Below are positions 1-64,000 of a stretch of 64,000 nucleotides of DNA, piece by piece (position 1 is the stretch's first letter; each line of letters starts with the position of its first letter). The notes under the pieces were generated by a model. That model was not told the origin of the DNA, did no database searches, and saw nothing but the letters and a program-made list of their open reading frames with translations. A program made the translations under genes and the position numbers. Origin of the DNA: Deltaproteobacteria bacterium (lineage in GTDB: Bacteria > Desulfobacterota > GWC2-55-46); NCBI GenBank assembly GCA_016182655.1, contig JACPGB010000024.1, positions 156,549 through 220,548 of the forward strand. Reading direction: 5' to 3'.

Positions 1-1
1 C

Positions 2-433
2 TTTTTCTGGTTCGGCGTCGGTCCCGGCCTCATCGGGAGCGATGTCACCGGCACCGCCGGGGGCACGACCGCCCTCGTCGAGGTCGACCGCATCTCGGGT
101 CTTGATTTCGCGGATGAGCGGCTCGCGCTTCTTACGGATGTTGGCTTCGTCAACATCTTCGCCCAGATAGGCTTCTTCGGCATCCTTGCAGTGGTCATCC
201 TGCTCGCGAGGTTCATGAAACAGGGCAAAAAGCTCTTTTTGACGAGGACTGACAACGAGACGCGGACCGTCGCCCTCATGTTCCTCGGTTTTACCGTGAT
301 AATGATAGTCGAGAGCTTTTTCGGCTCGCCCTTGACCTACAGGGCGGTGAGCTTCTACTTCTGGCTCTTTGCCGGACTGCTCTTCTCAAAGGGTATGGCG
401 GAGGACCCCGCCCCCGGAAAGGCCTCAGCATGA
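2..433 (+). CDS. O-antigen polymerase/ligase-like membrane protein, 3' end only
   Basis: The gene enters from the left edge of the window, in the frame beginning at base 2. The visible 143 residues start with FFWFGVGPGLIGS, a Gly-rich loop of the kind seen near the C-terminus of Wzy/WaaL-type polysaccharide polymerases. Hydrophobic membrane segments follow around IFAQIGFFGILAVVILLARF and VALMFLGFTVIMIVESFF, with a last one near SFYFWLFAGLLF. A short hydrophilic tail ends at a TGA that overlaps the ATG of the methyltransferase downstream (ATGA). The operon of glycosyltransferases and a flippase supports polymerisation or ligation of a glycan repeat unit at the inner membrane. Without the N-terminus, polymerase and ligase cannot be told apart. 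Confidence 0.6.
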   Translation, partial: FFWFGVGPGLIGSDVTGTAGGTTALVEVDRISGLDFADERLALLTDVGFVNIFAQIGFFGILAVVILLARFMKQGKKLFLTRTDNETRTVALMFLGFTVIMIVESFFGSPLTYRAVSFYFWLFAGLLFSKGMAEDPAPGKASA

Positions 434-1161
434 GCATCTCGGACTTCCACAGGAAGGACTACACCAAAATAAACACGACCCTCCATGTCGAGGACAGCCC
501 CTGGAAGATAGAAAAGGTAAGGAGGCTCATCAAAGGCAGAGTCTCCCCCAGGGTCATCTGCGACATCGGGTGCGGGGCCGGGCTTATCGCCAAGGGAATG
601 GCCGAGGCCTACCCGAAGGCGAAGGTCATCGGGCTCGACATCTCCCTCGACATGCTCGGGGCCGCGAGGAAAAATAATACCGGGGCAGACTTCGTCAATG
701 CCCGGATAGAAGCTCTCCCCATTGGCGAGGGAAGAGCAGACATCGTGATGCTCATGGATGTCCTTGAGCACCTCGAAGACCCCGGAAAGGTCTTAGGGGC
801 CTTGAGCGCGGTCGCCAGACACCTCGTCATAAAGGTGCCTCTCGAGGACTCGCTCTGGTACTGGGCCAACGACAAGACCGGGCGCTACACGAGAGAGGAC
901 AACCGGCGTAAGCTCGGGCACATACAGTACTTCAAGATGAGCTCGCTTGCGGAGCTCTTGAGAGGCGCTGGCTTCGAGGTCGTCGCCTACGAGATAATAT
1001 CCCAGAATGTCGACAACCCGGACAACCCCCACATCTCCAAGCTCGGAAAGGTAATAAACCCGGTGAGGGTCCTCACCTACAAGGTCTCGAAGACGCTCTT
1101 CGCCAGGGTCTTTAACGGCTCAGTAATACTGCTTGCGGGGAACACCCGCCTCAAGGGCTGA
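430..1161 (+). CDS. class I SAM-dependent methyltransferase
   Basis: A 243-residue protein with a clear Rossmann methyltransferase core. Motif I is VICDIGCGAG near residue 40, the acidic strand-2 end is VIGLDIS about 23 residues later, and a motif IV-like DIVMLMDVLEHLEDP follows. The DVLEHLEDP signature is that of the Methyltransf_11 type of small-molecule or sugar methylases. The start codon overlaps the upstream stop (ATGA) and the stop overlaps the flippase start (TGATG), so translation is coupled on both sides. Its place in a glycan operon suggests it methylates a sugar or lipid-linked intermediate. The substrate cannot be read from the sequence. Confidence 0.75.
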   Translation: MSISDFHRKDYTKINTTLHVEDSPWKIEKVRRLIKGRVSPRVICDIGCGAGLIAKGMAEAYPKAKVIGLDISLDMLGAARKNNTGADFVNARIEALPIGEGRADIVMLMDVLEHLEDPGKVLGALSAVARHLVIKVPLEDSLWYWANDKTGRYTREDNRRKLGHIQYFKMSSLAELLRGAGFEVVAYEIISQNVDNPDNPHISKLGKVINPVRVLTYKVSKTLFARVFNGSVILLAGNTRLKG

Positions 1162-2513
1162 TGAAGGGATATTTTACGAGCAGGTTCAGGCGGGCCTTTT
1201 CATCCCCCACGAGGGTAAAGGGCTTCTACGCCATAATGGACAAGGGGGTCGTCGGCCTCTTCGGCGTGGTATTCGGCATCCTCATAATACGCCAGTTGCC
1301 GAAGGAGGAGTTCGGCGCGTTTTTACTCTCGGAGTCCTTCAGGGTGATACTCGTCTCGTCGATCGACGTCGCAGTCGGGCAGGCGATAATAAAGTACATC
1401 TCGGAGAGGGGGGAGGCCGACACCCCCGCTATACTCTTCAACTCGCTCGTCTTCAAGGCCGCGCTCTGGGCGGCGTCGACCGTAGTACTTATCATCCTCT
1501 CGTTCTTCGCATCCGATTGGTTCGGGGGCGCGGGCCTGGGCGAGCTCCTCCGGCTCCTGCCCGTTCTCATGGTCTCGATGCTCCTTAACAACCAGCCGAA
1601 ACAGTATCTGACCGCGAGGCTCGAGATCGCCGGCGTATTCGCGCTGGACTTGTCCCTCTTCGCCATATTCCTCATAGGGTTTTACATCTTTAGCTCTTCG
1701 CTCACGACCGCCGGAAGCGTGATACTGCTCCTGTCCGCCGTCTACCTCATAAACTCCGTGCAGGGCTGGATAAGGATATTCGGGAGGGTCTCGCTCTCCG
1801 CCCGTATCGAGGGGGAGTGGATGAAGAAGATATTTTTCTTCTCGAAGCACGCGCTCCTCAACAACATAGGGATGAACGTATACAACCAGTCGAACCCGGT
1901 GATAATCGGGCTCCTCATGGACGCGACGGCCGTCGCCGTATTCGGCGCGGCGATGGTCTTCATACAGTTCTTCTACATGATGGGCGAGGCGTTCAACATG
2001 ATAGTCTTTCCGCTCACCTCGAAGGAGAGCCGGAGCGGCAGGGGGTTTGAGAGGGCCGCCGAGATCTATGAAAAGTACCTCTCCTACATGCTCATAATAT
2101 TCTTCCCGGCGTCTTTTGTCCTCGTCGCCTTCCCTGGCACGCTCCTCGACCTCCTTTACGCCGGAAAGTACAACGGCACGGAGGCCGTGACCGTATTGAG
2201 GCTCATAGGGGTATGGGGGCTGCTTGCGCCGTTCGTAAGGCTCCTGGGGAGCGTCGTGAACGGCATGGAGAGGCCGGACCTCCTTGCCGCGACAGTCATA
2301 ATAGCGGCGGCCTCCAACATCGCGCTCAACTTCGCCTTCATCCCATTCCTCGGGGTCACGGGGTCGGGCGCGGCGCTCTGCGCGTCCATCGTCGTCATGT
2401 TCCTCGCGATACACCTCCTCACGAACCGTTTCCTCAAGGTGAGCTACATAAGCCCCGTCGTCGGGGCATTCAGGCTCTGCGTATCGTTCTTCGGACCAAG
2501 GAGGGGGTTTTGA
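1161..2513 (+). CDS. polysaccharide flippase (Wzx/MATE-like)
   Basis: A 450-residue, very hydrophobic protein with about 12 predicted membrane segments. The N-terminal region (GVVGLFGVVFGILIIRQLPKE) matches the polysaccharide biosynthesis/Wzx family, where the first helix is followed by a short L-x-x-E-E-F/Y loop (here PKEEFGAFLLSES). Later helices end in MFLAIHLLTNRFL. Flippases of this family move undecaprenyl-linked oligosaccharides from the inner to the outer face of the cytoplasmic membrane. It is coupled to the methyltransferase before it and shares its TGA with the TTG start of the GH20 gene after it. The family is clear; the cargo glycan is unknown. Confidence 0.8.
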   Translation: MKGYFTSRFRRAFSSPTRVKGFYAIMDKGVVGLFGVVFGILIIRQLPKEEFGAFLLSESFRVILVSSIDVAVGQAIIKYISERGEADTPAILFNSLVFKAALWAASTVVLIILSFFASDWFGGAGLGELLRLLPVLMVSMLLNNQPKQYLTARLEIAGVFALDLSLFAIFLIGFYIFSSSLTTAGSVILLLSAVYLINSVQGWIRIFGRVSLSARIEGEWMKKIFFFSKHALLNNIGMNVYNQSNPVIIGLLMDATAVAVFGAAMVFIQFFYMMGEAFNMIVFPLTSKESRSGRGFERAAEIYEKYLSYMLIIFFPASFVLVAFPGTLLDLLYAGKYNGTEAVTVLRLIGVWGLLAPFVRLLGSVVNGMERPDLLAATVIIAAASNIALNFAFIPFLGVTGSGAALCASIVVMFLAIHLLTNRFLKVSYISPVVGAFRLCVSFFGPRRGF

Positions 2514-3853
2514 GAAGGGTATTCTTTTTCATCGTCTCGGCTTTCTTTTTAATCGCGGCAGCGGAGACCGCCCTCGCGCTCGATGTCCCGGCCCCGAAGC
2601 TCGTCCGCCTCTTTGAAGCCGGAAAGAGAATAGGCCCCTCTACCGGGATAGAAGCGTGCGAGAGGTGCGCGGGAGCGGCGGCGTTCCTTAGAGGCGAGCT
2701 CCTTAAAAAGACAGGGTACGCGTTTAAAGGCAAGGGTGGCGAGATAGTCATAAGGATAGTCCCCGAGACCGAAGTAAAAGGCCCGGAGGGGTACGCGATC
2801 GCCCATGAAGCCGGAAAGGTAGTGCTCAAGGCAGGCTCCGAGGCAGGCGCGCTCTACGGCACGAGGACGCTCGTCAACACGCTGGAAAAAGACTCTCAGG
2901 GTTTTTATTTCAGGAAGGCTGCTATCGAGGACTACCCGGGCATAAGGATAAGGGCGCTGCATCTCCCGCTCATCCCGGACGCCTCCTACATGAAAGAGGT
3001 CATCACGAGGGCCGCAGTCCTCAAATTCAACACCGTCATCATAATGGCAGACGACATGGTCGTCTACAAGTCGCACCCGGAGCTTGCGAGGGCGGGTGCC
3101 GTGCCGATGGAGACGCTAAAGGGAATAGTGGCCCACGCAAAAGGCCTCGGGCTCAAGGTCATCCCCGAGATACAGCTCCTCACGCACCAGACCGACCTTT
3201 TGAAAACCGCACACCCGTCCCTCATGCTGAACGCGCACACATACGACCCGGACAAGGAAGAGGTCTACGGAATCGCCTTTGACCTCATGGACGAGCTCTC
3301 GGCAGTCTTCGCGCCGGAATATTTTCACATCGGCCACGATGAGGTCTGGGGCGTCCACTGGGCGACCAAGCCGGCCGTGAAGGACAATGACCGGGTCTTG
3401 ACGGCCGAGGCCTTTGCCCGCCACATAAACAGAGTCCAGGAATATCTTAAGAGGAAGGGCATAAAGACCATCGTCTGGGGAGACATGTTCCTACACCCAT
3501 CCATGTTCAGGAGGATGGCCTGGAAACAGCTCCACGGGACCGACGGTTTTGACGAAGCGCTCAAGCTCATCTCGAAGGAGGTCGTCATCGCCGACTACCA
3601 CTACTACGACACGAACGATTTCTCCACGATGAAGTACTTTCAGAAAAACGGGTTCAAGGTCTTCGGCTCCACCTTTGACAGAAAGAAGAACATATTCTCG
3701 TTCGCCAGATACGCGGGCGGGCTCGAGGAGCCCCCGCTCGGGATGATATCCACGACCTGGTTTCACATGACCAGGATGGAAAAGCAGATAATAGACGAGA
3801 CCATCGGGTGGTCCGCCGAGGCGTACTGGAACCCGATGTCGCAATGGAAGTGA
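2510..3853 (+). CDS. secreted glycoside hydrolase family 20-like (beta-N-acetylhexosaminidase)
   Basis: I place the start at TTG 2510 because AAGGAGGG lies just upstream (2498-2505) and this start yields a clean signal peptide (MRRVFFFIVSAFFLIAAAE, cleavage near ALA-LD). The frame stays open much further 5', but that part overlaps the flippase gene in another frame. The mature protein has an N-terminal GH20b-like domain (about residues 25-140, with GALYGTRTLVNTL), then a TIM barrel carrying HIGHDEVWG, where D277-E278 is the GH20 polarising-acid and acid-base pair. The family removes terminal N-acetylhexosamine by substrate-assisted catalysis. Inside a polymerase/flippase operon it probably acts outside the inner membrane on the exported amino-sugar polymer. 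That role is inferred. Confidence 0.75.
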   Translation: MRRVFFFIVSAFFLIAAAETALALDVPAPKLVRLFEAGKRIGPSTGIEACERCAGAAAFLRGELLKKTGYAFKGKGGEIVIRIVPETEVKGPEGYAIAHEAGKVVLKAGSEAGALYGTRTLVNTLEKDSQGFYFRKAAIEDYPGIRIRALHLPLIPDASYMKEVITRAAVLKFNTVIIMADDMVVYKSHPELARAGAVPMETLKGIVAHAKGLGLKVIPEIQLLTHQTDLLKTAHPSLMLNAHTYDPDKEEVYGIAFDLMDELSAVFAPEYFHIGHDEVWGVHWATKPAVKDNDRVLTAEAFARHINRVQEYLKRKGIKTIVWGDMFLHPSMFRRMAWKQLHGTDGFDEALKLISKEVVIADYHYYDTNDFSTMKYFQKNGFKVFGSTFDRKKNIFSFARYAGGLEEPPLGMISTTWFHMTRMEKQIIDETIGWSAEAYWNPMSQWK

Positions 3854-3857
3854 GGCC

Positions 3858-5066
3858 ATGAAGTTAGTATTCGCAAATAATTTCTACTACATGCGCGGAG
3901 GCTCCGAGAGGGTCTTCTTCGACGAGATAGAGATGCTCGAAAGAGGCGGGAACGAAGTCGCGCCTTTCACCATGCGCTTCGAGAAGAACTTCCCTTCGCC
4001 CTATTCGCGCTTCTTCGCGCCCGAGCTCAAGTACGAAGGTATCGGGCTCGCCAAAAAGGCGCGGGCGAGCGCAAAGCTCGTCTACTCGAAGGACGCGCGA
4101 AAGTCCTTCTCCGGACTCCTTGAGTCCTTCAAACCCGATATCGTCCACGGCCACAACATCTACGGCAGGCTCACGACCTCGATTGTTGACGAGGCAAAGG
4201 CACGGAGAGTGCCGTTCGTCATGACCCTACACGACTACAAGCTCGTCTGCCCCTCGTACCTGATGATACGCAACGATGCGGTCTGCGAGAAGTGCGCGGG
4301 CAAGTCCTTTTATAACTGTCTGCTATCCAGGTGCCACAAGGGGTCGCTCGTCTCTTCGCTCGTCTATACGGTGGAATCGTACTTCGCAAGCGCGCTTAAA
4401 AAGTACGACTGGGTGAGCCGTTTCATCTCTCCGAGCTTATTTCTTTTAAAGAAACACCTGGAGGCGGGCTTCCCTGAAAAGAAGCTCGTCCACATACCCA
4501 ATTTCATCAAGGTGAACGAGTTCGAGCCGGTCTATTCCAACAAGGGCTACATACTTTATGTCGGGAGGCTCTCTAAAGAGAAGGGTGTTATAACGATGCT
4601 GAAGGCCGTAAAGGGGCTCGATGTGGAATTGAAGATCGTAGGCGACGGGCCGATGAGGAAGGAGTACGAGGCGTTCGCAAAGGAGAACGGCATCTCGAAC
4701 GCGGCGTTCGAGGGATACAAGACCGGGGACGGGCTTAAAGATATGTTCAGGGGCGCGGCCTTCATCGTCTTCCCCTCCGAGTGGTACGAGAACGCGCCGA
4801 TGTCGATACTGGAATCCTTCGCGTTCGGCAAGCCCGTCGTCGCTTCCACGGTCGGGGGCGTGCCCGAGATGGTCGTCGACGAAAAGACCGGCCTTCTCTA
4901 TCCGATGGGCGATTACAAAGCGCTCAAGGAGCGGATCAAATACCTCGCCTCCAGCCCGTCGAAGATAGCAGAGCTCGGCAGGGCCGCGCGCTTGAAGGTA
5001 GAAGGAGAGAACAACGCCGAGAGGCATATGACGATGCTTAAAGGCGTATACGAAAAAACGGCTTAG
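3858..5066 (+). CDS. glycosyltransferase family 4
   Basis: A 402-residue GT-B enzyme. The N-terminal domain has the GGSERVFFDEIEML acceptor-side motif and HGHNIYG. A cysteine group near residues 134-160 (CPS, CEKC, NCLLSRC) is typical of a subset of GT4 enzymes in exopolysaccharide clusters. The C-terminal domain has VGRLSKEKG and the donor-binding E-x7-E motif in SEWYENAPMSILESFAFGKP. It should transfer a nucleotide-activated sugar with retention of configuration on the cytoplasmic face. It starts four bases after the GH20 stop, behind a GAGG ribosome-binding site (RBS). Sugar and acceptor are not predictable. Confidence 0.85.
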   Translation: MKLVFANNFYYMRGGSERVFFDEIEMLERGGNEVAPFTMRFEKNFPSPYSRFFAPELKYEGIGLAKKARASAKLVYSKDARKSFSGLLESFKPDIVHGHNIYGRLTTSIVDEAKARRVPFVMTLHDYKLVCPSYLMIRNDAVCEKCAGKSFYNCLLSRCHKGSLVSSLVYTVESYFASALKKYDWVSRFISPSLFLLKKHLEAGFPEKKLVHIPNFIKVNEFEPVYSNKGYILYVGRLSKEKGVITMLKAVKGLDVELKIVGDGPMRKEYEAFAKENGISNAAFEGYKTGDGLKDMFRGAAFIVFPSEWYENAPMSILESFAFGKPVVASTVGGVPEMVVDEKTGLLYPMGDYKALKERIKYLASSPSKIAELGRAARLKVEGENNAERHMTMLKGVYEKTA

Positions 5067-5088
5067 ATGCGAGCTTCAAGGAGAATAA

Positions 5089-6006
5089 ATGGCAATATCC
5101 GTTGAGACAATACGGCCGTCAAAGGTCCGGAACCTCTTCCACCACTACGCCGGAATAGGCTTTCTCGCGCTAATTAAGGCGAAGAGCGCCCTTTACGGGT
5201 ACAGGACCCCGAGGACCTTCGGCATTGAGGACTTCAAACGCGCAGTCGATTATGACGCGACCGTCGTGGAGCGATGGCTTTATCACTTGAAGAGCTACAC
5301 CGGCAAAAGCGATATCTCCGGGAAGACCGTGCTCGAGCTCGGCCCGGGCGCGGACCTCGGCGTGGGGCTTATTCTCCTCGCGAAGGGCGCCGACAAATAC
5401 AACTCGCTCGATGTAAACAATCTCGTGGAGTCCGTCCCCGACGCGCTCTACAATGAACTTTTCACGCGCATCGAAAAAGGCGGGCACAAAAACACGGATG
5501 AGCTAAAAAGACAGCTCGCCCTCACGCGCTCAGGGAAAAACGACAGGCTGGATTACATCGTCACCCGCGACTTCGATGTGACCGTATTCGGAAAAAACAC
5601 GGTGGACATCGTCTTCAGCCAGGCGGCGTTCGAGCACTTCCCGGATATGGACAGGACCGTGACGCAGTTGAGCACGGTCGTCAAAAAAGGCGCGGTGCTC
5701 ATAGCCGAAATAGACTTGAAGACCCACACCCGCTGGATAAGGGACGCAGACCCCCTGAACATCTACAGGTACGGAGATTTTATCTACAACCTTTTCGCCT
5801 GCCCCGGCTCGCCCAACAGGCTCCGGCCCGTCGACTACCGTCGGATGTTCGAGAGGAACGGGTGGGTAAAAGTACGGACAACGCCTGTGATCAAGCTTGA
5901 AGACGGGTATGTCTCGAAGGTCGGCCCGTCGCTTTCCAGGCGGTTCAGGGGGGCTGAAAGCGAGATACAGCATTTAAGCGTGATACTCTCCGCCACAAAG
6001 GGCTAA
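5089..6006 (+). CDS. SAM-dependent methyltransferase of the glycan operon
   Basis: A 305-residue protein with motif I TVLELGPGADLGVG near residue 80, the acidic strand-2 residue in YNSLDVNNL, and VDIVFSQAAFEHFPD as the motif IV/post-IV region. This layout matches Methyltransf_23-like proteins in lipopolysaccharide and O-antigen clusters. An AAGGAG site precedes the ATG. It sits between two GT4 genes with short spacers, so it is likely part of the same transcript. A sugar O-methylase is the most likely role; a lipid carrier as substrate cannot be excluded. Confidence 0.7.
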   Translation: MAISVETIRPSKVRNLFHHYAGIGFLALIKAKSALYGYRTPRTFGIEDFKRAVDYDATVVERWLYHLKSYTGKSDISGKTVLELGPGADLGVGLILLAKGADKYNSLDVNNLVESVPDALYNELFTRIEKGGHKNTDELKRQLALTRSGKNDRLDYIVTRDFDVTVFGKNTVDIVFSQAAFEHFPDMDRTVTQLSTVVKKGAVLIAEIDLKTHTRWIRDADPLNIYRYGDFIYNLFACPGSPNRLRPVDYRRMFERNGWVKVRTTPVIKLEDGYVSKVGPSLSRRFRGAESEIQHLSVILSATKG

Positions 6007-6019
6007 CGCGGGAGCGTTG

Positions 6020-7129
6020 ATGAAGATAGTCTACATGGTAGTAAAGGGCATGCCCTACGGGGCAGGCATTGAAAAATATACCGAGGAGATCGGCTCGCGG
6101 CTCGTGAAGCGCGGGCACGAGGTCGTCGTCTACTCGATGAAGGGGACCGGCGTTAAGGACGGAGGCGTCTACCGGGGCATGAAGATAAGGACGGTCCCCG
6201 CGATAAACTCGAAATCGCTCCAGAAGCTCTCCGCCTCGTTCTTCTCCTCCGTCAAACAGCTAATGGAGCCGGACTGCGACGTCGTCCACTTCCACGCGTT
6301 CGGCCCGGCCATGTTCTCGTTCCTCCCGAGGCTCAGGGGCAGGAAGGTCGTCGTGCAGGGCCACGGGCTTGAGTGGAAGCGCTCGCGCTGGGGGCTCGGG
6401 GGCAGGCTCTTCCTTAAATTCACCGAGGCCCCGTCAATAGCATTCCCGCATGTACTCACAGTCGTGTCTAATGTCCAGAGGGAGTACATCAAGAAAAAAT
6501 ACGGCAAGGAGAGCGTCTATATCCCGACCGGCGTGAACCCGCCGAAGATGAGGAAGCCCTCCCTCATCAAAAAGAAGTGGGGGCTCACAGAGCGCGGCTA
6601 CATCCTCTTTGCCGCGAGATTGGTGCCGGAAAAAGGCGCGCACTATCTTATCGAGGCGTACAGATCGGCGAGGCCCGAAGGATTGAAGCTCGTCATCGCC
6701 GGGGACGCGCCGCATGAAGAGGAGTACAAGAAGAGGCTTAAGAACCTCGCCGGAGGCGACGGAGACATAATATTCACGGGACACGCGAGCGGAGAGACCC
6801 TCGAAGAGTTATTCTCCAATCCGTACCTCTTCGTTCTCCCTTCCGAGATAGAGGGCCTGCCCACTGCCTTGCTTGAGGCCATGAGCTACGGGAACGCGTG
6901 CCTTGTGAGCGACATACCCGAGAACATCGAGGCGTTGAACTCGCTCGGTTTCACATTCAAATCAAGAGACCCGAATGACCTCGCCGAAATGCTCAAAGAG
7001 ATAGCAAACGCCCCTTCAAAGGCCGAAAAGCTCAGGCCCAAGGCAAAAAAATATGTACTTGAGAATTTTTCATGGGATAATATAGCGAAGGAATTCGAGG
7101 AGCTTTATAAGAAGGCGCTGACAAATTAA
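6020..7129 (+). CDS. glycosyltransferase family 4
   Basis: A GT-B enzyme of about 369 residues. A TTG codon at 6017 is in frame, but ATG 6020 has the better spacing from GGGAG at 6010-6014. The N-terminus has the family's GIEKYTEEIGSRLVKRGHEV pattern. The C-terminal domain has AARLVPEKGAHYLIEAY and the donor E-x7-E in PSEIEGLPTALLEAMSYGNA. It adds a sugar in the cytoplasm to the growing lipid-linked glycan. It is the last gene before a gap of about 110 bases, so the polymerase-to-GT4 block may end here. Confidence 0.85.
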   Translation: MKIVYMVVKGMPYGAGIEKYTEEIGSRLVKRGHEVVVYSMKGTGVKDGGVYRGMKIRTVPAINSKSLQKLSASFFSSVKQLMEPDCDVVHFHAFGPAMFSFLPRLRGRKVVVQGHGLEWKRSRWGLGGRLFLKFTEAPSIAFPHVLTVVSNVQREYIKKKYGKESVYIPTGVNPPKMRKPSLIKKKWGLTERGYILFAARLVPEKGAHYLIEAYRSARPEGLKLVIAGDAPHEEEYKKRLKNLAGGDGDIIFTGHASGETLEELFSNPYLFVLPSEIEGLPTALLEAMSYGNACLVSDIPENIEALNSLGFTFKSRDPNDLAEMLKEIANAPSKAEKLRPKAKKYVLENFSWDNIAKEFEELYKKALTN

Positions 7130-7239
7130 ATCACAACCAATTCAGGAAGAGTATTTCCGAACGCGAGAAATGGCTTTTAGACAACGCAGTATAAAGACAT
7201 TTATTGCGTTCGCCACAACAACAGGAACGGAATACAAGG

Positions 7240-8229
7240 ATGAACCCTATAAGATTCGCAAGCGTCATCGTAACCTACCGCTGCAACGCCAAATGCCACA
7301 TGTGCAACACATGGCAATATCCCTCCAAGCACGATGAGGAGATCGGTCTCTCCGTTTACCGGAAGCTCCCCTATCTGAATACCGTCAATGTCACCGGCGG
7401 AGAGCCGTTCCTCCGGAAAGACCTCGAGGATATTGTCGATGTCTTGAAGTCCAAGGCGAAGAGGCTCGTCATAAGCTCCAACGGGTACTTCACCGACCGG
7501 ATATTGAGGCTCTTCGAGAAGCGCAAGGACTTAGGGATAAGGATAAGCATAGAGGGGCTTCCCAAGGCCAACGACGAGCTCAGGGGCTTGAACGACGGAT
7601 TTGACCGGGGCATAAGGACGCTCATTGAATTGAACCGCATGGGCGTAAAGGACATCGGCTTCGGCATCACGGTGACCGACAGGAACGCGAAGGATGTGAT
7701 GGAGCTCTACCACCTCGCGAAGATGATGGGGCTCGAGTTCGCAACGGCCGCCATCCACAACGCCTTCTACTTCCACAAGTTCGACAACGAGTTCAAGGAC
7801 CCGGACGCGGCAAGCGCGGAGTTCAAGAGGCTCATAGAGGAGTTACTCAAGTCCAACAAGGTCAAGGACTGGTTCAGGGCGTACTTCAACTACGGGCTCG
7901 TCAACTACATCAAGGGCAACGCGAGGCTCCTTCCCTGCGAGATGGGAATAGACTCCTTCTTCCTCGACCCTTACGGGAAGATACTCCCCTGTAATGTGTT
8001 GAACGAGCCTATGGGGGACTTGACGAAGCAATCATTCGAAGAGATATGGACTGGCGCGCGCGCCGAAGAGGTGCGGAACAAGGTAAGGGGCTGTAAGGAG
8101 AGGTGCTGGATGATAGGCTCCGTGGCGCAACAGATGAAAAAGAACATCTCCAGGCCCGGCCTCTGGGTCCTCCGGCACAAGTTCATGGGAAAGGGGCTGG
8201 ATGACTCGTGCGTCTTCGGGAAGAAGTAG
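7240..8229 (+). CDS. radical SAM protein with SPASM-like C-terminus
   Basis: Starting at ATG 7240, the protein begins MNPIRFASVIVTYRCNAKCH and has the radical SAM cluster motif C-x3-C-x2-C at Cys15, Cys19 and Cys22. The SAM-binding GGE follows in VTGGEPFLRKDL. The C-terminus has SPASM-type cysteines (LLPCEMGIDSFFLDPYGKI then LPCNVL and CKERCW), which usually bind further iron-sulfur clusters. An upstream TTG at 7204 is in frame but would add an unlikely leader. Such enzymes modify peptides, heterocycles or sugars. Next to glycosyltransferases it may modify a glycan intermediate, but the substrate is unknown. Confidence 0.75.
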   Translation: MNPIRFASVIVTYRCNAKCHMCNTWQYPSKHDEEIGLSVYRKLPYLNTVNVTGGEPFLRKDLEDIVDVLKSKAKRLVISSNGYFTDRILRLFEKRKDLGIRISIEGLPKANDELRGLNDGFDRGIRTLIELNRMGVKDIGFGITVTDRNAKDVMELYHLAKMMGLEFATAAIHNAFYFHKFDNEFKDPDAASAEFKRLIEELLKSNKVKDWFRAYFNYGLVNYIKGNARLLPCEMGIDSFFLDPYGKILPCNVLNEPMGDLTKQSFEEIWTGARAEEVRNKVRGCKERCWMIGSVAQQMKKNISRPGLWVLRHKFMGKGLDDSCVFGKK

Positions 8230-8270
8230 CCGGGTGCCTTCAAGTCTCTCTTTAATGATATAATCTACGC

Positions 8271-9446
8271 ATGGCTTCAAGGATAATCCTTTTTCTTTCC
8301 ATTTTCGCCGTTGCGCACCTATTCCTCTACTTCTCCTTCGCCCGCCTTCTCTCGGTCCCGAAGGGGCGGGCAAGGATGGCGCTATTTGCCTCCGTTTTCC
8401 TCCTTGGCCTCGGCCACATACTCTCCATAATCCTGCTCCGTGTCGACTACAACTCCCTTACAAGGGCGCTATACGCGATTACCGCCGCGTGGACAGGGCT
8501 TGCTGTAAACCTTTTGATGGCCTCAGTCGTCTGCTGGATATTGTTCCTCGTTTTTTGCGTCGCGGGCAAAAAGGCAGTGATACGCAGGACTGCGTCAGTC
8601 ATTTTTGCGGCGGCGTTCCTGTTTTCAGCCTACGGCGTATGGAACGCCTTCCATCCCGTTGTGAGGACCGTAGAGGTCGAGATGCCGGGGCTCGCGGAGG
8701 GCTGGTACAAGAGGACTATCGTGCAGGTGACGGATGCGCACTTAGGGGCGATCTACAGGCCCGGGTATATGAAAAAAGTCGCGGCGCAGATCAACTCGCT
8801 CGAACCAGACCTGATATTCATCACAGGAGACTTATTCGACGGCATGAGCTCCGGCAAGCTCAACGACTTCGCCTCCTCAATAGACGAGCTGAACGCAAAA
8901 GAAGGCGTCTTCTTCGTGACCGGCAACCACGAGAACTACATCGGGCTCGACAGGGTCTTTGATGCGCTCTCGCGTACGAAGGTAAAGGTGCTTAGGGACG
9001 ATGTGGCGGTCATAGACGGCGTCCGGATAATCGGAGTCGATTACCCCGTCTTTGGCGCATCCCGCGATATCGAATCTATCATCCGCAACAGGCCCGGCTT
9101 CAAGGACGGCGCACCCGCCATACTCCTCTATCACACCCCGACCTCCATCGGCAGGAAAGGCGCGGCCTCGTTTTCGGCCCACCAGTCAAGGACCTATTGG
9201 AATCCCGAGCTCGACTTTTCAGCCGTCAAAAGGCTCGGGGTGAGACTCCAGCTCTCAGGCCACACCCACAGGGGGCAGATGTACCCCTTTGTCTGGCTCG
9301 CCGATTATCTCTATAAAGGCTATTCCTACGGGCTTAAGAAAGAGGGGAATCTTTCGATCTACATCTCGAGCGGGCTCGGGACCTTCGGCCCGCCGATGAG
9401 GACAGGGACGAAGGGGGAGATAGTGGTAATCAGGCTTGTGCCTTGA
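8271..9446 (+). CDS. membrane-anchored calcineurin-like metallophosphoesterase
   Basis: The first 130 residues form about four membrane helices (start MASRIILFLSIFAVAHLFLY). A metallophosphoesterase domain follows with the usual di-metal motifs: QVTDAHLG near residue 153, ITGDLFDG, GNHENY, and LSGHTHRGQ near the end. This arrangement matches the YkuE/YaeI group, whose members cleave phosphoester or pyrophosphate bonds of lipids at the outer membrane face. No clear RBS precedes the ATG. A TATAAT hexamer lies only six bases upstream (8259-8264), so a leaderless mRNA is possible. The substrate is unknown. Confidence 0.8.
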   Translation: MASRIILFLSIFAVAHLFLYFSFARLLSVPKGRARMALFASVFLLGLGHILSIILLRVDYNSLTRALYAITAAWTGLAVNLLMASVVCWILFLVFCVAGKKAVIRRTASVIFAAAFLFSAYGVWNAFHPVVRTVEVEMPGLAEGWYKRTIVQVTDAHLGAIYRPGYMKKVAAQINSLEPDLIFITGDLFDGMSSGKLNDFASSIDELNAKEGVFFVTGNHENYIGLDRVFDALSRTKVKVLRDDVAVIDGVRIIGVDYPVFGASRDIESIIRNRPGFKDGAPAILLYHTPTSIGRKGAASFSAHQSRTYWNPELDFSAVKRLGVRLQLSGHTHRGQMYPFVWLADYLYKGYSYGLKKEGNLSIYISSGLGTFGPPMRTGTKGEIVVIRLVP

Positions 9447-9474
9447 TGGAGTGCGCCCTGCGCGTGGCGAGATA

Positions 9475-11181
9475 CTACCTGGGCCCTTTCGCGACCCTTG
9501 AAACCGCCGCCTTCCGCGCTATCTGAAGGTTCCTTAACAAGATATTGTCGTCCGGCACGGCCAAAAGCGCCGCCTCGAAGCTCTTTACGGCATCATCCGA
9601 GCGTCCAAGGGTCATCTGGAAGGCCCCAAGGTCGTTATAGACCGCCTTCAAGTCGTTCTTCGCCTTGAAGACCTTCAACGCCTCGTTGTAATGGAAGAGA
9701 GCGCCCTCTATTGATCCGGTATCGGCCTTCCCGTCTTTAACGCCATTAAGCCTTAACGCAGTGGCGATCGTAAAGTGCGCGCGGCCGAGTATCCTCGCAT
9801 CTTGTGCGGGTCTTAAGGAGTTTATCTCAACGGACCTCCCTGCAATATCCGCGGCCTCGTCGTACGCCTTTCTCTCAAGCAGAAGGCCGGCGAGCTCGTT
9901 CATGGCGTAATAATTGGCCGGGTCCTGCTCTATGGCGCTCCTCCAGAGGGTGCCGTCGTCGCGCCACTCGGGTATCCTTGTGACGACAACAAACGCATAT
10001 ACGGCAACTACGGTTGTCGCGAGAAGCGCAAACGCGGACCATGCCCGCCTCATTGCCGCCTTTCCGAGCAAACGGTCGGAGAGATAGAGGAGAGAGAGAG
10101 CAAAACCAACGACAGGGAGATACATGTATCTTTCTGCGAAAGGGTTTCTGCCGATCCCCGGTATGTACATGACAGGCAGGAGCGGCGCGACCATTAGTGT
10201 GAGACTGAAGAACATGCGTTTGTCCGACCTGAAGGTCTTCACGAATATGAAGGCCATTGCCGCCAGGACAGCGACGGACACAAGGAGCCTCAAGTCGTTC
10301 AGGCCGAAGACCGGCGCGAAGACATGAAAGACGGTAAGGTCCGAAGGTATGACGAGAAATCTCATGTACCCCGCCATAAGCAACGGGACATTAAGAAGCA
10401 CTTGATAAGCGTTGAGGTACGCGTGTTTCGACTGGCCCGGTGCCATGCCGCCGAGCGAATAGGCCCTTAGGAGCAGATAGATCACAATCGCAACCGCGAA
10501 TGGGCCGTACCTGACGAGCGCCCCTGCCCTGTTTGATACTCCCCTCTCGCCGCACCTGTCGTACGCCCATATCACTACGGGAAGCGCCAGCGCAGTCTCC
10601 TTGGAGAGGAGGGCGACAAAAAAGAACGCCGCGGAGAGCAAGGGCGCGCGCGCTTTGTCCGTGCCGATGAAAGCCAGAAACGACAGCAGGAAGAAGAGCG
10701 TGTAGAGAAGCTCGGTGACGCACGCGACCCACGAGACCGCCTCTGCGCCGGCCGGGTGAAGGACGAATATCGTTGCGGCGAAAAACGGCAGGTACGCCGC
10801 GTAAGGGCGTGAGGCCGCGCCGGGGGCCCTTGATAACAGCAATGACGCCGTTATGAAAACGAGGGCGGAGTTCAACGCGTGCAGGATGACGTTCAGCGCG
10901 TGATATGCCGCGGGGTCGAGCCCGAAGAAGCGATAGACGGAGATGTAGGCGACATGTATTAGCGGCCTGTAGGAGTTATAGGCGATGGACCCGCCATGCC
11001 CCTCGAAGTCCCATACGGACGAGAAAAATATTTTTTTAATGCTTGACGGGTCGGTTATCCAGCGGTTCTGAAGCAATTGAAAATTGTCGTCAAAGACAAA
11101 ACCGTTCGACAGGGTGCCGCTGTATGCGAGGATGGATATTAAAAGAACGGCGAGCAGCAGGTGAATATTACGTTTAACCAT
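9475..11181 (-). CDS. multi-pass membrane protein with C-terminal TPRs (TMTC-like)
   Basis: I choose ATG 11181 (MVKRNIHLLLAVLLISILAY), which places the first membrane helix at the N-terminus; an in-frame ATG at 11289 would add an odd 36-residue leader. The first luminal loop has FVFDDNFQLLQNRW and SYRPL, the signature seen in TMTC/ArnT-like glycosyltransferases that use polyprenyl-phosphate sugars. About ten membrane helices follow. Around three tetratricopeptide repeats (about residues 420-550, for example YNEALKVFKAKNDLKAVYND) form the C-terminus. A periplasmic protein glycosyltransferase is plausible given the neighbouring glycan operon, but family members are rarely characterised. Confidence 0.65.
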   Translation of the reverse strand: MVKRNIHLLLAVLLISILAYSGTLSNGFVFDDNFQLLQNRWITDPSSIKKIFFSSVWDFEGHGGSIAYNSYRPLIHVAYISVYRFFGLDPAAYHALNVILHALNSALVFITASLLLSRAPGAASRPYAAYLPFFAATIFVLHPAGAEAVSWVACVTELLYTLFFLLSFLAFIGTDKARAPLLSAAFFFVALLSKETALALPVVIWAYDRCGERGVSNRAGALVRYGPFAVAIVIYLLLRAYSLGGMAPGQSKHAYLNAYQVLLNVPLLMAGYMRFLVIPSDLTVFHVFAPVFGLNDLRLLVSVAVLAAMAFIFVKTFRSDKRMFFSLTLMVAPLLPVMYIPGIGRNPFAERYMYLPVVGFALSLLYLSDRLLGKAAMRRAWSAFALLATTVVAVYAFVVVTRIPEWRDDGTLWRSAIEQDPANYYAMNELAGLLLERKAYDEAADIAGRSVEINSLRPAQDARILGRAHFTIATALRLNGVKDGKADTGSIEGALFHYNEALKVFKAKNDLKAVYNDLGAFQMTLGRSDDAVKSFEAALLAVPDDNILLRNLQIARKAAVSRVAKGPR

Positions 11182-11373
11182 TTTCGGCAATATTACCAGA
11201 AAATGTTTTTTTGTAAATATTAAATCACATAAGACAACAAATATTTTATTTTCAGGCAAGTCTTGCCGGGAAAACGACGGCCCATGCAAACTATCCGAAT
11301 ATTCAGGCGATTGCCTTTACTTTAAAGACGATTGACAGCACCCTTGAACATCCCTCGGGCGTTTGGACCTGAA

Positions 11374-11399
11374 ACAAAAAAGGCGCGATAAGCGCCTTT
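11374..11399 (-). terminator. rho-independent terminator of the liv operon
   Basis: Read on the minus strand this is an AAAGGCGCT / GCGCCTTTT stem around a short loop, followed by a run of T. It lies 40 bases beyond the livF stop and on the right strand to end the liv transcript. Confidence 0.7.
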
Positions 11400-11437
11400 G
11401 CAAAGCCCACGTCACAACCCGGGCAGTCTGCAATCTC

Positions 11438-12166
11438 CTAATTCCCCGGTTTCCCCATGAATACCCGCTCCAGTATGCCGCTGGTCCTGAGGCCTTCGGC
11501 CGTCTCTTCTGCCACGACCTTCCCCTTGTCGAGCACATAGGCGCGGTCGACGATCCCCAAGAGGGATTTCAGGTTGTGCTCGACGACCATGACGGAGGTC
11601 CCCTGGGACTCGTTAATCTCCTTGATTTTCGCGAAGACCTCCTTGATTATCTTCGGAGACAAGCCGAGCGAAGGCTCGTCCAGAAGGAGCGCCCTCGGCC
11701 CGGCCACAAGCCCCCTCGCTATCGCGAGCATCTGTTGCTCTCCGCCTGAAAGGGCCCTTGCCTTTAGCTTCCTCTTTTTTTTGAGCGCCGGGAAGAACGC
11801 GAGGGCCTCTTCCACCCTCCGGCCGGTCTCCACGCGGTCCTTCATAAAATAGCCGCCTATTTCCAGATTTTCTTCTATCGAGAGGTGCGTAAAGACGCGT
11901 CTCCCCTGCGGCACGAGGACGACACCACGGCGGACCATCTCGTGGACGACCGGCGTAAACGGCTTGCCGTCGAGCAGGACCTGGCCTGAATCGAGCGGGG
12001 CGAGCCCGAAGGCCGCCTTAAGGACCGTCGATTTGCCCGCGCCGTTCGGCCCCATGAGCGCGACTATCTCGCCTCTGCGCACGGAGACGTCGACCTTGTC
12101 GAGCGCCTTTACGCCGCCGTAGTGGACTGAAACGCCCTTAAGATGCAGGAGGTCTTCTTTTTTCAT
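11438..12166 (-). CDS. livF: branched-chain amino-acid ABC transporter ATPase LivF
   Basis: A 242-residue ABC ATPase with Walker A GPNGAGKST near residue 40, the LivF-type signature ALSGGEQQMLAIARGL, Walker B LLLDEPSLGLSPKI and the switch His in VEHNL. The family pairs with LivG to drive uptake of leucine, isoleucine and valine (or urea and other amides) through LivH/LivM. The start lies six bases after the livG stop. Downstream is a terminator. Because the permease genes upstream are broken (see livM), this ATPase may no longer have its own channel here. Confidence 0.9.
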   Translation of the reverse strand: MKKEDLLHLKGVSVHYGGVKALDKVDVSVRRGEIVALMGPNGAGKSTVLKAAFGLAPLDSGQVLLDGKPFTPVVHEMVRRGVVLVPQGRRVFTHLSIEENLEIGGYFMKDRVETGRRVEEALAFFPALKKKRKLKARALSGGEQQMLAIARGLVAGPRALLLDEPSLGLSPKIIKEVFAKIKEINESQGTSVMVVEHNLKSLLGIVDRAYVLDKGKVVAEETAEGLRTSGILERVFMGKPGN

Positions 12167-12172
12167 TATGCG

Positions 12173-12928
12173 CTACTCGCCAAGATAGGCCTCTATTACA
12201 TCCTTCCGCTCAAGGACCTCTTCAGGGCTCCCTTCGGCGAGGAACCTGCCGCTGTCCATCACTATCACATGGTCGGAGAGCTCCCTTATGAGGTCCATGT
12301 TGTGCTCTATGAGGATGATGGTCCTGCCCTCGTCCCGGAGCGCCGTTATGATGTTGGATACCGTCTTCACCATCTTCGGGAAGAGCCCCGCGAACGGCTC
12401 GTCGAGGAGGATCATATCCCCCTGCCTCCCGGCGCATAGCGCGAGCACCCTCGCGATCTCCAAAAGTTTCCTCTGCCCGTAGGACAGCCCTCCGGCGAGC
12501 TCGTCCCTTTTTTCCCAGAGCCCGACTTTTTTTAACGCCTCTTCGGCCTGTTTCACATGAAGTGCGCCGTGCCTCTCGAAGAGCGCGCCGAAGACGGACC
12601 GCTCGGTAAGGACGACGAGGACGTTATCGAGGACCGGCATCTGCTCGAAGAGCCTCACCTGCTGAAAGGTCCGCGTCATGCCGTACGAAGGCATGTCAAA
12701 GGGCCTTATGCGCTTGAGCGCGACCGAGTGGAGTACGACGCACCCGCCGTCGATGGAGGCGAGCCCGCTTAAGACATTCGTAAGTGTGGTCTTCCCCGAG
12801 CCGTTCGGCCCGATGACGCTCGTCACCTTGCCCTTGGCAATCGAAATAGAAAGGTCGTCCACCGCACGCACGCCGTCGAAATGCTTTACGAGGTTCCTTG
12901 TCTTGAGTATGGCGTCGGTCTTTGTCAC
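12173..12928 (-). CDS. livG: branched-chain amino-acid ABC transporter ATPase LivG
   Basis: A 251-residue ABC ATPase with Walker A GPNGSGKTT, a Q-loop near MTRFFQQ-like TRTFQQVRLF, signature LSYGQRKLLEIARVL and Walker B ILLDEPFAGLFP. The spacing and the RTFQ and LFP features are those of LivG. Its start overlaps the livM stop (ATGA). Together with livF it would form the energising dimer of a branched-chain amino-acid importer. The ORF itself is intact; only the upstream permease gene is damaged. Confidence 0.9.
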   Translation of the reverse strand: MTKTDAILKTRNLVKHFDGVRAVDDLSISIAKGKVTSVIGPNGSGKTTLTNVLSGLASIDGGCVVLHSVALKRIRPFDMPSYGMTRTFQQVRLFEQMPVLDNVLVVLTERSVFGALFERHGALHVKQAEEALKKVGLWEKRDELAGGLSYGQRKLLEIARVLALCAGRQGDMILLDEPFAGLFPKMVKTVSNIITALRDEGRTIILIEHNMDLIRELSDHVIVMDSGRFLAEGSPEEVLERKDVIEAYLGE

Positions 12929-13416
12929 AGCTTGAACTCCCCGAAAAGCCCCTGCGGCCGGTAAAGCATGAGGACGATGAGGAAGAGCCCGTAGACGACG
13001 TGGCGCATCTGCGCGGCGATTCCCTGCGGGAAACCCGCGAACCTGAGCGCCTCGGGGAGAAGGACGAGGACGAGCGCGCCTACGACCGACCCCTTTAGGG
13101 AAGAGAGCCCGCCGAAGATGATTATCGCGAGTATGAAGACCGACTCCATCACCGTGAAGCTCGACGGATCGACGAAGTTTATGTAGGAAGCTACAAGCGA
13201 CCCCGCGACAGCCGCCATGCCTGCGGATATGACGAATATGGCGAGCTTGAAATAGACGGTGTTGTACCCGAAGACCTGTATGGCCTTCTCGTCCTCGCGA
13301 ATGGACTTAAGGACCCTGCCGAACGACGAGCGCGCTACGAACCTGGCGGCAAGGAACGAGAGAGCGAGGAAGAAGGCGGCGAGCGCGAGAAAAAATATGC
13401 CGGAGGAGAACTCCAT
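12925..13416 (-). pseudogene. livM: livM, 3' half only (truncated permease)
   Basis: The 163 readable residues match only the C-terminal half of LivM permeases: GRVLKSIREDEKAIQVFGYN, the EAA-like coupling loop region, then helices ending MLYRPQGLFGEF. A full LivM is about 300 residues or more with N-terminal helices, and those are absent. Immediately upstream the sequence turns into integrase coding DNA in another frame. The ATG at 13416 is an internal Met and not a natural start. livH and the binding-protein gene, normally upstream, are also missing from the window. The gene is either broken by a deletion or misassembled. Confidence 0.8.
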
Positions 13417-14243
13417 TCCGCTTTCTTGCAGGCCGAGGAAAAAGACCGCTTCAGGTCCCTGAACCTCCTGCCAGCCTTGTCCGTGAAAACATAGGGGCTG
13501 TTGATGTGCCGCACAAGGCCCTGGAACACGCCCTTCAAGATCTGGTTGATGGGAACCTCGCGCCGCTCGCCGTTCTTGGTCCTGTCGAGGAGTATGAACC
13601 CGTGCTTCAGGTCAACATGCTTTCCCCATTCGAGGGAAAGTATCTCCTCTCTCCTCATGCCGGTGTTAAGCGCGGTTATCACGATAGGCTTCAAGTGCGG
13701 TTCGCAGGCGTTTATTAGGGCCTGCCCTTCCACCCTTGAAAGGAACCGTAAGCGCCTGTTGTTCTCCGGCAGCAGCTTGACCCGGCGCACGCGCTTCAAG
13801 ACCTCCTCTTCAACCAGCTCCCATTCAACGGCCTTGGTGAACATCGCCTTCAGCGTCTGTAGGTACCTGTTCGCCGTCGAGATGGTCCTGCCGGAATCGG
13901 TAAAGCCGCGGTAGTAGAGCTCAACCGTTCGCGTCGTGAAATCCTTGAGCTCAAGCCTCCCGAACGCCTCAATGAGATACTTGACATGAGTTTTCTTGTC
14001 TTTGTAGGCCCGCTGCCATTCTGCCCACTTCAGGACCTGGTTCGCGAGATCACAAAAAGGCGTCTTCCCGTCGATCTTAGCTGGCGCGCCGAGCTGTTTT
14101 TCCTCCAACTCGATTAACCGGCTTGCGTGCTTTCGTTGAGCGAGTTTTTTGTTATCCGTGCCGGTGGATTCGTAAATCCGTCGGCCTTCGACCCTGAAGG
14201 ACATCCACCAGTGCGGCGAGTCCTTTCGTTTGTAGAGGCCCAT
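13335..14243 (-). pseudogene. int: tyrosine recombinase/integrase, 3' end lost
   Basis: Start ATG 14243 follows an ideal AAAGGAGGT. Residues 1-276 match phage-type tyrosine integrases: an N-terminal strand region, a SAM-like core-binding domain, and a catalytic domain with the first Arg in LNTGMRREEILSL (Arg197/198) and the Lys in RTKNGERREVP. After SFSSACKKA (about residue 275) similarity stops, and the remaining 26 residues are an out-of-frame reading of livM. The HxxR box, the His/Trp and the nucleophile Tyr are all missing, so the product should be inactive. It would have excised or integrated the island to its right. The excisionase-like gene lies 4 bp upstream. Confidence 0.85.
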
Positions 14244-14247
14244 TTGC

Positions 14248-14457
14248 CTATACCTCCTTTCCGGGCCTTCTACCTGCACGGCCAATATTATACACCCTTT
14301 TCTGGTCCTTTAGCCAGTCGAGGATCTCCTTCTCGTCAAACCGCAGAAGGCCGTTTATCTTGAAACACGGGATCTGCCCGAGCTCCGCCCACTGGTAGAC
14401 GGTCGATGGCTTTGCCTGGATAAGTGCGCAGATTTCTTTAACACTGAGCAGTTTCAT
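14248..14457 (-). CDS. AlpA/Xis-like helix-turn-helix excisionase
   Basis: A 69-residue protein from ATG 14457, behind an AAGGA site. MKLLSVKEICALIQAKPSTV is followed by YQWAELGQIPCFKINGLLRF and EKEILDWL, the MerR-like winged helix of the AlpA/HTH_17 family used as excisionase or element regulator. It precedes and is close-coupled to the integrase gene, the usual arrangement for directionality factors of tRNA-integrated islands. It appears intact although the integrase is truncated. Confidence 0.8.
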   Translation of the reverse strand: MKLLSVKEICALIQAKPSTVYQWAELGQIPCFKINGLLRFDEKEILDWLKDQKRVYNIGRAGRRPGKEV

Positions 14458-14677
14458 TCCTTGCGGCTCGCTCCTTTTAGAATTTGGAGCGCTGTAGCTC
14501 CATACCTGTGTATTACTTTCAGGATAGGAATTAAGTGTTAGGCGGGGTCGCATCGGGAAAGGCTGCCTTGATGGGGACGGGGGCTATTAAGATAGATTTA
14601 CTTAACTAATAATTTATGATAATGAACATAAATAGGATAAGCATAATAAAATTTATGGAATAATCAGAAAAGAACTC

Positions 14678-15268
14678 ATGAAAACAAAACCGCGCATATT
14701 TATTATAGAATCCCTCCGTTTTTCTGACGAAAAAAAAGATTTATTTGAGGGGAAGATATTATCCCAGATTCTCAAAATTAGCCGCTCTGAAGCAGAGTAC
14801 GTATACATTCGTACCAAGAAGGAACTTGAGAAAGTAATTGACAATTTTGGAGATAGTGGCTACCGATACCTTCATTTTTCCTGTCATGGCAATAGTAGAG
14901 GCATAGGTCTTACTTTAGACGATCTTTCTTTTGAGGAACTCGGAGAAATACTCGCACCATGCCTTGATAAGCGGAGAGTGTTTTTCTCTTCATGCAAGGT
15001 AATGAATGAAAAACTAGCCGAGGTCCTCCTCAAAGGCACTGGTTGTTACTCGGTGATTGGTCCATCCGAGTCTATTAACTTTGATCGAGCAGCGATTTAC
15101 TGGGCATCTTTCTATCATCTAATGCTTCGTGATGAAGCCGTATCGATGAAACGGGAAAAATTGAAAGAACACACGGCCACGTTGCAAAAATTATTCAGTA
15201 TACACATGCGATATTTTTCTACATCCAAGAGTGCAAAAAATGGTTTTAAGGAAGTTCTTTTGAGCTAA
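14678..15268 (+). CDS. small stand-alone caspase-like (CHAT-type) protein
   Basis: A 196-residue protein with the clan CD peptidase layout. A hydrophobic strand before the catalytic His gives YLHFSCHG (His70), and a second strand gives RRVFFSSCK (Cys106), followed by GCYSVIGPSESINFDRAA as in CHAT domains. There are no TPR, WD or TIR domains on the chain, so any sensor must be another protein. It is the first gene inside the island, with AT-rich upstream DNA unlike the core. Caspase-like proteases in prokaryotic conflict systems often cleave a partner or host proteins after phage sensing. That role here is inference from context. Confidence 0.6.
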   Translation: MKTKPRIFIIESLRFSDEKKDLFEGKILSQILKISRSEAEYVYIRTKKELEKVIDNFGDSGYRYLHFSCHGNSRGIGLTLDDLSFEELGEILAPCLDKRRVFFSSCKVMNEKLAEVLLKGTGCYSVIGPSESINFDRAAIYWASFYHLMLRDEAVSMKREKLKEHTATLQKLFSIHMRYFSTSKSAKNGFKEVLLS

Positions 15269-15383
15269 CAAATCACTCTTCGCACAAGTAATTTGGCCTC
15301 TATAATATGAACAATTAGTGCAAGCATTCAGTCAAGTCATTCGAGGAATGTTCTGCTGACAAAGCGAGCTTAGGTTAATTTAA

Positions 15384-16292
15384 ATGAATAATTCATATTT
15401 TAGTGATCGTGAGATTGGTCCAAAACCTCGTATAAAAGAGGTTGTCAATATCGAGGCTTGGGGTGGCATTGTCTCAATAATTGGGTCTCTTATTGATAAC
15501 GGGTCCTTTGGTATAGAATTTCCCGCAGTATGTCCGGATGGCCTTGGTATTATCGGAACTGACTTCCAAAAACTTTCGCTTGCTGTCCGCGCAGAGATTC
15601 CAGATTTACCATGGCCAATTCCGCCAATTTCAACTTCAACTTGGCCAAGTACAGAACCAGCAGTTCCATCAACGCTATCAATTTTGGACTTAATTGAATT
15701 CTGTCATAGGAATATCGCTCAACCTGTAAAAGGAAGCCATCATTCTTTTTTTGGTCATTATCATCTTGATTTCAATTACGATGAAGGTCGGACAGACTTT
15801 AGGCAAAAAATTAATCGCATACTGGCTCGGAATGGACTTGTCTATGAGTTGCAAAAAGACGGCCAGATAATCCGATTGGCTCCTCCTATTCTAAGGGAAG
15901 TACTTCAGTCTACGACATTCAATACGGGCGATTCAGAATTGGATGTTATGCTTGAAGCAGCAAGAAAAAAGTTTCTCGCCCCTAGTTTAGAAGTACGTCG
16001 TGAATCGTTAGAAAAACTTTGGGACGCTTGGGAACGCCTCAAAACAATTGTGCCCGGAAAGGATAAAAAAGCTTCAATTAAAACGTTACTTGAAAAAGCG
16101 GCACCCGAGATTAAGTTTCGGCAAATACTTGAATCTGAGGCACATGACCTGACCGAAATAGGAAATAATTTTCAAATTCGTCATAGCGAGACAACAAAGA
16201 TTCCAATAAAAATTAATGAGCATATAGATTACTTATTCCATCGTCTCTTTGCCATGATTCAACTTCTTTTAAAAAACAAGTTAGGGTTATGA
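15384..16292 (+). CDS. AbiJ-like protein of unknown function
   Basis: A 302-residue protein. The start MNNSYFSDREIGPKPRIKEV resembles the N-terminal domain (AbiJ_NTD4-like) shared by abortive-infection proteins. The C-terminal third, with DAWERLKTIVPGKDKKASIK, then EIGNNFQIRHSETTKIPI and HIDYLFHRLFAMIQLLL, resembles an all-helical domain common in restriction- and toxin-associated hypothetical proteins; RHSE could be a HEPN-like R-H pair. Base composition is low GC like its neighbours, a CHAT-type protein and an Mrr nuclease. The family assignment rests on memory of these motifs. A defence role is inferred. Confidence 0.45.
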   Translation: MNNSYFSDREIGPKPRIKEVVNIEAWGGIVSIIGSLIDNGSFGIEFPAVCPDGLGIIGTDFQKLSLAVRAEIPDLPWPIPPISTSTWPSTEPAVPSTLSILDLIEFCHRNIAQPVKGSHHSFFGHYHLDFNYDEGRTDFRQKINRILARNGLVYELQKDGQIIRLAPPILREVLQSTTFNTGDSELDVMLEAARKKFLAPSLEVRRESLEKLWDAWERLKTIVPGKDKKASIKTLLEKAAPEIKFRQILESEAHDLTEIGNNFQIRHSETTKIPIKINEHIDYLFHRLFAMIQLLLKNKLGL

Positions 16293-16390
16293 TGTTTTAA
16301 GTTCATGACAGCTTGTCCTTTTTCTCGAACAGGTCTTCAAAACTGCGTTTTTTACTAGAATTGATAAATACAGAGGAAGGACGATACAGA

Positions 16391-17260
16391 ATGAAAAAAA
16401 AGAGAAGCTCTCAAGCGGAATTTGTAAAGTGGTTTGGACCTCTTTTAGATGCCTTAAGAGAGCTTGGCGGCTCAGGAAGACCAAAAGAGGTTTCTTCTAA
16501 AATTGCCGAAAACTTGAAGCTTCCGAATAAGATTCTTGAAGAATCTATATCGTCGGGTGCCCTAAAATTTCACAATCAGGTGCAATGGGCAAGGCAATAT
16601 CTTGTTTGGGAAGGACTCCTCGATTCCTCCAAGCATGGAATCTGGGCATTGACGCAAAAAGGAAGTCAAACACGTTTAACTGAAAAAGAATCACGCGACA
16701 TTTTCCTTAAGTGGGTTGATATTCATCAAAAAGCACGCAAGAACAAGACAAAAGCTGATATCGTAGAAGAACAAGAGGGGACAGAACCAGATACTTTTGA
16801 AACAGCGTACAGTCCAAATTTGTTGGAAATTTTGCAAAAACTAACTCCGAAAGGATTTGAGCAAGTCTGTAAACGCCTTCTCAGAGAATCAGGTTTTGAA
16901 AAAGTTGAGGTAATAGGAAATCCCCACGATGGGGGAATTGACGGATTTGGAACTTTGGAAATCAACCCGTTCGTTAGCTTCAAGGTTTTATTCCAATGCA
17001 AACGATATCAAGGCACTGTTTCAAGAGCACAGGTTGGTGATTTTAGAAACGCGATGATCGGCCGCGCTGAAAAAGGAATTATTATGACAACAGGAACATT
17101 TTCTGCAGACGCTCTTAAAGAGGCAAACCGAGAAGGTGCACCTAAGATTGAGCTTGTAGATGGAGAAAAGCTTGTTGAAATGTTTAAAAAAGTCGAACTT
17201 GGAATGAAGCAAAAAATTGTTTATGAAGTTGATTTGTCCTTCTTCGAACAATTTATGTAA
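16391..17260 (+). CDS. mrr: Mrr-type restriction endonuclease
   Basis: From ATG 16391 (GGAAGGA upstream at 16376; an earlier in-frame start at 16313 lacks a good site) the product is 289 residues. The N-terminal Mrr_N winged helix ends in GLLDSSKHGIWALTQKG. The C-terminal PD-(D/E)xK domain has LTPKGFEQVCKRLLRESGF, then GNPHDGGIDGFG with the metal Asp, and FQCKRY with Q-x-K. Mrr enzymes cut methylated foreign DNA. The C-terminal tail (QKIVYEVDLSFFEQF) is typical of the family. A terminator follows. The gene is intact and probably active. Confidence 0.85.
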   Translation: MKKKRSSQAEFVKWFGPLLDALRELGGSGRPKEVSSKIAENLKLPNKILEESISSGALKFHNQVQWARQYLVWEGLLDSSKHGIWALTQKGSQTRLTEKESRDIFLKWVDIHQKARKNKTKADIVEEQEGTEPDTFETAYSPNLLEILQKLTPKGFEQVCKRLLRESGFEKVEVIGNPHDGGIDGFGTLEINPFVSFKVLFQCKRYQGTVSRAQVGDFRNAMIGRAEKGIIMTTGTFSADALKEANREGAPKIELVDGEKLVEMFKKVELGMKQKIVYEVDLSFFEQFM

Positions 17261-17270
17261 AAGTGAAACT

Positions 17271-17296
17271 CCGCCGATAGAAGTCGGCGGTTTCTT
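17271..17296 (+). terminator. terminator after mrr
   Basis: CCGCCGA, a six-base loop, then TCGGCGG and a T-rich stretch, ten bases after the mrr stop. A second hairpin (about 17341-17360, AGGC/GCCT) follows without a T run. Confidence 0.65.
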
Positions 17297-17473
17297 CAGT
17301 TACAAGCCTTCGTCTTGGGTCCTTCGGACAGCCGCTCCATCACTAGGCAGGAGCCTGGTGTTTTATGTGGCCAAATAAAGGAACTTTAATATCTCGCCTT
17401 GCAACCGCCTGCTTGTCTTTTACTCCCAAAAATCTCAAATTTTCAAACAAAAAACACAATATATTCATGGCTT

Positions 17474-17487
17474 TTCAAAAATTTGAA
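17474..17487. promoter_or_regulatory. 14-bp palindrome in the promoter of the HTH gene
   Basis: TTCAAAAATTTGAA is a perfect palindrome 46 bases before the ATG of the HTH protein, in an AT-rich stretch that also holds TATATAAG (about 17501-17508). It could be an autoregulatory operator. No binding evidence is visible beyond symmetry and position. Confidence 0.35.
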
Positions 17488-17533
17488 TAAAAAAAGTAAT
17501 ATATAAGGAGGGATCAGAGCAAAGGAGGTTTTC

Positions 17534-18235
17534 ATGGAAGAACGCACAGTAATGGATACCGGGGAGAAGCCCGGCCAGGGCCTGGATGGGGCTAATAAAA
17601 CATCTATCACAGACAATTCAAATATGAGCCCTGCCCCCTCTGAGGCTCGGGCGACAAATAAGCCGCCAACATTCAGGAGGGAACTACTCAATAAATTACT
17701 CGACAGGAAGGTCATGTATGAGGACATCCGGACTTACAGGCTGTCGGATCTGGATATAGAATACCTTTTTCTATGTGATAGCGTTAGCAAGCGCGAGTAT
17801 CTCAAATTGATGAAAGTGGTCGGGTTTTCAAGGAGAACGGCCTATAGGAAGTGGTGGAAAGGGAGCTTTAGGAATTTTGACTACAAGCCCTTCGAGGACA
17901 TAAGGTCGAAGATGATATGGATTGGCGCCGATGCCGAGGCCAAGAGGGTGAAAGAATGGCTTGATACGAAGCGTGCTGTTAGCATACCCGCACGAGAAAT
18001 TTTTCGCTCCATAAAAGATTATGTAGTCGAACTTCTGGGCAGAGTGCGCGCCGATCTCTACAATAAGAAGACCCTTCGCACCAAGGAGGTCGCTAAAGTG
18101 CTTGGCATAAGCACTCGGCATGTACGCCGGCTAACGCAAAAAGGGAAACTGAGAAAAGAAGGGCGGGGCGTGTTCTCAAAAGAGCATATTGCCGAGTGGA
18201 AGCAAAACCAATGTCCGCCTGACGAGCCAAATTGA
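17534..18235 (+). CDS. MerR/Xis-type HTH protein of an unknown module
   Basis: A 233-residue protein behind a strong AAAGGAGG. Residues 1-60 are low-complexity and polar. The middle has a possible first HTH (YLKLMKVVGFSRRTAYRKWW). The C-terminus has a MerR/excisionase-like fold: TLRTKEVAKVLGISTRHVRR then LTQKGKLRKEGRGVFSKEHI. The last codons (CPPDEPN, stop) lie inside the first copy of the hairpin-array unit that continues downstream. Array and gene are therefore physically joined, and the array may be the binding target or the 3' UTR of this gene. I do not recognise the family. Confidence 0.6.
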   Translation: MEERTVMDTGEKPGQGLDGANKTSITDNSNMSPAPSEARATNKPPTFRRELLNKLLDRKVMYEDIRTYRLSDLDIEYLFLCDSVSKREYLKLMKVVGFSRRTAYRKWWKGSFRNFDYKPFEDIRSKMIWIGADAEAKRVKEWLDTKRAVSIPAREIFRSIKDYVVELLGRVRADLYNKKTLRTKEVAKVLGISTRHVRRLTQKGKLRKEGRGVFSKEHIAEWKQNQCPPDEPN

Positions 18236-18860
18236 CCGAAAAGCGACACTATGATGTTAATGTCGTTTAGAGTCAACTTTTGACTGAAAGCGACGTGAGG
18301 AGCGAATGTCGTTTTAAGTCCACTTAGACTTGCAAGTGACATGCGTCCGTTTGATATGCCAAATAGACCAAAAAGGGACATCGTGTCCCTTTAGAGTCAA
18401 TTTTAGACTGAAAGGGGACCTAATGTCCCTTTTCAGTCCACTTAGACTGCCGAGCAGCATGGCGTCCGCTCGAAGTGCCAAATGGACTTAAAAGCGACAT
18501 TGGGATGTCGCTTCGGGGTCAACTTTAGACTGGAAAGCGACATGAAGATGTCGTCTTCGAGTCCAATATGTGGTCATGTGTCCGCCTGATGTGCCAAATT
18601 GACTAAAAAGGGACAAATGTCCTCTTAGAGTCCATTTTGGACTGAAAGCGGACAAATGTCCTTTTGGAGTCCATTGAGATCAGGAGAAATGATGTCCGCT
18701 TAGCGTGCCATTTTGACCACAAAGGGACACACGAATCCCTTTGGAGTCAAATTTGGACTGGAAGGGGACTTGATGATGTCCCTTTTGAGTCAACTTTAGA
18801 AGAAATGGCCCAAATTTGTCCCATTTCCCTCGAAGAATGAGGGGCCAATTGTTAAAAGGG
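18212..18860 (+). repeat. array of five degenerate 114-132 bp units made of alternating hairpins
   Basis: Unit starts, marked by a (T/C)GTCCG box followed by TGCCAAAT-like sequence, are at 18212, 18344, 18463, 18579 and 18693. Each unit holds an A hairpin (AAAGnGAC ... GTCnCTTT), a B hairpin (AGTC, 6-7 bases, GACT), then a second A and usually a second B. In units 1 and 3 the A stem is GCGAC/GTCGC (or wobble GTCGT); in units 2, 4 and 5 it is GGGAC/GTCCC. Both arms change together, which points to a selected structure. Two looser hairpins with GGGACAAATT end the array near 18850. Candidates are an iteron-type origin, a protein-binding array or a structured RNA. Confidence 0.75.
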
Positions 18861-19402
18861 ACAAATTTAGCCCATTTCTCATCACATTATAGAAACAGGC
18901 TCTTTTGTAGCTAAAGCAGATACCGATAGTTTTGTTCATGATCGTTATAGAGAGCATCTGCCCAGGTTGATTTTATAAAAAAGTAAAAAAAAACGGTAAA
19001 AACACCTCGGCCAGGAAACGATATGGACTGAATCGACCGCTGTTCAAATCTTAGAAGCATTGTTTCGATCTGAATCTTTTTCCCGCGTTTCAAAATTTTC
19101 TCGCCAGCAGCCAACTAATTTTCCAATCATTCGCGGTAATACATACTTGGAGGTCAAATCTCCATCAGGGTTGCGTATGGCAACCCACCTTTTCAGTAGG
19201 CTTTGGCCGAAACCGCTTTTTTGAAAAGTTATTTCTCAAAAGCGGTAGTGCGTGCAAAAACAGGTTTTATCAGGTTTTTAACGACATAACATATAAGACT
19301 TTATATGTCGAATGTACAAAAATTGATCGGGACGCCGCAAAAATCTGATTTACGGCCCCCTTCAGCGCGGCTTTGTTCTAATCATCTATCACGGAGGACG
19401 GT
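18861..19402. other. non-coding stretch with several hairpins
   Basis: No convincing gene is visible. Noted structures are GGGTTGC/GGCAACCC at about 19169-19188, an imperfect ACCGCTTTT / AAAAGCGGT inverted repeat at about 19209-19243, and the operator-like repeat at 19282-19310. The stretch separates the hairpin array from the paralogous gene pair. It is likely control DNA for that pair. Confidence 0.4.
19282..19310. promoter_or_regulatory. operator-like inverted repeat upstream of the paralogue pair
   Basis: CGACATA and TATGTCG form the outer arms, with ATATAA/TTATAT nested inside; the repeat ends 92 bases before the ATG at 19403. It is suitable for a dimeric repressor or a short RNA hairpin. 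Confidence 0.35.
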
Positions 19403-19780
19403 ATGGTAAACACAAAAATTGCTGACCTGGTTCAATGCGTAGCCGAGCTTGAGGAGTCTTCACGCCGGGCTTTTGTGGAAAACCTTTTTGGTGCGTTTGG
19501 TGAAAGAGAGCGTTCCCGGCTGGTTCAGTGGGTTTGCCATTGTGCCTACCCAAAGACCAGATGGAGCAAGGTGGATAGGTGGATGGAGGGGCAGTTCCGG
19601 CGGGACATGAACAAGACTCCACGAAAGACAGCTTCTATAGCCGTCAGCTACTTCAGGATCAACCCGAAGATGTTGCCGTTCCTCATAAAGACGGCACAGC
19701 GGATCAAGCTGAGGGTTCGGGCGAGAAGGCGCTTACACCCGGAGGAATTCGCGGATTTGAGGGAGGCTGGAAAAGCATAG
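19403..19780 (+). CDS. unknown protein, first of two tandem paralogues
   Basis: A 125-residue protein with a good GGAGG site. It aligns over most of its length with the product of 19938-20234: LEESSRRAFVENLFGAF pairs with LEEAYQRHFVETLFECF, VQWVCHCAYPKTRW with FEWVSHLVYPESKW, and FRINPKMLP with FGINPKMMP. The pattern is alpha-helical with conserved W, Y and P and a C-terminal basic tail (KLRVRARRRLHPEE). There are no catalytic motifs. A short alpha-helical nucleic-acid-binding or adaptor protein is possible. I do not recognise the family. Confidence 0.6.
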   Translation: MVNTKIADLVQCVAELEESSRRAFVENLFGAFGERERSRLVQWVCHCAYPKTRWSKVDRWMEGQFRRDMNKTPRKTASIAVSYFRINPKMLPFLIKTAQRIKLRVRARRRLHPEEFADLREAGKA

Positions 19781-19937
19781 CGAGCCCTTCGGTGGTTTGG
19801 CGCGTTCAGTGGTTCAGCGCGTTCTGTCTTTGGTTTTGGGTAGAGCGGTTGCGATGTTTCTTGACGCAGTGCAAATAAAAAGCCGCCCGGCGATTGAGGG
19901 GCATACAGGCTAACAGTACAAAAAGGGGAGGATTGAT

Positions 19938-20234
19938 ATGAGGACCAGTCTCAGGGAAAGGGTGGCGCGTCTCGCAGGTCATGTAAGTCGTCTTGAAGAG
20001 GCGTACCAGAGGCATTTTGTTGAAACCCTGTTCGAATGTTTTAGCGAAGAAGAGCGGCTTAAGCGGTTCGAGTGGGTCAGCCACTTGGTATATCCCGAGA
20101 GCAAATGGCTCAAAATCACTAACTGGATGGAAAAAGTCTTTACGCAGGACATGAAGAAGACCCCGGTGGGAGTGGCCTATATGTGCATGCAGTTTTTCGG
20201 GATCAATCCAAAGATGATGCCAAATGAGCGCTGA
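19938..20234 (+). CDS. unknown protein, second tandem paralogue
   Basis: A 98-residue protein behind GGGGAGG, paralogous to the protein at 19403-19780 (shared HFVETLFECF, WVSHLVYPESKW, INPKMMP). It lacks the basic C-terminal tail of its sister. The duplication and the retained start signals show that both copies are under selection. Immediate context is the hairpin array to the left and the ubiquitin-like operon, on the opposite strand, to the right. Its function is unknown. Confidence 0.6.
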   Translation: MRTSLRERVARLAGHVSRLEEAYQRHFVETLFECFSEEERLKRFEWVSHLVYPESKWLKITNWMEKVFTQDMKKTPVGVAYMCMQFFGINPKMMPNER

Positions 20235-20402
20235 AGCCTAAAACCACCAAATACGCCAACCGCACTAAAGGGGGGGGGCAGGATCAAGCCTCTCCGGTCT
20301 CCGAGCCTGCGAACCTCTCAGGGTGTCTACGCTGCCTTGTTTTTACTAGCAGTGCTTTAACAGGAGCCGACTTGTAAGCTCTAATAATCTCTATAATATC
20401 GT

Positions 20403-21881
20403 TCAGGGAATTTTATATTTATTTTCTAAGATCTCTCGAACCATATCGTCACCACAAAGGTAACAGTCTTTAATACGAGTACGAGGAAACCAACTGTATG
20501 GCGTTGGATAGTTTAGAATAGAGAGTTGCCAATGTCCTGGTTTCAAACAGAGCCCATAGAGTTCATGCAATAATTCCACAAAGCCACCAATTCCAGCAAA
20601 AAAAGATGAGAAAGCAAACGGAACGTCATCTTCTTTTTGGGCTTCAGGTAACTTAATCGTAGACATTGCGCATAAGTTCCCGATAATGCTACGCAGTGGC
20701 TTATTCAGAAAAGCTGAAGGGTCTGGAATATTATAATGACTTGAAATAATTGATATGTCGTCATGGTTGAGTCCTTCGCTTGAAAAGAGAAGTTCTCTTA
20801 CTCTTTTGGGTTTAAGTTTGGTCATTTTAGAAAATTGACCTGTTTCATCTTGATTATCTGATGTGTTTTCAGGATAGTAGCAAAAAATACATGGCCACTC
20901 ATCTGAAAAACCGAATCTGGAGGCACCAAGCCTGTCTTCTTCGGTCCACATGTTTACAATCCTAAGAGGCAATTTGAGAGATAGTTGCCTTCTGTGTTCT
21001 GGTGAATCAACACCTACAACAGCCAGGCGTACATTATAATCCTGGCGTTTAGTCAGAAAATATTTATTCATATCAATGTCATGATTTAATACTTTAAGAT
21101 TTTTATGCCGTGAGCGGATACGATCAGCGGCTCTTAATGATTTTGGAATGCCACTATCACCGGGTCTCATACCGATATATCTTTGGCCGTTTGACTCATC
21201 ATATTTATCAGGGTCTATTAAGTGTAAAATTCCCTTTACTTCCGCTGGCCACCTTTCTAAAAGCCAAAGGAGACCATGGGTTACTGCTCCAACGCCAAAG
21301 ATGTGAAGATCATTTAAGTCTAAGGGTAAAACATTCCCTGATTCACCATGTCCATGGTCCCATGCCGACCACACGTAATCGTCTGGAAGTAATTTTGCTC
21401 GGTCACCTAGAATATCGGCAAAACAACGTTTGAAAATTTCTGCTCCTACTAAAGCAGCGGCGGCAGCAGGACCTACAGGATTTGGGTCATCGCTTAAAAA
21501 TGCATTTGAACCAATCGTAACTTGCCATCCATATGCTCCTACTTGTATTCCAAAACCAGAATTGGATGGAGGGTTCGTTCCAATAGCAATAACAATGTCA
21601 TAAGGAGGATTCCACGTAATTATGGCAGGACTTTGTTGCCCTCCGGATTGCGCTGACTGATTTGCTGCAGTCATGAAAATTTCCGAAATTGCACCAGAAA
21701 CATTCAATTTTTGCCAGAAACGGCCAAGTATCTCTCCAAGTGCTTCAGCAAGTATAAAACCAGAAGCGCCCACATTACAATTATCGCTCCAAATACCGAT
21801 TCGGAAGCTCTCCAAAAGGTTTTGCAATTGAGAACTATAACGCGCCAAGGCTATTTCATTTTTTCTTCGTGCCTCGCTCAT
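20403..21881 (-). CDS. E1-like ThiF-family activating enzyme of a bacterial ubiquitin-like system (BilD-like)
   Basis: A 492-residue protein. Residues 1-185 form an extra N-terminal domain. The ThiF/E1 adenylation domain then starts with the nucleotide loop FGVGAVTHG (195-203), with the strand-2 acid in LIDPDKYDESNGQRY and the later VVGVDSPEHRR. Two C-x2-C pairs (WPCIFC at 331-334 and DCYLC at 473-476) look like a zinc site, as in other E1 proteins; a catalytic Cys cannot be pinned down. The start overlaps the JAB gene stop. Known families: E1s adenylate the C-terminal Gly of a Ubl and pass it to an E2. It is the last gene of the four-gene operon. Confidence 0.8.
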   Translation of the reverse strand: MSEARRKNEIALARYSSQLQNLLESFRIGIWSDNCNVGASGFILAEALGEILGRFWQKLNVSGAISEIFMTAANQSAQSGGQQSPAIITWNPPYDIVIAIGTNPPSNSGFGIQVGAYGWQVTIGSNAFLSDDPNPVGPAAAAALVGAEIFKRCFADILGDRAKLLPDDYVWSAWDHGHGESGNVLPLDLNDLHIFGVGAVTHGLLWLLERWPAEVKGILHLIDPDKYDESNGQRYIGMRPGDSGIPKSLRAADRIRSRHKNLKVLNHDIDMNKYFLTKRQDYNVRLAVVGVDSPEHRRQLSLKLPLRIVNMWTEEDRLGASRFGFSDEWPCIFCYYPENTSDNQDETGQFSKMTKLKPKRVRELLFSSEGLNHDDISIISSHYNIPDPSAFLNKPLRSIIGNLCAMSTIKLPEAQKEDDVPFAFSSFFAGIGGFVELLHELYGLCLKPGHWQLSILNYPTPYSWFPRTRIKDCYLCGDDMVREILENKYKIP

Positions 21882-22354
21882 GATATCACCTGAAGGCGTT
21901 TCTTAATTTCATCAAAAGTCCAGAGCCTCCAGCCATTTTTCTCGCGTTCATAGACATTTACCCCGGGGAAACCATATAATCCTTTTTTTCCGTAAACAGG
22001 CACTATAATACTCAGCGCACCTATGTGATTTACAACCTCCCATGACTTGTCAAGCGCAGACATTTGGACATCATTGGAAGGGTGAGTATGTATCTGTATA
22101 ATGCTTCTTTCATTTTTCTCGAAATTGTCAAATTGAATACGATTTAGTTCTTGGCCTGATATATGAACATAGACTCCATGTAATGTAGCCCCTGGTTGTT
22201 GAGCAGGCACGATGCACCTTCTGATTTCGCAAATTGGACCCGTTGCCTTAAGACTTGAGGTCCAAATCACGAATATTTCATGGCTCCCTTTAGTAAGAGT
22301 AAGCGTAGTTTCATCTAAAATATTTTTTGGAATTAGCCATGTTTCAAAAATCAT
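21878..22354 (-). CDS. JAB/JAMM isopeptidase (BilC-like)
   Basis: A 158-residue JAB metalloprotease with HTHPSNDVQMSALD, giving zinc ligands His89, His91 and Asp102 and Ser99. Glu43 in ICEIRRCIVP is the likely general base. Such enzymes either mature the Ubl tail or remove Ubl from targets. The Ubl encoded two genes upstream ends in Leu-Met after four Gly, so a maturation step is likely. The ATG overlaps the E2 stop, and its own stop overlaps the E1 start. Confidence 0.8.
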   Translation of the reverse strand: MIFETWLIPKNILDETTLTLTKGSHEIFVIWTSSLKATGPICEIRRCIVPAQQPGATLHGVYVHISGQELNRIQFDNFEKNERSIIQIHTHPSNDVQMSALDKSWEVVNHIGALSIIVPVYGKKGLYGFPGVNVYEREKNGWRLWTFDEIKKRLQVIS

Positions 22355-22824
22355 ATTGCATTCACTCCGGGCCTATTCAAGTCTGAAAGTAATTGAAGTA
22401 TAAGATTCATCATCCTATATTGTTTGTTATCTCGTAATGAGGGCCATGCAATATCTTGGTGACTTTCGTGGTCATGATATTCTCGCCACCCCTTAAAGCA
22501 AAACCATGATCTTTGTAGATTATGCGGATGACTGTCTTCTACATGAAAACCTAAATCAATAGGCACACGACCAGACCCCTTGCGCAAAGGGCTTCCATTC
22601 TGGTCAATCCAATATCCGTATATAGGAAGATAATTGTAGTCCTCTGCAATTACTCGTAATAGTATTTCTCTTTCGTGCTTTCTCCACCAGAGTGCGACTT
22701 CAAGTATGGGGAATTCTATCCTTAGCAGACGAAGACCTGTTTTGGCATATTGCTCGGGATTCGACACTAAGGAAGAAGTCTCCTTCTCAAACTTAGCTTT
22801 TGAGAGGGATTTATCTACGATCAC
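22351..22824 (-). CDS. E2-like conjugating protein (BilB-like)
   Basis: A 157-residue protein with the prokaryotic E2 pattern. The block QRSWFCFKGWREYHDHESHQ has Cys109 as the only cysteine near the active-site loop, followed by W, a conserved Asp and a C-terminal helix (LILQLLSDL). The N-terminal half (LRLLRIEFPILEVALWWRKH) gives the mixed strands of the fold. It lies between the Ubl and JAB genes with ATGA overlaps at both ends. It should accept the activated Ubl from the E1 and pass it to a target. No E3 gene is visible in the operon. Confidence 0.7.
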   Translation of the reverse strand: MIVDKSLSKAKFEKETSSLVSNPEQYAKTGLRLLRIEFPILEVALWWRKHEREILLRVIAEDYNYLPIYGYWIDQNGSPLRKGSGRVPIDLGFHVEDSHPHNLQRSWFCFKGWREYHDHESHQDIAWPSLRDNKQYRMMNLILQLLSDLNRPGVNAI

Positions 22825-23087
22825 ATCAAACCTCCTCCACCATCTTTTTTTGTAAGGGACAGTATATCATTTTCTTCAACACCATTTTCTTCTAAGGATT
22901 TATTAGGGTCAAGAGGCGTACTCTTGTCGCTTAACTGATAGTCAGACCAGTTACGTTTCTCATGTTCCGGAAGAGATTTTTTTATAATTTCTTCCACCTT
23001 CATGGATTTTGGATACTCCTCAATTTCAGGCAAACCGCTGACGATTATTGTCACGCTAATTTTGTGTTTCTTTTCCGAATTTTCCAT
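22821..23087 (-). CDS. ubiquitin-like modifier with poly-Gly tail (BilA-like)
   Basis: An 88-residue protein that begins MENSEKKHKISVTIIVSGLP and shows the beta-grasp order: two strands, a helix (KVEEIIKKSLPEH), then strands with NWSDYQLSD and ENDILSLTK. It ends KKDGGGGLM: four Gly (83-86) plus a Leu-Met extension that a JAB peptidase could remove. Only one beta-grasp domain fits the length. It is the first gene of the operon, after GGGAGG and a good sigma70 promoter. Its translation is coupled to the E2 gene. Confidence 0.75.
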   Translation of the reverse strand: MENSEKKHKISVTIIVSGLPEIEEYPKSMKVEEIIKKSLPEHEKRNWSDYQLSDKSTPLDPNKSLEENGVEENDILSLTKKDGGGGLM

Positions 23088-23107
23088 ACTGCCTCCCTGT
23101 GAGTACT

Positions 23108-23136
23108 TTTATAATGTGTTGTATTTAAATTGCCAA
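23108..23136 (-). promoter_or_regulatory. sigma70-type promoter of the ubiquitin-like operon
   Basis: On the minus strand TTGGCA and TATAAA are separated by exactly 17 bases, and the TATAAA ends 20 bases before the Ubl ATG. It faces away from the XRE promoter in the same intergenic region. Confidence 0.6.
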
Positions 23137-23169
23137 TACAATCCTAATTATAAGTAGCGTGCTAAGTTT

Positions 23170-23219
23170 GTCAAGCGTTTTTTAGCGCGCTTGACCTCCT
23201 TTGCAGTTTGGCGTATGAT
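23170..23219 (+). promoter_or_regulatory. promoter and palindromic operator of the XRE/ImmA genes
   Basis: TTGACC (23191-23196), a 17-base spacer, then TATGAT (23214-23219) form a near-consensus promoter for the gene at 23244. An inverted repeat GTCAAGCG (23170-23177) / CGCTTGAC (23188-23195) overlaps the -35 box. A repressor bound there would block this promoter, and perhaps also the divergent operon promoter 35 bp away. The XRE protein encoded next is the obvious candidate. Confidence 0.6.
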
Positions 23220-23243
23220 TAACTCGTGAAAGGAGGAATCTAT

Positions 23244-23594
23244 ATGGGAGAAGAAAAGACTAAATTAGCTCTTTATCTCAAGGAATTACGAATCACAAAA
23301 AACCTGAGTCTACGAGAAGTAGAAAAAATTACCAATAATGAAGTTTCCAACGCCTATTTAAGCCAACTTGAGTCCGGTAAGATTGCGAAACCCTCTCCGC
23401 ATATACTCGAACATCTCGCAAAAGCCTATAAAGTATCCTATAAAGATTTAATGGTCGTTGCAGGATATATGCGATCTTCAAAAACAAAAAAAAGCGGTGT
23501 AGCCTTTTTCAATGCACATGACCTAACTGCGGACGAAAAGGAACAACTACTTGCTTATCTTCAATTTATCAGAAAAAGAAAGGGCAGTGGATGA
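23244..23594 (+). CDS. XRE-family transcriptional regulator
   Basis: About 116 residues from ATG 23244, spaced correctly from AGGAGG at 23231 (a GTG at 23226 is in frame but too early). The HTH_3 fold is clear: LALYLKELRITKNLSLREVE, then SNAYLSQLESGKIAKPSPH. The C-terminal half is a helical tail that ends AYLQFIRKRKGSG. The stop overlaps the ImmA/IrrE start. XRE-ImmA pairs commonly act as a repressor and the protease that relieves it. Here the pair sits divergent to the Ubl operon and probably controls it. Confidence 0.85.
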   Translation: MGEEKTKLALYLKELRITKNLSLREVEKITNNEVSNAYLSQLESGKIAKPSPHILEHLAKAYKVSYKDLMVVAGYMRSSKTKKSGVAFFNAHDLTADEKEQLLAYLQFIRKRKGSG

Positions 23595-24499
23595 AAAAAG
23601 ATGACTCAAGTCTTGATTATCAGAAGCTGGATAATGTAAAAAAACACGCCAAAAAACTCTTGGAAGAGGCTGACGCGATTGGCCAACTCCCTACCCCCGT
23701 TGAGCATATTGTAAGTACTGCAAAATTATATGTTAATAAAGAAATTTCCCTGGGAAAAGATGAAAACTTCATATCAAAACTAGGCAAAAAAATGGGTAAG
23801 GTCGCTCGCCCTCATTTGCATGGTTTTAAAAAACTTCTAGGAATGTTATATGTTCCTTCAGGCGAGATATACCTTGATCATTCTCAGCATGAAAATAAAA
23901 AAAAGTTTATTAAATTGCACGAAACCGGTCATGGTTTTCTTCCTCACCAAAAAAAAATGTATGAATTCATGGAAGACGGAAAGCTGGAGCTTGATCCTGA
24001 AATAGAGGACACTTTTGAACGTGAGGCTAACAATTTTGCTGTCGAACTTTTATTTCAACTTGATAAGTTTGAAAAGATGGCTGCAGATTATGAAATTTCT
24101 ATAAAAACGCCTCTTGATCTCTCAGGAAAATTTGGTTCTTCGATCTATGCTGGTATGCGTCGCTATGTTCAAACGCATTTTGCTCCTTTAGCATTGGCAG
24201 TATATGATCTTCCTAAAGGTAATAAATTTCATCTGAGACGAATGCCAATGTATTCTGAATCATTTCTAAAGAGATTTGGCAGAGTCGGACTTCCCAACCC
24301 GTGTGACGACTTCAATCCTCTGGGGTCGATCATAAAGGCCGCCAAACTTCGGACGAATCATCTTTGTGGATTGAGGGATTTAAATGGCGATATTCATGAA
24401 ACTGCTGTACACATTTTTTCCAACTCGTACGAAAAATTTATAATGCTGATACCCGTTAGAAGGGCATTAAACAAAAAACAAGAATTTTACGTGAACTGA
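23591..24499 (+). CDS. ImmA/IrrE-family zinc metallopeptidase
   Basis: A 302-residue protein with KFIKLHETGHGF (HExxH variant H-E-T-G-H) and downstream EREANNFAVELLF, the third-ligand helix of this family. ImmA cuts XRE-type repressors, and IrrE/DdrO is the radiation-response analogue. The C-terminal 130 residues contain SSIYAGMRRYVQTHFAPLAL and a beta-rich region, perhaps a sensor domain. Coupled to the XRE gene by ATGA, it likely switches the promoters at 23.1-23.2 kb. Confidence 0.8.
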   Translation: MKKDDSSLDYQKLDNVKKHAKKLLEEADAIGQLPTPVEHIVSTAKLYVNKEISLGKDENFISKLGKKMGKVARPHLHGFKKLLGMLYVPSGEIYLDHSQHENKKKFIKLHETGHGFLPHQKKMYEFMEDGKLELDPEIEDTFEREANNFAVELLFQLDKFEKMAADYEISIKTPLDLSGKFGSSIYAGMRRYVQTHFAPLALAVYDLPKGNKFHLRRMPMYSESFLKRFGRVGLPNPCDDFNPLGSIIKAAKLRTNHLCGLRDLNGDIHETAVHIFSNSYEKFIMLIPVRRALNKKQEFYVN

Positions 24500-24625
24500 C
24501 CCTTCCTCTCACGTACAAAAAACCGAAGTCTACCCCCAAGAAGATATATTTTCAGGAGTAATCACAGCTGTTTTTGTTAGAGGAAGTGACTACCATATAC
24601 TACATTCCTGGTGGGAAGCATTCAT

Positions 24626-25801
24626 TTATCCCTTATCGAGAATTGAAGGAGGGCTCTCCGCTAAAGGATCAAAGCGGTCCGCCTGTTGATTCGCCCAGGT
24701 AAGCCACTTTTCGAGTTCGCTTCCTGGTTCAATGCCCCCGTTATTCCGGATGGCATTTTCCTTTACTGCCTGGATGTATTCCCGAATCTGTTTGCTCTTA
24801 TACCAGTTCTCGGTCTGTTTCAGGAGGTTATGAAGTCGCGCTTCCTCTTCCCGCTTTCGTCTGGCGATCTCTTCCTGTCGGCGTTGCTGTTCTTCTCTTC
24901 TAAGCGCCTCCTGTTCCCTTTCGATAGCTCTCGTCCTTAGCTCTACAGCGTTCTTGATAAGCCCCACTATGAAGTCATTAAGACAGTCCTCAAGTTTTTT
25001 CTTTTCGGAATCAGCCCAATTCGTCCGGAGACATCCCCATGTTTTAATCTCAAACGTGAGCCTTCCGGAAGGATTGTGGCTGAATTCGAATTCATTAGCC
25101 CAAGGCCTGTCTTTCTTTTCGGCTGGCGAAAGCTTTCGCTTTGTTTGCTTGAGAAACTCCCGCAAACTGAACTCTATCGTCTCACCAAGAACAGACACGC
25201 AGGTCTTGTAAGATTTCCGATAGGAGTATTGGTCTTCAGGCACAATGGAGATACGGAAGCCTCTTGCATCATATGCTTTGATCAAGGCGTTCATGATGCG
25301 TAGTGCGCGGGGCAGGCTTTCCTTGCTGACACGCACATTAAGACACCTCTCACCGTGACTATTCAAAAGATCGTTATCGCGTCTGAATATTGATGTTTCT
25401 AAGTTTTCAAAATATTCCAGGGTTTGAGCAACGAGTGGGTGCGGAGACTTAAGTGTGGAAGAAACATTTATTCGATTTCTGTCGTCCAGTTCGAAAGCTA
25501 TTCTATCTTCGGCTTCCTTATATTGCTCCTCGTCAATGGGGCGGTTATTCTCTTTCTCCAACTCTATATGAAATTCAATATTTTCGTTTCCCTTGAAAGG
25601 CGGTAGGGGAGGCGGAGGAGCAGCTTTCCCAAACTCCTTCTTCTGCCAATAGCCTATAGGGGGTACGGGGATATTCAACTTAATACACCTTTTCCTGAGC
25701 CCTACATCAGATAGACCATACCTTTTGGAAAGCTTGATCATTGGCTCAGACCAAACCTGTTCGTACAAATCCTTTCTGGTAATCCGTATTTTTTCTGGCA
25801 T
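24626..25801 (-). CDS. uncharacterised HTH plus coiled-coil protein of mobile elements
   Basis: A 391-residue protein. The N-terminus ITRKDLYEQVWSEPMIKLSK is followed by RYGLSDVGLRKRCIKLNIPV, a small HTH-like domain that I recall in hypothetical proteins of integrative elements. A Pro-rich hinge (AAPPPPLPPF), a globular middle and a long charged coiled coil (EREQEALRREEQQRRQEEIA) follow, with a conserved-looking W-rich tail (LEKWLTWANQQADRFDP). It could be an adaptor or DNA-binding protein; no enzymatic motif is visible. Its 3' neighbour converges from the ImmA gene. Confidence 0.5.
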   Translation of the reverse strand: MPEKIRITRKDLYEQVWSEPMIKLSKRYGLSDVGLRKRCIKLNIPVPPIGYWQKKEFGKAAPPPPLPPFKGNENIEFHIELEKENNRPIDEEQYKEAEDRIAFELDDRNRINVSSTLKSPHPLVAQTLEYFENLETSIFRRDNDLLNSHGERCLNVRVSKESLPRALRIMNALIKAYDARGFRISIVPEDQYSYRKSYKTCVSVLGETIEFSLREFLKQTKRKLSPAEKKDRPWANEFEFSHNPSGRLTFEIKTWGCLRTNWADSEKKKLEDCLNDFIVGLIKNAVELRTRAIEREQEALRREEQQRRQEEIARRKREEEARLHNLLKQTENWYKSKQIREYIQAVKENAIRNNGGIEPGSELEKWLTWANQQADRFDPLAESPPSILDKG

Positions 25802-25973
25802 ATAAAAAGACCCCTAACTAATGATTTAGTAGACTCAGGGTAAAAACCCGAATGGAAGAATTCGAATTTGCATTATATGCGGACTGCGCAGGCCTTAGAA
25901 AGAGAAAAACGGAATCTCCAGAGCAGACGTTAAAAGGCGGGAGTTGACAGATAGTCCGGAGCAGACCACGATA

Positions 25974-26291
25974 TTATCTTAGCATGGCCCTCAGAATTTT
26001 AACCGTGAGCCTGATCTTTTCTTCATCGGCTTCCTTGATAAATTTCATCAGGGATTCCTTTATTTCCTTCTGGCTTCCTTCATGCCCAAAGTCAAAAAGT
26101 TCCCACATCTCAACATCAAGCGACCTTGAAATCTTTATAAGCATCTCTAGGGTAGGGTTTTCGGTACCCCTTTCCATGCGGCTGAGGTAATTCGGGCTTG
26201 TCTCAGCCTTTGCCGCAAGTTCCTCCTGGGATAGGCTCTTGTTTTTTCTAAGCTCCCTGATCCTGAGTCCTATCAATCTTTTTTCATGCAT
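25974..26291 (-). CDS. XRE-family repressor
   Basis: About 105 residues from ATG 26291, nine bases from GAGGA (the ATG at 26297 is too close). It is a classic HTH_3: RIRELRKNKSLSQEELAAKA, ETSPNYLSRMERG, NPTLEMLIKISRSLDV. The short C-terminal helix may dimerise. It is transcribed away from the response-regulator gene, and a perfect 11-bp inverted repeat in the shared promoter is the likely operator. Confidence 0.85.
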   Translation of the reverse strand: MHEKRLIGLRIRELRKNKSLSQEELAAKAETSPNYLSRMERGTENPTLEMLIKISRSLDVEMWELFDFGHEGSQKEIKESLMKFIKEADEEKIRLTVKILRAMLR

Positions 26292-26336
26292 TTTCATATC
26301 CTCGATATTTACCTTTTTTTGAATAAAAATGAATAT

Positions 26337-26383
26337 CCTGTTGGGAACTTTTTATTGACAAAAGGATTCCCAACAGGTATAAA
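26337..26383 (+). promoter_or_regulatory. consensus promoter with perfect inverted-repeat operator
   Basis: CCTGTTGGGAA (26337-26347) and its exact reverse complement (26367-26377) are 19 bases apart. TTGACA (26355-26360) and TATAAA (26378-26383) have a 17-base spacer, with the right operator arm filling that spacer. Binding at both arms would shut the promoter. The divergent XRE gene at 25974-26291 is the obvious source of the repressor, and the promoter points to the response regulator. Confidence 0.75.
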
Positions 26384-26502
26384 TTATTCTTATTGATGTG
26401 GTTTTTTAGATATAAATGTGCCTGTAGGACATTATCTGGAGGGTCTGAGAGATTGGGTTTTGTTTTTAAAGCCAGCGCAGTATAATCCATTTGGTTCGCG
26501 CT

Positions 26503-26904
26503 ATGGATAAAAACATGGAAGATGTGCGTAGAAAAATCCTCGTGGTCGATGATGAGGAGCTGATAGGCAAAGCGCTCAGGATAATCCTTGCGGAAGAAGG
26601 CGCAGTGGAATACGCCAGAAATGGCAGGGAAGCCCTTGAAAAGAGTGCTGTTACATCCTTTGACGTATTCATCGTCGATATGAATATGCCAGTCATGAAC
26701 GGCATGGACTTTTACAAAGAGGCTGTAAAGACCCTTTCCGGGATAAAAGAGAGGATTATCTTTTTCACCGGGTCTTGTGAGGAGGGTTATTTCTCCTTTT
26801 TCAGGGAAAATAATCTGAGATTTCTGGAAAAGCCTTTGGAGCCGAAGGAGCTTAAAGATCTTGTTCGACAGATACTGGAGAGTAAAGTATTGACCGAGCT
26901 ATAA
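26503..26904 (+). CDS. orphan single-domain response regulator
   Basis: A receiver domain of about 133 residues. It shows KILVVDDEELIGKALRIIL with the acidic pair, phospho-acceptor Asp in FDVFIVDMNMPVMNGM, Thr in IIFFTGSC, and Lys in RFLEKPLEPKE. There is no output domain and no kinase gene beside it. ATG 26515 is an alternative start; neither has a good RBS. Probably a CheY/Spo0F-like relay or a regulator acting by protein contact. A strong XRE-controlled promoter lies upstream. Confidence 0.75.
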   Translation: MDKNMEDVRRKILVVDDEELIGKALRIILAEEGAVEYARNGREALEKSAVTSFDVFIVDMNMPVMNGMDFYKEAVKTLSGIKERIIFFTGSCEEGYFSFFRENNLRFLEKPLEPKELKDLVRQILESKVLTEL

Positions 26905-27079
26905 AAAAGTAAAAACGTCTGCCCAGGTTTTTTATCTAAGCGTTCGACCTTCTCCCATAGCTGCCTTTACCAAACAATGTTGACTAGGTTAACCATAAAA
27001 ACCCGCTCTACTTTGAGCGACGGTTTGAATTCCAATAACGAAGATAATATCATTCAGGAATAAGCCGAAGGAGGTTCAG

Positions 27080-27304
27080 ATGGGTATCGAATGCAAAACC
27101 CCTGAAGTCGATATTGAAGACGACAAAATGCTCATAGATATTCTGGGTATCCTTCAACCAGAAGATATCACAATCATCAACACCGACCATTTCAAAACCC
27201 CAAAAGAAAAGGAATTCGAGATATATGCGGCTCTTGTCAGGCACGGCAGATCTCAAGAAGATGCGGCAAGAATCGCCAAGGCCATGGCTTTGGACGAAAA
27301 GTAG
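27080..27304 (+). CDS. small acidic protein of unknown function
   Basis: A 74-residue protein behind AAGGAGG. The sequence MGIECKTPEVDIEDDKMLID is followed by a charged C-terminal helical part (GRSQEDAARIAKAMALDEK). No known domain was recognised. The clean start signal and the typical amino-acid mix argue that it is expressed. It lies alone between the response regulator and the zinc-ribbon-like gene. Confidence 0.45.
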   Translation: MGIECKTPEVDIEDDKMLIDILGILQPEDITIINTDHFKTPKEKEFEIYAALVRHGRSQEDAARIAKAMALDEK

Positions 27305-27467
27305 TAACCGCCACCAACCCCTTCCACTGACATTTTTTTAAATGCAAAAGGTCTCGATAGGTATCATTCTTAACCACAGACGCTCAGCGGATTCGTATTA
27401 TCTTTTCATGTAAACACTTGGCCGGTTGACCGTAATGTAGAGAAGACTTGGATCGAAAGGAGCATGA

Positions 27468-27737
27468 ATGGACGAAAAGCACGCAAAATATCTTATTTTT
27501 ATGGAAAGACAGAAACGTGAAAGGGAAAAACAAAAGCAAACTCTTGACGGGACAATTCTCTTATCCTTACAGTGCCCACGCTGCAGGAATGTCTGGAATG
27601 ACTATTTGTCGCATGTAGAGTCTTTTACGCCGCCAATATGCCGTGCCTGTAATGTCCATCCGGTATTGCTTTTAAATGTTTGCTGGCAACCTTTTATTTC
27701 GCGAAAACAGGTCACGGGGAGGGGCAAGAAGGTCTAA
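27468..27737 (+). CDS. small zinc-ribbon-like protein
   Basis: An 89-residue protein with a GAAAGGAG site. A charged helix (MERQKREREKQKQ) precedes LQCPRCRNVWNDYLSHVESF and PPICRACNVHPV, two C-x2-C knuckles that would hold one zinc. The rest is hydrophobic and basic. Its function is unknown; a nucleic-acid or protein adaptor is possible. Confidence 0.45.
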   Translation: MDEKHAKYLIFMERQKREREKQKQTLDGTILLSLQCPRCRNVWNDYLSHVESFTPPICRACNVHPVLLLNVCWQPFISRKQVTGRGKKV

Positions 27738-27805
27738 AGATGAGCAGAAAATACCTGAGCCGTCCAAATAGGATATTTGGCTAGCTCTCTCATATCCTAA
27801 AAGGC

Positions 27806-28825
27806 CTACGGCAGCCGGTATGTCGTAGCCCTTGTTTGTCCTTCCCGGATGACGAGACCAGCGTCTACGAGCGGCTTTATAATCTGGCTTACGCGCGCCC
27901 TTGTAAGGGAGAATGCCTTTTCTATATCAGGAGCTTTGACTCGGCCTCTGTCCCTCAGGAAACGAAAGATGTCCTCCTGCCGTTTTGTAAGCAACATGCG
28001 CGGTGCGGCAACCGCTATCTTGAGCGAGAGTATTCGCTCCTTTACCGTGTTCAAAGTCTCAACTATCCCCTCTGCGACGTATTCGAGCCAGTAGCTTAGA
28101 TCATCGTCAAGGTCCCTTGCCTGTTGGATCTTCTGGTAATAAAGCTGCCTCTCCCTCTCGAAGTACTCATCAAGGGCAAAGAGATGATGGGTATCAAACC
28201 CTCTTGAGTAAAGGAGCCATATCGCGAGCGCCCTTGAGATGCGGCCGTTCCCGTCAGAGAAGGGATGGATTGACACAAGGCGGTGATGGGCTATTGCGCT
28301 TGTGATAACAGGGTGCAAGGCTTTCGATTCCCTGGAATTGATCCAATCGAGCAGCTCAATTGTAAGCGACTTTGCTTTATCCGGCGGAGGGGGCGTATAG
28401 ACAGTAATGCCCCTGTGGTCGACTATCCTGTTTTGGCGGGTCTTGTAATGTCCTGATTGTTCGTCAGGCAGTACCTTGCGGGTGAGAACATGGTGAAGGC
28501 GCAAAAGGTCAGACTCTTTTATGGGAGACTCAGCCTTCCTGTTCCAAACCCAGTTAGTGGCCGCAAGGGCGTTGAGTATCTCCTGCTTGTCTTTGGCTTT
28601 TGCCCCGATTTCCTCTCCACGGGCGAGGGCCTCCACCTCCGGAAGCGTCAGTGGATTCCCCTCTATGGCCGTTGAGGAATGGGCTAACCTCGCCGCGGTC
28701 TCACGCTGAAGCTGCGGCAACCAGGAGACGTCCACCACAGCCGAGTTAATCCATGCCCGGATTTCAGCGGCCAGCGCGACCAAGCTTAAGAGCCTTGGGC
28801 TTATGTCGAAACGGGGCTTATGCAT
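27806..28825 (-). CDS. Fic-family AMP-transferase with self-inhibition motif and winged helix
   Basis: A 339-residue protein. The N-terminal inhibitory helix holds the (S/T)xxxE(G/N) motif in AHSSTAIEGNPLTLPE (Ser51, Glu55, Gly56). The Fic core HPFSDGNGRISR (187-198) has all active-site residues. A C-terminal winged helix (RQEDIFRFLRDRGRVKAPDI) ends the chain. This class II layout, with the inhibitory helix in cis, belongs to widely spread regulators that AMPylate themselves or topoisomerase-like targets. The target is unknown. Confidence 0.85.
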   Translation of the reverse strand: MHKPRFDISPRLLSLVALAAEIRAWINSAVVDVSWLPQLQRETAARLAHSSTAIEGNPLTLPEVEALARGEEIGAKAKDKQEILNALAATNWVWNRKAESPIKESDLLRLHHVLTRKVLPDEQSGHYKTRQNRIVDHRGITVYTPPPPDKAKSLTIELLDWINSRESKALHPVITSAIAHHRLVSIHPFSDGNGRISRALAIWLLYSRGFDTHHLFALDEYFERERQLYYQKIQQARDLDDDLSYWLEYVAEGIVETLNTVKERILSLKIAVAAPRMLLTKRQEDIFRFLRDRGRVKAPDIEKAFSLTRARVSQIIKPLVDAGLVIREGQTRATTYRLP

Positions 28826-28918
28826 GCCTGGACTATAACAGTTATGTAAAGTTTATGTCAAGGTTTTTTGTAAAGAGGCTTTTTAAAGAGATAGTGCGAT
28901 GATGCCATGAATATCTCA

Positions 28919-29305
28919 TCACACCTTCACAGCCGTGCCGTAATAGACAACCTTGGAGACCACCCATTTGGAGCCCTGCTGCTCGTAGCTCCCGGTGGTC
29001 ATCTTGAGATCGACTATGGCGTTTGCGCCCATCTGAACCCCTTGGCGCATGATATCAGCCAGCGCCTCTTTTTCCGCCTTCCTAAAACCTCTATCGGTCG
29101 ACGCAGCCGTTTCCGAAATGCCGGTCACGTTCCCAAGGGCGCCTTTTATCCCCCTGTCCGGCAGGTTGCTGGAAGTCACGACGATTATCTTTTCTCGGAG
29201 GTTTTTAATCTCCGCGTCAAGCTCTGCGGTCTTGTTGCTTCTTCCAAATAAACTGAAAACAATGAAAGCGACGAACAATACCGCCGCTACCAGAAGAACA
29301 TCCAT
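28919..29305 (-). CDS. membrane-anchored YbjQ/UPF0145-like protein
   Basis: A 128-residue protein. An N-terminal helix (LLVAAVLFVAFIVFSLF) and a short coiled linker precede a YbjQ-type domain: IIVVTSSNLPDRGIKGALGN, then GANAIVDLKMTTGS and a C-terminal strand YYGTAVKV. This heavy-metal-binding fold forms pentamers in solved members, but no function is established. Convergent with nothing; the Fic gene lies downstream on the same strand. Confidence 0.65.
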   Translation of the reverse strand: MDVLLVAAVLFVAFIVFSLFGRSNKTAELDAEIKNLREKIIVVTSSNLPDRGIKGALGNVTGISETAASTDRGFRKAEKEALADIMRQGVQMGANAIVDLKMTTGSYEQQGSKWVVSKVVYYGTAVKV

Positions 29306-29429
29306 ATTTATCCTCCTTCTCCGGTATTTACCCGGAAAACACGGTTTTCATTTTTTGTTGCAATTTTGCCGATTTTGGAATATAAATACAGACACCATAT
29401 TTTATTCATATGGCATCTTAATAAGATAA

Positions 29430-29461
29430 TATACTATCAAATTTTGATAGTATATTATAAT
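29430..29461. promoter_or_regulatory. 25-bp palindrome next to a TATAAT box
   Basis: TATACTATCAAA (29430-29441) and its exact reverse complement (29443-29454) flank one base; TATAAT (29456-29461) follows, then another palindrome, AATAGTACTATT. This is a strong operator candidate for the small HTH protein encoded 50 bp downstream. No -35 at the right distance is evident. Confidence 0.5.
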
Positions 29462-29510
29462 AGTACTATTCCGCGCCTGTCAAGCTCCAAATTTCGCTTT
29501 CTGGTGGTCG

Positions 29511-29750
29511 ATGCTTCTTATAAACCTAAAGGCTCTTATAGAACGGAAAGCCGCCGTGGATGGACGGAAGATTACCTATCATACAATCGAAGAGGCTACC
29601 GGCATTAAGAAGCTCACATTAACAAGAATAGCCACCAACCAGAACTACAACATAAAACGCAAGGACCTGGAAAGGCTCCTGATTTATTTCGACTGTGAAC
29701 CCAATGATTTGATGACGTTGATAAAGGGCAAAAAGCCTAAAAAGGGATAA
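29511..29750 (+). CDS. small XRE/YozG-like HTH regulator
   Basis: A 79-residue protein with LINLKALIERKAAVDGRKIT, HTIEEATGIKKLTLTRIAT and ERLLIYFDCEPNDLMTL, the compact Cro-like fold of YozG/HTH_26 regulators. A Lys-rich tail ends it. A strong palindrome and a TATAAT lie just upstream. It is the likely controller of the restriction operon starting 180 bp downstream, and of itself. Confidence 0.7.
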   Translation: MLLINLKALIERKAAVDGRKITYHTIEEATGIKKLTLTRIATNQNYNIKRKDLERLLIYFDCEPNDLMTLIKGKKPKKG

Positions 29751-29932
29751 AGTATGCTAAGGGAATCCCCTCGGGACGAGGAACTGAAGCGCTCATAGAT
29801 CGAAGTGGATGTGCCAGTTTTTGGTATATCAAGGCCTGATTAAGATAAAGATATGGCGAAGGCAAAGATAAAGATTTTCGAATATATCAAGGCTCTACAA
29901 CCAAGGGCCTATCGAGGTTTGCAAATAATTGA

Positions 29933-32302
29933 ATGCTTAACGAAGCCGACACCTGCCGAAAATTTGTAGTTCCCAAGCTTGTTGAGGCCGGGTGGGATAA
30001 CGACCCGCACTCCTTTACGGAGCAGAAGACCTTTACTGACGGCAGAATCGTAGTTGCCGGGAGCAGGGTAAGGCGTCGCCCCCAAAAGAGGGCTGACTAT
30101 CTCTTGCGATATACTCGCGACTTCCCTTTGGCTATCGTAGAAGCCAAGGCCCATTACAAAGCTCCTGGCGATGGACTACAGCAGGCTAAGGACTACGCTG
30201 AAATCCTCGGGCTGAAGTTTGCCTATTCGACCAACGGCCACGACATCATAGAATTTGACTATTTTACCGGTAAGGAGCTTCAGCTTAAGTCATTTCCTAC
30301 GCCCGAAGAACTCTGGAAACGCCTCCGCATTGGTCATGGCCTTGATGAAGATTCAACTGCCAATCTGCTTCTTACACCTTATGACCATTCAAGTGGGAAA
30401 ACTCCGCGTTATTATCAGGATATAGCTATAAACAGGTCTGTCCAGTCGGTTCTGCAAGGCAAACGGCGCATCCTTTTGACCATGGCCACAGGCACAGGAA
30501 AAACGGTGGTTGCCTTTCAGATATGCACGAAGCTCTGGAACGCCCGTTGGAACCGCACAGGGGATTACCGCCGCCCTAAAATCCTTTACCTTGCGGACAG
30601 AAATATTCTGGTGGATGATCCAAAGGATAAGACATTCGCGCCCTTCGGCGATGCCCGCTGGAAAATAGAAAACGGAGAAGCTAACAAGGCCCGCGAGATG
30701 TACTTTGCTACTTATCAGGCCATCGCGAGAGATGACCGAAGGCCTGGGCTTTACAAAGAGTACTCTCCGGATTTTTTTGATCTCGTCATTGTAGATGAGT
30801 GCCATCGCGGCAGCGCAAGTGATGAAAGCAACTGGCGGGAGATCCTTGAATATTTTAAGACAGCCTATCAGCTTGGCATGACGGCCACACCCCTTTGCGA
30901 CGACAACAGGGACACCTACGGTTATTTTGGCAATCCCATATATCAATACAGCCTTAAGCAGGGGATAGAAGACGGCTTCCTGGCTCCCTACCGTGTCCAC
31001 CGGGTGATTACGACTTTCGATGCTGCTGGCTGGCGTCCCACTCAGGGGGAGCTTGACAGGTATGGCCGTGAGATACCTGATGGCGAATACCACACAAAGG
31101 ATTTTGAAAGGGTTGTTGCTCTGCGGGCTCGTACCGAGGCTATGGCAAGACATTTGACAGAGTTTTTAAGAAAAACAGACCGCTTTGCCAAGACGATAGT
31201 CTTTTGCGTCAACCAGGAACATGCGGACGAAATGCGCCGCGCTCTTAATAACCTGAATGCAGATATTGTTCAGCGGCATCCTGACTATGTATGCAGGGTT
31301 ACCTCCGATGAAGGTGATATCGGGCGCGGATACTTAAGTAAATTCCAGGAGCTTGAGACAAATACGCCGGTAATACTGACAACGTCACAACTCCTTACTA
31401 CAGGGGTTGACGCACCGACCTGTAAAAATGTCGTCCTTGCACGGGTAATCAATTCCATGACCGAGTTCAAGCAGATAATAGGCAGGGGTACTCGCGTCAG
31501 GGATGATTACGGGAAGCTCTACTTCAGCATCATCGATTACACCGGGAGCGCCACAAGGCTTTTTGCCGACACTGCCTTTGACGGAGAGCCTTCGCTTATA
31601 AGCGAGCAGGTGGTAGATGAGGCCGGACAGGTAACAAAAGAAGAGGTTACCGAGCCAGAGGATATCTTGGATGAAGGAATAGTTATAGATATAAAGCCTC
31701 CTCTCATCACAGAGCCGCCCACTGGAGAATCGAAAAGATATTATGTTGATGGTGGTTTTGTGGAGGTTACCGCCCATCTTGTTTACGAACTTGACCCTGA
31801 TGGAAAACAGCTCCGTGTCGTCAAGTTCACCGACTATGCCGCGGAGAAGGTCCGCATGCTGTACCCGAATGCTGCTGAGGTGCAGACATTATGGGCCGAC
31901 CCAATTCAGCGCTCAGAGATTATCGCCAAGCTCGAAGAGAGAGGGATAGACTTTGACGAGCTGGCCCAGTCCGCGAACCAGCCTGACGCTGACCCGTTCG
32001 ATCTCCTTTGTCATATAGCCTTTAACTCGCCGCTACGCACAAGGCGGGAGCGGGCCGACCGTTTGCGTAAAGACAAGAAGGACTTCTTTGACCAGTTCGG
32101 GCCTGAAGCAAAGGCCATACTTAATGAGCTTTTGGAAAAATACGCAGAGCACGGCACGGCCCAGTTCGTTATCCCTGATGTTCTCAAAGTACCGCCGATA
32201 TCGGAACATGGAAATACTTTGGAGATTGCCGCGATGTTTGGCGGGCCGGAAAGATTGAGGGATGCCGTCAATCAAATGCAAACGCTTCTTTATGCTGACT
32301 AA
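29933..32302 (+). CDS. hsdR: type I restriction enzyme, R subunit (EcoEI-like)
   Basis: A 789-residue protein. The N-terminal nuclease domain carries a PD-ExK pattern (RADYLLRY then LAIVEAKAH). The SF2 motor has Walker A MATGTGKTVV (near residue 184), motif II VDECHRG (near 288) and motif VI IGRGTRVR. The C-terminal EcoEI_R_C part ends NQMQTLLYAD. The length matches the EcoEI/short HsdR type (about 800). It cuts DNA after translocation when both HemiMe signals are absent. It is the first gene of the operon, 18 bases from hsdM. Confidence 0.9.
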   Translation: MLNEADTCRKFVVPKLVEAGWDNDPHSFTEQKTFTDGRIVVAGSRVRRRPQKRADYLLRYTRDFPLAIVEAKAHYKAPGDGLQQAKDYAEILGLKFAYSTNGHDIIEFDYFTGKELQLKSFPTPEELWKRLRIGHGLDEDSTANLLLTPYDHSSGKTPRYYQDIAINRSVQSVLQGKRRILLTMATGTGKTVVAFQICTKLWNARWNRTGDYRRPKILYLADRNILVDDPKDKTFAPFGDARWKIENGEANKAREMYFATYQAIARDDRRPGLYKEYSPDFFDLVIVDECHRGSASDESNWREILEYFKTAYQLGMTATPLCDDNRDTYGYFGNPIYQYSLKQGIEDGFLAPYRVHRVITTFDAAGWRPTQGELDRYGREIPDGEYHTKDFERVVALRARTEAMARHLTEFLRKTDRFAKTIVFCVNQEHADEMRRALNNLNADIVQRHPDYVCRVTSDEGDIGRGYLSKFQELETNTPVILTTSQLLTTGVDAPTCKNVVLARVINSMTEFKQIIGRGTRVRDDYGKLYFSIIDYTGSATRLFADTAFDGEPSLISEQVVDEAGQVTKEEVTEPEDILDEGIVIDIKPPLITEPPTGESKRYYVDGGFVEVTAHLVYELDPDGKQLRVVKFTDYAAEKVRMLYPNAAEVQTLWADPIQRSEIIAKLEERGIDFDELAQSANQPDADPFDLLCHIAFNSPLRTRRERADRLRKDKKDFFDQFGPEAKAILNELLEKYAEHGTAQFVIPDVLKVPPISEHGNTLEIAAMFGGPERLRDAVNQMQTLLYAD

Positions 32303-32319
32303 AGGATTGAAGAATTAAT

Positions 32320-33867
32320 ATGCCGAGAGTAAAAAATAGCAAACAGCCATTAACTAGCGTCCAGCAGCTTGGCAGTCTCGTAAAATCCGCCCGTGACATA
32401 ATGAGGAAAGACAAGGGGCTGAACGGCGATCTTGACCGTCTGCCCATGCTTACCTGGATTATGTTCCTCAAATTCCTTGACGATATGGAGAGCATCAGGG
32501 AGCAGGAAGCTGTCCTTTCGGGCAAAAGGTTCCGTCCAGCCATAGAGCCGCCTTACCGTTGGCGCGACTGGGCCTCAAAAGAGGACGGGATTACGGGCGA
32601 TGAGCTTATAGCATTTGTAAACAATGATGAGGCGATGCGTCCCGATGGAAAGCGTGGCCCGGGTCTTTTCTCATATCTCCGTTCTTTGCAGGGCGCTAAC
32701 GGGGGAGACAGGCGCGATGTTGTAGCGACGGTATTCAAGGGCACCGTAAACCGCATGATAAATGGATATCTGTTGCGGGATGTAATCAATAAGATCAACG
32801 GCATCCATTTTACATCTTCCGATGAGATACACACCCTCGGCCATCTTTATGAGTCCATGCTCAAGGAGATGAGGGACGCCGCCGGAGATTCCGGCGAGTT
32901 CTATACACCCCGTGCGGTTGTCCGTTTTATGGTTGATGCTTTAGACCCGCGTCTCGGTGAAACAGTCCTTGACCCGGCGTGCGGCACCGGCGGATTTATA
33001 GTGGAGGCGTTCAATCATCTCGAAAAGCAGTGCAAGACGGTTAAAGACCGCGAGTTATTGCAGACCGGAAGCATCCGTGGAGGAGAAGCAAAAAATCTTC
33101 CATATCTCCTTGCCCAGATGAACCTGCTTTTGCATGGCCTTGAATCCCCGCAGATAGATCCTGGCAATGCACTCCGCTTTCCTCTTAAAGAGATAGGGGA
33201 CAAGGACCGCGTCGATATCATAATCACCAACCCGCCTTTTGGCGGTGAGGAGGAAAAGGGCATACTTTCAAATTTTCCTCCGGAGAAGCAGACCGCCGAG
33301 ACAGCGCTTCTTTTTCTTCAGCTCATCATGCGTAAGCTCAAACGGCCTGGTTACGGCTCCGAATATGGAGGGAGGGCAGGCGTGGTCGTCCCGAACGGCA
33401 CCCTTTTCGGGGATGGCGTCTGCGCAAGGATAAAAGAAGAACTCCTCAAGGACTTCAATCTCCATACTATTATCCGCCTTCCAAACGGCGTATTCGCGCC
33501 ATATACTGGCATACCGACCAACCTTCTTTTCTTTGACCGTTCCGGCCCGACAAAAGAGGTCTGGTATTATGAGCATCCGCTGCCTGAAGGGCGCAAGAAC
33601 TACACCAAGACGCAGCCTATTCAGTTTGACGAATTCAAGCCGCTTCTATCATGGTGGAAGAACCGTAAAAAAAGCGAGCAGGCCTGGAAGGTGCCGGTCA
33701 AGAGTATCATTGAAAATGGGTTTAACCTCGATATCAAAAATCCGAACAGCAAGCAGGGCTTTGAGCACATGCCGCCTGAGAGGCTAGTTGAAGACATTGT
33801 AAAGAAAGAAGAGCGCATTCTGGAGATCATGGCCGAGATAAGGCAGGTGCTGAAAAAAGGTATTTAG
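32320..33867 (+). CDS. hsdM: type I restriction enzyme, M subunit
   Basis: A 515-residue N6-adenine methyltransferase with the helical N-terminal domain (TWIMFLKFLDDMESI), SAM motif I LDPACGTGGF (near residue 217) and catalytic NPPFGG (near 303). It would form M2S with HsdS for host DNA methylation and R2M2S for restriction. The next gene begins three bases after the stop. It is complete, with all motifs in order. Confidence 0.92.
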   Translation: MPRVKNSKQPLTSVQQLGSLVKSARDIMRKDKGLNGDLDRLPMLTWIMFLKFLDDMESIREQEAVLSGKRFRPAIEPPYRWRDWASKEDGITGDELIAFVNNDEAMRPDGKRGPGLFSYLRSLQGANGGDRRDVVATVFKGTVNRMINGYLLRDVINKINGIHFTSSDEIHTLGHLYESMLKEMRDAAGDSGEFYTPRAVVRFMVDALDPRLGETVLDPACGTGGFIVEAFNHLEKQCKTVKDRELLQTGSIRGGEAKNLPYLLAQMNLLLHGLESPQIDPGNALRFPLKEIGDKDRVDIIITNPPFGGEEEKGILSNFPPEKQTAETALLFLQLIMRKLKRPGYGSEYGGRAGVVVPNGTLFGDGVCARIKEELLKDFNLHTIIRLPNGVFAPYTGIPTNLLFFDRSGPTKEVWYYEHPLPEGRKNYTKTQPIQFDEFKPLLSWWKNRKKSEQAWKVPVKSIIENGFNLDIKNPNSKQGFEHMPPERLVEDIVKKEERILEIMAEIRQVLKKGI

Positions 33868-33869
33868 AT

Positions 33870-35060
33870 ATGGCAAAGAAAACCCTTACTCCAAAAAATC
33901 AAAAATTATCCGGTTACAATACTGTTCTTAGCGGTGTAGCCGAGCTTCTTGAATCTGCCCGCCGCGCCTCTACAAGGGCCACAAACGCCGTCATGACCGC
34001 GACCTATTGGGAAATAGGGCGTAGGATTGTGGAGTATGAGCAGAAGGGACGCATTAAAGCCGACTACGGAGAGCAGCTCATAGAAAGGCTTTCAGAGGAT
34101 TTAACTAAGAGATTTGGGCGGGGGTTTGGCAGAAGGAATCTTTTCCAGATCAGGTCTTTTTATTTGGCATACGCCTCAATTGTGCAGACAGCGTCTGCAC
34201 AATTAGATAGTCCTTTATCATTTCAAAAAAGTGAGACAGCGTCCGGCCAATTAAGCGATGAAAAAATGCAGACGGTGTCTGCAAAATTTAGCCTATCTAA
34301 AATTGCACAACGCTTTCCTCTCCCCTGGTCTAATTATGTAAAACTCCTTTCTGTAAAAAGTCCTGACGCCCGCGCCTTTTACGAAAAAGAGGCATTGCGC
34401 GGAGGGTGGACCGTTCGCCAGCTGGAAAGGCAGATCGATAGCCAGTTTTATGAGCGCACGATGCTATCCAGGGACAAGGCCGCCATGCTCGAGAAGGGAG
34501 GCAAACAGCTTCTTGAAGACATAGTCACCCCCGAGGAGGAGATCAAGGACCCGTTTGTATTGGAGTTCCTGGGACTGAAGGATGAATACTCTGAAAACGA
34601 CCTTGAAGAGGCCCTCGTCCAGCAACTGGAACACTTCCTCCTTGAGCTTGGCGGCGACTTCACATTCGTCGGCCGTCAGCGCCGCTTGCGTATCGGCGAT
34701 GAATGGTACCGCGTAGACCTCCTTTTTTACCATCGCCGCCTGCGTTGTCTGGTGATAATAGACTTGAAGCTTGGCAAATTTACCCATGCCGATGCCGGGC
34801 AGATGCACCTTTACCTCAATTACGCCCGCGAGCATTGGACCCATTCCGATGAAAACCCGCCTGTTGGCCTGATCCTGTGCGCCCAGAAGGACCACGCTGT
34901 GGCCCGCTACGCCCTCGAGGGCCTAACGAATAAGGTACTGGCCGCCGAATACCGTACCGCCCTGCCTGACGAGAAAATGCTGGAGGCAGAAGTTGACAAG
35001 ACAAGGAAGATGATAGAGGAGCGTGCGGCATTGAAGGCAGACAGGAGAGGCAGGAGATGA
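33870..35060 (+). CDS. YhcG-type PD-(D/E)xK nuclease (DUF1016)
   Basis: A 396-residue protein with the N-terminal DUF1016 helical domain (VMTATYWEIGRRIVEYEQKG, FGRGFGRRNLFQIRSFYLAY) and the C-terminal nuclease domain (WYRVDLLFYHRRLRCLVIID then LKLGKF). A variable linker (about residues 105-145) carries three copies of a short peptide of the form (Q/E)T(A/V)S(A/G)(Q/K)(L/F), encoded by inverted repeats. DUF1016 genes are often found between hsdM and hsdS but are not required for classic type I activity. It overlaps the hsdS start (ATGA). A role as nuclease in the complex or as a separate effector is unresolved. Confidence 0.8.
   Translation: MAKKTLTPKNQKLSGYNTVLSGVAELLESARRASTRATNAVMTATYWEIGRRIVEYEQKGRIKADYGEQLIERLSEDLTKRFGRGFGRRNLFQIRSFYLAYASIVQTASAQLDSPLSFQKSETASGQLSDEKMQTVSAKFSLSKIAQRFPLPWSNYVKLLSVKSPDARAFYEKEALRGGWTVRQLERQIDSQFYERTMLSRDKAAMLEKGGKQLLEDIVTPEEEIKDPFVLEFLGLKDEYSENDLEEALVQQLEHFLLELGGDFTFVGRQRRLRIGDEWYRVDLLFYHRRLRCLVIIDLKLGKFTHADAGQMHLYLNYAREHWTHSDENPPVGLILCAQKDHAVARYALEGLTNKVLAAEYRTALPDEKMLEAEVDKTRKMIEERAALKADRRGRR
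34178..34290 (+). repeat. three degenerate inverted repeats inside the YhcG gene
   Basis: AATTGTGCAGAC and GTCTGCACAATT (34178-34189, 34193-34204) flank AGC exactly. A weaker copy lies near 34231-34250 and a third with TGCAGAC/GTCTGCA near 34267-34285. All are in one reading phase, so each adds the same peptide motif to the linker. Confidence 0.65.
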
Positions 35061-36394
35061 ACAAGCCTTGGCCGATGATGCCGCTAGGAGAGGTTCTCAG
35101 CAAATCCAATGAATGGATTAACCTCAAAGCGGATGCAACTTATCGAGAGGTAACAGTAAAACTTTGGGGGAAGGGAGTTGTACTGCGCCGGGAGGTGGCT
35201 GGCGCGGAAATTGCCGCCTCAAGACGCATACTTGTCCGGACAAATCAGCTGATCTTATCAAGAATTGATGCCCGTAATGGCGCCGCTGGCATTATTCCCA
35301 GTGAATTAGAAGGTGCTGTTGTTAGCAATGATTTTCCTGTTTTCAATCTAAACACAGATAGGGTAGAGCCGAGATACTTTGGTTGGTTAATTAAAAATCA
35401 CGATTTTGTTGCCCTTTGTAAGGCGGCAAGTGAAGGGACAACGAATCGCGTGCGTTTACAAGAAGAGCGTTTTCTTTCGACTCAAATCCCCCTTCCCCCG
35501 CTTTCTGAGCAAAAGCGGGTCGTGGCGAGGCTTGAGGAATTGGCCACAAAGATCGAGGAGGCACGGGGCATTCGGCAGCAGTCACTTAAGGAAGCGGAGG
35601 CGCTGTTTTCATCAGCTCTGTCATTTGCATTTGCAAATCCTTTGAAACAGGAGAAAGAATCTATTGAGGATACAAAATTCCTTTTAAAGAGGATGTCTGA
35701 AACATATGTCGATACAAAGTCTATAAAAAACAACAATGCGCACCCGAATTGTTGCAATATTTACGAGAGTGGCTTATTCAAGCTACCAACCCATTGGGCA
35801 TGGACAGATTTTGGATCAATTTTGACTCATATTGTAGATTGTATAAATGACACACCTGATTTTTGTGATGAACCTACGGGGCTTATTGGTCTCAAAACAA
35901 CCAATGTTCGGCCATATAAGCTTGACCTGTCTCAAAAATGGCATATGACTGCTGATGATTTTGCGCTATGGAATCGTCGTGGAGCCTTGCAGGCTGGAGA
36001 TATTATTCTTACGCGCGAAGCCCCGATGGGATACGCATGTATTTTGCCGACTGGTATTACAGCCTGCCTAACCCAAAGACTCATGCTTCTTCGCTGTGAC
36101 AAAAACTTCATCGATAGTAAATATGTTTTGCACTACATCAACTCATCTCATTTTCAGAATCAAGTATTGGATATGTGCAGAGGATTAACAACTCCTCACA
36201 TACGGGTTCAGGACACTCCGCTATTTAAAATCCCGGTGGCACCTCTATCTGAGCAACGTAGGATCGTCGCCTACCTTGACGACCTCCAAGCAAAGGTGGA
36301 CGTTCTGAGGCGGTTCCAGGCCGAAACATCAACAGAGCTCAATGCCATGCTGCCCTCTGTTTTGGATAAGGCTTTTAAGGGGAAATTGGTCTGA
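35057..36394 (+). CDS. hsdS: type I restriction enzyme, specificity subunit
   Basis: A 445-residue HsdS with two target recognition domains, about residues 1-150 (PWPMMPLGEVLSKSNEWI) and 230-390 (LPTHWAWTDFGSILTHIVDC). Each is followed by the conserved helical spacer (PPLSEQKRVVARLEELATKI and APLSEQRRIVAYLDDLQAKV). The first TRD is the N-terminal half-site reader; the bipartite target sequence is not predictable. It is the last gene of the operon. Confidence 0.88.
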   Translation: MNKPWPMMPLGEVLSKSNEWINLKADATYREVTVKLWGKGVVLRREVAGAEIAASRRILVRTNQLILSRIDARNGAAGIIPSELEGAVVSNDFPVFNLNTDRVEPRYFGWLIKNHDFVALCKAASEGTTNRVRLQEERFLSTQIPLPPLSEQKRVVARLEELATKIEEARGIRQQSLKEAEALFSSALSFAFANPLKQEKESIEDTKFLLKRMSETYVDTKSIKNNNAHPNCCNIYESGLFKLPTHWAWTDFGSILTHIVDCINDTPDFCDEPTGLIGLKTTNVRPYKLDLSQKWHMTADDFALWNRRGALQAGDIILTREAPMGYACILPTGITACLTQRLMLLRCDKNFIDSKYVLHYINSSHFQNQVLDMCRGLTTPHIRVQDTPLFKIPVAPLSEQRRIVAYLDDLQAKVDVLRRFQAETSTELNAMLPSVLDKAFKGKLV

Positions 36395-36560
36395 TTCAAT
36401 TACAGATGGCATATAAGCTTTGGAAGATATAGCTTTCGACATCCCTTCTTCTAACAAGTATGACATAAAGTCCAGCTAGTTTGAGAAATAGTCAAGATAG
36501 GGTGAGAGGGTTGAGTGCGCAAAACAAAAAAACAAAAATATAAGGCCTAAGGCAGCCTGT

Positions 36561-37262
36561 ATGGCAAATAAGAAGGTATCGATACCCGTAAAAGTCCAAA
36601 AGCTAATTTTCAAAGAAGCAGACAACAAATGTGCTTTTTGTAGCATGGAGGATATTCATGTCCTTGAAATCCATCACATAAGAAGCCGTGAAGATGGAGG
36701 TGGTGATGAGCCTGAAAATTTGATTCTCGTTTGTTCTAACTGCCATTCACAAATCACATACGAAGTTATTTCCATGGTGGATGTAGTAACTAAAAAACGG
36801 GAATTAATCTATACAAAACCAAAGGAGCGCGTACAATCATCTTTATCAAATGCCGTTAATATCAGTGGAAATGTAAAAGATAGTATAGTTGCAAATGTTG
36901 TTAGAATATCAAATGTCAAAAGATCAGAGAACAAATATCCCGAGGGCTCTGTTGGAGCCGATTTGATGAAGAAAAATTATCTGGATTATCTGATTCATAA
37001 ATACTTTGATTTTCGCAAAGCCGACCCCAGTTTCGGAGCCTTTACGCATGCTGAAAAATTCCATTATGCAGAGCTTCATGAATCAATAAGAAAACGATTC
37101 AAGGCTAAGACTTTCTATGTACCTGCGCATCGGTTTCAGGATGAGTGCCAATACATTCAAGGACGGATTAACAAAACTATCCTCGGCAAAAGAAATAAGA
37201 AGCAAGGAATAAGCAGTTATAAGAGTTTTGAAGAGTACATTAAAGAACAGGGGTTAAGATAG
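36561..37262 (+). CDS. HNH endonuclease domain protein
   Basis: A 233-residue protein. Residues 10-60 form a typical HNH: C-x2-C (NKCAFCSM), HHIRSREDGGGDEPENLILV and CSNCHSQI. The central part (VSISGNVKDS-like repeats with NVVRISNVKRSE) and the C-terminal helical part (ADPSFGAFTHAEKFHYAELH) are unfamiliar; the latter could be a specificity or effector domain. It lies 160 bp after hsdS without coupling. An independent restriction or defence nuclease is likely. Confidence 0.7.
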   Translation: MANKKVSIPVKVQKLIFKEADNKCAFCSMEDIHVLEIHHIRSREDGGGDEPENLILVCSNCHSQITYEVISMVDVVTKKRELIYTKPKERVQSSLSNAVNISGNVKDSIVANVVRISNVKRSENKYPEGSVGADLMKKNYLDYLIHKYFDFRKADPSFGAFTHAEKFHYAELHESIRKRFKAKTFYVPAHRFQDECQYIQGRINKTILGKRNKKQGISSYKSFEEYIKEQGLR

Positions 37263-37784
37263 ACGAATTAACAAAAATATATAATCCCCTTAAGCTCGGC
37301 TTCCTGTCACCGTGCATCGTGCAAGCAGAGGTTGGCTGGCTCAAGGAGATTCTCGAACTACTCGGCGGATAGATACGGAACGGCCGAGAAGACCGATTGC
37401 AACATCAGTGGAGTTTTGACATCGTGATCAGCACTCTAAGAGCAACTGAATCATGAAAATTTAAATTCCTTAGAATAAAACATTGGCCCTTTTTATCTTG
37501 CGCTTTTCAAGTAAAATTTATATATTTTAACATGTTTAAACCACATTGAAAATAATTTCATCATTCTTTTTAAAAAACAAAAAATACTTATGGCTTGATT
37601 TTTGAAAAAAACTCTTTACGAGTACGAAAGTAGCTCAAACGCAAATGGAGCTGAATCAAAAGAGCATGATTATGAGCTTGACGAAAGCTTTCTTCTGAAA
37701 AAGATTAAGCTGCAATAGAAAACTCAGGCTGGCCCAAGGTACAAAAGAGTAAATACTCATTTCAAAGGCGGAAACTGTTGGATT
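37263..37784. other. AT-rich stretch with gene debris, no intact gene
   Basis: Two short open fragments look coding but lack starts. One, just after the HNH gene, reads NPLKLGFLSPCIVQAEVGWL and stops at about 37372. The other, ending at 37719, reads EHDYELDESFLLKKIKLQ. The rest is AT-rich. It probably holds the promoter of the methyltransferase module and leftovers of an older insertion. Confidence 0.35.
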
Positions 37785-39047
37785 ATGATAACTATAACGA
37801 ATTTTGGCAAGTTTGATTTTGAGTCTGTACCGATTGACCCTTTCTGGAATACTGGTGCAGAAAAAGAATTTAAAATGCATCGAATACATGCTTACCCAGC
37901 TAAGTTCCCTGCTTTCATTACAACAAAAGCTCTGGAGTATGCTAAACAGCAAGACCTTACAGTGACAACAATAGCAGATATTTTTTGCGGTTGCGGCACA
38001 ACAGCTTTTGAAGCAAAGCGTAATAATATATTTTTCTGGGGTTGTGATATCAATCCTGTGGCGACCTTAATAGCCAAAACAAAAAGCCGTAAATACCAAA
38101 AAGGGCGACTTGAAAAATATTTGAAAGCTATTTTAAATTATTTCAACTCGACTCCAGTTATTGACCTTTACTATTCGGCTAATGAGCGACTGCGTTACTG
38201 GTACAAGCGAAAACAGTTTAATGATCTTGCGCATTTGAAAACAGGGATTTTCAGGGAAACACCAAATGGCAGCGCCTATCGATTGTTTTTTCTTTGTGCG
38301 TTTTCTAATATACTGAAGTCAACTTCTGTGTGGTTAACTAAATCTATAAAACCTCAAGTTGATCCAAAGAAGAAACCTGTGAATGTGATAGCTACCTTTA
38401 AAGAACAGTGTCGCCTTATGTTTGCCGCCAATGATGAAATTGAAGGCCTTGGTGATGCTGTATCAGAAGTAGTAACTGGCAGCTTTCTTTGCAGTGACAC
38501 GCCTATCCCTCAGGTAGATATGATAATAACGAGTCCTCCTTATGTTACGTCATATGAGTATGCTGACCTTCATCAGCTGTCCTCGCTGTGGTTGGACTTT
38601 ACGGCTGATTTTCGTAAACTGCGGGAAGGAGCAATTGGAAGCCTTTATCATGAATATAATTTCAAGCGCGACTGGAAACGATTAAATAATACAGGGAATC
38701 GGATTGTTTCACTTTTGCTAGATCGGCATAAGTCAAAAGCGCGATCAGTTGCTAAATACTTTTTAGATATGCAGAAGGTTGCGGAAAGATCATTCAAAAT
38801 GTTAAATCAAAATGGTTTGGCACTCTTCGTAATTGGGAATACCGAATACAAAAAAGTGCGTATCGATAATGCTAAGCATCTGGCGGAATCATTGATGAGT
38901 GCCGGTTTTAGTGAAGTGTTAACAACGAAAAGAAAAATCAGTAAAAAGATTTTGACGCCCTATCGTGACGAACTGGGTAAGTTCTCTTCGGATGCGAGTG
39001 GGCGGAAAGTTTACAGTGAAGAGTTTATCCTGATTGGGAGGAAATGA
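37785..39047 (+). CDS. DNA amino-methyltransferase of an unnamed three-gene module
   Basis: A 420-residue protein with motif I IADIFCGCGTTAFEAKRNN, strand-2 FFWGCDINP, and catalytic motif IV ITSPPYVTSYEYADLHQLSS. TSPPY indicates an exocyclic N4-C or N6-A methylase of the alpha/beta type with a permuted or split layout, since an insert of about 150 residues separates the motifs. The N-terminus (HRIHAYPAKFPAFI) is a conserved feature of similar methylases in defence loci. It overlaps the next gene by ATGA or nearly so, so it belongs to the module. It may mark self DNA or supply specificity. Confidence 0.75.
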   Translation: MITITNFGKFDFESVPIDPFWNTGAEKEFKMHRIHAYPAKFPAFITTKALEYAKQQDLTVTTIADIFCGCGTTAFEAKRNNIFFWGCDINPVATLIAKTKSRKYQKGRLEKYLKAILNYFNSTPVIDLYYSANERLRYWYKRKQFNDLAHLKTGIFRETPNGSAYRLFFLCAFSNILKSTSVWLTKSIKPQVDPKKKPVNVIATFKEQCRLMFAANDEIEGLGDAVSEVVTGSFLCSDTPIPQVDMIITSPPYVTSYEYADLHQLSSLWLDFTADFRKLREGAIGSLYHEYNFKRDWKRLNNTGNRIVSLLLDRHKSKARSVAKYFLDMQKVAERSFKMLNQNGLALFVIGNTEYKKVRIDNAKHLAESLMSAGFSEVLTTKRKISKKILTPYRDELGKFSSDASGRKVYSEEFILIGRK

Positions 39048-39049
39048 GA

Positions 39050-41296
39050 ATGGCCATCACGGAAGAAGTTAAAATTAGGCCTTATGCACGTCTGCTAACA
39101 ATGCTAGGTGAGCAATTGATTAAAAATGAACGCATTGCTTTAATAGAGCTCATAAAAAATTCTTACGACGCTGATGCTAAATGGGTGAAGGTATCATTCT
39201 GCGGATTTGGAGATGGATACGAGATATTGCGGGATTCAAAGATTGTTATTGAAGATTCGGGCCATGGCATGACAGCAGAGATTATTAAAAGACACTGGTT
39301 GAACCCAGCTACACCTGAAAAAAAACTGCGCAAATTAACCAAGGACACAACAGAAAAAGGCCGAGTCATACAAGGAGAAAAAGGCATCGGTCGTTTTGCA
39401 ATCTTAAAATTGGGAAGAAAAATTGATGTGGTTACACGTGCAAAGGGTGATGATTTTGAACATATCGTCGGGTACGATTTTAGTCAATATGACGATGATT
39501 TTTTGACTCATAATGGAGAGGAAAAGGAACTCTTTATTGAAGACTTGATGGTTACATACTTTACGAGACCTCCTCAATTCATAAAAGAACAACCATTGCT
39601 ACTAGGTGCTCGCAGAGAAAAGCGAGAGCCCCAGGGTACCCGAATTGAAATTTCCGATTTGAAGGGTAGTTGGACAGAAAAAAAAATAGAAGCTGTTTAT
39701 AGGGATATAAGCAGGCTTGAATCAATATTCGTTGAGAGTATTCCTAAAAGGAGCAAAAAAAATAATAGCGAATTTCAGGTACTGATATACAAAGATGAAA
39801 CTGTTCAAAATTTTCATGAGCAATATTTAGAAAAATTACGCACTCTTCTCGAAGAACGTTCTGTAATCAGGATTGAAAAAGGTTTTTTTAATTCAGAATT
39901 AAATCAATTCGTATTTTCGATGAACGGAGTATCAAAGTCCATAAACTTAAGAGATTCAAGTCTTACAGGACTTAAAGTCTTTAGGGATCGTTTCGGTAAC
40001 GCCGGAAATCTTCTTGGTAAAAGAAAAATCGAGTGTGGCTCTTTTAATTTTGGATTTTATGTTTTTGATTTCAGTTCACAGGCGCCAAGTAAGTTTCAAT
40101 TAGATAAAGAAGACAAAGAAATATTACGCGATCATCGTGTTTATCTTTATCGTGACAGTATTCGTGTTTATCCATATGGTGAGCCAGATGATGACTGGTT
40201 GAGAATTGATGCTTACAGGGGAACAATTAGTGCCGGTCACTTTCTGAGCAATGATCAGGTAGTCGGCTATGTAAATATAAGTCAAAAGAACAATTCTAAA
40301 TTAAAAGATAAAACGAATCGAGAGGGTTTGATTGAGGAGGGAGATGCTACAGAAGATTTTGTCACACTTCTCCAATCGCTACTTGCCTACATACGGCAGA
40401 AACCTTACGCGCAGTATCGTAAGGATTTAGAAAACAAGAAGAGTCATGATATTTTTCGGACAGAGCAAATACAGCAGGAGTTTGAAGAATTAAAGAAGGC
40501 TGTTGGCGAAAACAAGAAGGCTCAGGAAATTCTGGCTCGGGCAGAAAAGGAGTATAAAGCAGAACGCCAATACTTGACTCAACGTGCTGAGACTACAGAG
40601 GAGTTGGCTGGAGTTGGGCTTTCAGTAGAAACCGCCTCCCATGACATAATGGGAATTATGAGTAAGGTTTTCGCAAATATCGATGGTCTTATACAGGATC
40701 TGATGGCTGCTGATAAAATCGATAAAGACGCAGTTCTTAAAGAGCTCCAGTCTGTTCGTGGAGGCATGAGCTTTATTGAAGCCCAGTTAAAAGATATACA
40801 GCTACTTTTCAAGTCTTCAAAACAGAGACGAAAGTCTATTCGCGTTAAAGAAATAATTGAAAAAGTTGAGCGTATTTATAAGCGTCTGCTCACTAAGGAG
40901 AAAATCGATTTGACTATCCGGAGTGTTGGTTCTCCATTAGTTGCCAAGACTACGGACGCTGTTCTCCTGCAGTTACTCCTTAATCTGATTGACAATTCGG
41001 TCTACTGGTTGATGCAAACTACCACTAAAGAAAAGAAAATCGAAATCGTTCTGGACGGCAACAGGTGTCGGATGACCTTTGCTGATAATGGCCCTGGAAT
41101 TGCCAAAGATGATGCGCCTTATATTTTTGAGCCGTTTTACTCAGGAAAGGGTGAAGAAGGACGCGGCCTTGGATTGTATATAGCTCGCCAGTTGCTTGAA
41201 CGAAACGAGTATTCTATTGAATTGGCTGAACTGAAATCAGAAAAGGTTCTGCCCGGAGCAAATTTTATAGTGAATTTTGTCGGGGAGGAAAAATAA
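39050..41296 (+). CDS. dual GHKL ATPase/histidine-kinase-like protein
   Basis: About 748 residues. ATG 39050 is chosen because GGAGG at 39037-39041 is eight bases away; ATG 39044 is only two away. N-terminal ATPase (1-250): IELIKNSYDADAKWV, IEDSGHGM and GEKGIGRFAI, the Hsp90/MutL/MORC layout. A long middle with a coiled coil (about 440-520) follows. Then comes a kinase-like end with a possible H-box His near residue 530 (SVETASHDIMGI), N-box LLLNLIDNSVYW, FADNGPGIA and GRGLGLYIARQLL. Having both folds in one chain is unusual. The next gene encodes a receiver, so phosphotransfer is likely. Confidence 0.75.
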   Translation: MAITEEVKIRPYARLLTMLGEQLIKNERIALIELIKNSYDADAKWVKVSFCGFGDGYEILRDSKIVIEDSGHGMTAEIIKRHWLNPATPEKKLRKLTKDTTEKGRVIQGEKGIGRFAILKLGRKIDVVTRAKGDDFEHIVGYDFSQYDDDFLTHNGEEKELFIEDLMVTYFTRPPQFIKEQPLLLGARREKREPQGTRIEISDLKGSWTEKKIEAVYRDISRLESIFVESIPKRSKKNNSEFQVLIYKDETVQNFHEQYLEKLRTLLEERSVIRIEKGFFNSELNQFVFSMNGVSKSINLRDSSLTGLKVFRDRFGNAGNLLGKRKIECGSFNFGFYVFDFSSQAPSKFQLDKEDKEILRDHRVYLYRDSIRVYPYGEPDDDWLRIDAYRGTISAGHFLSNDQVVGYVNISQKNNSKLKDKTNREGLIEEGDATEDFVTLLQSLLAYIRQKPYAQYRKDLENKKSHDIFRTEQIQQEFEELKKAVGENKKAQEILARAEKEYKAERQYLTQRAETTEELAGVGLSVETASHDIMGIMSKVFANIDGLIQDLMAADKIDKDAVLKELQSVRGGMSFIEAQLKDIQLLFKSSKQRRKSIRVKEIIEKVERIYKRLLTKEKIDLTIRSVGSPLVAKTTDAVLLQLLLNLIDNSVYWLMQTTTKEKKIEIVLDGNRCRMTFADNGPGIAKDDAPYIFEPFYSGKGEEGRGLGLYIARQLLERNEYSIELAELKSEKVLPGANFIVNFVGEEK

Positions 41297-41297
41297 G

Positions 41298-42512
41298 ATG
41301 GATGTGGCAGAACTCTTTAATGGCGTTTCGGTTGTAATTGATGATGAAGTAAATGATCCGACTGCAAATATAAGAAATATTTTAAATCAGATAAAGAATC
41401 AGAATATTCCAGTACTGACCTATGATGCCATTCCGTCAGAGGAAGTTATCTCTAACTTTCGAAATCTTTCGTTTGTTTTATTAGATTGGCGACTAGTCAA
41501 AAATAATATTTCCACTGATGAATTTGAAGAAGGCGTATCTATACCACAGACCTTACAAACAGCTGAGGCCCGTATAAATATTGATTTTATAAAAAGACTT
41601 AAGGAGGTTTGTTTCTGCCCTGTCTTTATTTTTACGAATGAAGATAAAAACGAAATCATTGCTGCTCTCGAGGCAGAAGGATTGTACAAAACGACTAAGC
41701 CCAATCATATATTTATAAAATCAAAGTCCGAAATAAAAGGCAGAACCAAGCTCTTTGCCGAAATTAGAAAGTGGATAAAAAATAATCCGTCTGTTTATGT
41801 TTTAAAGGAATGGGAGAGAGAATATCAAAAATCTAAGAACAAACTTTTTTCAGATTTTCATGCGTTAAGCTCAGTTTGGCCTAGAATTATGTGGAAAAAT
41901 TTTGAAGATGATGGAGTGAATAGATCTTTTGAATTGGGTGAGCTCATTTCTAGAAACCTTCACACCAGAATGGCACCATTCGAGTTTTCTGAAGAAATAC
42001 TAAATAAAAAAGGAGTTAAAATAGAAAAAAGTGAGCTTAGATGTGTTTTGGAAGGTGAGCGATATTTAAAAAATAGCTGCCTGCATACGAATGCCATTTC
42101 TACAGGCGATATCTTCAAAGTGGTAGACGAGGCGGCCAATGCTCGTTATTTTCTGAATATTCGTGCTCAGTGTGATTTAGTGCGAAGTTCAAGTCTTGAT
42201 AATGTTGAACTTTACTGTTTGAAGGGTAAGGTAATCACAGAGGATGATATTAAATCTAAAAAAGGAATTCCCTTTAAGCATGGGCAATTCATCGAGAAAG
42301 TTAATCATGCGATTATCACATTCATTGATGACGGATGCATTCTTGATTTCTCATTTAGAGATTTGGTAATCAAGAAGTGGAAAGATCTTAAGAGTAAACG
42401 CATTGGTCAATTACTTCCGCCTCATATTAACCGAATACAACAACGTTACGCGTTGTATTTACAACGACAGGGCCTTCCACGCACACCTGATATCGCCTTG
42501 TTCGGACGATAG
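41298..42512 (+). CDS. receiver-domain protein with unknown C-terminal domain
   Basis: A 404-residue protein from ATG 41298 with GGGGAGG upstream, two bases after the kinase stop. The first 130 residues are a receiver: acidic VVIDDEVND, strand-3 Asp in FVLLDWRL, FIFTNED with Thr, and HIFIKSKSE with Lys. The remaining 270 residues match nothing I know (SSVWPRIMWKNFEDDG, then RNLHTRMAPFEFSEEI) and may be the effector. Together with the two upstream genes it forms a probable phosphorelay defence module. Confidence 0.7.
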   Translation: MDVAELFNGVSVVIDDEVNDPTANIRNILNQIKNQNIPVLTYDAIPSEEVISNFRNLSFVLLDWRLVKNNISTDEFEEGVSIPQTLQTAEARINIDFIKRLKEVCFCPVFIFTNEDKNEIIAALEAEGLYKTTKPNHIFIKSKSEIKGRTKLFAEIRKWIKNNPSVYVLKEWEREYQKSKNKLFSDFHALSSVWPRIMWKNFEDDGVNRSFELGELISRNLHTRMAPFEFSEEILNKKGVKIEKSELRCVLEGERYLKNSCLHTNAISTGDIFKVVDEAANARYFLNIRAQCDLVRSSSLDNVELYCLKGKVITEDDIKSKKGIPFKHGQFIEKVNHAIITFIDDGCILDFSFRDLVIKKWKDLKSKRIGQLLPPHINRIQQRYALYLQRQGLPRTPDIALFGR

Positions 42513-42786
42513 AAACCATAAGCTGCCAAATCAATTTTTGCTAAATGGTACAGTGGGCCGGCGAAGGAACAAGTGTTCCTTATGAAGAAATTGCTGTTAC
42601 CATAATCTTTAGGTGCATGGACGTAGTCCGACAGCCTGACTGAGAGTTTTCAGCGTAACCAAATCGTAACCGAAATCGTCCAAAAAGGCTTTAAAAGGCG
42701 GAAAATACGTAAAGGACGGATGGCCAAAAAGCGCTTATATTTCAACTATGTGCAGGTAAAAGGCCCGGTTATGATTTTTGATTTAA

Positions 42787-42835
42787 CGCGCTCATAACCC
42801 GAAGGTCGCAGGTTCAAATCCTGTCCCCGCTACCA
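42787..42835 (+). tRNA. 3' fragment of a tRNA-Met (CAT) gene, island attachment end
   Basis: The fragment starts at the anticodon loop CTCATAA and continues through ACCCGAAGGTCG, the T arm (GGTTCAAATCC) and the acceptor strand ending CCA. The 5' half is absent, and upstream DNA is unrelated island sequence. The ACCC stem base pairs resemble an initiator type. This is what the distal attachment site of an element inserted into the 3' half of a tRNA gene looks like. The original tRNA terminator follows. Confidence 0.75.
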
Positions 42836-43025
42836 AAATAAAAAAAAGAGGGCGTCCCTGGACGCCCTCTTTTTTTTATTTCTGACGGCAGGATTTGAAA
42901 GCAACCGAGCGCCGAGCGAAGAGCGAGGAAGAGGCCTTTCGGGAGAAAGGCCGGAAGCGAGTTTGCCCGGCCAGAGTGAGAAAGCGGGAGCGAGCGAACG
43001 CGGCCAAATCCTGTCCCCGCTACCA
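42815..43025 (+). repeat. 21-bp direct repeat of the tRNA-Met 3' end (att core)
   Basis: A 21-bp core, CAAATCC ... GCTACCA, is found at 42815-42835 and again exactly at 43005-43025. The first is the end of the tRNA fragment; the second has no tRNA around it. The 170 bp between hold a terminator and a GAGCGA-rich block (42893-43004) with a CCTTTC/GAAAGG hairpin. Two att cores suggest two elements used the same tRNA. Confidence 0.7.
42847..42877. terminator. bidirectional terminator behind the tRNA fragment
   Basis: AGAGGGCGTCC / GGACGCCCTCT around a 2-base loop, with A-run before and T-run after. It is probably the original tRNA terminator, and it also insulates the two accessory segments. 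Confidence 0.85.
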
Positions 43026-43088
43026 GTTTTATCAAGGGGTTACGGCGCAAGCTGTAGCCCCTTTTCTTTGGACTGTGCTAAAATTGTG

Positions 43089-43349
43089 CTAATCCTCCCC
43101 GAATCTCACCTGTTCTATGGCAGTCCAAAGCGGGTGTGTCTTCCATCTTGTGATGTTTTTGTTGGTGTCCTCTAACGCAAGCCTTAGCCATTCCTGAGTG
43201 CAGTACCGCCATATGTCATTGCTGTATTCGATCAATTCATCGACCGTATTTACGGACATCTGCTTTAAGACTATCCTTTTAAGTTGAAACTCCAATCTCC
43301 ACACATCCACATCCCGCGCTTTGTCCCAGCCGTTCTTATCCCATACGGC
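43089..43349 (-). pseudogene. C-terminal remnant of a replication initiation (Rep) protein
   Basis: The readable stretch has WDKNGWDKARDVDVWRLEFQ, then DELIEYSNDIWRYCTQEWLR and NKNITRWKTHPLWTAIEQV. This string of motifs resembles the C-terminus of the replication initiation factor of filamentous phages and small plasmids. A TAG ends the frame at 43350, and no start precedes the matching region; the annotated Met (43310) is internal. The N-terminal catalytic part is missing, so the gene is dead. Confidence 0.6.
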
Positions 43350-43425
43350 CTAATGCTTTTTGCCCTTGCACCTTGTTAAACAGAGGCCGATGTGCGCCCG
43401 CCCGCTACGCGGGCATCGGCCATCC

Positions 43426-43674
43426 TTAGTTCCCCTTGCCTTGAGGCACCAAGGACAGGTAGATCTTCTTGTTTCTTTCCGAGACGCCAGCTACCGTGAA
43501 GTTTACGACCTCTGCTTCCTTGTAGCTGTGGAACTTGTCATCCCATATCTGGCCGACATACATGTTTTTCTTGCTGTCAGCGTCTATGAGAAACAGCTCC
43601 TTTAGTGACTGCTTGCCGCGCTTGGTCTCTATCTCCCTGTTCTCGCAACCTACAACCATCGCCCTGATCTGCAT
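43426..43674 (-). CDS. small possible ssDNA-binding protein of the phage-like remnant
   Basis: An 82-residue protein from ATG 43674, behind an excellent AAAGGAGGTGA. The sequence MQIRAMVVGCENREIETKRG, then LFLIDADSKKNMYVGQIWDD and VVNFTVAGVSERNKKIYLSL, is strand-rich with charged turns, as expected for a gp5-like OB or a plasmid helix-destabilising protein. The location beside a Rep remnant supports this. A nested hairpin (43385-43421) follows the stop. Confidence 0.45.
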   Translation of the reverse strand: MQIRAMVVGCENREIETKRGKQSLKELFLIDADSKKNMYVGQIWDDKFHSYKEAEVVNFTVAGVSERNKKIYLSLVPQGKGN

Positions 43675-43713
43675 TGCTATCACCTCCTTTCCTTGTGAGC
43701 TGAAATAAAAAAA

Positions 43714-43761
43714 GCCGAGACTGATTAAAATGCGTGCTTGCATGCATTAATCAATCTCGGC
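43714..43761. repeat. 48-bp hairpin with nested arms
   Basis: Outer arms are GCCGAGA (43714-43720) and TCTCGGC (43755-43761); inner pairs include GATTAA/TTAATC and ATGC/GCAT. It lies 40 bp upstream of the ssDNA-binding-like gene start. It may be a single-strand origin or packaging hairpin of the element. As a terminator it has no good T run. Confidence 0.55.
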
Positions 43762-44040
43762 CAGTTAAGTGTGTTGGTTGTTCGGGCTTAAGTAGTTTAG
43801 TCGGTAAAAGTAAGACTCAGAGTTAGTTTTGTAAGTGCCCGGTTATTTTTTTATGTGTACCGTATAAGTTTATAGTTTTATAAGTGCACTCTATATTCAG
43901 CTTTGGTTTATCGCTCTATAATCGCCTCCCAATAAGATTTTGAAAAAAGATTTATTTTTCCTCTTCGATTTTCATCCAGATTTTCTTGCCTTCGTTTTTT
44001 GTTGGAAAACTAAAATTATTGAGAGGAGGTTACTAAGGAT

Positions 44041-44221
44041 GAATTTTATTGACCATTTTTTACACTTGCTATTTATTGATGAAAGGCTTATAAAAATTAA
44101 ACACGCAATACGATACGAAATACGGACGCTGAGACCGGCCGTAGCGGTTAATATTCACCGCCAAAAGTTCATTCCGGGGTCAGGCGGTTACCATATCATT
44201 TATCCAATCAGTCGTTACTGA
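44041..44221 (+). CDS. possible small leader gene before cas6
   Basis: A 59- to 60-residue frame (MNFIDHFLHLLFIDERLIKI start) with a strong GAGAGGAGG. It stops two bases before the cas6 ATG, which itself has no RBS, so cas6 may be translated by coupling to this frame. The product has no recognised domain. It may serve only as a coupling peptide. Confidence 0.35.
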
Positions 44222-44223
44222 AT

Positions 44224-45207
44224 ATGACAAGGGCTAAGCATCCGATGATAAAATTCAGCCTGATATTGAAAGCCTTAAGCCCTATTGCGTTGCCGACGTA
44301 CAAGGGTAGCACGCTTCGAGGCGGCTTCGGCCATGCTTTCAAAAAAGTTATCTGTACTGTAAGAAATAAAGAGTGTAGCGACTGCCTTCTTAAAACAAAG
44401 TGCATATATTCATATGTATTTGAAACCCCGCCTCCCGAAGATTCACGGATACTCCGCAAGTATGAAAAAGCCCCCCATCCCTTCGTTATAGAGCCGCCCT
44501 TTGAGACAAAGACGAATTATCAACCCGGCGACACCATTACTTTCGGTCTCGTACTCATAGGAAGGGCTGTTGAATACCTCCCTTACTTCATCTATACCTT
44601 TGAAGAACTTGGAAAGATGGGAATAGGGAAGGGAAAAGGCAAATATGAACTGATGGATGTGAACTACGAAGGAAAGCAGATATACAATTCAGTGGATAGA
44701 CAATTAAAACCGGTAATTCATAACTCCCCTTCCATCCCCTCTTACATTAAGAGAGGAAAAGAGGAGATTCCACCCTCGGACAATGGGAAATTGAATAGGA
44801 TTACTCCTGACTGTGATCTCCTAACTCTTAACTTTACTACCCCTACCCGCATCGTAGTAAATGAAGACCTTGTCGTTGACCTCGAATTCCATCACCTCAT
44901 AAGAAGCCTGCTCAGGCGCATCTCTACCCTTTCATACTTCCACTGCGGAGAAAGGCTTGACCTCGACTTCAAAGGTCTCATAGAAAGGGCGCAGAGTGTG
45001 AAGGTGAAAGAAAGAAAAACAGAGTGGCATGATTGGGAAAGATATTCCGCGAGGCAGGACACGAGGATGAAGTTAGGCGGATTTGTTGGGCGAGCTGTTT
45101 TTCGCGGAGAGTTTGCCGAATTCATGCCGTTTTTGAAGGTAGGCGAGACGCTTCACGTGGGCAAGGGTACGAGCTTCGGGCTGGGCAAGTACAGAATGGA
45201 GTCATGA
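44224..45207 (+). CDS. cas6: Cas6-family CRISPR RNA endonuclease
   Basis: A 327-residue RAMP protein. The N-terminal ferredoxin-like half has ALPTYKGSTLRGGFGHAFKK, and a Cys pair (ECSDCLLKTKC) is typical of the Cas6 family with a zinc knuckle. The C-terminal half ends in the Gly-rich loop HVGKGTSFGLGKYRM. It cuts the pre-crRNA in the repeat to leave the 8-base 5' tag (ATTGAAAC here). The start could also be ATG 44245. It overlaps cas10. Confidence 0.85.
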   Translation: MTRAKHPMIKFSLILKALSPIALPTYKGSTLRGGFGHAFKKVICTVRNKECSDCLLKTKCIYSYVFETPPPEDSRILRKYEKAPHPFVIEPPFETKTNYQPGDTITFGLVLIGRAVEYLPYFIYTFEELGKMGIGKGKGKYELMDVNYEGKQIYNSVDRQLKPVIHNSPSIPSYIKRGKEEIPPSDNGKLNRITPDCDLLTLNFTTPTRIVVNEDLVVDLEFHHLIRSLLRRISTLSYFHCGERLDLDFKGLIERAQSVKVKERKTEWHDWERYSARQDTRMKLGGFVGRAVFRGEFAEFMPFLKVGETLHVGKGTSFGLGKYRMES

Positions 45208-47843
45208 AAATGGAATCTTTGTATAATAGCGTCGTGCTCGCCGCGCTCCTCCATGACATAGGTAAGCTTATTCACCGTCAAAGCGGAGCTAAGTACCATC
45301 AGACAGGTGGACATGCCAAGGCGTCATACGATTTTGTAGAAAAACACGCCGGGAAATTAAAAAATTGCGACCTTTATGACATAGACCTCGTTGCTTTTCT
45401 CGTCAAGAGTCACCATTCGTATACAGCAAAAGACATATATATACCTCAATGCTTAAAAGGCACGCCCGAAGAAGAGGTAAAGAAGAAAATTCATGACCTC
45501 GTCAGGATAGTGAAGGACGCGGACAGCTATTCTTGCACGGAAAGAGACAAAGACGAACAGGACAAGAGAGACGGCGAAAAAAGACTTGCCAGACTCGATT
45601 CCATATTCTCCTGCATGAGCATTGAAACAACGGCACGTACCGAGTGGGCCAAAAGCCAATATAATCTCGGCGAGCTTGACCCGGCACGAAATTTTCCTGA
45701 TAGTTCATTTAAGGAACTCAATGATAGCGATATTCATAGTCATATAGAAAAACTCGAATCGGCTCTGCCCGATTTCTCACACTTCAAGAAGTTCGACGCC
45801 GTGCTCGCCGCATGGATAGACCTCCTTGAAAGGTACACATGGTGCGTGCCGAGCGATACGCGCTACGAGTTTACCGACATCTCGCTCTTCGATCACCTGA
45901 GAAGCTCGGCGGCAATCGCCGCATGCCTCTATAGAACCCACGAAGATGAGATAGGAACATGGTCTTTTAGCAGAAAAGAAGAGATAACTCTCGTTGCGGG
46001 CGATTTTTCAGGCATACAGGACTATATATTTCACATAACCAACGTCGGCACAGGCGGCGCGGCCAAGAGGCTCCGTGCTCGATCTTTTTACGTAACGCTA
46101 TTTACCGAGGCAACGGTGCACAAGGTTCTCCACGCCTTAAATATGCCGTTGCTATGCAACATATTTTCGTCTGGCGGCAAATTCATGCTCCTCGTGCCGA
46201 GTAAAGATAAAGAAGAAATGGATAAAAAACTTCAACAGGTCAAAAAGGAGATTGAACGGGAAATCCATAAACATCACTTTAGCGTCTTTTCCTTCCTTAT
46301 GTCGTGGAAGGCTATCAAGTCTTTTAAAAAAGACATGAAGGTGCTGGACTTCGTCGAACTCGCGGGCGAGATGTTCCACATGCTCGAGACCGAAAAGGCC
46401 GGCAGGGCCCGCGGCGCTCTTACTGCCGCTGATGGCCGATGGGACCCCGGGGCCTTCAAGGCGACAAAACTCTACGAGTCATACGGCACTCACGGCGACT
46501 GCAAGGTCTGCGGCCGGGGACCGGCGGAACGAAACGACGGAGAGGGAGGCGATGTCGGCACGTGCCGTTTTTGCCATAGAGACAAAGAGATTATTGGAAA
46601 AAAACTCCCAAAGGCCGACTACGTCGCCTTTGGGAGGGGACGGCCAACTGAAGGAGACGGCAGGATATGGCTCTTTGACCCGGCGGGGGACGGCTGTGAC
46701 GGATACTATGCCGAGATACTTGAAGGAAAGACTGAAAAAACAGATGACTTTTATCTCGTCTACGCCTTGAGTGACGTAGCCGCAACAGATACGCTCTCAC
46801 CCAGTCAGCCTTCAATAAAAAGATTTATAGCAAACCACGTGCCGACAGAGAATGGCGCCGGTGATATCCTCCCATTCGACAAGATCGCCGAACTCTCGCG
46901 CTGGACGAAAGATAGCATGGAATACGGGAGCGACCTCCTTGGCGTGCTCAAGGTAGATATAGACAACCTTGGTCTCCTCTTCAGCAAGGGTTTCGAGTTT
47001 AAAAGGAACGGCAACGAGGGCGAAAATTGTGACCGCAAGACGCCGTCCCGGTTTCTGACCCTCAGCAGGATGATAGACCTTTTCTTCTCCGGCTGGATGA
47101 AAAAGTCTCTCGCCTGCTCCGATACGGAAGGCGTCAAAAAAAGGTTTGCAGGGCTGGAAGAGAGCTCCAGCGCACTGCTCGGCGGTTACCTCGACAAATC
47201 CTGCATCGACTTAAAAAATATTTACACGGTTTATTCTGCAGGAGATGACATGGTTTTGGTCGGCCCATGGGAGACGATGATAGTGTTTGCCCTTTACCTC
47301 CATCAGAGCTTTACAAGTTTCACCGGTGGGAACCCTTCCTTCACCATTTCGGCCGGGCTTGCCTTTGTGAAGCCTAAATATCCTGTGGCCTATGCCATAA
47401 GGCTCGCGGATGAGCTGTTGGAAAAATCCAAGGAAAGCGAAAAAAACAGGATTACCCTGTTCGGCACAACGGTTGAATGGAAGGCTATGGACAAGCTCGT
47501 GGACTTCTTTCTTAGTCTTGATAAATTTTTTAACGACAAAAAATCCAAAGTCAACGCGTCCTTCCTTTACAGACTGCTCGGCTACAACGAGATGGCCCTT
47601 GATTATGTAAAGAATAAGAAAGTGAATGGCCTCAAATATCTCTCGGCCCTGAGCTACGATATAGAAAGGAACATAATAAAGAGGAACAAGGACGGACGGA
47701 TCATAAGCGGCGAAGAAGAGCAAAGGTTATTCGAAGTCCTGCAAGGACACGCGGTGCCGAAAGATGACTCCATTATAAGCAACATCAAGATACCGGTTTT
47801 TTGGGCTTTATATCGGAATAGGAGGGCTGACAGGGATGAGTGA
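45204..47843 (+). CDS. cas10: Cas10/Csm1, large subunit of the type III-A effector
   Basis: A 879-residue protein from ATG 45204 (ATGA overlap with cas6). HD nuclease: LLHDIGKLIHR (His17, Asp18), with KSHHSYT later. Zinc knuckles: CKVCGRG and CRFCHRD. First palm: GVLKVDIDNLG. Second palm: the cyclase motif reads A679-G680-D681-D682 in YSAGDDMV, in place of the usual GGDD. D4 helical domain at the end. The HD domain cuts ssDNA, and the palm makes cyclic oligoadenylate. The Gly-to-Ala change is mild, so activity is uncertain. Confidence 0.9.
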   Translation: MKMESLYNSVVLAALLHDIGKLIHRQSGAKYHQTGGHAKASYDFVEKHAGKLKNCDLYDIDLVAFLVKSHHSYTAKDIYIPQCLKGTPEEEVKKKIHDLVRIVKDADSYSCTERDKDEQDKRDGEKRLARLDSIFSCMSIETTARTEWAKSQYNLGELDPARNFPDSSFKELNDSDIHSHIEKLESALPDFSHFKKFDAVLAAWIDLLERYTWCVPSDTRYEFTDISLFDHLRSSAAIAACLYRTHEDEIGTWSFSRKEEITLVAGDFSGIQDYIFHITNVGTGGAAKRLRARSFYVTLFTEATVHKVLHALNMPLLCNIFSSGGKFMLLVPSKDKEEMDKKLQQVKKEIEREIHKHHFSVFSFLMSWKAIKSFKKDMKVLDFVELAGEMFHMLETEKAGRARGALTAADGRWDPGAFKATKLYESYGTHGDCKVCGRGPAERNDGEGGDVGTCRFCHRDKEIIGKKLPKADYVAFGRGRPTEGDGRIWLFDPAGDGCDGYYAEILEGKTEKTDDFYLVYALSDVAATDTLSPSQPSIKRFIANHVPTENGAGDILPFDKIAELSRWTKDSMEYGSDLLGVLKVDIDNLGLLFSKGFEFKRNGNEGENCDRKTPSRFLTLSRMIDLFFSGWMKKSLACSDTEGVKKRFAGLEESSSALLGGYLDKSCIDLKNIYTVYSAGDDMVLVGPWETMIVFALYLHQSFTSFTGGNPSFTISAGLAFVKPKYPVAYAIRLADELLEKSKESEKNRITLFGTTVEWKAMDKLVDFFLSLDKFFNDKKSKVNASFLYRLLGYNEMALDYVKNKKVNGLKYLSALSYDIERNIIKRNKDGRIISGEEEQRLFEVLQGHAVPKDDSIISNIKIPVFWALYRNRRADRDE

Positions 47844-48099
47844 TTATAGGGCGCTTGTCGTATCAGACATATTTAATGTCAAAACAGATGATTGCCTGCA
47901 TGAAGTCTTCACGCACGTTATGTCGTGTGTGTCTTCCCACTTTTTGAGTTCATACTCAACCGATGAAGATGTGTATCATATTAACGATTTAATGCGACAG
48001 TGTTTGGAAGATATTTACGTTAAGAATGAAAGGGCTGTTCTGGCGCAAATAACTAAACGGCAAAAAACACTTAAGAAGGGAACGGGGGCTAAATCATGA
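47836..48099 (+). CDS. unknown small protein between cas10 and csm2
   Basis: An 87-residue protein (start MSDYRALVVSDIFNVKTDDC) overlapping cas10 by eight bases and csm2 by four, so it is translated within the operon. It is helical with a basic tail (AQITKRQKTLKKGTGAKS). I know no such gene in the standard csm order. It may be an accessory subunit or a regulator. Confidence 0.6.
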   Translation: MSDYRALVVSDIFNVKTDDCLHEVFTHVMSCVSSHFLSSYSTDEDVYHINDLMRQCLEDIYVKNERAVLAQITKRQKTLKKGTGAKS

Positions 48100-48527
48100 C
48101 TAACTACTTTTATTCAGATAAGGCTTCAAGGACGATAAAGGAGGAACTACTTTTAGGGCAAGCCAAGAAGTGGGCCGCGTCCTTTATCAGGCCAGCACAA
48201 CCGAGGGAGAGTTGGCAAAAAAACCCTAAGCTCAATTCGGCTCAGTTAAGGAGGTTCTACGGCGAGGTCAAGGCGCTGGAAGACCGCGTAAGGCATAAGG
48301 ATAAACCGAAAGAAGAGTTTCTCAAGATCAGGCCGCTTGTAAAGATGCTCAAGTCCAAAGCCGCGCATGCGTGCCCCACAAGCGGGTCGGACAGGAAGGT
48401 GCCGGAGGAGTTCAGGAAATACATGGAAGATATGGTAGATAACGTGGCGGACTGGGACGACTTCAGGGCCTTTGCCCTCTGTTTCGAGGCGGTGGTCGGA
48501 TACTTTTACGGCGAAGGAGGGAGATGA
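48096..48527 (+). CDS. csm2: Csm2, small subunit of the type III-A complex
   Basis: A 143-residue helical protein with LNSAQLRRFYGEVKALEDRV and DFRAFALCFEAVVGYFYGEG, the Csm2 family hallmark (FYG twice). It lines the target RNA in the complex. It overlaps the preceding gene by ATGA. Confidence 0.85.
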   Translation: MTNYFYSDKASRTIKEELLLGQAKKWAASFIRPAQPRESWQKNPKLNSAQLRRFYGEVKALEDRVRHKDKPKEEFLKIRPLVKMLKSKAAHACPTSGSDRKVPEEFRKYMEDMVDNVADWDDFRAFALCFEAVVGYFYGEGGR

Positions 48528-48528
48528 G

Positions 48529-49308
48529 ATGAAGCTCTTGGGATACAAACGGATAAACGGTGTTATAAGGTTGGTGACAGGACTCCATATAGGCGGCAGC
48601 ACGGCCATCATAGAAATAGGCGGAAGGGACAATCCGGTGATAAAGCACCCCATAACCAAAGCGCCATATATTCCCGGCTCGTCTCTGAAAGGCAAGATGC
48701 GCTCGCTCATAGAGCTTGAAGCGGGAATGATAGAGAGCAGACCTGAAAACATTGACAAGGGCTACGGCAACGTTCATAAATGGAATGGAGTGAATTGTCT
48801 TGGGCAGAAGTGTCCCGTTTGCGTGGTATTCGGCACTTCGGCAGATGAGGCGAACCTGGGCCCGACGCGCCTTATCGTAAGGGATGCATTTATATCAGAT
48901 GATTATACGAAGGAGCAGGAGGCAATTGATCCATCATGGTCAGTTGCCAGTCTTATGGAGGACAAGGCAGAGAACTCTCTGAATCGTATTACGGCTCGGG
49001 CCAACCTCAGGAGCTTCGAGCGCGTAGTCCCTGGCGTCAAGTTTTCTTTTTCAATGAGCTATAGGGTGTTTGACAGGGCGGACCCGAGCAAACCTGGTTT
49101 AATGGACAATGGCGGAACAGACGAAAACTTATTCAGGCACGTCATAAAGGGACTAAGGCTTGTGGAGCTTGACGCCCTGGGAGGGGCTGGGAGCAGGGGG
49201 TGCGGTCAGGTGACGTTCAGTATCAAGACCGGCGAGGGAGAGAAAAATCTCTCGGAGATAAACGATACAGACCTCGGAACGATTTTTCCAACGGAGCCTT
49301 GCAGATGA
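48529..49308 (+). CDS. csm3: Csm3, backbone RAMP and target RNA nuclease
   Basis: A 259-residue protein from ATG 48529 (GGAGGGAG upstream). TGLHIGG, then IEIGGRDNPVIKHPITKAPY with Asp34, the residue that cuts target RNA in Csm3, and IPGSSLKGKMRSLIE. A Cys pair (GQKCPVCVVFG) also matches. Multiple copies form the filament and cut target RNA every six bases. All residues look active. Confidence 0.9.
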   Translation: MKLLGYKRINGVIRLVTGLHIGGSTAIIEIGGRDNPVIKHPITKAPYIPGSSLKGKMRSLIELEAGMIESRPENIDKGYGNVHKWNGVNCLGQKCPVCVVFGTSADEANLGPTRLIVRDAFISDDYTKEQEAIDPSWSVASLMEDKAENSLNRITARANLRSFERVVPGVKFSFSMSYRVFDRADPSKPGLMDNGGTDENLFRHVIKGLRLVELDALGGAGSRGCGQVTFSIKTGEGEKNLSEINDTDLGTIFPTEPCR

Positions 49309-50315
49309 CTGGCCAGGGATACCAAGACTTTACTGTAGAGGTGGCGCTTCGTTCATCGGTTGTGACCCCTTTTCAGTCCGACACAATCTTCGGCCATATA
49401 TGCTGGGCCATTGAGCATTTAGGCATGAATGGCGGCGTAGAGGCGTTTTTGCAACTTTACGATAACACTCCGCCGCTCCTCGTAAGCGCGGGGTTCCCCA
49501 AGGGTTTTGTGCCTCGCCCCGTGCTGAGGCCCGGTACCCGGAAGGAACTGAAAGAAATATTAGACGGCGGCGAATCTCGGGCCGCAAACGCCCATCTTAT
49601 AAAGACCATAAAGAAGAGGGAGCTTATATCCAGGGACAGTTTCGCAGGGCTTATGCAAAATGCCCCTCTGACGCCGTCGAAGCTATTAGTTGCGCTCAAG
49701 AAAGACGAAGACAATATAAAAAAACGCCTCATAGAAAACACGCAATTATCCCATGTGCAGCATAACTCCATAAACAGGCTTGGCCGTATAAGTGACACAG
49801 GACTATACACTCAGGAAGAGACCTTTTTTAAAGGCGATGCCGGCAAGTTCGAGATATATATCAAGACCAACTTTTTTTCTTTAGAAAATATCAGAGACAT
49901 ATTCGCCTTCATAGGCGAAAACGGCTATGGAAGAGACAAGTCAACCGGCAAAGGGCACTTCAAAGTCGAGGGCATACTTGAGGGCATACTTAGAGACGCA
50001 GTTCTGCCTGAGGTCTCCGCGCCGAACGCCTTCATGACCCTCTCGTCCTACGTGCCCGGAGCAGATGACCCGACAATCGGTTATTATAACCTCATACACA
50101 AGTTCGGCAAGCTCGGAGGTGATTTTGCGGGAGGGTCTAAAATACCGTTTAAAAAACCGCTCGTCATGCTCGCCCCCGGCTCGGTCTTTTTCGACGAGGG
50201 CTTTGATAAAGAGAGGTTTTACGGCTCGCTTCTCTCCGCCGTTCACGGAGATGACGGGATAAGGCATTATGCTTACGCCTTTCCGATTGGCATACGCATA
50301 GATAAGGAAGAATGA
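49305..50315 (+). CDS. csm4: Csm4, crRNA 5'-tag binding RAMP
   Basis: A 336-residue RAMP from ATG 49305 (overlaps the csm3 stop). SSVVTPFQSDTIFGHICWAI is the Csm4 start signature. GENGYGRDKSTGKGHFKVEG is the Gly-rich loop. It contacts Cas10 and the 5' tag. It overlaps csm5. Confidence 0.88.
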   Translation: MTGQGYQDFTVEVALRSSVVTPFQSDTIFGHICWAIEHLGMNGGVEAFLQLYDNTPPLLVSAGFPKGFVPRPVLRPGTRKELKEILDGGESRAANAHLIKTIKKRELISRDSFAGLMQNAPLTPSKLLVALKKDEDNIKKRLIENTQLSHVQHNSINRLGRISDTGLYTQEETFFKGDAGKFEIYIKTNFFSLENIRDIFAFIGENGYGRDKSTGKGHFKVEGILEGILRDAVLPEVSAPNAFMTLSSYVPGADDPTIGYYNLIHKFGKLGGDFAGGSKIPFKKPLVMLAPGSVFFDEGFDKERFYGSLLSAVHGDDGIRHYAYAFPIGIRIDKEE

Positions 50316-51352
50316 TGAAAACATTTGAGCTCCGCTGCGACGTCCTATCCCCCCTGCACATAGGCACGGGTAAAGAGATGGAACCGCTTTCTTACGTCAT
50401 AAAGGATTGCCGGCTCCACCTTGTATCATTCGAGCAGCTTATGTGCGCCTTTGATGAGACGCAAAGAGCCGACTTCGAGGATCTCATAAATAAGGGCGAT
50501 CTCGTCGAGATACGGCGGTTTACTGCCGAGGCCATGCTTAAATACGGCAAAGCCCTGTATACAGTAGAGACATCGACGGATGTGGCGGCCATGTACAACG
50601 CCAAGATAAACGACATCAGAAACCAGCTTATCATACACCCTTTCATAAGGACATGTTTGAAGCCCGTTATACCCGGGAGTTCCATTAAGGGCGCGATCAG
50701 GACCGCGATTGTAAGCGAGTTTGCGAGGCGCAAAAGGTTGCCGCGTCCGAGCGGCTACAGGGCTGAATGCGAATTCGAGTCAAAGGCCCTCGGCTATCGG
50801 GACGCCAAGGACGACCCTTTCAGGTGCCTGAAGATAAGGGACGCGCAAATCGAGGAAGACGATATCATCGTAAGAAGAGTCGTGAACGTCTCAAGGAAAA
50901 AGGGCGGCCCATTGCAAGAAAACGACATTAAGGTCGTCTGCGAAGCGACCCATTCGCGTCTGTCAGGCAAAGATGCCGCCTTTAGTGTCGGCCTGCTCAT
51001 GGACGACAAACTCGCGGCGACCGGCTTCACTGGAAGAGCCTTTTCCATAAGCGATATCATAGAGTGTTGCCGAGCCTTTTACGACGACAAGGTCAGAATG
51101 GAGCACGAAAAATTCTATAATGGCAGTATGATGGCGCAGGCATCCTCTGAACAGCTGATAAGCGGCATGGAGTCCCTTGAAAAAAACGAGTTTCTTCTCA
51201 GGGTTGGTCGTTTCTCTGGTGTCGAGTCTGTTACGCTCGACACGTACAGAAACCCCCGCCCGCCTAAACAGATGACCCGATGGGGGACATCGAGAAACCT
51301 CGCCGAGGGACGGTATCCAATGGGTTGGATAAAAGTGACGGTTCTTCCTTGA
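50312..51352 (+). CDS. csm5: Csm5, terminal RAMP of the type III-A complex
   Basis: A 346-residue protein; ATG 50312 and ATG 50315 are both possible. CDVLSPLHIGTGKEMEPLSY, then KPVIPGSSIKGAIRTAIVSE, is the Csm5 layout. It helps to trim crRNA 3' ends. The TGA (51350-51352) is followed by a single base before the first, truncated CRISPR repeat. Confidence 0.88.
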   Translation: MMKTFELRCDVLSPLHIGTGKEMEPLSYVIKDCRLHLVSFEQLMCAFDETQRADFEDLINKGDLVEIRRFTAEAMLKYGKALYTVETSTDVAAMYNAKINDIRNQLIIHPFIRTCLKPVIPGSSIKGAIRTAIVSEFARRKRLPRPSGYRAECEFESKALGYRDAKDDPFRCLKIRDAQIEEDDIIVRRVVNVSRKKGGPLQENDIKVVCEATHSRLSGKDAAFSVGLLMDDKLAATGFTGRAFSISDIIECCRAFYDDKVRMEHEKFYNGSMMAQASSEQLISGMESLEKNEFLLRVGRFSGVESVTLDTYRNPRPPKQMTRWGTSRNLAEGRYPMGWIKVTVLP

Positions 51353-51353
51353 T

Positions 51354-52042
51354 GACTTGATGAATAAAGGATTGAGACCGTTCCTCGTCAGAGTTTTGGG
51401 TGCTTGTTTCGTCATGGTAAGGAACTAAGACTTGATGAATAAAGGATTGAAACGATAGCGTCCTATGGTGCTGATTTCCTCGTTTTGGAGGGTAAGGAAC
51501 TAAGACTTGATGAATAAAGGATTGAAAACTAAGAGCAGAGAACTCTTCCATCGCCTGAGAAGTGTGTAAGGAACTAAGACTTGATGAATAAAGGATTGAA
51601 ACTTTAGGCTGCTGTTCCTCCTCCACGCCTGAAAGGGTAAGGAACTAAGACTTGATGAATAAAGGATTGAAACGCTATCTTGCTCGGATCATCCGCTATG
51701 ACTAGAAAAAGTAAGGAACTAAGACTTGATGAATAAAGGATTGAAACTCTGCGGTCATCTGCTTCTTTATGATCTCAACGCCAGGTAAGGAACTAAGACT
51801 TGATGAATAAAGGATTGAAACGGGCAATCCTCGCGCTTCGTTATCTCGACAATTCGGGTAAGGAACTAAGACTTGATGAATAAAGGATTGAAACTGTTCG
51901 GCTATCTCTTTTTTCGTCTGCGTCTCAAGGAGCGTAAGGAACTAAGACTTGATGAATAAAGGATTGAAACTCCCATTACGACATCCCTGCATTTAAACGG
52001 TTCGCGTAAGGAACTAAGACTTGATGAATAAAGGATTGAGAC
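51354..52042 (+). CRISPR. type III-A CRISPR array, one truncated plus nine full repeats, nine spacers
   Basis: The 37-bp repeat starts GTAAGGAACT and ends GGATTGAAAC. Full copies begin at 51417, 51492, 51566, 51637, 51711, 51785, 51858, 51934 and 52006. The first, at 51354-51378, has only the last 25 bases. It and the last copy end in GAGAC in place of GAAAC; the copy at 51492 ends AAAA. Spacers are 38, 38, 37, 34, 37, 37, 36, 39 and 35 bases long. The ATTGAAAC end fits a plus-strand transcript and Cas6 tag. There is no leader between csm5 and the array, and no cas1/cas2 in the window. Confidence 0.95.
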
Positions 52043-52187
52043 GCTGGTCAAGACATAACGAATACTTTTTTTAATGGTGGTTTTATTCGTGGAGGCTTAT
52101 CGGCGATTGATTCTGCAGGGGGATTCCGGTAGAATTGGACATGTATAATTGGAGTATGCGTTTTATACAGCCAAATTGAGGCGAGCC

Positions 52188-52478
52188 ATGAAAAACAAAG
52201 AGGAAACATTAAAAGCTATCAAATCCCTTCAGGGAGAGTTAAAAAAATATAAAGTGCGTGACATCGGTCTTTTTGGCTCAGTTGTTCGAGGGGAGGAGAA
52301 ACAGACGAGCGATATAGATGTTCTCGTTGACTTTGCGGATGATGCGGACCTCTTTGACTTCGTGGGCCTGGGTCTTTTTCTCGAAGAAAAGCTCGGGCAA
52401 AAGGTGGATGTTGTGCCGAAGAGGGCCTTGAGAAAAGAAATCATGGATAGTGTGCTCAAAGAGGTTGTCACGGTATGA
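52188..52478 (+). CDS. mntA: MntA-type nucleotidyltransferase antitoxin
   Basis: A 96-residue minimal nucleotidyltransferase from ATG 52188. [20 protein letters not shown] has Gly30-Ser31, Arg34 and the metal pair Asp42/Asp44. In HepT/MntA modules this enzyme AMPylates the HEPN toxin at a Tyr to silence it. ATGA overlap with hepT. Confidence 0.88.
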
Positions 52479-52810
52479 GAGAGTATAAACTCTACCTCTC
52501 CGATATTGTGGCGGCCATGGCAAGCATTGAGCGCTTTGTCGATGGAATGACCTATGAGCAGTTTCAACAGGATGATAAAACCGCCAGCGCAGTGATACGG
52601 AAATTCGAAATCATCGGAGAGGCGTCACGGAATATCCCTGAGGAGGTCAGGCAACGTCACCCGGAAGTCCCCTGGAAAGAAATGGCCGGGATGAGAGACC
52701 GGCTGATCCATGCCTACTTCGGCGTGGACTATAACCTCGTATGGCTCACCATTAAAAACCGCTTGCCGGACGCAAGGCAAATGATCCAAAAAGTCAGCGC
52801 CGAGGTATAG
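52475..52810 (+). CDS. hepT: HepT-type HEPN ribonuclease toxin
   Basis: A 111-residue helical protein with R-x4-H-x-Y in [19 protein letters not shown]: Arg74, His79 catalytic for RNase, Tyr81 the AMP acceptor. The module is of the type VII toxin-antitoxin class. Placed just behind the CRISPR array, it may stabilise the segment or act in phage defence. Confidence 0.88.
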
Positions 52811-52959
52811 CCATGTAGGTTGGGTTAGCGAAGCGTAACCCAACTAAAAAACATACACACCTTGTGGTTGGCTACTTTAGCCCAACAAAATAGCCTGTAA
52901 TAATCGTTGGGCTTCGCCGCGCTCGGCACCAACCTACCAATACTTCATCAAATAACAAA

Positions 52960-52985
52960 GGGGCTACGGCGTAAGCCGTAGCCCC
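52960..52985. terminator. strong hairpin, probable terminator
   Basis: GGGGCTACGGC / GCCGTAGCCCC around GTAA, followed by CTCTCTGTTT. It separates hepT from the small minus-strand gene. A similar stem-loop lies at about 43035-43062 just after the second att core. Confidence 0.6.
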
Positions 52986-52999
52986 TCTCTGTTTAAACC

Positions 53000-53161
53000 C
53001 TATCCCTCCGGATCAGGCGGTTCCTTCGTTGAGGCCTCTTCCCCATCCTTTGGCTCTCTCGGCTTCTCAAGGTCTTCCCTTATCATCGCTCCCGCGTAGA
53101 GCGACGCCGGAAAGATGCGCAGGAAGAACCTCAACATCACGAGATAGAATATCAGTTTCAC
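53000..53161 (-). CDS. small membrane protein with charged tail
   Basis: A 53-residue protein from GTG 53161, behind GGAGG. One membrane helix (KLIFYLVMLRFFLRIFPASL) is followed by an acidic and Pro-rich tail (EDLEKPREPKDGEEASTKEP). No known family. GC-rich codons and the good RBS suggest a real core gene. Confidence 0.45.
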   Translation of the reverse strand: MKLIFYLVMLRFFLRIFPASLYAGAMIREDLEKPREPKDGEEASTKEPPDPEG

Positions 53162-53382
53162 TGCAGACCTCCGGGTAACGGAATGGCCGGAGGCTTTTGA
53201 TCCCATCTTCGATTCAGTTCAGGTAGGTTCCAGCTTTTTAGATATGCCGCTTATGGATAGACAAGCCTCGGACGCCTGAGGCAGATTCCGGTAATTCCTT
53301 ATATGTTACTGCAAATGCTTTGTTGATACACCAGGGAAAATGCAGGCTCCTCTGGGTTACGCTTCGCTAACCCTACAGGACT

Positions 53383-53672
53383 ATAAATACGACCCCTCCC
53401 TACCTCCCCTTGTAAAGGGGAGGAGTTTAGAACTGGATTCCCGATTAGGACCTCGGGAATGACAAACAATATCTATACCGTCATTACCGCATGCCTCAAG
53501 CGGGAATCCAGCGTCTTATGCAAAGGTCTCACTCTCGACAAACGCTGGGTTACGCTTCGCTAACCCAGCCTACAAGAACTGCAATACGACCCCTTCCAGC
53601 CTCCCCTTGAAAAAAGGGGAGGAGTTTTAAGGACTCCCCCCTCAAGAAGGAGTGTTTTTGGGAGGTCGTATT
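53383..53672. repeat. dispersed nested-palindrome repeat, two copies
   Basis: Copy 1 (53387-53429) is short: ATACGACC, then CTCCCCTT / AAGGGGAG. Copy 2 (53583-53672) is full: AATACGACC ... GGTCGTATT outside, CTCCCCTT/AAGGGGAG and ACTCCC/GGAGT inside. The same family recurs at 58278-58360, 58433-58520 and 62660-62748. Confidence 0.75.
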
Positions 53673-53701
53673 TTACATCGCTAACACCCAACACACTCCC
53701 C

Positions 53702-53893
53702 CTACCCGCCCCTCTCCTTCTCATACGCCATAGCCTCGGCCTTGTTCCTGTGGACGGTCCTGTCCGGGTGCTCCGGGGGCGAATAGATGCTGTAGAGCTT
53801 CAACGGCTCGGTGCGCGATGTGTTCACGATGTTGTGCCTGGTCCCGGCCGGGATGACGACATCGGGTACGCGCGTTTCAAGCCCGAATTCACG
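53702..53893 (-). pseudogene. C-terminal fragment of a cupin-domain protein
   Basis: The minus-strand reading VVIPAGTRHNIVNTSRTEPL, then KLYSIYSPPEHPD and TVHRNKAEAMAYEKE, is the C-terminal barrel of a small cupin. No start or N-terminal strands are present. The DNA beyond 53893 reads in another frame (ending IKAAQKIEGIILF), so the fragment is frameshifted or fused to other debris. Confidence 0.55.
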
Positions 53894-53973
53894 AAAAGGA
53901 TAATCCCCTCGATTTTCTGAGCGGCTTTTATATCCGTCGAAAACTCAAGCCTCCCCGCGCAGAGCAAAAAAAA

Positions 53974-53996
53974 GGCGGCCCCCTCCGGGGGCCGCC
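53974..53996 (-). terminator. terminator of the lipoprotein gene
   Basis: GGCGGCCCCC / GGGGGCCGCC with a run of A before it on the plus strand, thus a U run on the minus-strand RNA. It lies 22 bases beyond the lipoprotein stop. Confidence 0.8.
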
Positions 53997-54017
53997 TCCG
54001 TAAGACCTACCGCACAA

Positions 54018-55466
54018 TCAAAGAGCCGAGAGGTCCGCGCACTGTGAACACCTGACCCCGAGGAATACCTCCCTGTGGCCGGGAGACGAACCGTCAAAGC
54101 TCTCGTTGAACATGACGGTATTGCCGCCGTTCCCCATGGCCCCGGCGTAGACAGGGGAGTCCGCTGAGATGGATGCGCCGAAGGAGCCGTCGGCTGAGAC
54201 GGTTATGTTCATGGACGAGGACGCGGAGCTCGTCACGCCCTCGGCCTGGTTCTTCAAGGAGAGCGTGCAAGCGCCGGCGGCGGTGCATGTCATGGTCCCG
54301 AACTCGGCGACATGGCTCGTCGCATTTTCGTCCCCGAAGCCCGCTATCGCCCACGTGCCCTCGATGCTCAAGGTGGAATAGCCGGATTCCCGTTTCATGA
54401 AGAACCCGCTTTCGTAATCGGATTCATTGAAGGCGTCGGCTACGACTGCGAGACTGTTGTTGCCGGGGATAAGAAGGCTTGAGCCGTTCGAGAGGTTGAT
54501 CTTCTCTCCCTGAGCGTCATAGGTGACCATGGCCGAATTGGAGTCGACGGCCCCGTTATAGTTCCTTATGCCGTGGACTTCCAGCGTGCCCGCGCCGTCC
54601 GCCGTCGACGATGTCGAGGTCGCCCTGTAAGAGGCCTCCGTGCCCTTGTACCCGTAGCCGAGCGTGTAATACTGGCCTGTAAAGTCCCCGTTCGTAAAGG
54701 CCGTCGAGCCGTCGAGCTTTACAAGGGACATGAGGCCCTGGGCCGTCGAGCCGAACATCTCCGTCCCGTCGGCCACTATCATGTTGCCGTCGTCGGACAT
54801 GACCCATTTCGCGGAGTTCACGCTCCCTTCGACGTTTATGTTCATGGTGAAACTGCCGTCCGAATTTGCTCCGGTCGAGTACGTGAAGGCCTTTAACCCG
54901 GACCCTATGGCCCCGTTGTTCCAGTAGCCCGTGATCGTACCGGTGCCGTCGAGGTTGAAGGCAGCCTTTGAAAGCTCGACATACCAGCCGTCCACGGGAT
55001 CATGGCTGATGACCTGATAACCCCAGGTGCCGGCGAGACCCGAGACTTCGGTGGAGGAGAGCGTTATCGTGTCGCTCACGGCGTCGGAGACGTTTCCCGC
55101 ACTGTCCTGAAACCATGCGTAGATGGTCTTCGTGCCCGGGGCGACGCCGAATGTAAAGGAAGCCGTCCCAGAGTAGGAGGCCGAGGGCGTCACCATGGTC
55201 CAGCCGGGGTCATCGGCCGCTGGGGCGCTGGAAGACTCCGAGGCGTAAAAACCGGCAACGCCTTCCGCGTCAGTGTCTGATAGCGTCAGTGTGACTGCCG
55301 TGGACGAGGTAGACGCCTCCCCGTCGTTTATGGTCACGGAGGCGTCAGTGGAGCCGTCCGTTTGTCCGCCCCCGTCCGAGCTGTCCGTGCCTGACCCTGC
55401 GCCGCACCCGGTGGCGGCGATAACAAACAATAAAGGTATACAGCGATAAAAAACCTTTCTCAACAC
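54018..55466 (-). CDS. large secreted lipoprotein with Ig-like domain
   Basis: A 482-residue protein with a lipobox in LLFVIAATGCGAGSGT (Cys21). A Gly/Ser/Asp linker follows, then an Ig-like fold (TSSTAVTLTLSDTDAEGVAG then KTIYAWFQDSAGNVSDAVSD). The remaining 330 residues contain beta-rich repeats such as LAGTWGYQVI and IEGTWAIAGF. A C-terminal CxxC (GVRCSQCADL) ends it. Likely anchored in the outer membrane; an adhesin or envelope sensor is possible. Confidence 0.7.
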   Translation of the reverse strand: MLRKVFYRCIPLLFVIAATGCGAGSGTDSSDGGGQTDGSTDASVTINDGEASTSSTAVTLTLSDTDAEGVAGFYASESSSAPAADDPGWTMVTPSASYSGTASFTFGVAPGTKTIYAWFQDSAGNVSDAVSDTITLSSTEVSGLAGTWGYQVISHDPVDGWYVELSKAAFNLDGTGTITGYWNNGAIGSGLKAFTYSTGANSDGSFTMNINVEGSVNSAKWVMSDDGNMIVADGTEMFGSTAQGLMSLVKLDGSTAFTNGDFTGQYYTLGYGYKGTEASYRATSTSSTADGAGTLEVHGIRNYNGAVDSNSAMVTYDAQGEKINLSNGSSLLIPGNNSLAVVADAFNESDYESGFFMKRESGYSTLSIEGTWAIAGFGDENATSHVAEFGTMTCTAAGACTLSLKNQAEGVTSSASSSMNITVSADGSFGASISADSPVYAGAMGNGGNTVMFNESFDGSSPGHREVFLGVRCSQCADLSAL

Positions 55467-55693
55467 TCGAAATCCTCCTGAAAATAGCCTAAGGTCATTA
55501 TCGCGCCTGTAAAAACGTTCTTGAATTTACGGCCTGGCATGCTCACAATAACATCTTAGTATAAGCGTATAAACATCTTAAGTAAATATTAAAATATCCC
55601 GTTTGCTTAAAACAGCTTGCAAGCCGAAATGCGCACAAGTATAATAACACCCGGCACCCTCCCAAACCCGCAATCTCAAAAAAGGAGCTTTTT

Positions 55694-56110
55694 ATGGCTG
55701 GTCTAAACAAGGTCATCCTCATAGGGAACCTCGGGGCAGACCCCGAAATAAGGTACACGCCGTCCGGCATGGCAGTCGCGAACTTCAGGATAGCCACCTC
55801 CGAGACCCGGAACACCAAGGACGGACAGAAAGAGACCAAGACCGAGTGGCACAGGATAGTGACCTTCGGAAAGCTCGCCGAGATATGCGGCGAGTACCTC
55901 GAAAAGGGCAAGCAGGTCTATATTGAAGGCAAGATCCAGACCCGGAACTGGGAGGACAAGGACGGGAACAAACGGTTCACTACCGAAATAGTAGCGAACG
56001 ACATGAGGATGCTCGGGTCCAAGGGCGCCTCAAGCGGCGCCGGCTCCTCGGCCGCGGAACCCCAGGTAGACGAAATACCGCCGACCGACATGGACGACGT
56101 GCCGTTCTGA
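55694..56110 (+). CDS. ssb: single-stranded DNA-binding protein
   Basis: A 138-residue SSB. The OB fold starts [20 protein letters not shown], then [20 protein letters not shown] and [20 protein letters not shown]. The acidic tip [10 protein letters not shown] is the partner-binding tail. An AAAGGAG site precedes it. Housekeeping in replication and repair. Confidence 0.95.
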
Positions 56111-56132
56111 TCCGGCTTCAATAACGCCATCC

Positions 56133-56165
56133 AGGCCTGCCCCCTTAAGGGGGCAGGCCTTTTTT
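56133..56165 (+). terminator. ssb terminator
   Basis: AGGCCTGCCCCC / GGGGGCAGGCCT around TTAA, followed by T5. Confidence 0.9.
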
Positions 56166-56325
56166 ATGCCTCTTGCCGGACTTTCACCCTTAACAACCCC
56201 TGAGATCCGCGTTCCGGGGCAGTCCGCCCCCCCCTCCTTGACCCGGCACAGCGCTTCAGGTACAATCAATATATGAAATTGATATTCAATTTCATATATG
56301 CCCTTGCCAAAAAGAGGTGAACCGT

Positions 56326-56904
56326 ATGGCACATGCGGTAAGAAAGATCAGAGAGAACGTCGTTAACGGCGTTAACATCGACCACCTGGCCGAGACCATC
56401 CAGTCGATAAAGGCGAACCCGGAGCTCGCGCGCTTCAAATTCCGGGCCTCGACTAAATGGCTCGGGGGCGCGCAGACCGAAACGCGGATACAGGGCTTTT
56501 ACGGCGCGGGAAGGGAAGACTCGTCGCGCCGGAAGGCTTTTATCCTTGAGGCCGACGAACCCCACTCGCTCCTCGGCGCCAACCACGGACCGAGCGCGCT
56601 CGAGACCTTCCTTCATTCCATTGCGTCATCCCTTGCGGCAGGGTTCGCTTACAGGGCCGCGAGTGAAAACGTGAGGATAGACTCGCTCGACTTCAAGGTC
56701 GAGGGCGAGATCGACTTGCGGGGCTTTCTCGGCGTCTCAAGCGCCATAAGGCCCGGATACCGGTCTATCCGCGTGACCTACAAGGTCAGGTGCGACGCCC
56801 CGAAAGAGAAGGTCGTCGAGATATGCGACTATGTCCAGAAGACTTCGCCGCTACTCGATATGCTCCGGTTCCCGGTTAGCTTCTCGGTCGAGATGGAGGG
56901 CTAA
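56326..56904 (+). CDS. OsmC-family-like protein lacking the usual cysteines
   Basis: A 192-residue protein (ATG 56326 behind AAGAGGTGA). PHSLLGANHGPSALETFLHS, then SLAAGFAYRAASENVRIDSL, and a C-terminal YVQKTSPLLDMLRFPVSF match the OsmC/Ohr fold. The two redox Cys expected at the LHS and SP(L/V) positions are replaced (Ser, Thr). Peroxidase activity is therefore doubtful. Two hairpin sequences (about 56928-56957) follow without T run. Confidence 0.7.
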   Translation: MAHAVRKIRENVVNGVNIDHLAETIQSIKANPELARFKFRASTKWLGGAQTETRIQGFYGAGREDSSRRKAFILEADEPHSLLGANHGPSALETFLHSIASSLAAGFAYRAASENVRIDSLDFKVEGEIDLRGFLGVSSAIRPGYRSIRVTYKVRCDAPKEKVVEICDYVQKTSPLLDMLRFPVSFSVEMEG

Positions 56905-57133
56905 AGTAATTTTTTGCGAGGCCTCTCCCTGGGCGTCCCCGAAGGGGGCGCCCAGGGCCTTCCGCATATAACGAGCCGCTCTCCATATGGAGAGATATAC
57001 CCTGCCGCGCCCGGCAAATTTGCGCCTTCCTGTTCGCCATTGACCGGGGCCCTCTGAAAATGTATATTTAATGAATCCCCGCTTCATACGCCAAGGGGGG
57101 TTCTTTACCAATACGCACTCGGAAGGCCCGATC

Positions 57134-58138
57134 ATGAAAAAGGCAGAGGTCATCTCCCCGGCGGGGAATATCGCATCTTTGAAGGCCGCCGTCGACGCTG
57201 GCGCGGATGCGGTATATCTGGGCTTCAACGACTCCACGAACGCCCGGAACTTCGAGGGGCTTAACTTCACGCCCGCCGAGATAAAGGACGGGATAAAATA
57301 CATCAGGTCCAAGTCCAGAAAATTCTACGTCGCCATCAACACCTTCCCGCAGGGCGACACCTATCCCAAGTGGTACAAGGCGGTGGACAACGCAGTGGAG
57401 CTCGGGGCCGACGCGGTCATTATCGCGAACCTTGGGATACTCAGGTACGCGCGGCAAAGATACCCGCAGGCAAACCTGCATCTGTCCACGCAGGCGTCCT
57501 CGTCCAATTACGAGTCCATCAACTTCTACAAAAAACACTTTGGGATAAAGCGGGTCGTTCTGCCTCGCGTCCTGACCGTTCCGGAGATAAAGGAACTGAA
57601 GGCAAAGACCGAGGTCGAGATAGAGGTCTTCGCGCTCGGGGGTCTCTGCATAAACATCGAGGGCAGGTGCTATCTATCGTCGTTCCTGACAGGCGCCTCG
57701 ACCAACACAGAGGGGGCGTGCTCTCCCTCGCGGTTCGTCCGCTTTGTGCCCGAGGCGAACAACGGCATGTCGATTACGCTTAACAACGTGACGCTCAACA
57801 GGCTCGGCGCAAAGGAGTCCTCGCCGTACCCGACCTGCTGCAAGGGCAGGTACATCCGCCCCGACGGCGAGGTCGCCTACGCCCTGGAAGACCCGGAGTC
57901 GCTTAACGTCCTCTCCATAGTGCCGGGGCTCATCGAGGCCGGGGCCTCGGCCTTCAAGATAGAGGGGAGGCAGAGGACAAAGACCTATGTCTCGGCCATG
58001 ACCGGGGTCTTGAGGGAGGCGATAGATTCTTATTACAAGGACCCCAAGGGGTATGCGGTAAAGCCCGAGTGGGCGAAAAAGACGGTTGCGACGTTCGAGG
58101 GGACGAGGGAGACACTGGGGTCGTACCTGGTGAAGTAG
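57134..58138 (+). CDS. peptidase U32-family protein, UbiU-like
   Basis: A 334-residue protein from ATG 57134 (CGGAAGG upstream). It has the U32 barrel: VISPAGNIASLKAAVDAGAD, then STQASSSNYESINFYKKHFG. Its iron-sulfur Cys group includes GGLCINIEGRCYLSSFLTGA, GACSPSRF and YPTCCKGRY. UbiU works with UbiV in O2-independent ubiquinone hydroxylation. No ubiV lies next to it. Other U32 proteins modify rRNA or tRNA, so the exact role is open. Confidence 0.75.
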   Translation: MKKAEVISPAGNIASLKAAVDAGADAVYLGFNDSTNARNFEGLNFTPAEIKDGIKYIRSKSRKFYVAINTFPQGDTYPKWYKAVDNAVELGADAVIIANLGILRYARQRYPQANLHLSTQASSSNYESINFYKKHFGIKRVVLPRVLTVPEIKELKAKTEVEIEVFALGGLCINIEGRCYLSSFLTGASTNTEGACSPSRFVRFVPEANNGMSITLNNVTLNRLGAKESSPYPTCCKGRYIRPDGEVAYALEDPESLNVLSIVPGLIEAGASAFKIEGRQRTKTYVSAMTGVLREAIDSYYKDPKGYAVKPEWAKKTVATFEGTRETLGSYLVK

Positions 58139-58210
58139 GTCAGGCTACTGAAAAATTCAGCGTCTTTTTTGCCCCCTCTCCCCTTGTGGGAGAGGGGTGG
58201 TCTTTAAAAC

Positions 58211-58242
58211 GGCGCGGTTATCGAACCGCGCCGTTCGTTTTT
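58211..58242 (+). terminator. terminator after the U32 gene
   Basis: GGCGCGGTT / AACCGCGCC around ATCG, then GTTCGTTTTT. Confidence 0.75.
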
Positions 58243-58277
58243 ACGATAGGCGGGACTTTCCAGTCCCGTCATTTAGA

Positions 58278-58520
58278 ACGACCCCTCCCAACCTCCCCTT
58301 GAAAAAAGGGGAGGAGTTTAAAACTCCCCTCCTTGACAAGGAGGGGCCGGGGGAGATCGTCTTCGTATTGCTCAAAATCATTGTTCACCCTCCCCTTCAT
58401 CCTACCATCGAGGGAGGGGAGATAAAAGCGCAAATACGACCCCTCCCAACCTCCCCTTGAAAAAAGGGGAGGAGCTTGAAACTCCCCTCCTTGACAAGGA
58501 GGGGCCGGGGGAGGTCGTCT
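58278..58520. repeat. two more copies of the nested-palindrome repeat
   Basis: Copies at 58278-58360 and 58433-58520 share CGACCCCTCC, CTCCCCTT/AAGGGGAG, CTCCTTGACAAGGAG and GGAGGTCG. They are in tandem, 70 bp apart. No gene is present in 58139-58590. Confidence 0.8.
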
Positions 58521-58590
58521 GAGAAAAGAGATTTTTAATCCCCCTGCATCCCCCGGAAAAGGGAGGCTGGAAAGTCCCCCCTATCGAGAA

Positions 58591-59907
58591 TCACCTCTCC
58601 CGTCTCACCTCAGCCCTCCCAAACGCGGGCCCCAACTTAAGCACGCTCAAGAAGAGCTGGTGCGATCTTATCTTCTCTACCTCCCTCACCTCTTTCAAAT
58701 TAAACGGCATGAAGAAGGCGACAAGGAGCCTCAATGCGGCGGAGAGGAGTATTATATTGTAGAGCCCTCCTCCTATAACGCTCACCGGCATGCGCGAGGC
58801 GAGGAAGCCTCCGGCGAGCGCGCCTATCCCAAGAGATACCCCGGTCAATACATTGAAGTACGCGATACAGCGGGTGCGCTTGCCCGGAGATGACGCGTCA
58901 TAGATAAAATTCGAGGCGGAGAGGTTGAACCCCGCCCACGCGAAACCCGAAAACACCTGGACAAAAAACAGGTATATCGGGTTCTGGTTCACTACCCACA
59001 AAAGCGGCAGGAACGCCACGAGCTTTGAGGTCAGGCTTATGACCTTGAGGTTCCCGATCCTGTCGCCGTGGATGCCCCACCTCTTTATGGTGAGGTTCGA
59101 GGCGAGCGTTGCCGAGAGCGTTATCGCCGTGTATGTCAGGTAGTCGAACTTCAAGTCCTTGAGCATGAGGACCGCGAAAAAAGGCGACGCAATGTTGACC
59201 GCGAACTTCATGGCGGAGACGAAAAAAACGAACCTTGCGAAGTTCGAGGTGTTCAAGCGCGAGACGAAATCCCATATCGAGAAGTAATCTTCCTCCTTAT
59301 GTTCGAGCGGCGTCTCATGCATCTTCCTCAAATACGCCCACGAGACGAGCCTGAAGACAAAGGCCAGCGCGAATATCGCGGCAAAGCCCCAGAAGATGTT
59401 GTATTGCTCGGACTCGTGCAGTATGAAACCGGCCGCGAAGGCCGAGAGTATCGTCACGAACCCGAGGACCTTGTTCCTCCACCCGAAGTACTCGCCCCTC
59501 TTCCCCTCCTTTATGAGGTCGGCCATGAGAGACCCCCAGGCCGGGCTCACGAACGCCCCGAAGGAACTGAAGAGGACGACGATGGCTATGAAGACCGTTG
59601 GGCCGCCCTCCCCGAGCATGAAAGAGGCTACCATGGGGATGAACATCACGGACTGCAAGAGGACGAATATGCCGATGACCTTTTTCCGTGACTTAAGCCT
59701 CTCGGTCATTGCAGGGCTTATGAGCTGGACGAGGGAGGAGAAAAGGTTCGGGAGCGCGCTCAGGAACCCGACATGCCTCGAAGTCCCGCCGAGGAGGAGC
59801 AGGAACGGCGTAAAGTAGTCGGAGGTGAACCCGTTCATGAGGGAGGCGAAGACGCCGTCGCCGATGGAGGATTTAAGGGATTTTTCCTGTTTTTCTTGAG
59901 AGGGCAT
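58591..59907 (-). CDS. major facilitator superfamily transporter
   Basis: About 438 residues from ATG 59907 (MPSQEKQEKSLKSS start). It has 12 membrane helices, with ERLKSRKKVIGIFV as the loop 2-3 MFS motif and IKEGKRGEYFGWRNKVLGFV typical of a bacterial MFS_1 clade with unknown substrates. The reading from 59994 would add an unlikely basic leader. Confidence 0.75.
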   Translation of the reverse strand: MPSQEKQEKSLKSSIGDGVFASLMNGFTSDYFTPFLLLLGGTSRHVGFLSALPNLFSSLVQLISPAMTERLKSRKKVIGIFVLLQSVMFIPMVASFMLGEGGPTVFIAIVVLFSSFGAFVSPAWGSLMADLIKEGKRGEYFGWRNKVLGFVTILSAFAAGFILHESEQYNIFWGFAAIFALAFVFRLVSWAYLRKMHETPLEHKEEDYFSIWDFVSRLNTSNFARFVFFVSAMKFAVNIASPFFAVLMLKDLKFDYLTYTAITLSATLASNLTIKRWGIHGDRIGNLKVISLTSKLVAFLPLLWVVNQNPIYLFFVQVFSGFAWAGFNLSASNFIYDASSPGKRTRCIAYFNVLTGVSLGIGALAGGFLASRMPVSVIGGGLYNIILLSAALRLLVAFFMPFNLKEVREVEKIRSHQLFLSVLKLGPAFGRAEVRRER

Positions 59908-60201
59908 GGTTTCTTTAATGGATCCAAGGGGTTTGCCTTTCGGGTTTGCCCCTTGTCTCCGCCTATTTTTCCAGAAAAGGCAACGCGCGTCCATGCCTTA
60001 GCGCACATCTTCGGGATTTCCGTTATTTTGGTGGATTTTCGCGGGGACGGGCCTTTGACGGTCAAGCGGCCGACAAAGAAAACCCCAATAAAATCAGGAG
60101 GTTTCAATCGAAAACGCATGACTTTCGGAATTTTGGTTTGACAACTGAGTGCCGGGACCCTACAATATAGTAGCAGGTTTGTCGAAAATGGAGGGTTGAA
60201 G

Positions 60202-60432
60202 ATGCCGATTTACGAATACAGGTGTAAAAGCTGCGGCAAGGAATTCGAGGTAATACAGAAGTTCTCCGACGAGCCGGTCAAAAAGTGCATCGACTGCGGC
60301 AAGGCCGTCGAAAAGATCATCTCCCAGTCTTCGTTCGTCCTCAAGGGCACGGGCTGGTACGCGACCGACTACGCCAAGAAGGATAAAAAAGAGGATAAGA
60401 AACCGAACTGCTCCGGTTGCCCCTCCTGCTGA
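60202..60432 (+). CDS. FmdB-type zinc ribbon protein
   Basis: A 76-residue protein ([17 protein letters not shown]) with two C-x2-C pairs (CKSC, CIDC) and a tail of Lys/Glu ending CSGCPSC. The FmdB family is widespread; its role is thought to be regulatory. GGAGGG at 60190 precedes it. Confidence 0.85.
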
Positions 60433-60448
60433 GAGGGCTTGAATCGTA

Positions 60449-60485
60449 GCGAGGCCCGGGGTAAGCCCCGGGCCTCGCCGTTTTT
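60449..60485 (+). terminator. terminator after the FmdB-type gene
   Basis: GCGAGGCCCGGGG / TAA loop / CCCCGGGCCTCGC-type stem, then GTTTTT. Confidence 0.85.
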
Positions 60486-60545
60486 GACCGAAATACCTTT
60501 CTAAAATCATCCGGCCCGCCACCGGGGCCCTATAAAAAAACACTC

Positions 60546-61349
60546 ATGGAAAAACATATAATAGAGACAGCCGTTCAGGCCGCCGGGCGCGCGGGCGCGC
60601 TCCTTAAAGACAACCTCGGCAGGGCCGGGAAAATCGAGTACAAGGGCGCGGTAAACATCGTGACCGAGCTCGATAAAAAGTCCGAGGACCTCATAATCGA
60701 GACTATTCTCAAGGCATTCCCCGGCCACGGGATACTTACCGAAGAGCGCGAAGAGCTAAAGACAAAGAGCCCGTTCCGCTGGATAATAGACCCGCTCGAC
60801 GGGACGACCAACTACGCCCACGGCTTCCCGTTCTTCTGCGTAGCAATCGCCTTTGAGGAGGCAGGGGTAGTCAAATTCGGCGCCGTCTACGACCCGATGC
60901 TCGACGAGCTCTTCACGGCTGAGAAGGGCAAGGGCGCGTACCTGAACGGGAGGCTCATACATGTCTCGGACGTCGAGGAGCTGGGCAGGTCGCTTCTGGC
61001 CACGGGCTTTCCGTATGATCTCCGCACCTCAAAAGATAACAACCTCGACCACTTCACGGCATTTACGCTCCGCGCGCAGGCGATAAGGCGGGCGGGCTCC
61101 GCCGCGCTCGACCTCTGCTACATAGCCTCAGGCAGGTTTGACGGCTTCTGGGAGATGAAGTTGAAGCCCTGGGACGTGGCCGCGGCCTCGCTCATCGTAA
61201 AGGAGGCTGGAGGCGAGATGTCCGATTTCAAGGGGGAAGAGTTCTCCATTTTCGGGGCCGAGTGCCTTGCCTCGAACGGGCTCATACATTCGGAGATGTT
61301 AAGGGTCCTCATGAAAAAGAACGATAAGAAGACGGCCTTTGCCGGGTGA
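60546..61349 (+). CDS. suhB: inositol-1-monophosphatase family protein
   Basis: A 267-residue SuhB/IMPase with the metal sites: Glu in GILTEEREE, IIDPLDGTTNYAHGFPFF, and KPWDVAAASLIVKEAGG near the C-terminus. It hydrolyses myo-inositol phosphate or related sugar phosphates, and SuhB also helps rRNA antitermination. The ATG at 60546 has no strong RBS. Confidence 0.88.
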   Translation: MEKHIIETAVQAAGRAGALLKDNLGRAGKIEYKGAVNIVTELDKKSEDLIIETILKAFPGHGILTEEREELKTKSPFRWIIDPLDGTTNYAHGFPFFCVAIAFEEAGVVKFGAVYDPMLDELFTAEKGKGAYLNGRLIHVSDVEELGRSLLATGFPYDLRTSKDNNLDHFTAFTLRAQAIRRAGSAALDLCYIASGRFDGFWEMKLKPWDVAAASLIVKEAGGEMSDFKGEEFSIFGAECLASNGLIHSEMLRVLMKKNDKKTAFAG

Positions 61350-61440
61350 CCGATACTTCCGGAATAAGCTTGAAATACCCGCCGAATAAGTGTATGAATT
61401 AGCTCGGCTCGCAATATCCCGGCCCCCTCGACAAACTACG

Positions 61441-61776
61441 ATGATAAGCATAATCCTGAGGCTCATAGTCCTTACAGCCGGGGTCTTCCTCGCCTCCTAT
61501 CTAATACCCGGCGTCAACGTCGAAGGGTATGTGGCGGCGTTCAAGGCCGCGCTATTGCTCGGCGTCCTCAATCTCATAATAAAGCCGATCCTCATAATAC
61601 TCACCCTCCCGATAACGCTCCTGACACTCGGGCTTTTCACATTCATCATAAACGGGCTCCTCCTCTGGTTCGTCGGATACGCGGTCTCGGGTTTCGAGGT
61701 CGCCGGGTTCTTCCCGGCCCTCTTGGGCGCGATAGTCATAAGCCTCTTCAGCATACTCCTCAACAGGTTCATATAA
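61441..61776 (+). CDS. small four-helix membrane protein (phage holin family 4 / DUF360 type)
   Basis: A 111-residue protein with four hydrophobic helices: LRLIVLTAGVFLASYLIPGV, LLLGVLNLIIKPILIILTLP, LGLFTFIINGLLLWFVGYAV and a last one ending LFSILLNRF. NxxIKP is a hallmark of the family. Widespread membrane protein of unknown function despite the name. Confidence 0.8.
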   Translation: MISIILRLIVLTAGVFLASYLIPGVNVEGYVAAFKAALLLGVLNLIIKPILIILTLPITLLTLGLFTFIINGLLLWFVGYAVSGFEVAGFFPALLGAIVISLFSILLNRFI

Positions 61777-61912
61777 GCCCGTCCGCCGGTCTCCGCAAAC
61801 TTCCCTTGTTGCGCCTATCTTGACGATATTCGAAAATGCTGATTTACTTAAAGTAGGCTTTAGCGCCGGACTCGCGCAAAATAACGGCTTTTTACGAAAA
61901 GGAGGCAGAAAA

Positions 61913-62527
61913 ATGGCTCAACACCAACCGAAAAAATTCGAGCTCAAGCTCGACGGGATATCCGAGAACCAGATAGCCCAGCACAGGGACATACTCTACC
62001 AGGGGTATGTCACAAAGCTTAACGAGATAGAGGAGCGGCAGAGGACCGTCGACCTCACCAAGGCCAACCAGTCCTTCAGCGACTACAGGGCGCTTAAGGC
62101 CGACGAGACCTTCGCGTTGAACGGCGTAATACTCCATGAGCTCTACTTCGAAAACCTCGGGGGCAAGGGCGGAAAGCCGAAGGGCAAGCTCTCCGACCTC
62201 ATCGCCCGCGAGTGGGGCTCCTTTGAAAAATGGACCGACTACTTCAAGGCTTCGGGCATGGCGTCGAGGGGATGGGTCATGCTGGCCCTTAGCAAGTACG
62301 ACGGCAAGCTCCACAACTACGACCTCGACACCCACAACTACAATGTGCCGGTAAACGCCGTCCCCATCCTCGTCATGGACGTATACGAGCACGCCTACGC
62401 CATAGACTACGGCGTAAAACGCGCCCCTTACATCGACGCCTTCATGAAGAACATCGACTGGGACGCCTGCGCGAGAAGGCTCGAAAGGATAGACCTGGCC
62501 GAGATAGAGAAAGAGGCGGCGAGCTAA
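61913..62527 (+). CDS. sod: Fe/Mn superoxide dismutase
   Basis: A 204-residue protein from ATG 61913, behind GGAGG. Metal ligands: His in ENQIAQHRDILYQGY, His in NGVILHELYFENLGG, and Asp/His in VMDVYEHAYAIDYG. The second His of the usual HxxxHH box is replaced (RDILY), so the N-terminal active-site gate differs from SodA/SodB. The rest is typical. Whether Fe or Mn cannot be told. Confidence 0.85.
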   Translation: MAQHQPKKFELKLDGISENQIAQHRDILYQGYVTKLNEIEERQRTVDLTKANQSFSDYRALKADETFALNGVILHELYFENLGGKGGKPKGKLSDLIAREWGSFEKWTDYFKASGMASRGWVMLALSKYDGKLHNYDLDTHNYNVPVNAVPILVMDVYEHAYAIDYGVKRAPYIDAFMKNIDWDACARRLERIDLAEIEKEAAS

Positions 62528-62558
62528 AGCGGCCTTTTGTTTTCCTGTTATATTATAA

Positions 62559-62596
62559 AACCGCCCTTGCGCCGAAAGGCGCAAGGGCGGTTTTAT
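62559..62596 (+). terminator. terminator after sod
   Basis: AACCGCCCTTGCGCC / GGCGCAAGGGCGGTT around GAAA, followed by TTATT. Confidence 0.85.
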
Positions 62597-62659
62597 TGAA
62601 TGTCATTCCCGAGGCTTTTATCGGGAATCCGGCCTTGAATATTTTTTTGGTCGGGAATC

Positions 62660-62748
62660 AATACGACCCCACCCTGCCTCCCCTTGTTAAGGGGAGGAGT
62701 TTTAAGCTCCCCTCCTTACCAAGGAGGGGCAAGGGGAGGTCGTATTTT
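62660..62748. repeat. full copy of the nested-palindrome repeat
   Basis: AATACGACC and GGTCGTATT bound the copy; inside are CTCCCCTT/AAGGGGAG and CTCCTTACCAAGGAG. It lies in the gap between sod and the E2 gene, which holds no gene. Confidence 0.8.
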
Positions 62749-62830
62749 TTTCGGACGAAGAGAGGGACCCGCGCCTTCGCCCACTCTTTATTAAAGAGGG
62801 GCGAGGGGAGATTATCGATTCGAAACAAAA

Positions 62831-62856
62831 CAGGCGCGGTTCGAAAGCCGCGCCTG
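62831..62856 (-). terminator. terminator of the E2 gene
   Basis: CAGGCGCGG / CCGCGCCTG stem; on the minus strand TTTTG follows. Lies 31 bases past the E2 stop. Confidence 0.65.
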
Positions 62857-62886
62857 TCGCCAAACTAAAACCGGAACCGCCCCCCC

Positions 62887-64000
62887 CTACGCGCTCTCTA
62901 TGAATATCCGTGCCGGGTCTTCGAGGTACTTTACTATCTTAGACATGAATATCGCCGCGTCCGCGCCGTCGACGACACGGTGGTCGAAGGTGAGCGAAAG
63001 CGGGAGTATCCTCCTTATTACGATAGAGCCGTCCTTTACCCAGGGCTTCTCGGCTATCTTCCCCGTGCCGAGTATGGCGATGTCCGGATAATTTATGATA
63101 GGGGTAGCGTATACCGCCCCGAAAGAGCCGTAGTTGCTTATCGTGAACGACGAGCCCTTCAATTCCTCAAGCGTTATCTTCCTCTCCCTCGCCTTCTTGC
63201 TGAGTTCCTGCAACTCTACCGCTATCTCGAGTATCGTCTTCTTCTCGACATTCTTGACAACCGACACCATGAGGCCGTCGGGCGTCATCACGGCCACACC
63301 TATGTTATAATATTTTTTAAGTATTATCTCGTTCCTCTCCTCGTCGACCGAGGCGTTGAAGGCGGGGTGCGCGGCAAGGGCGTGCTGGACCGCCTTCATG
63401 AAGAACGGAAGGAATGTGAGGTGCACGCCCTGCTCTCTGGCCACCCTCCGCTCACGGACGCGCAGGTCCCAGAGCTCCGTCACGTCTGCCTCGTCCATGC
63501 CCGTGACAAATGCCGCGGTCCTCTGCGACGCAAGGAGGTTCTTTGCGATAGAGCGGCGGACACCCTTGATAGGTATCCGCTCTACGGCCCCATACTTATC
63601 CGTCTTCGGCGCTTCTTTCCTCGCCTCTGCCGTTATCTCCTCCGGCGCGGGCGGCGCTTCGGGCCAACGCGCTCCCGCCGCCCCCCGTACATCGTTCTCC
63701 GTGACCATGCCCCCGGGGCCGGTGCCGCTTACCTTTGAGAGGTCTACCTTCAACTCCCTCGCGAGCGCCCGTGCCTTAGGCGAGGCCAGCACCTCTTCCT
63801 TCTCCGGCATCGTCCCAACCACAGAATATGACGGCGGACGCGCCCTCTCCTCTTCCACCGCCTTCTTCTCTACCGGCGCTTCCGCCGCGCCCTCTACTTC
63901 TATCACAAGGAGCGTCTCGCCGACCTTGACGACCTCGCCCACGGGCTTGCCTAACCTTACGACCTTGCCCTTCTTAGGCGAAGGCACCTCGACGATCGCC
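62887..64000 (-). CDS. dihydrolipoamide acyltransferase (E2) of a 2-oxoacid dehydrogenase, 5' end outside the window
   Basis: The reading starts inside a lipoyl domain (AIVEVPSPKKGKVVRLGKPV); the lipoyl-Lys is beyond the edge. An Ala/Pro/Glu-rich linker, a peripheral-subunit-binding domain (LASPKARALARELKVDLSKV then SGTGPGGMVTENDV) and the catalytic domain with LSLTFDHRVVDGADAAIFMS follow. His and Asp of HRVVDG are present. Pyruvate or branched-chain 2-oxoacid substrate cannot be told without E1. Confidence 0.88.
   Translation of the reverse strand, partial: AIVEVPSPKKGKVVRLGKPVGEVVKVGETLLVIEVEGAAEAPVEKKAVEEERARPPSYSVVGTMPEKEEVLASPKARALARELKVDLSKVSGTGPGGMVTENDVRGAAGARWPEAPPAPEEITAEARKEAPKTDKYGAVERIPIKGVRRSIAKNLLASQRTAAFVTGMDEADVTELWDLRVRERRVAREQGVHLTFLPFFMKAVQHALAAHPAFNASVDEERNEIILKKYYNIGVAVMTPDGLMVSVVKNVEKKTILEIAVELQELSKKARERKITLEELKGSSFTISNYGSFGAVYATPIINYPDIAILGTGKIAEKPWVKDGSIVIRRILPLSLTFDHRVVDGADAAIFMSKIVKYLEDPARIFIESA

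Follow-up and report, generated by a model that had tools for sequence, protein, structure and literature searches.

The window, a stretch of 64,000 nucleotides from a Deltaproteobacteria genome, carries a gene for an HTH protein followed on the same strand by an array of palindromes. Both lie on an integrative element, of which the integrase, an excisionase-like gene, and one attachment site are recognisable. The features discussed below are as follows.

13412..14285, minus strand: tyrosine integrase of the host element (Pfam Phage_integrase), its 3' end lost at the livM junction
14248..14553, minus strand: excisionase-like HTH_17 gene (Pfam HTH_17, E 1e-11), found beside the integrase gene in a related island too
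17534..18235, plus strand: HTH gene, 233 aa, C-terminal winged HTH of the excisionase/MerR type; the constant partner of the array
18212..18800, plus strand: palindrome array, five superunits with 14 palindromic units of 32-48 nt
18231..18362, plus strand: superunit 1 (a1 18231-18278, a2 18279-18323, a3 18324-18362), GCGAC/GTCG variant
18363..18481, plus strand: superunit 2 (b1, b2, b3), GGGAC/GTCCC variant
18482..18597, plus strand: superunit 3 (c1, c2, c3), GCGAC/GTCG variant, conserved in three islands
18598..18711, plus strand: superunit 4 (d1, d2, d3), GGAC/GTCC variant
18712..18794, plus strand: superunit 5, shortened (e1, e2), GGGAC/GTCCC variant
42790..42837, plus strand: right attachment site, a 48-bp copy of the 3' part of tRNA-Met

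The host island and its palindrome array

The host element is a tRNA-Met-integrating island bearing anti-phage defence genes. The same 48-bp copy of tRNA-Met bounds an orthologous island of about 38 kb in genome G038, and in G038, G034, and G013 the HTH gene and array lie near a tyrosine integrase adjoining tRNA-Met, together with an excisionase-like gene where one is listed. Full-length integrase homologues of 400 aa are encoded at three related loci (L010-L012). The cargo differs from island to island and includes Mrr, AbiJ-like, and ThiF/JAB-type genes by Pfam, and further ORFs that by eye resemble type I restriction-modification and similar genes; the HTH gene is core to islands with differing cargo. 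In the window and G038 islands, reading of the ORF lists and Pfam searches on part of them recognised no replication, partition, or transfer gene.

Several other features of the region were recorded. The integrase is broken at about 13412 and fused to the 3' half of livM (13335-13416), and contig C47 of the same genome holds the reciprocal join, in which the rest of the integrase and tRNA-Met are fused to the other half of livM. Only a few bases are shared at the junction, and the join may be a genuine rearrangement or else a reciprocal chimera of the assembly. A shorter second copy of the tRNA-Met 3' end (21 bp, 43005-43025) lies about 170 bp past the right attachment site and may be left over from another integration. 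Small paralogous proteins of about 100-127 aa, lacking a confident Pfam family, are encoded in tandem at 19403-20234; they occur on all main-subfamily islands and in G015, and three genomes that lack the HTH gene have them too. Finally, a tandem repeat with a period of about 74 at 51416-51971 is CRISPR-array-like, and by reading alone the ORF at 44224 resembles Cas6 and the one at 45033 a Cas10 with an HD domain, which suggests that a putative type III CRISPR system (region 44224-51971) adjoins the island.

The array itself is built from superunits of 114-132 bp (start-to-start spacing 132, 119, 116, and 114 bp), five in number as originally predicted. A full superunit consists of three palindromes of about 39 nt (h1, h2, and h3), delimited by cuts through the AT-rich middle of each AGTC...GACT palindrome; the fifth lacks h3. 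Both h1 and h2 have an inner stem AAAGSGACA/TGTCSCTTT with outer arms GACY/AGTC and read TKGACYnnAAAGSGAC-loop-GTCSCTTTnnAGTCMA, while the h3 units are degenerate and bear GTCCGCTTGAAGTGCCAAAT. A C/G swap on both arms distinguishes superunits 1 and 3 (GCGAC/GTCG) from 2, 4, and 5 (GGGAC/GTCC), with d2 as a partial exception (GCGGAC/GTCCTTTT), and AGTC...GACT palindromes sit between the inner stems; both traits had been noticed beforehand, as had the overlap of the first unit with the 3' end of the HTH gene. The array had been placed at 18212-18860. Its start is unchanged, but its true end lies near 18800, about 60 bp earlier, and 18801-18879 is a separate inverted repeat in DNA that has no counterpart in the orthologous G038 island. 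The array is single-copy in its genome.

A single consensus fits the 5' arms and the reverse-complemented 3' arms alike. The array is therefore a chain of one 16-nt element, TKGACYnnAAAGSGAC, in alternating orientation. One arm position differs systematically, being C in 18 of 30 5' arms and T in 27 of 30 reverse-complemented 3' arms. Because both unit length (32-51 nt) and inner loop (3-16 nt) vary, the elements follow no fixed helical phase.

Linkage to the HTH gene and conservation between islands

A covariance model of the h1-h2 pair (R1) was searched in 63 genomes of the class. It found arrays at six loci, in every case immediately downstream of a gene homologous to the 17534 HTH gene, and each of the full-length homologues has an array (6/6). 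The original prediction had proposed looking for the array beside these homologues, and the search bears out a conserved element that accompanies them and looks functional. The same model found no further arrays in a phylum sample of 395 genomes that partly overlaps the class set, where a stricter cut-off and filters were used and the short G015 array was lost. Homologues of the HTH gene were found in one taxonomic family only, that of the window, with six full-length copies in five genomes, one of them on Deltaproteobacteria MAG contig JADLDY010000074.1, and a remnant in G027. Profile matches beyond the class were not taken as homologues, as the HTH segment alone aligns. Neither an HTH homologue nor an array was found in phage, plasmid, and viral records or viral collections; pattern-scan matches in viral contigs were unrelated terminator-like hairpins only and were rejected.

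Arrays occur at a single locus per genome, except for two in G034. At all loci read, the array is on the strand of the HTH gene and begins at or over its 3' end, and at full-length loci the stop codon lies either inside the first palindromes or at their edge. Two of the loci, G015 and G034b, form a second subfamily with the order sigma-like gene, HTH gene, two or three palindromes, and ParB_N-like gene, so that the array is flanked by two genes on the same strand. The ParB-like gene is absent from main-subfamily genomes except G034. The palindromic stems also differ by subfamily (AGTCCA/TGGACT versus GTAACC/GGTTAC).

Near the arrays of the second subfamily, and divergent from the sigma-like/HTH/array/ParB-like cluster, is a gene for a protein of about 209 aa that by eye resembles the NusA KH region (L014:3020-3649 and L013:11055-11684); the L014 copy has no Pfam or PHROGs match. 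L014 also holds a satellite-like separate element between copies of the tRNA-Gln end (8373-16750), with an integrase, a D5-type primase-helicase, and a small terminase subunit. At the HTH remnant of G027 (L015:8748-9519), where the array has decayed, a RAYT-like transposase ORF and REP-like sequence were noted by eye.

The HTH protein gives only HTH-type domains in PHROGs and Pfam (best HTH_17, E 2e-10, residues 181-226). In its structure model (six sequences, mean pLDDT 65), residues ~178-228 align over about 50 residues with BldC, Xis, GIsul2 Xis, RdfS, MerR proteins, and pSK1 Par (Z 4.9-7.1); a winged-HTH fold as modelled here is of a common kind, and sharing it would show no function. A fold search with the N-terminal helical domain gave weak matches only (best Z 5.0). 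Several excisionase, BldC, and pSK1-Par-type proteins bind multiple sites cooperatively.

Between the window and G038, identity is higher in the array (89%) than in the HTH coding sequence (81%), and drops to a barely alignable 51% in the flank past the array, similarity ending sharply at the array end. Stems differ at 7% of positions in orthologous hairpins and loops at 22%, and superunits 1-5 occur in identical order with identical variants. Conservation above that of the gene, of stems above loops, and of superunit order together indicates, from sequence comparison, an old array maintained by purifying selection.

Folding and apparent compensatory changes

Folded as a single strand, the array is far more stable than its shuffles on both strands (z = -12.6 on the plus strand and -18.8 on the minus strand), and no shuffle equalled either value. 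The C/G swaps on both arms had been taken to mean that pairing is under selection. Covariation of the arms does exceed that of 500 shuffles in an alignment of 30 units, mainly through one pair (columns 15-38: GC in 16 units, CG in 11, and three unpaired exceptions), but it is not specific to hairpin partners. Arms that are not partners, the h1 5' arm with the h2 3' arm, covary at least as well (GC 8, CG 7, no exceptions), and the alternative AGTC-centred pairing likewise beats most shuffles. Since non-partner arms covary equally, the variants are common to whole superunits, and independent swaps have therefore probably been few. Long-range pairing within a superunit may also be compatible with this test.

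Orthologous hairpins give a similar picture. Of the stem-pair changes that separate the window from G038, 15 are one-sided, five of them breaking the pair, and one is two-sided, which falls in a shifted stretch of the alignment. Stem changes being few and mostly one-sided, what is kept is the arm sequence. Concordant changes on two arms were seen only in G034a, where GGAC became GGAAC and GTCC became GTTCC in d1 and d2. Among stem mismatches, G-T and A-C number 28 and 39 over the whole stem and 17 and 12 in the inner stem, and a strand test of G-U against A-C on three sets of hairpins (by search, by sequence pattern, and by alignment) showed no strand bias in any version. With A-C mismatches at least as frequent as G-T over the whole stem, RNA-type tolerance of G-U is not evident on either strand, although the inner stem taken alone leans to G-T. 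The claim that compensatory mutations prove the hairpins thus does not hold as stated, for non-partner arms covary equally, orthologue changes are nearly all one-sided, and mismatches show no overall G-U bias. Concerted change, such as template switching between inverted-repeat arms, a known process that homogenises them (PMC8794818), accounts for the pattern as well.

Comparison with known systems and candidate functions

The original prediction knew no described repeat of this form, and we likewise found no description of such an array in the literature on repeats, HTH genes, and islands, a survey that covered papers outside subscription. Iteron clusters come close in having many copies of a ~16-20 bp element beside a DNA-binding protein gene carried by a mobile element; however, iterons keep one orientation and regular spacing whereas the array elements alternate and are irregularly spaced, and no Rep gene was recognised beside the array by Pfam or PHROGs, although the HTH protein, whose N-terminal domain has no recognised family, may be an initiator of an unrecognised kind. 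Between 17250 and 19500 there is a single DnaA box, at 19482 and outside the array, and the only AT-rich 100-bp windows, at 17400 (0.72) and 18900 (0.67), are not inside it. Centromere-like arrays (pSK1 Par, R388 StbA, ParB/parS) share an HTH gene beside a repeat array, as at the six loci. The DNA-binding domain of pSK1 Par aligns with the C-terminus of the HTH protein (Z 4.9, 49 residues, 2.9 A), and the likeness to ParB/parS, a ParB_N-like gene after the array, is confined to G015 and G034b. The present array differs in consisting of palindromes and lying behind the gene; no partition gene was recognised in the window island, nor a ParB-type or NTPase partner in main-subfamily islands.

BIME/REPIN elements (alternating REP palindromes associated with RAYT transposases) likewise consist of non-coding palindromes that alternate and vary in their stems, but the array is not dispersed and always lies behind one gene family. 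Integron attC arrays likewise keep palindromic folding despite variable sequence and have a tyrosine recombinase gene nearby; here there are no cassettes between array units, and no GTTRRRY or RYYYAAC core site was found on either strand of 17250-19500. The RNA of type III toxin-antitoxin systems (ToxI) consists of tandem structured repeats of ~36-39 nt, but the array stands behind an HTH gene rather than before a toxin, and no ToxN-like gene is among the annotated neighbours. CsrB/RsmZ sponge RNAs resemble it as a long chain of hairpins; a CsrA sponge was rejected because just 10 of 30 units have GGA in the inner loop. None of the described families matches in every tested feature, and iteron, attC, BIME, and CsrB-type arrays each fail at least one defining feature. 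Of the functions offered in the original prediction, an iteron-like origin, a regulator sponge, and a small-RNA family are all still candidates.

The array is probably a landing site for the adjacent HTH protein, because among 63 related genomes it is found only beside that gene. Strict linkage, an arm sequence shared by both arm types, and the nature of the protein together favour a protein-DNA module over the other readings. Specifically, we tentatively propose, as the best candidate though still short of an even chance, a cis-acting cluster of HTH-protein sites that would serve the island in excision, replication, or segregation. On this view, the HTH gene and array together are a core module shared by a family of defence islands that integrate at tRNA genes. 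The winged-HTH domain would bind the array half-sites, each with two blocks (TKGACY and AAAGSGAC), and the protein would build a large nucleoprotein complex at a single site on the island. Such a complex would probably act in the island's mobile life, in excision, replication of the excised circle, or segregation, as iterons and centromere-like arrays do, rather than in ordinary repression, because the array sits behind the gene and not at a promoter. Against a cluster of sites stand the systematic C/T difference between the arms, needless if the sites are equivalent; a strong hairpin potential that double-strand binding makes superfluous; the variable spacing; and the lack of any recognised replication, partition, or transfer gene among the ORFs read on the window and G038 islands.

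Alternatively, the array could act as structured RNA, either as the 3' untranslated region of the HTH gene or as an HTH-ParB intercistronic region whose hairpins stabilise mRNA or bind a protein or RNA. Its position on the coding strand at the gene's 3' end, its place between two same-strand genes in G015 and G034b, plus-strand folding, stems kept amid variable loops, and the NusA-KH-like gene (by eye) adjoining the module in G015 and G034b all agree with this. We nevertheless consider it unlikely, as the opposite strand folds even better, the sense strand has no overall G-U bias, and covariation extends to non-partner arms; moreover, no Rfam family exceeded its cut-off on either strand (the best, a microRNA model, reached 34.9 bits where 88 are needed), and no sense-strand terminator-like site was detected at the array end. 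Still more doubtful is that palindromes extruded as single-strand hairpins or cruciforms are read by a replication, transfer, or recombination protein, as at a single-strand origin or oriT-like site. A chain of palindromes with variable loops on an integrative element with known ends would suit such a role, as would the palindromic nature of both stem types in both subfamilies despite their different sequence; yet the islands examined yielded no recognisable relaxase, Rep, or primase gene, the primase next to the G034b module being part of the separate element that has its own attachment sites, and orthologue changes often break the pair. Together, the RNA and the single-strand or cruciform readings hold a substantial minority of the probability. 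Comparably doubtful to extrusion is a new maintenance module of HTH protein and array in which the extrudable palindrome chain itself, as DNA or RNA, would be recognised and template switching would keep it in register.

Two further explanations appear quite improbable. If inverted-repeat arrays grow by duplication and template switching equalises their arms, pairing could arise as a mutational by-product without function, which fits the sharing of mostly one variant by the arms of a superunit, partners or not. This leaves unexplained why conservation is higher in the array than in the neighbouring gene and higher in the stems than in the loops, why five superunits stand in the same order in two islands, and why the array was never found without the HTH gene. 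Scarcely more or less credible is a regulatory sponge that titrates the HTH protein off a promoter such as that of int/xis: many sites adjoin the gene of the protein, which in the islands is near xis and int, but a motif scan of the loci read, which requires two arms and would overlook single half-sites, found no second cluster of elements as a target.

The array also offers a worked warning that apparent compensatory changes in an inverted-repeat array can be common to non-partner arms and are hence no proof of RNA structure. The HTH gene and array make up an unannotated core module of two parts on integrative islands with anti-phage defence genes, and so offer a way to approach the movement or persistence of islands in which no transfer or replication gene is recognised.
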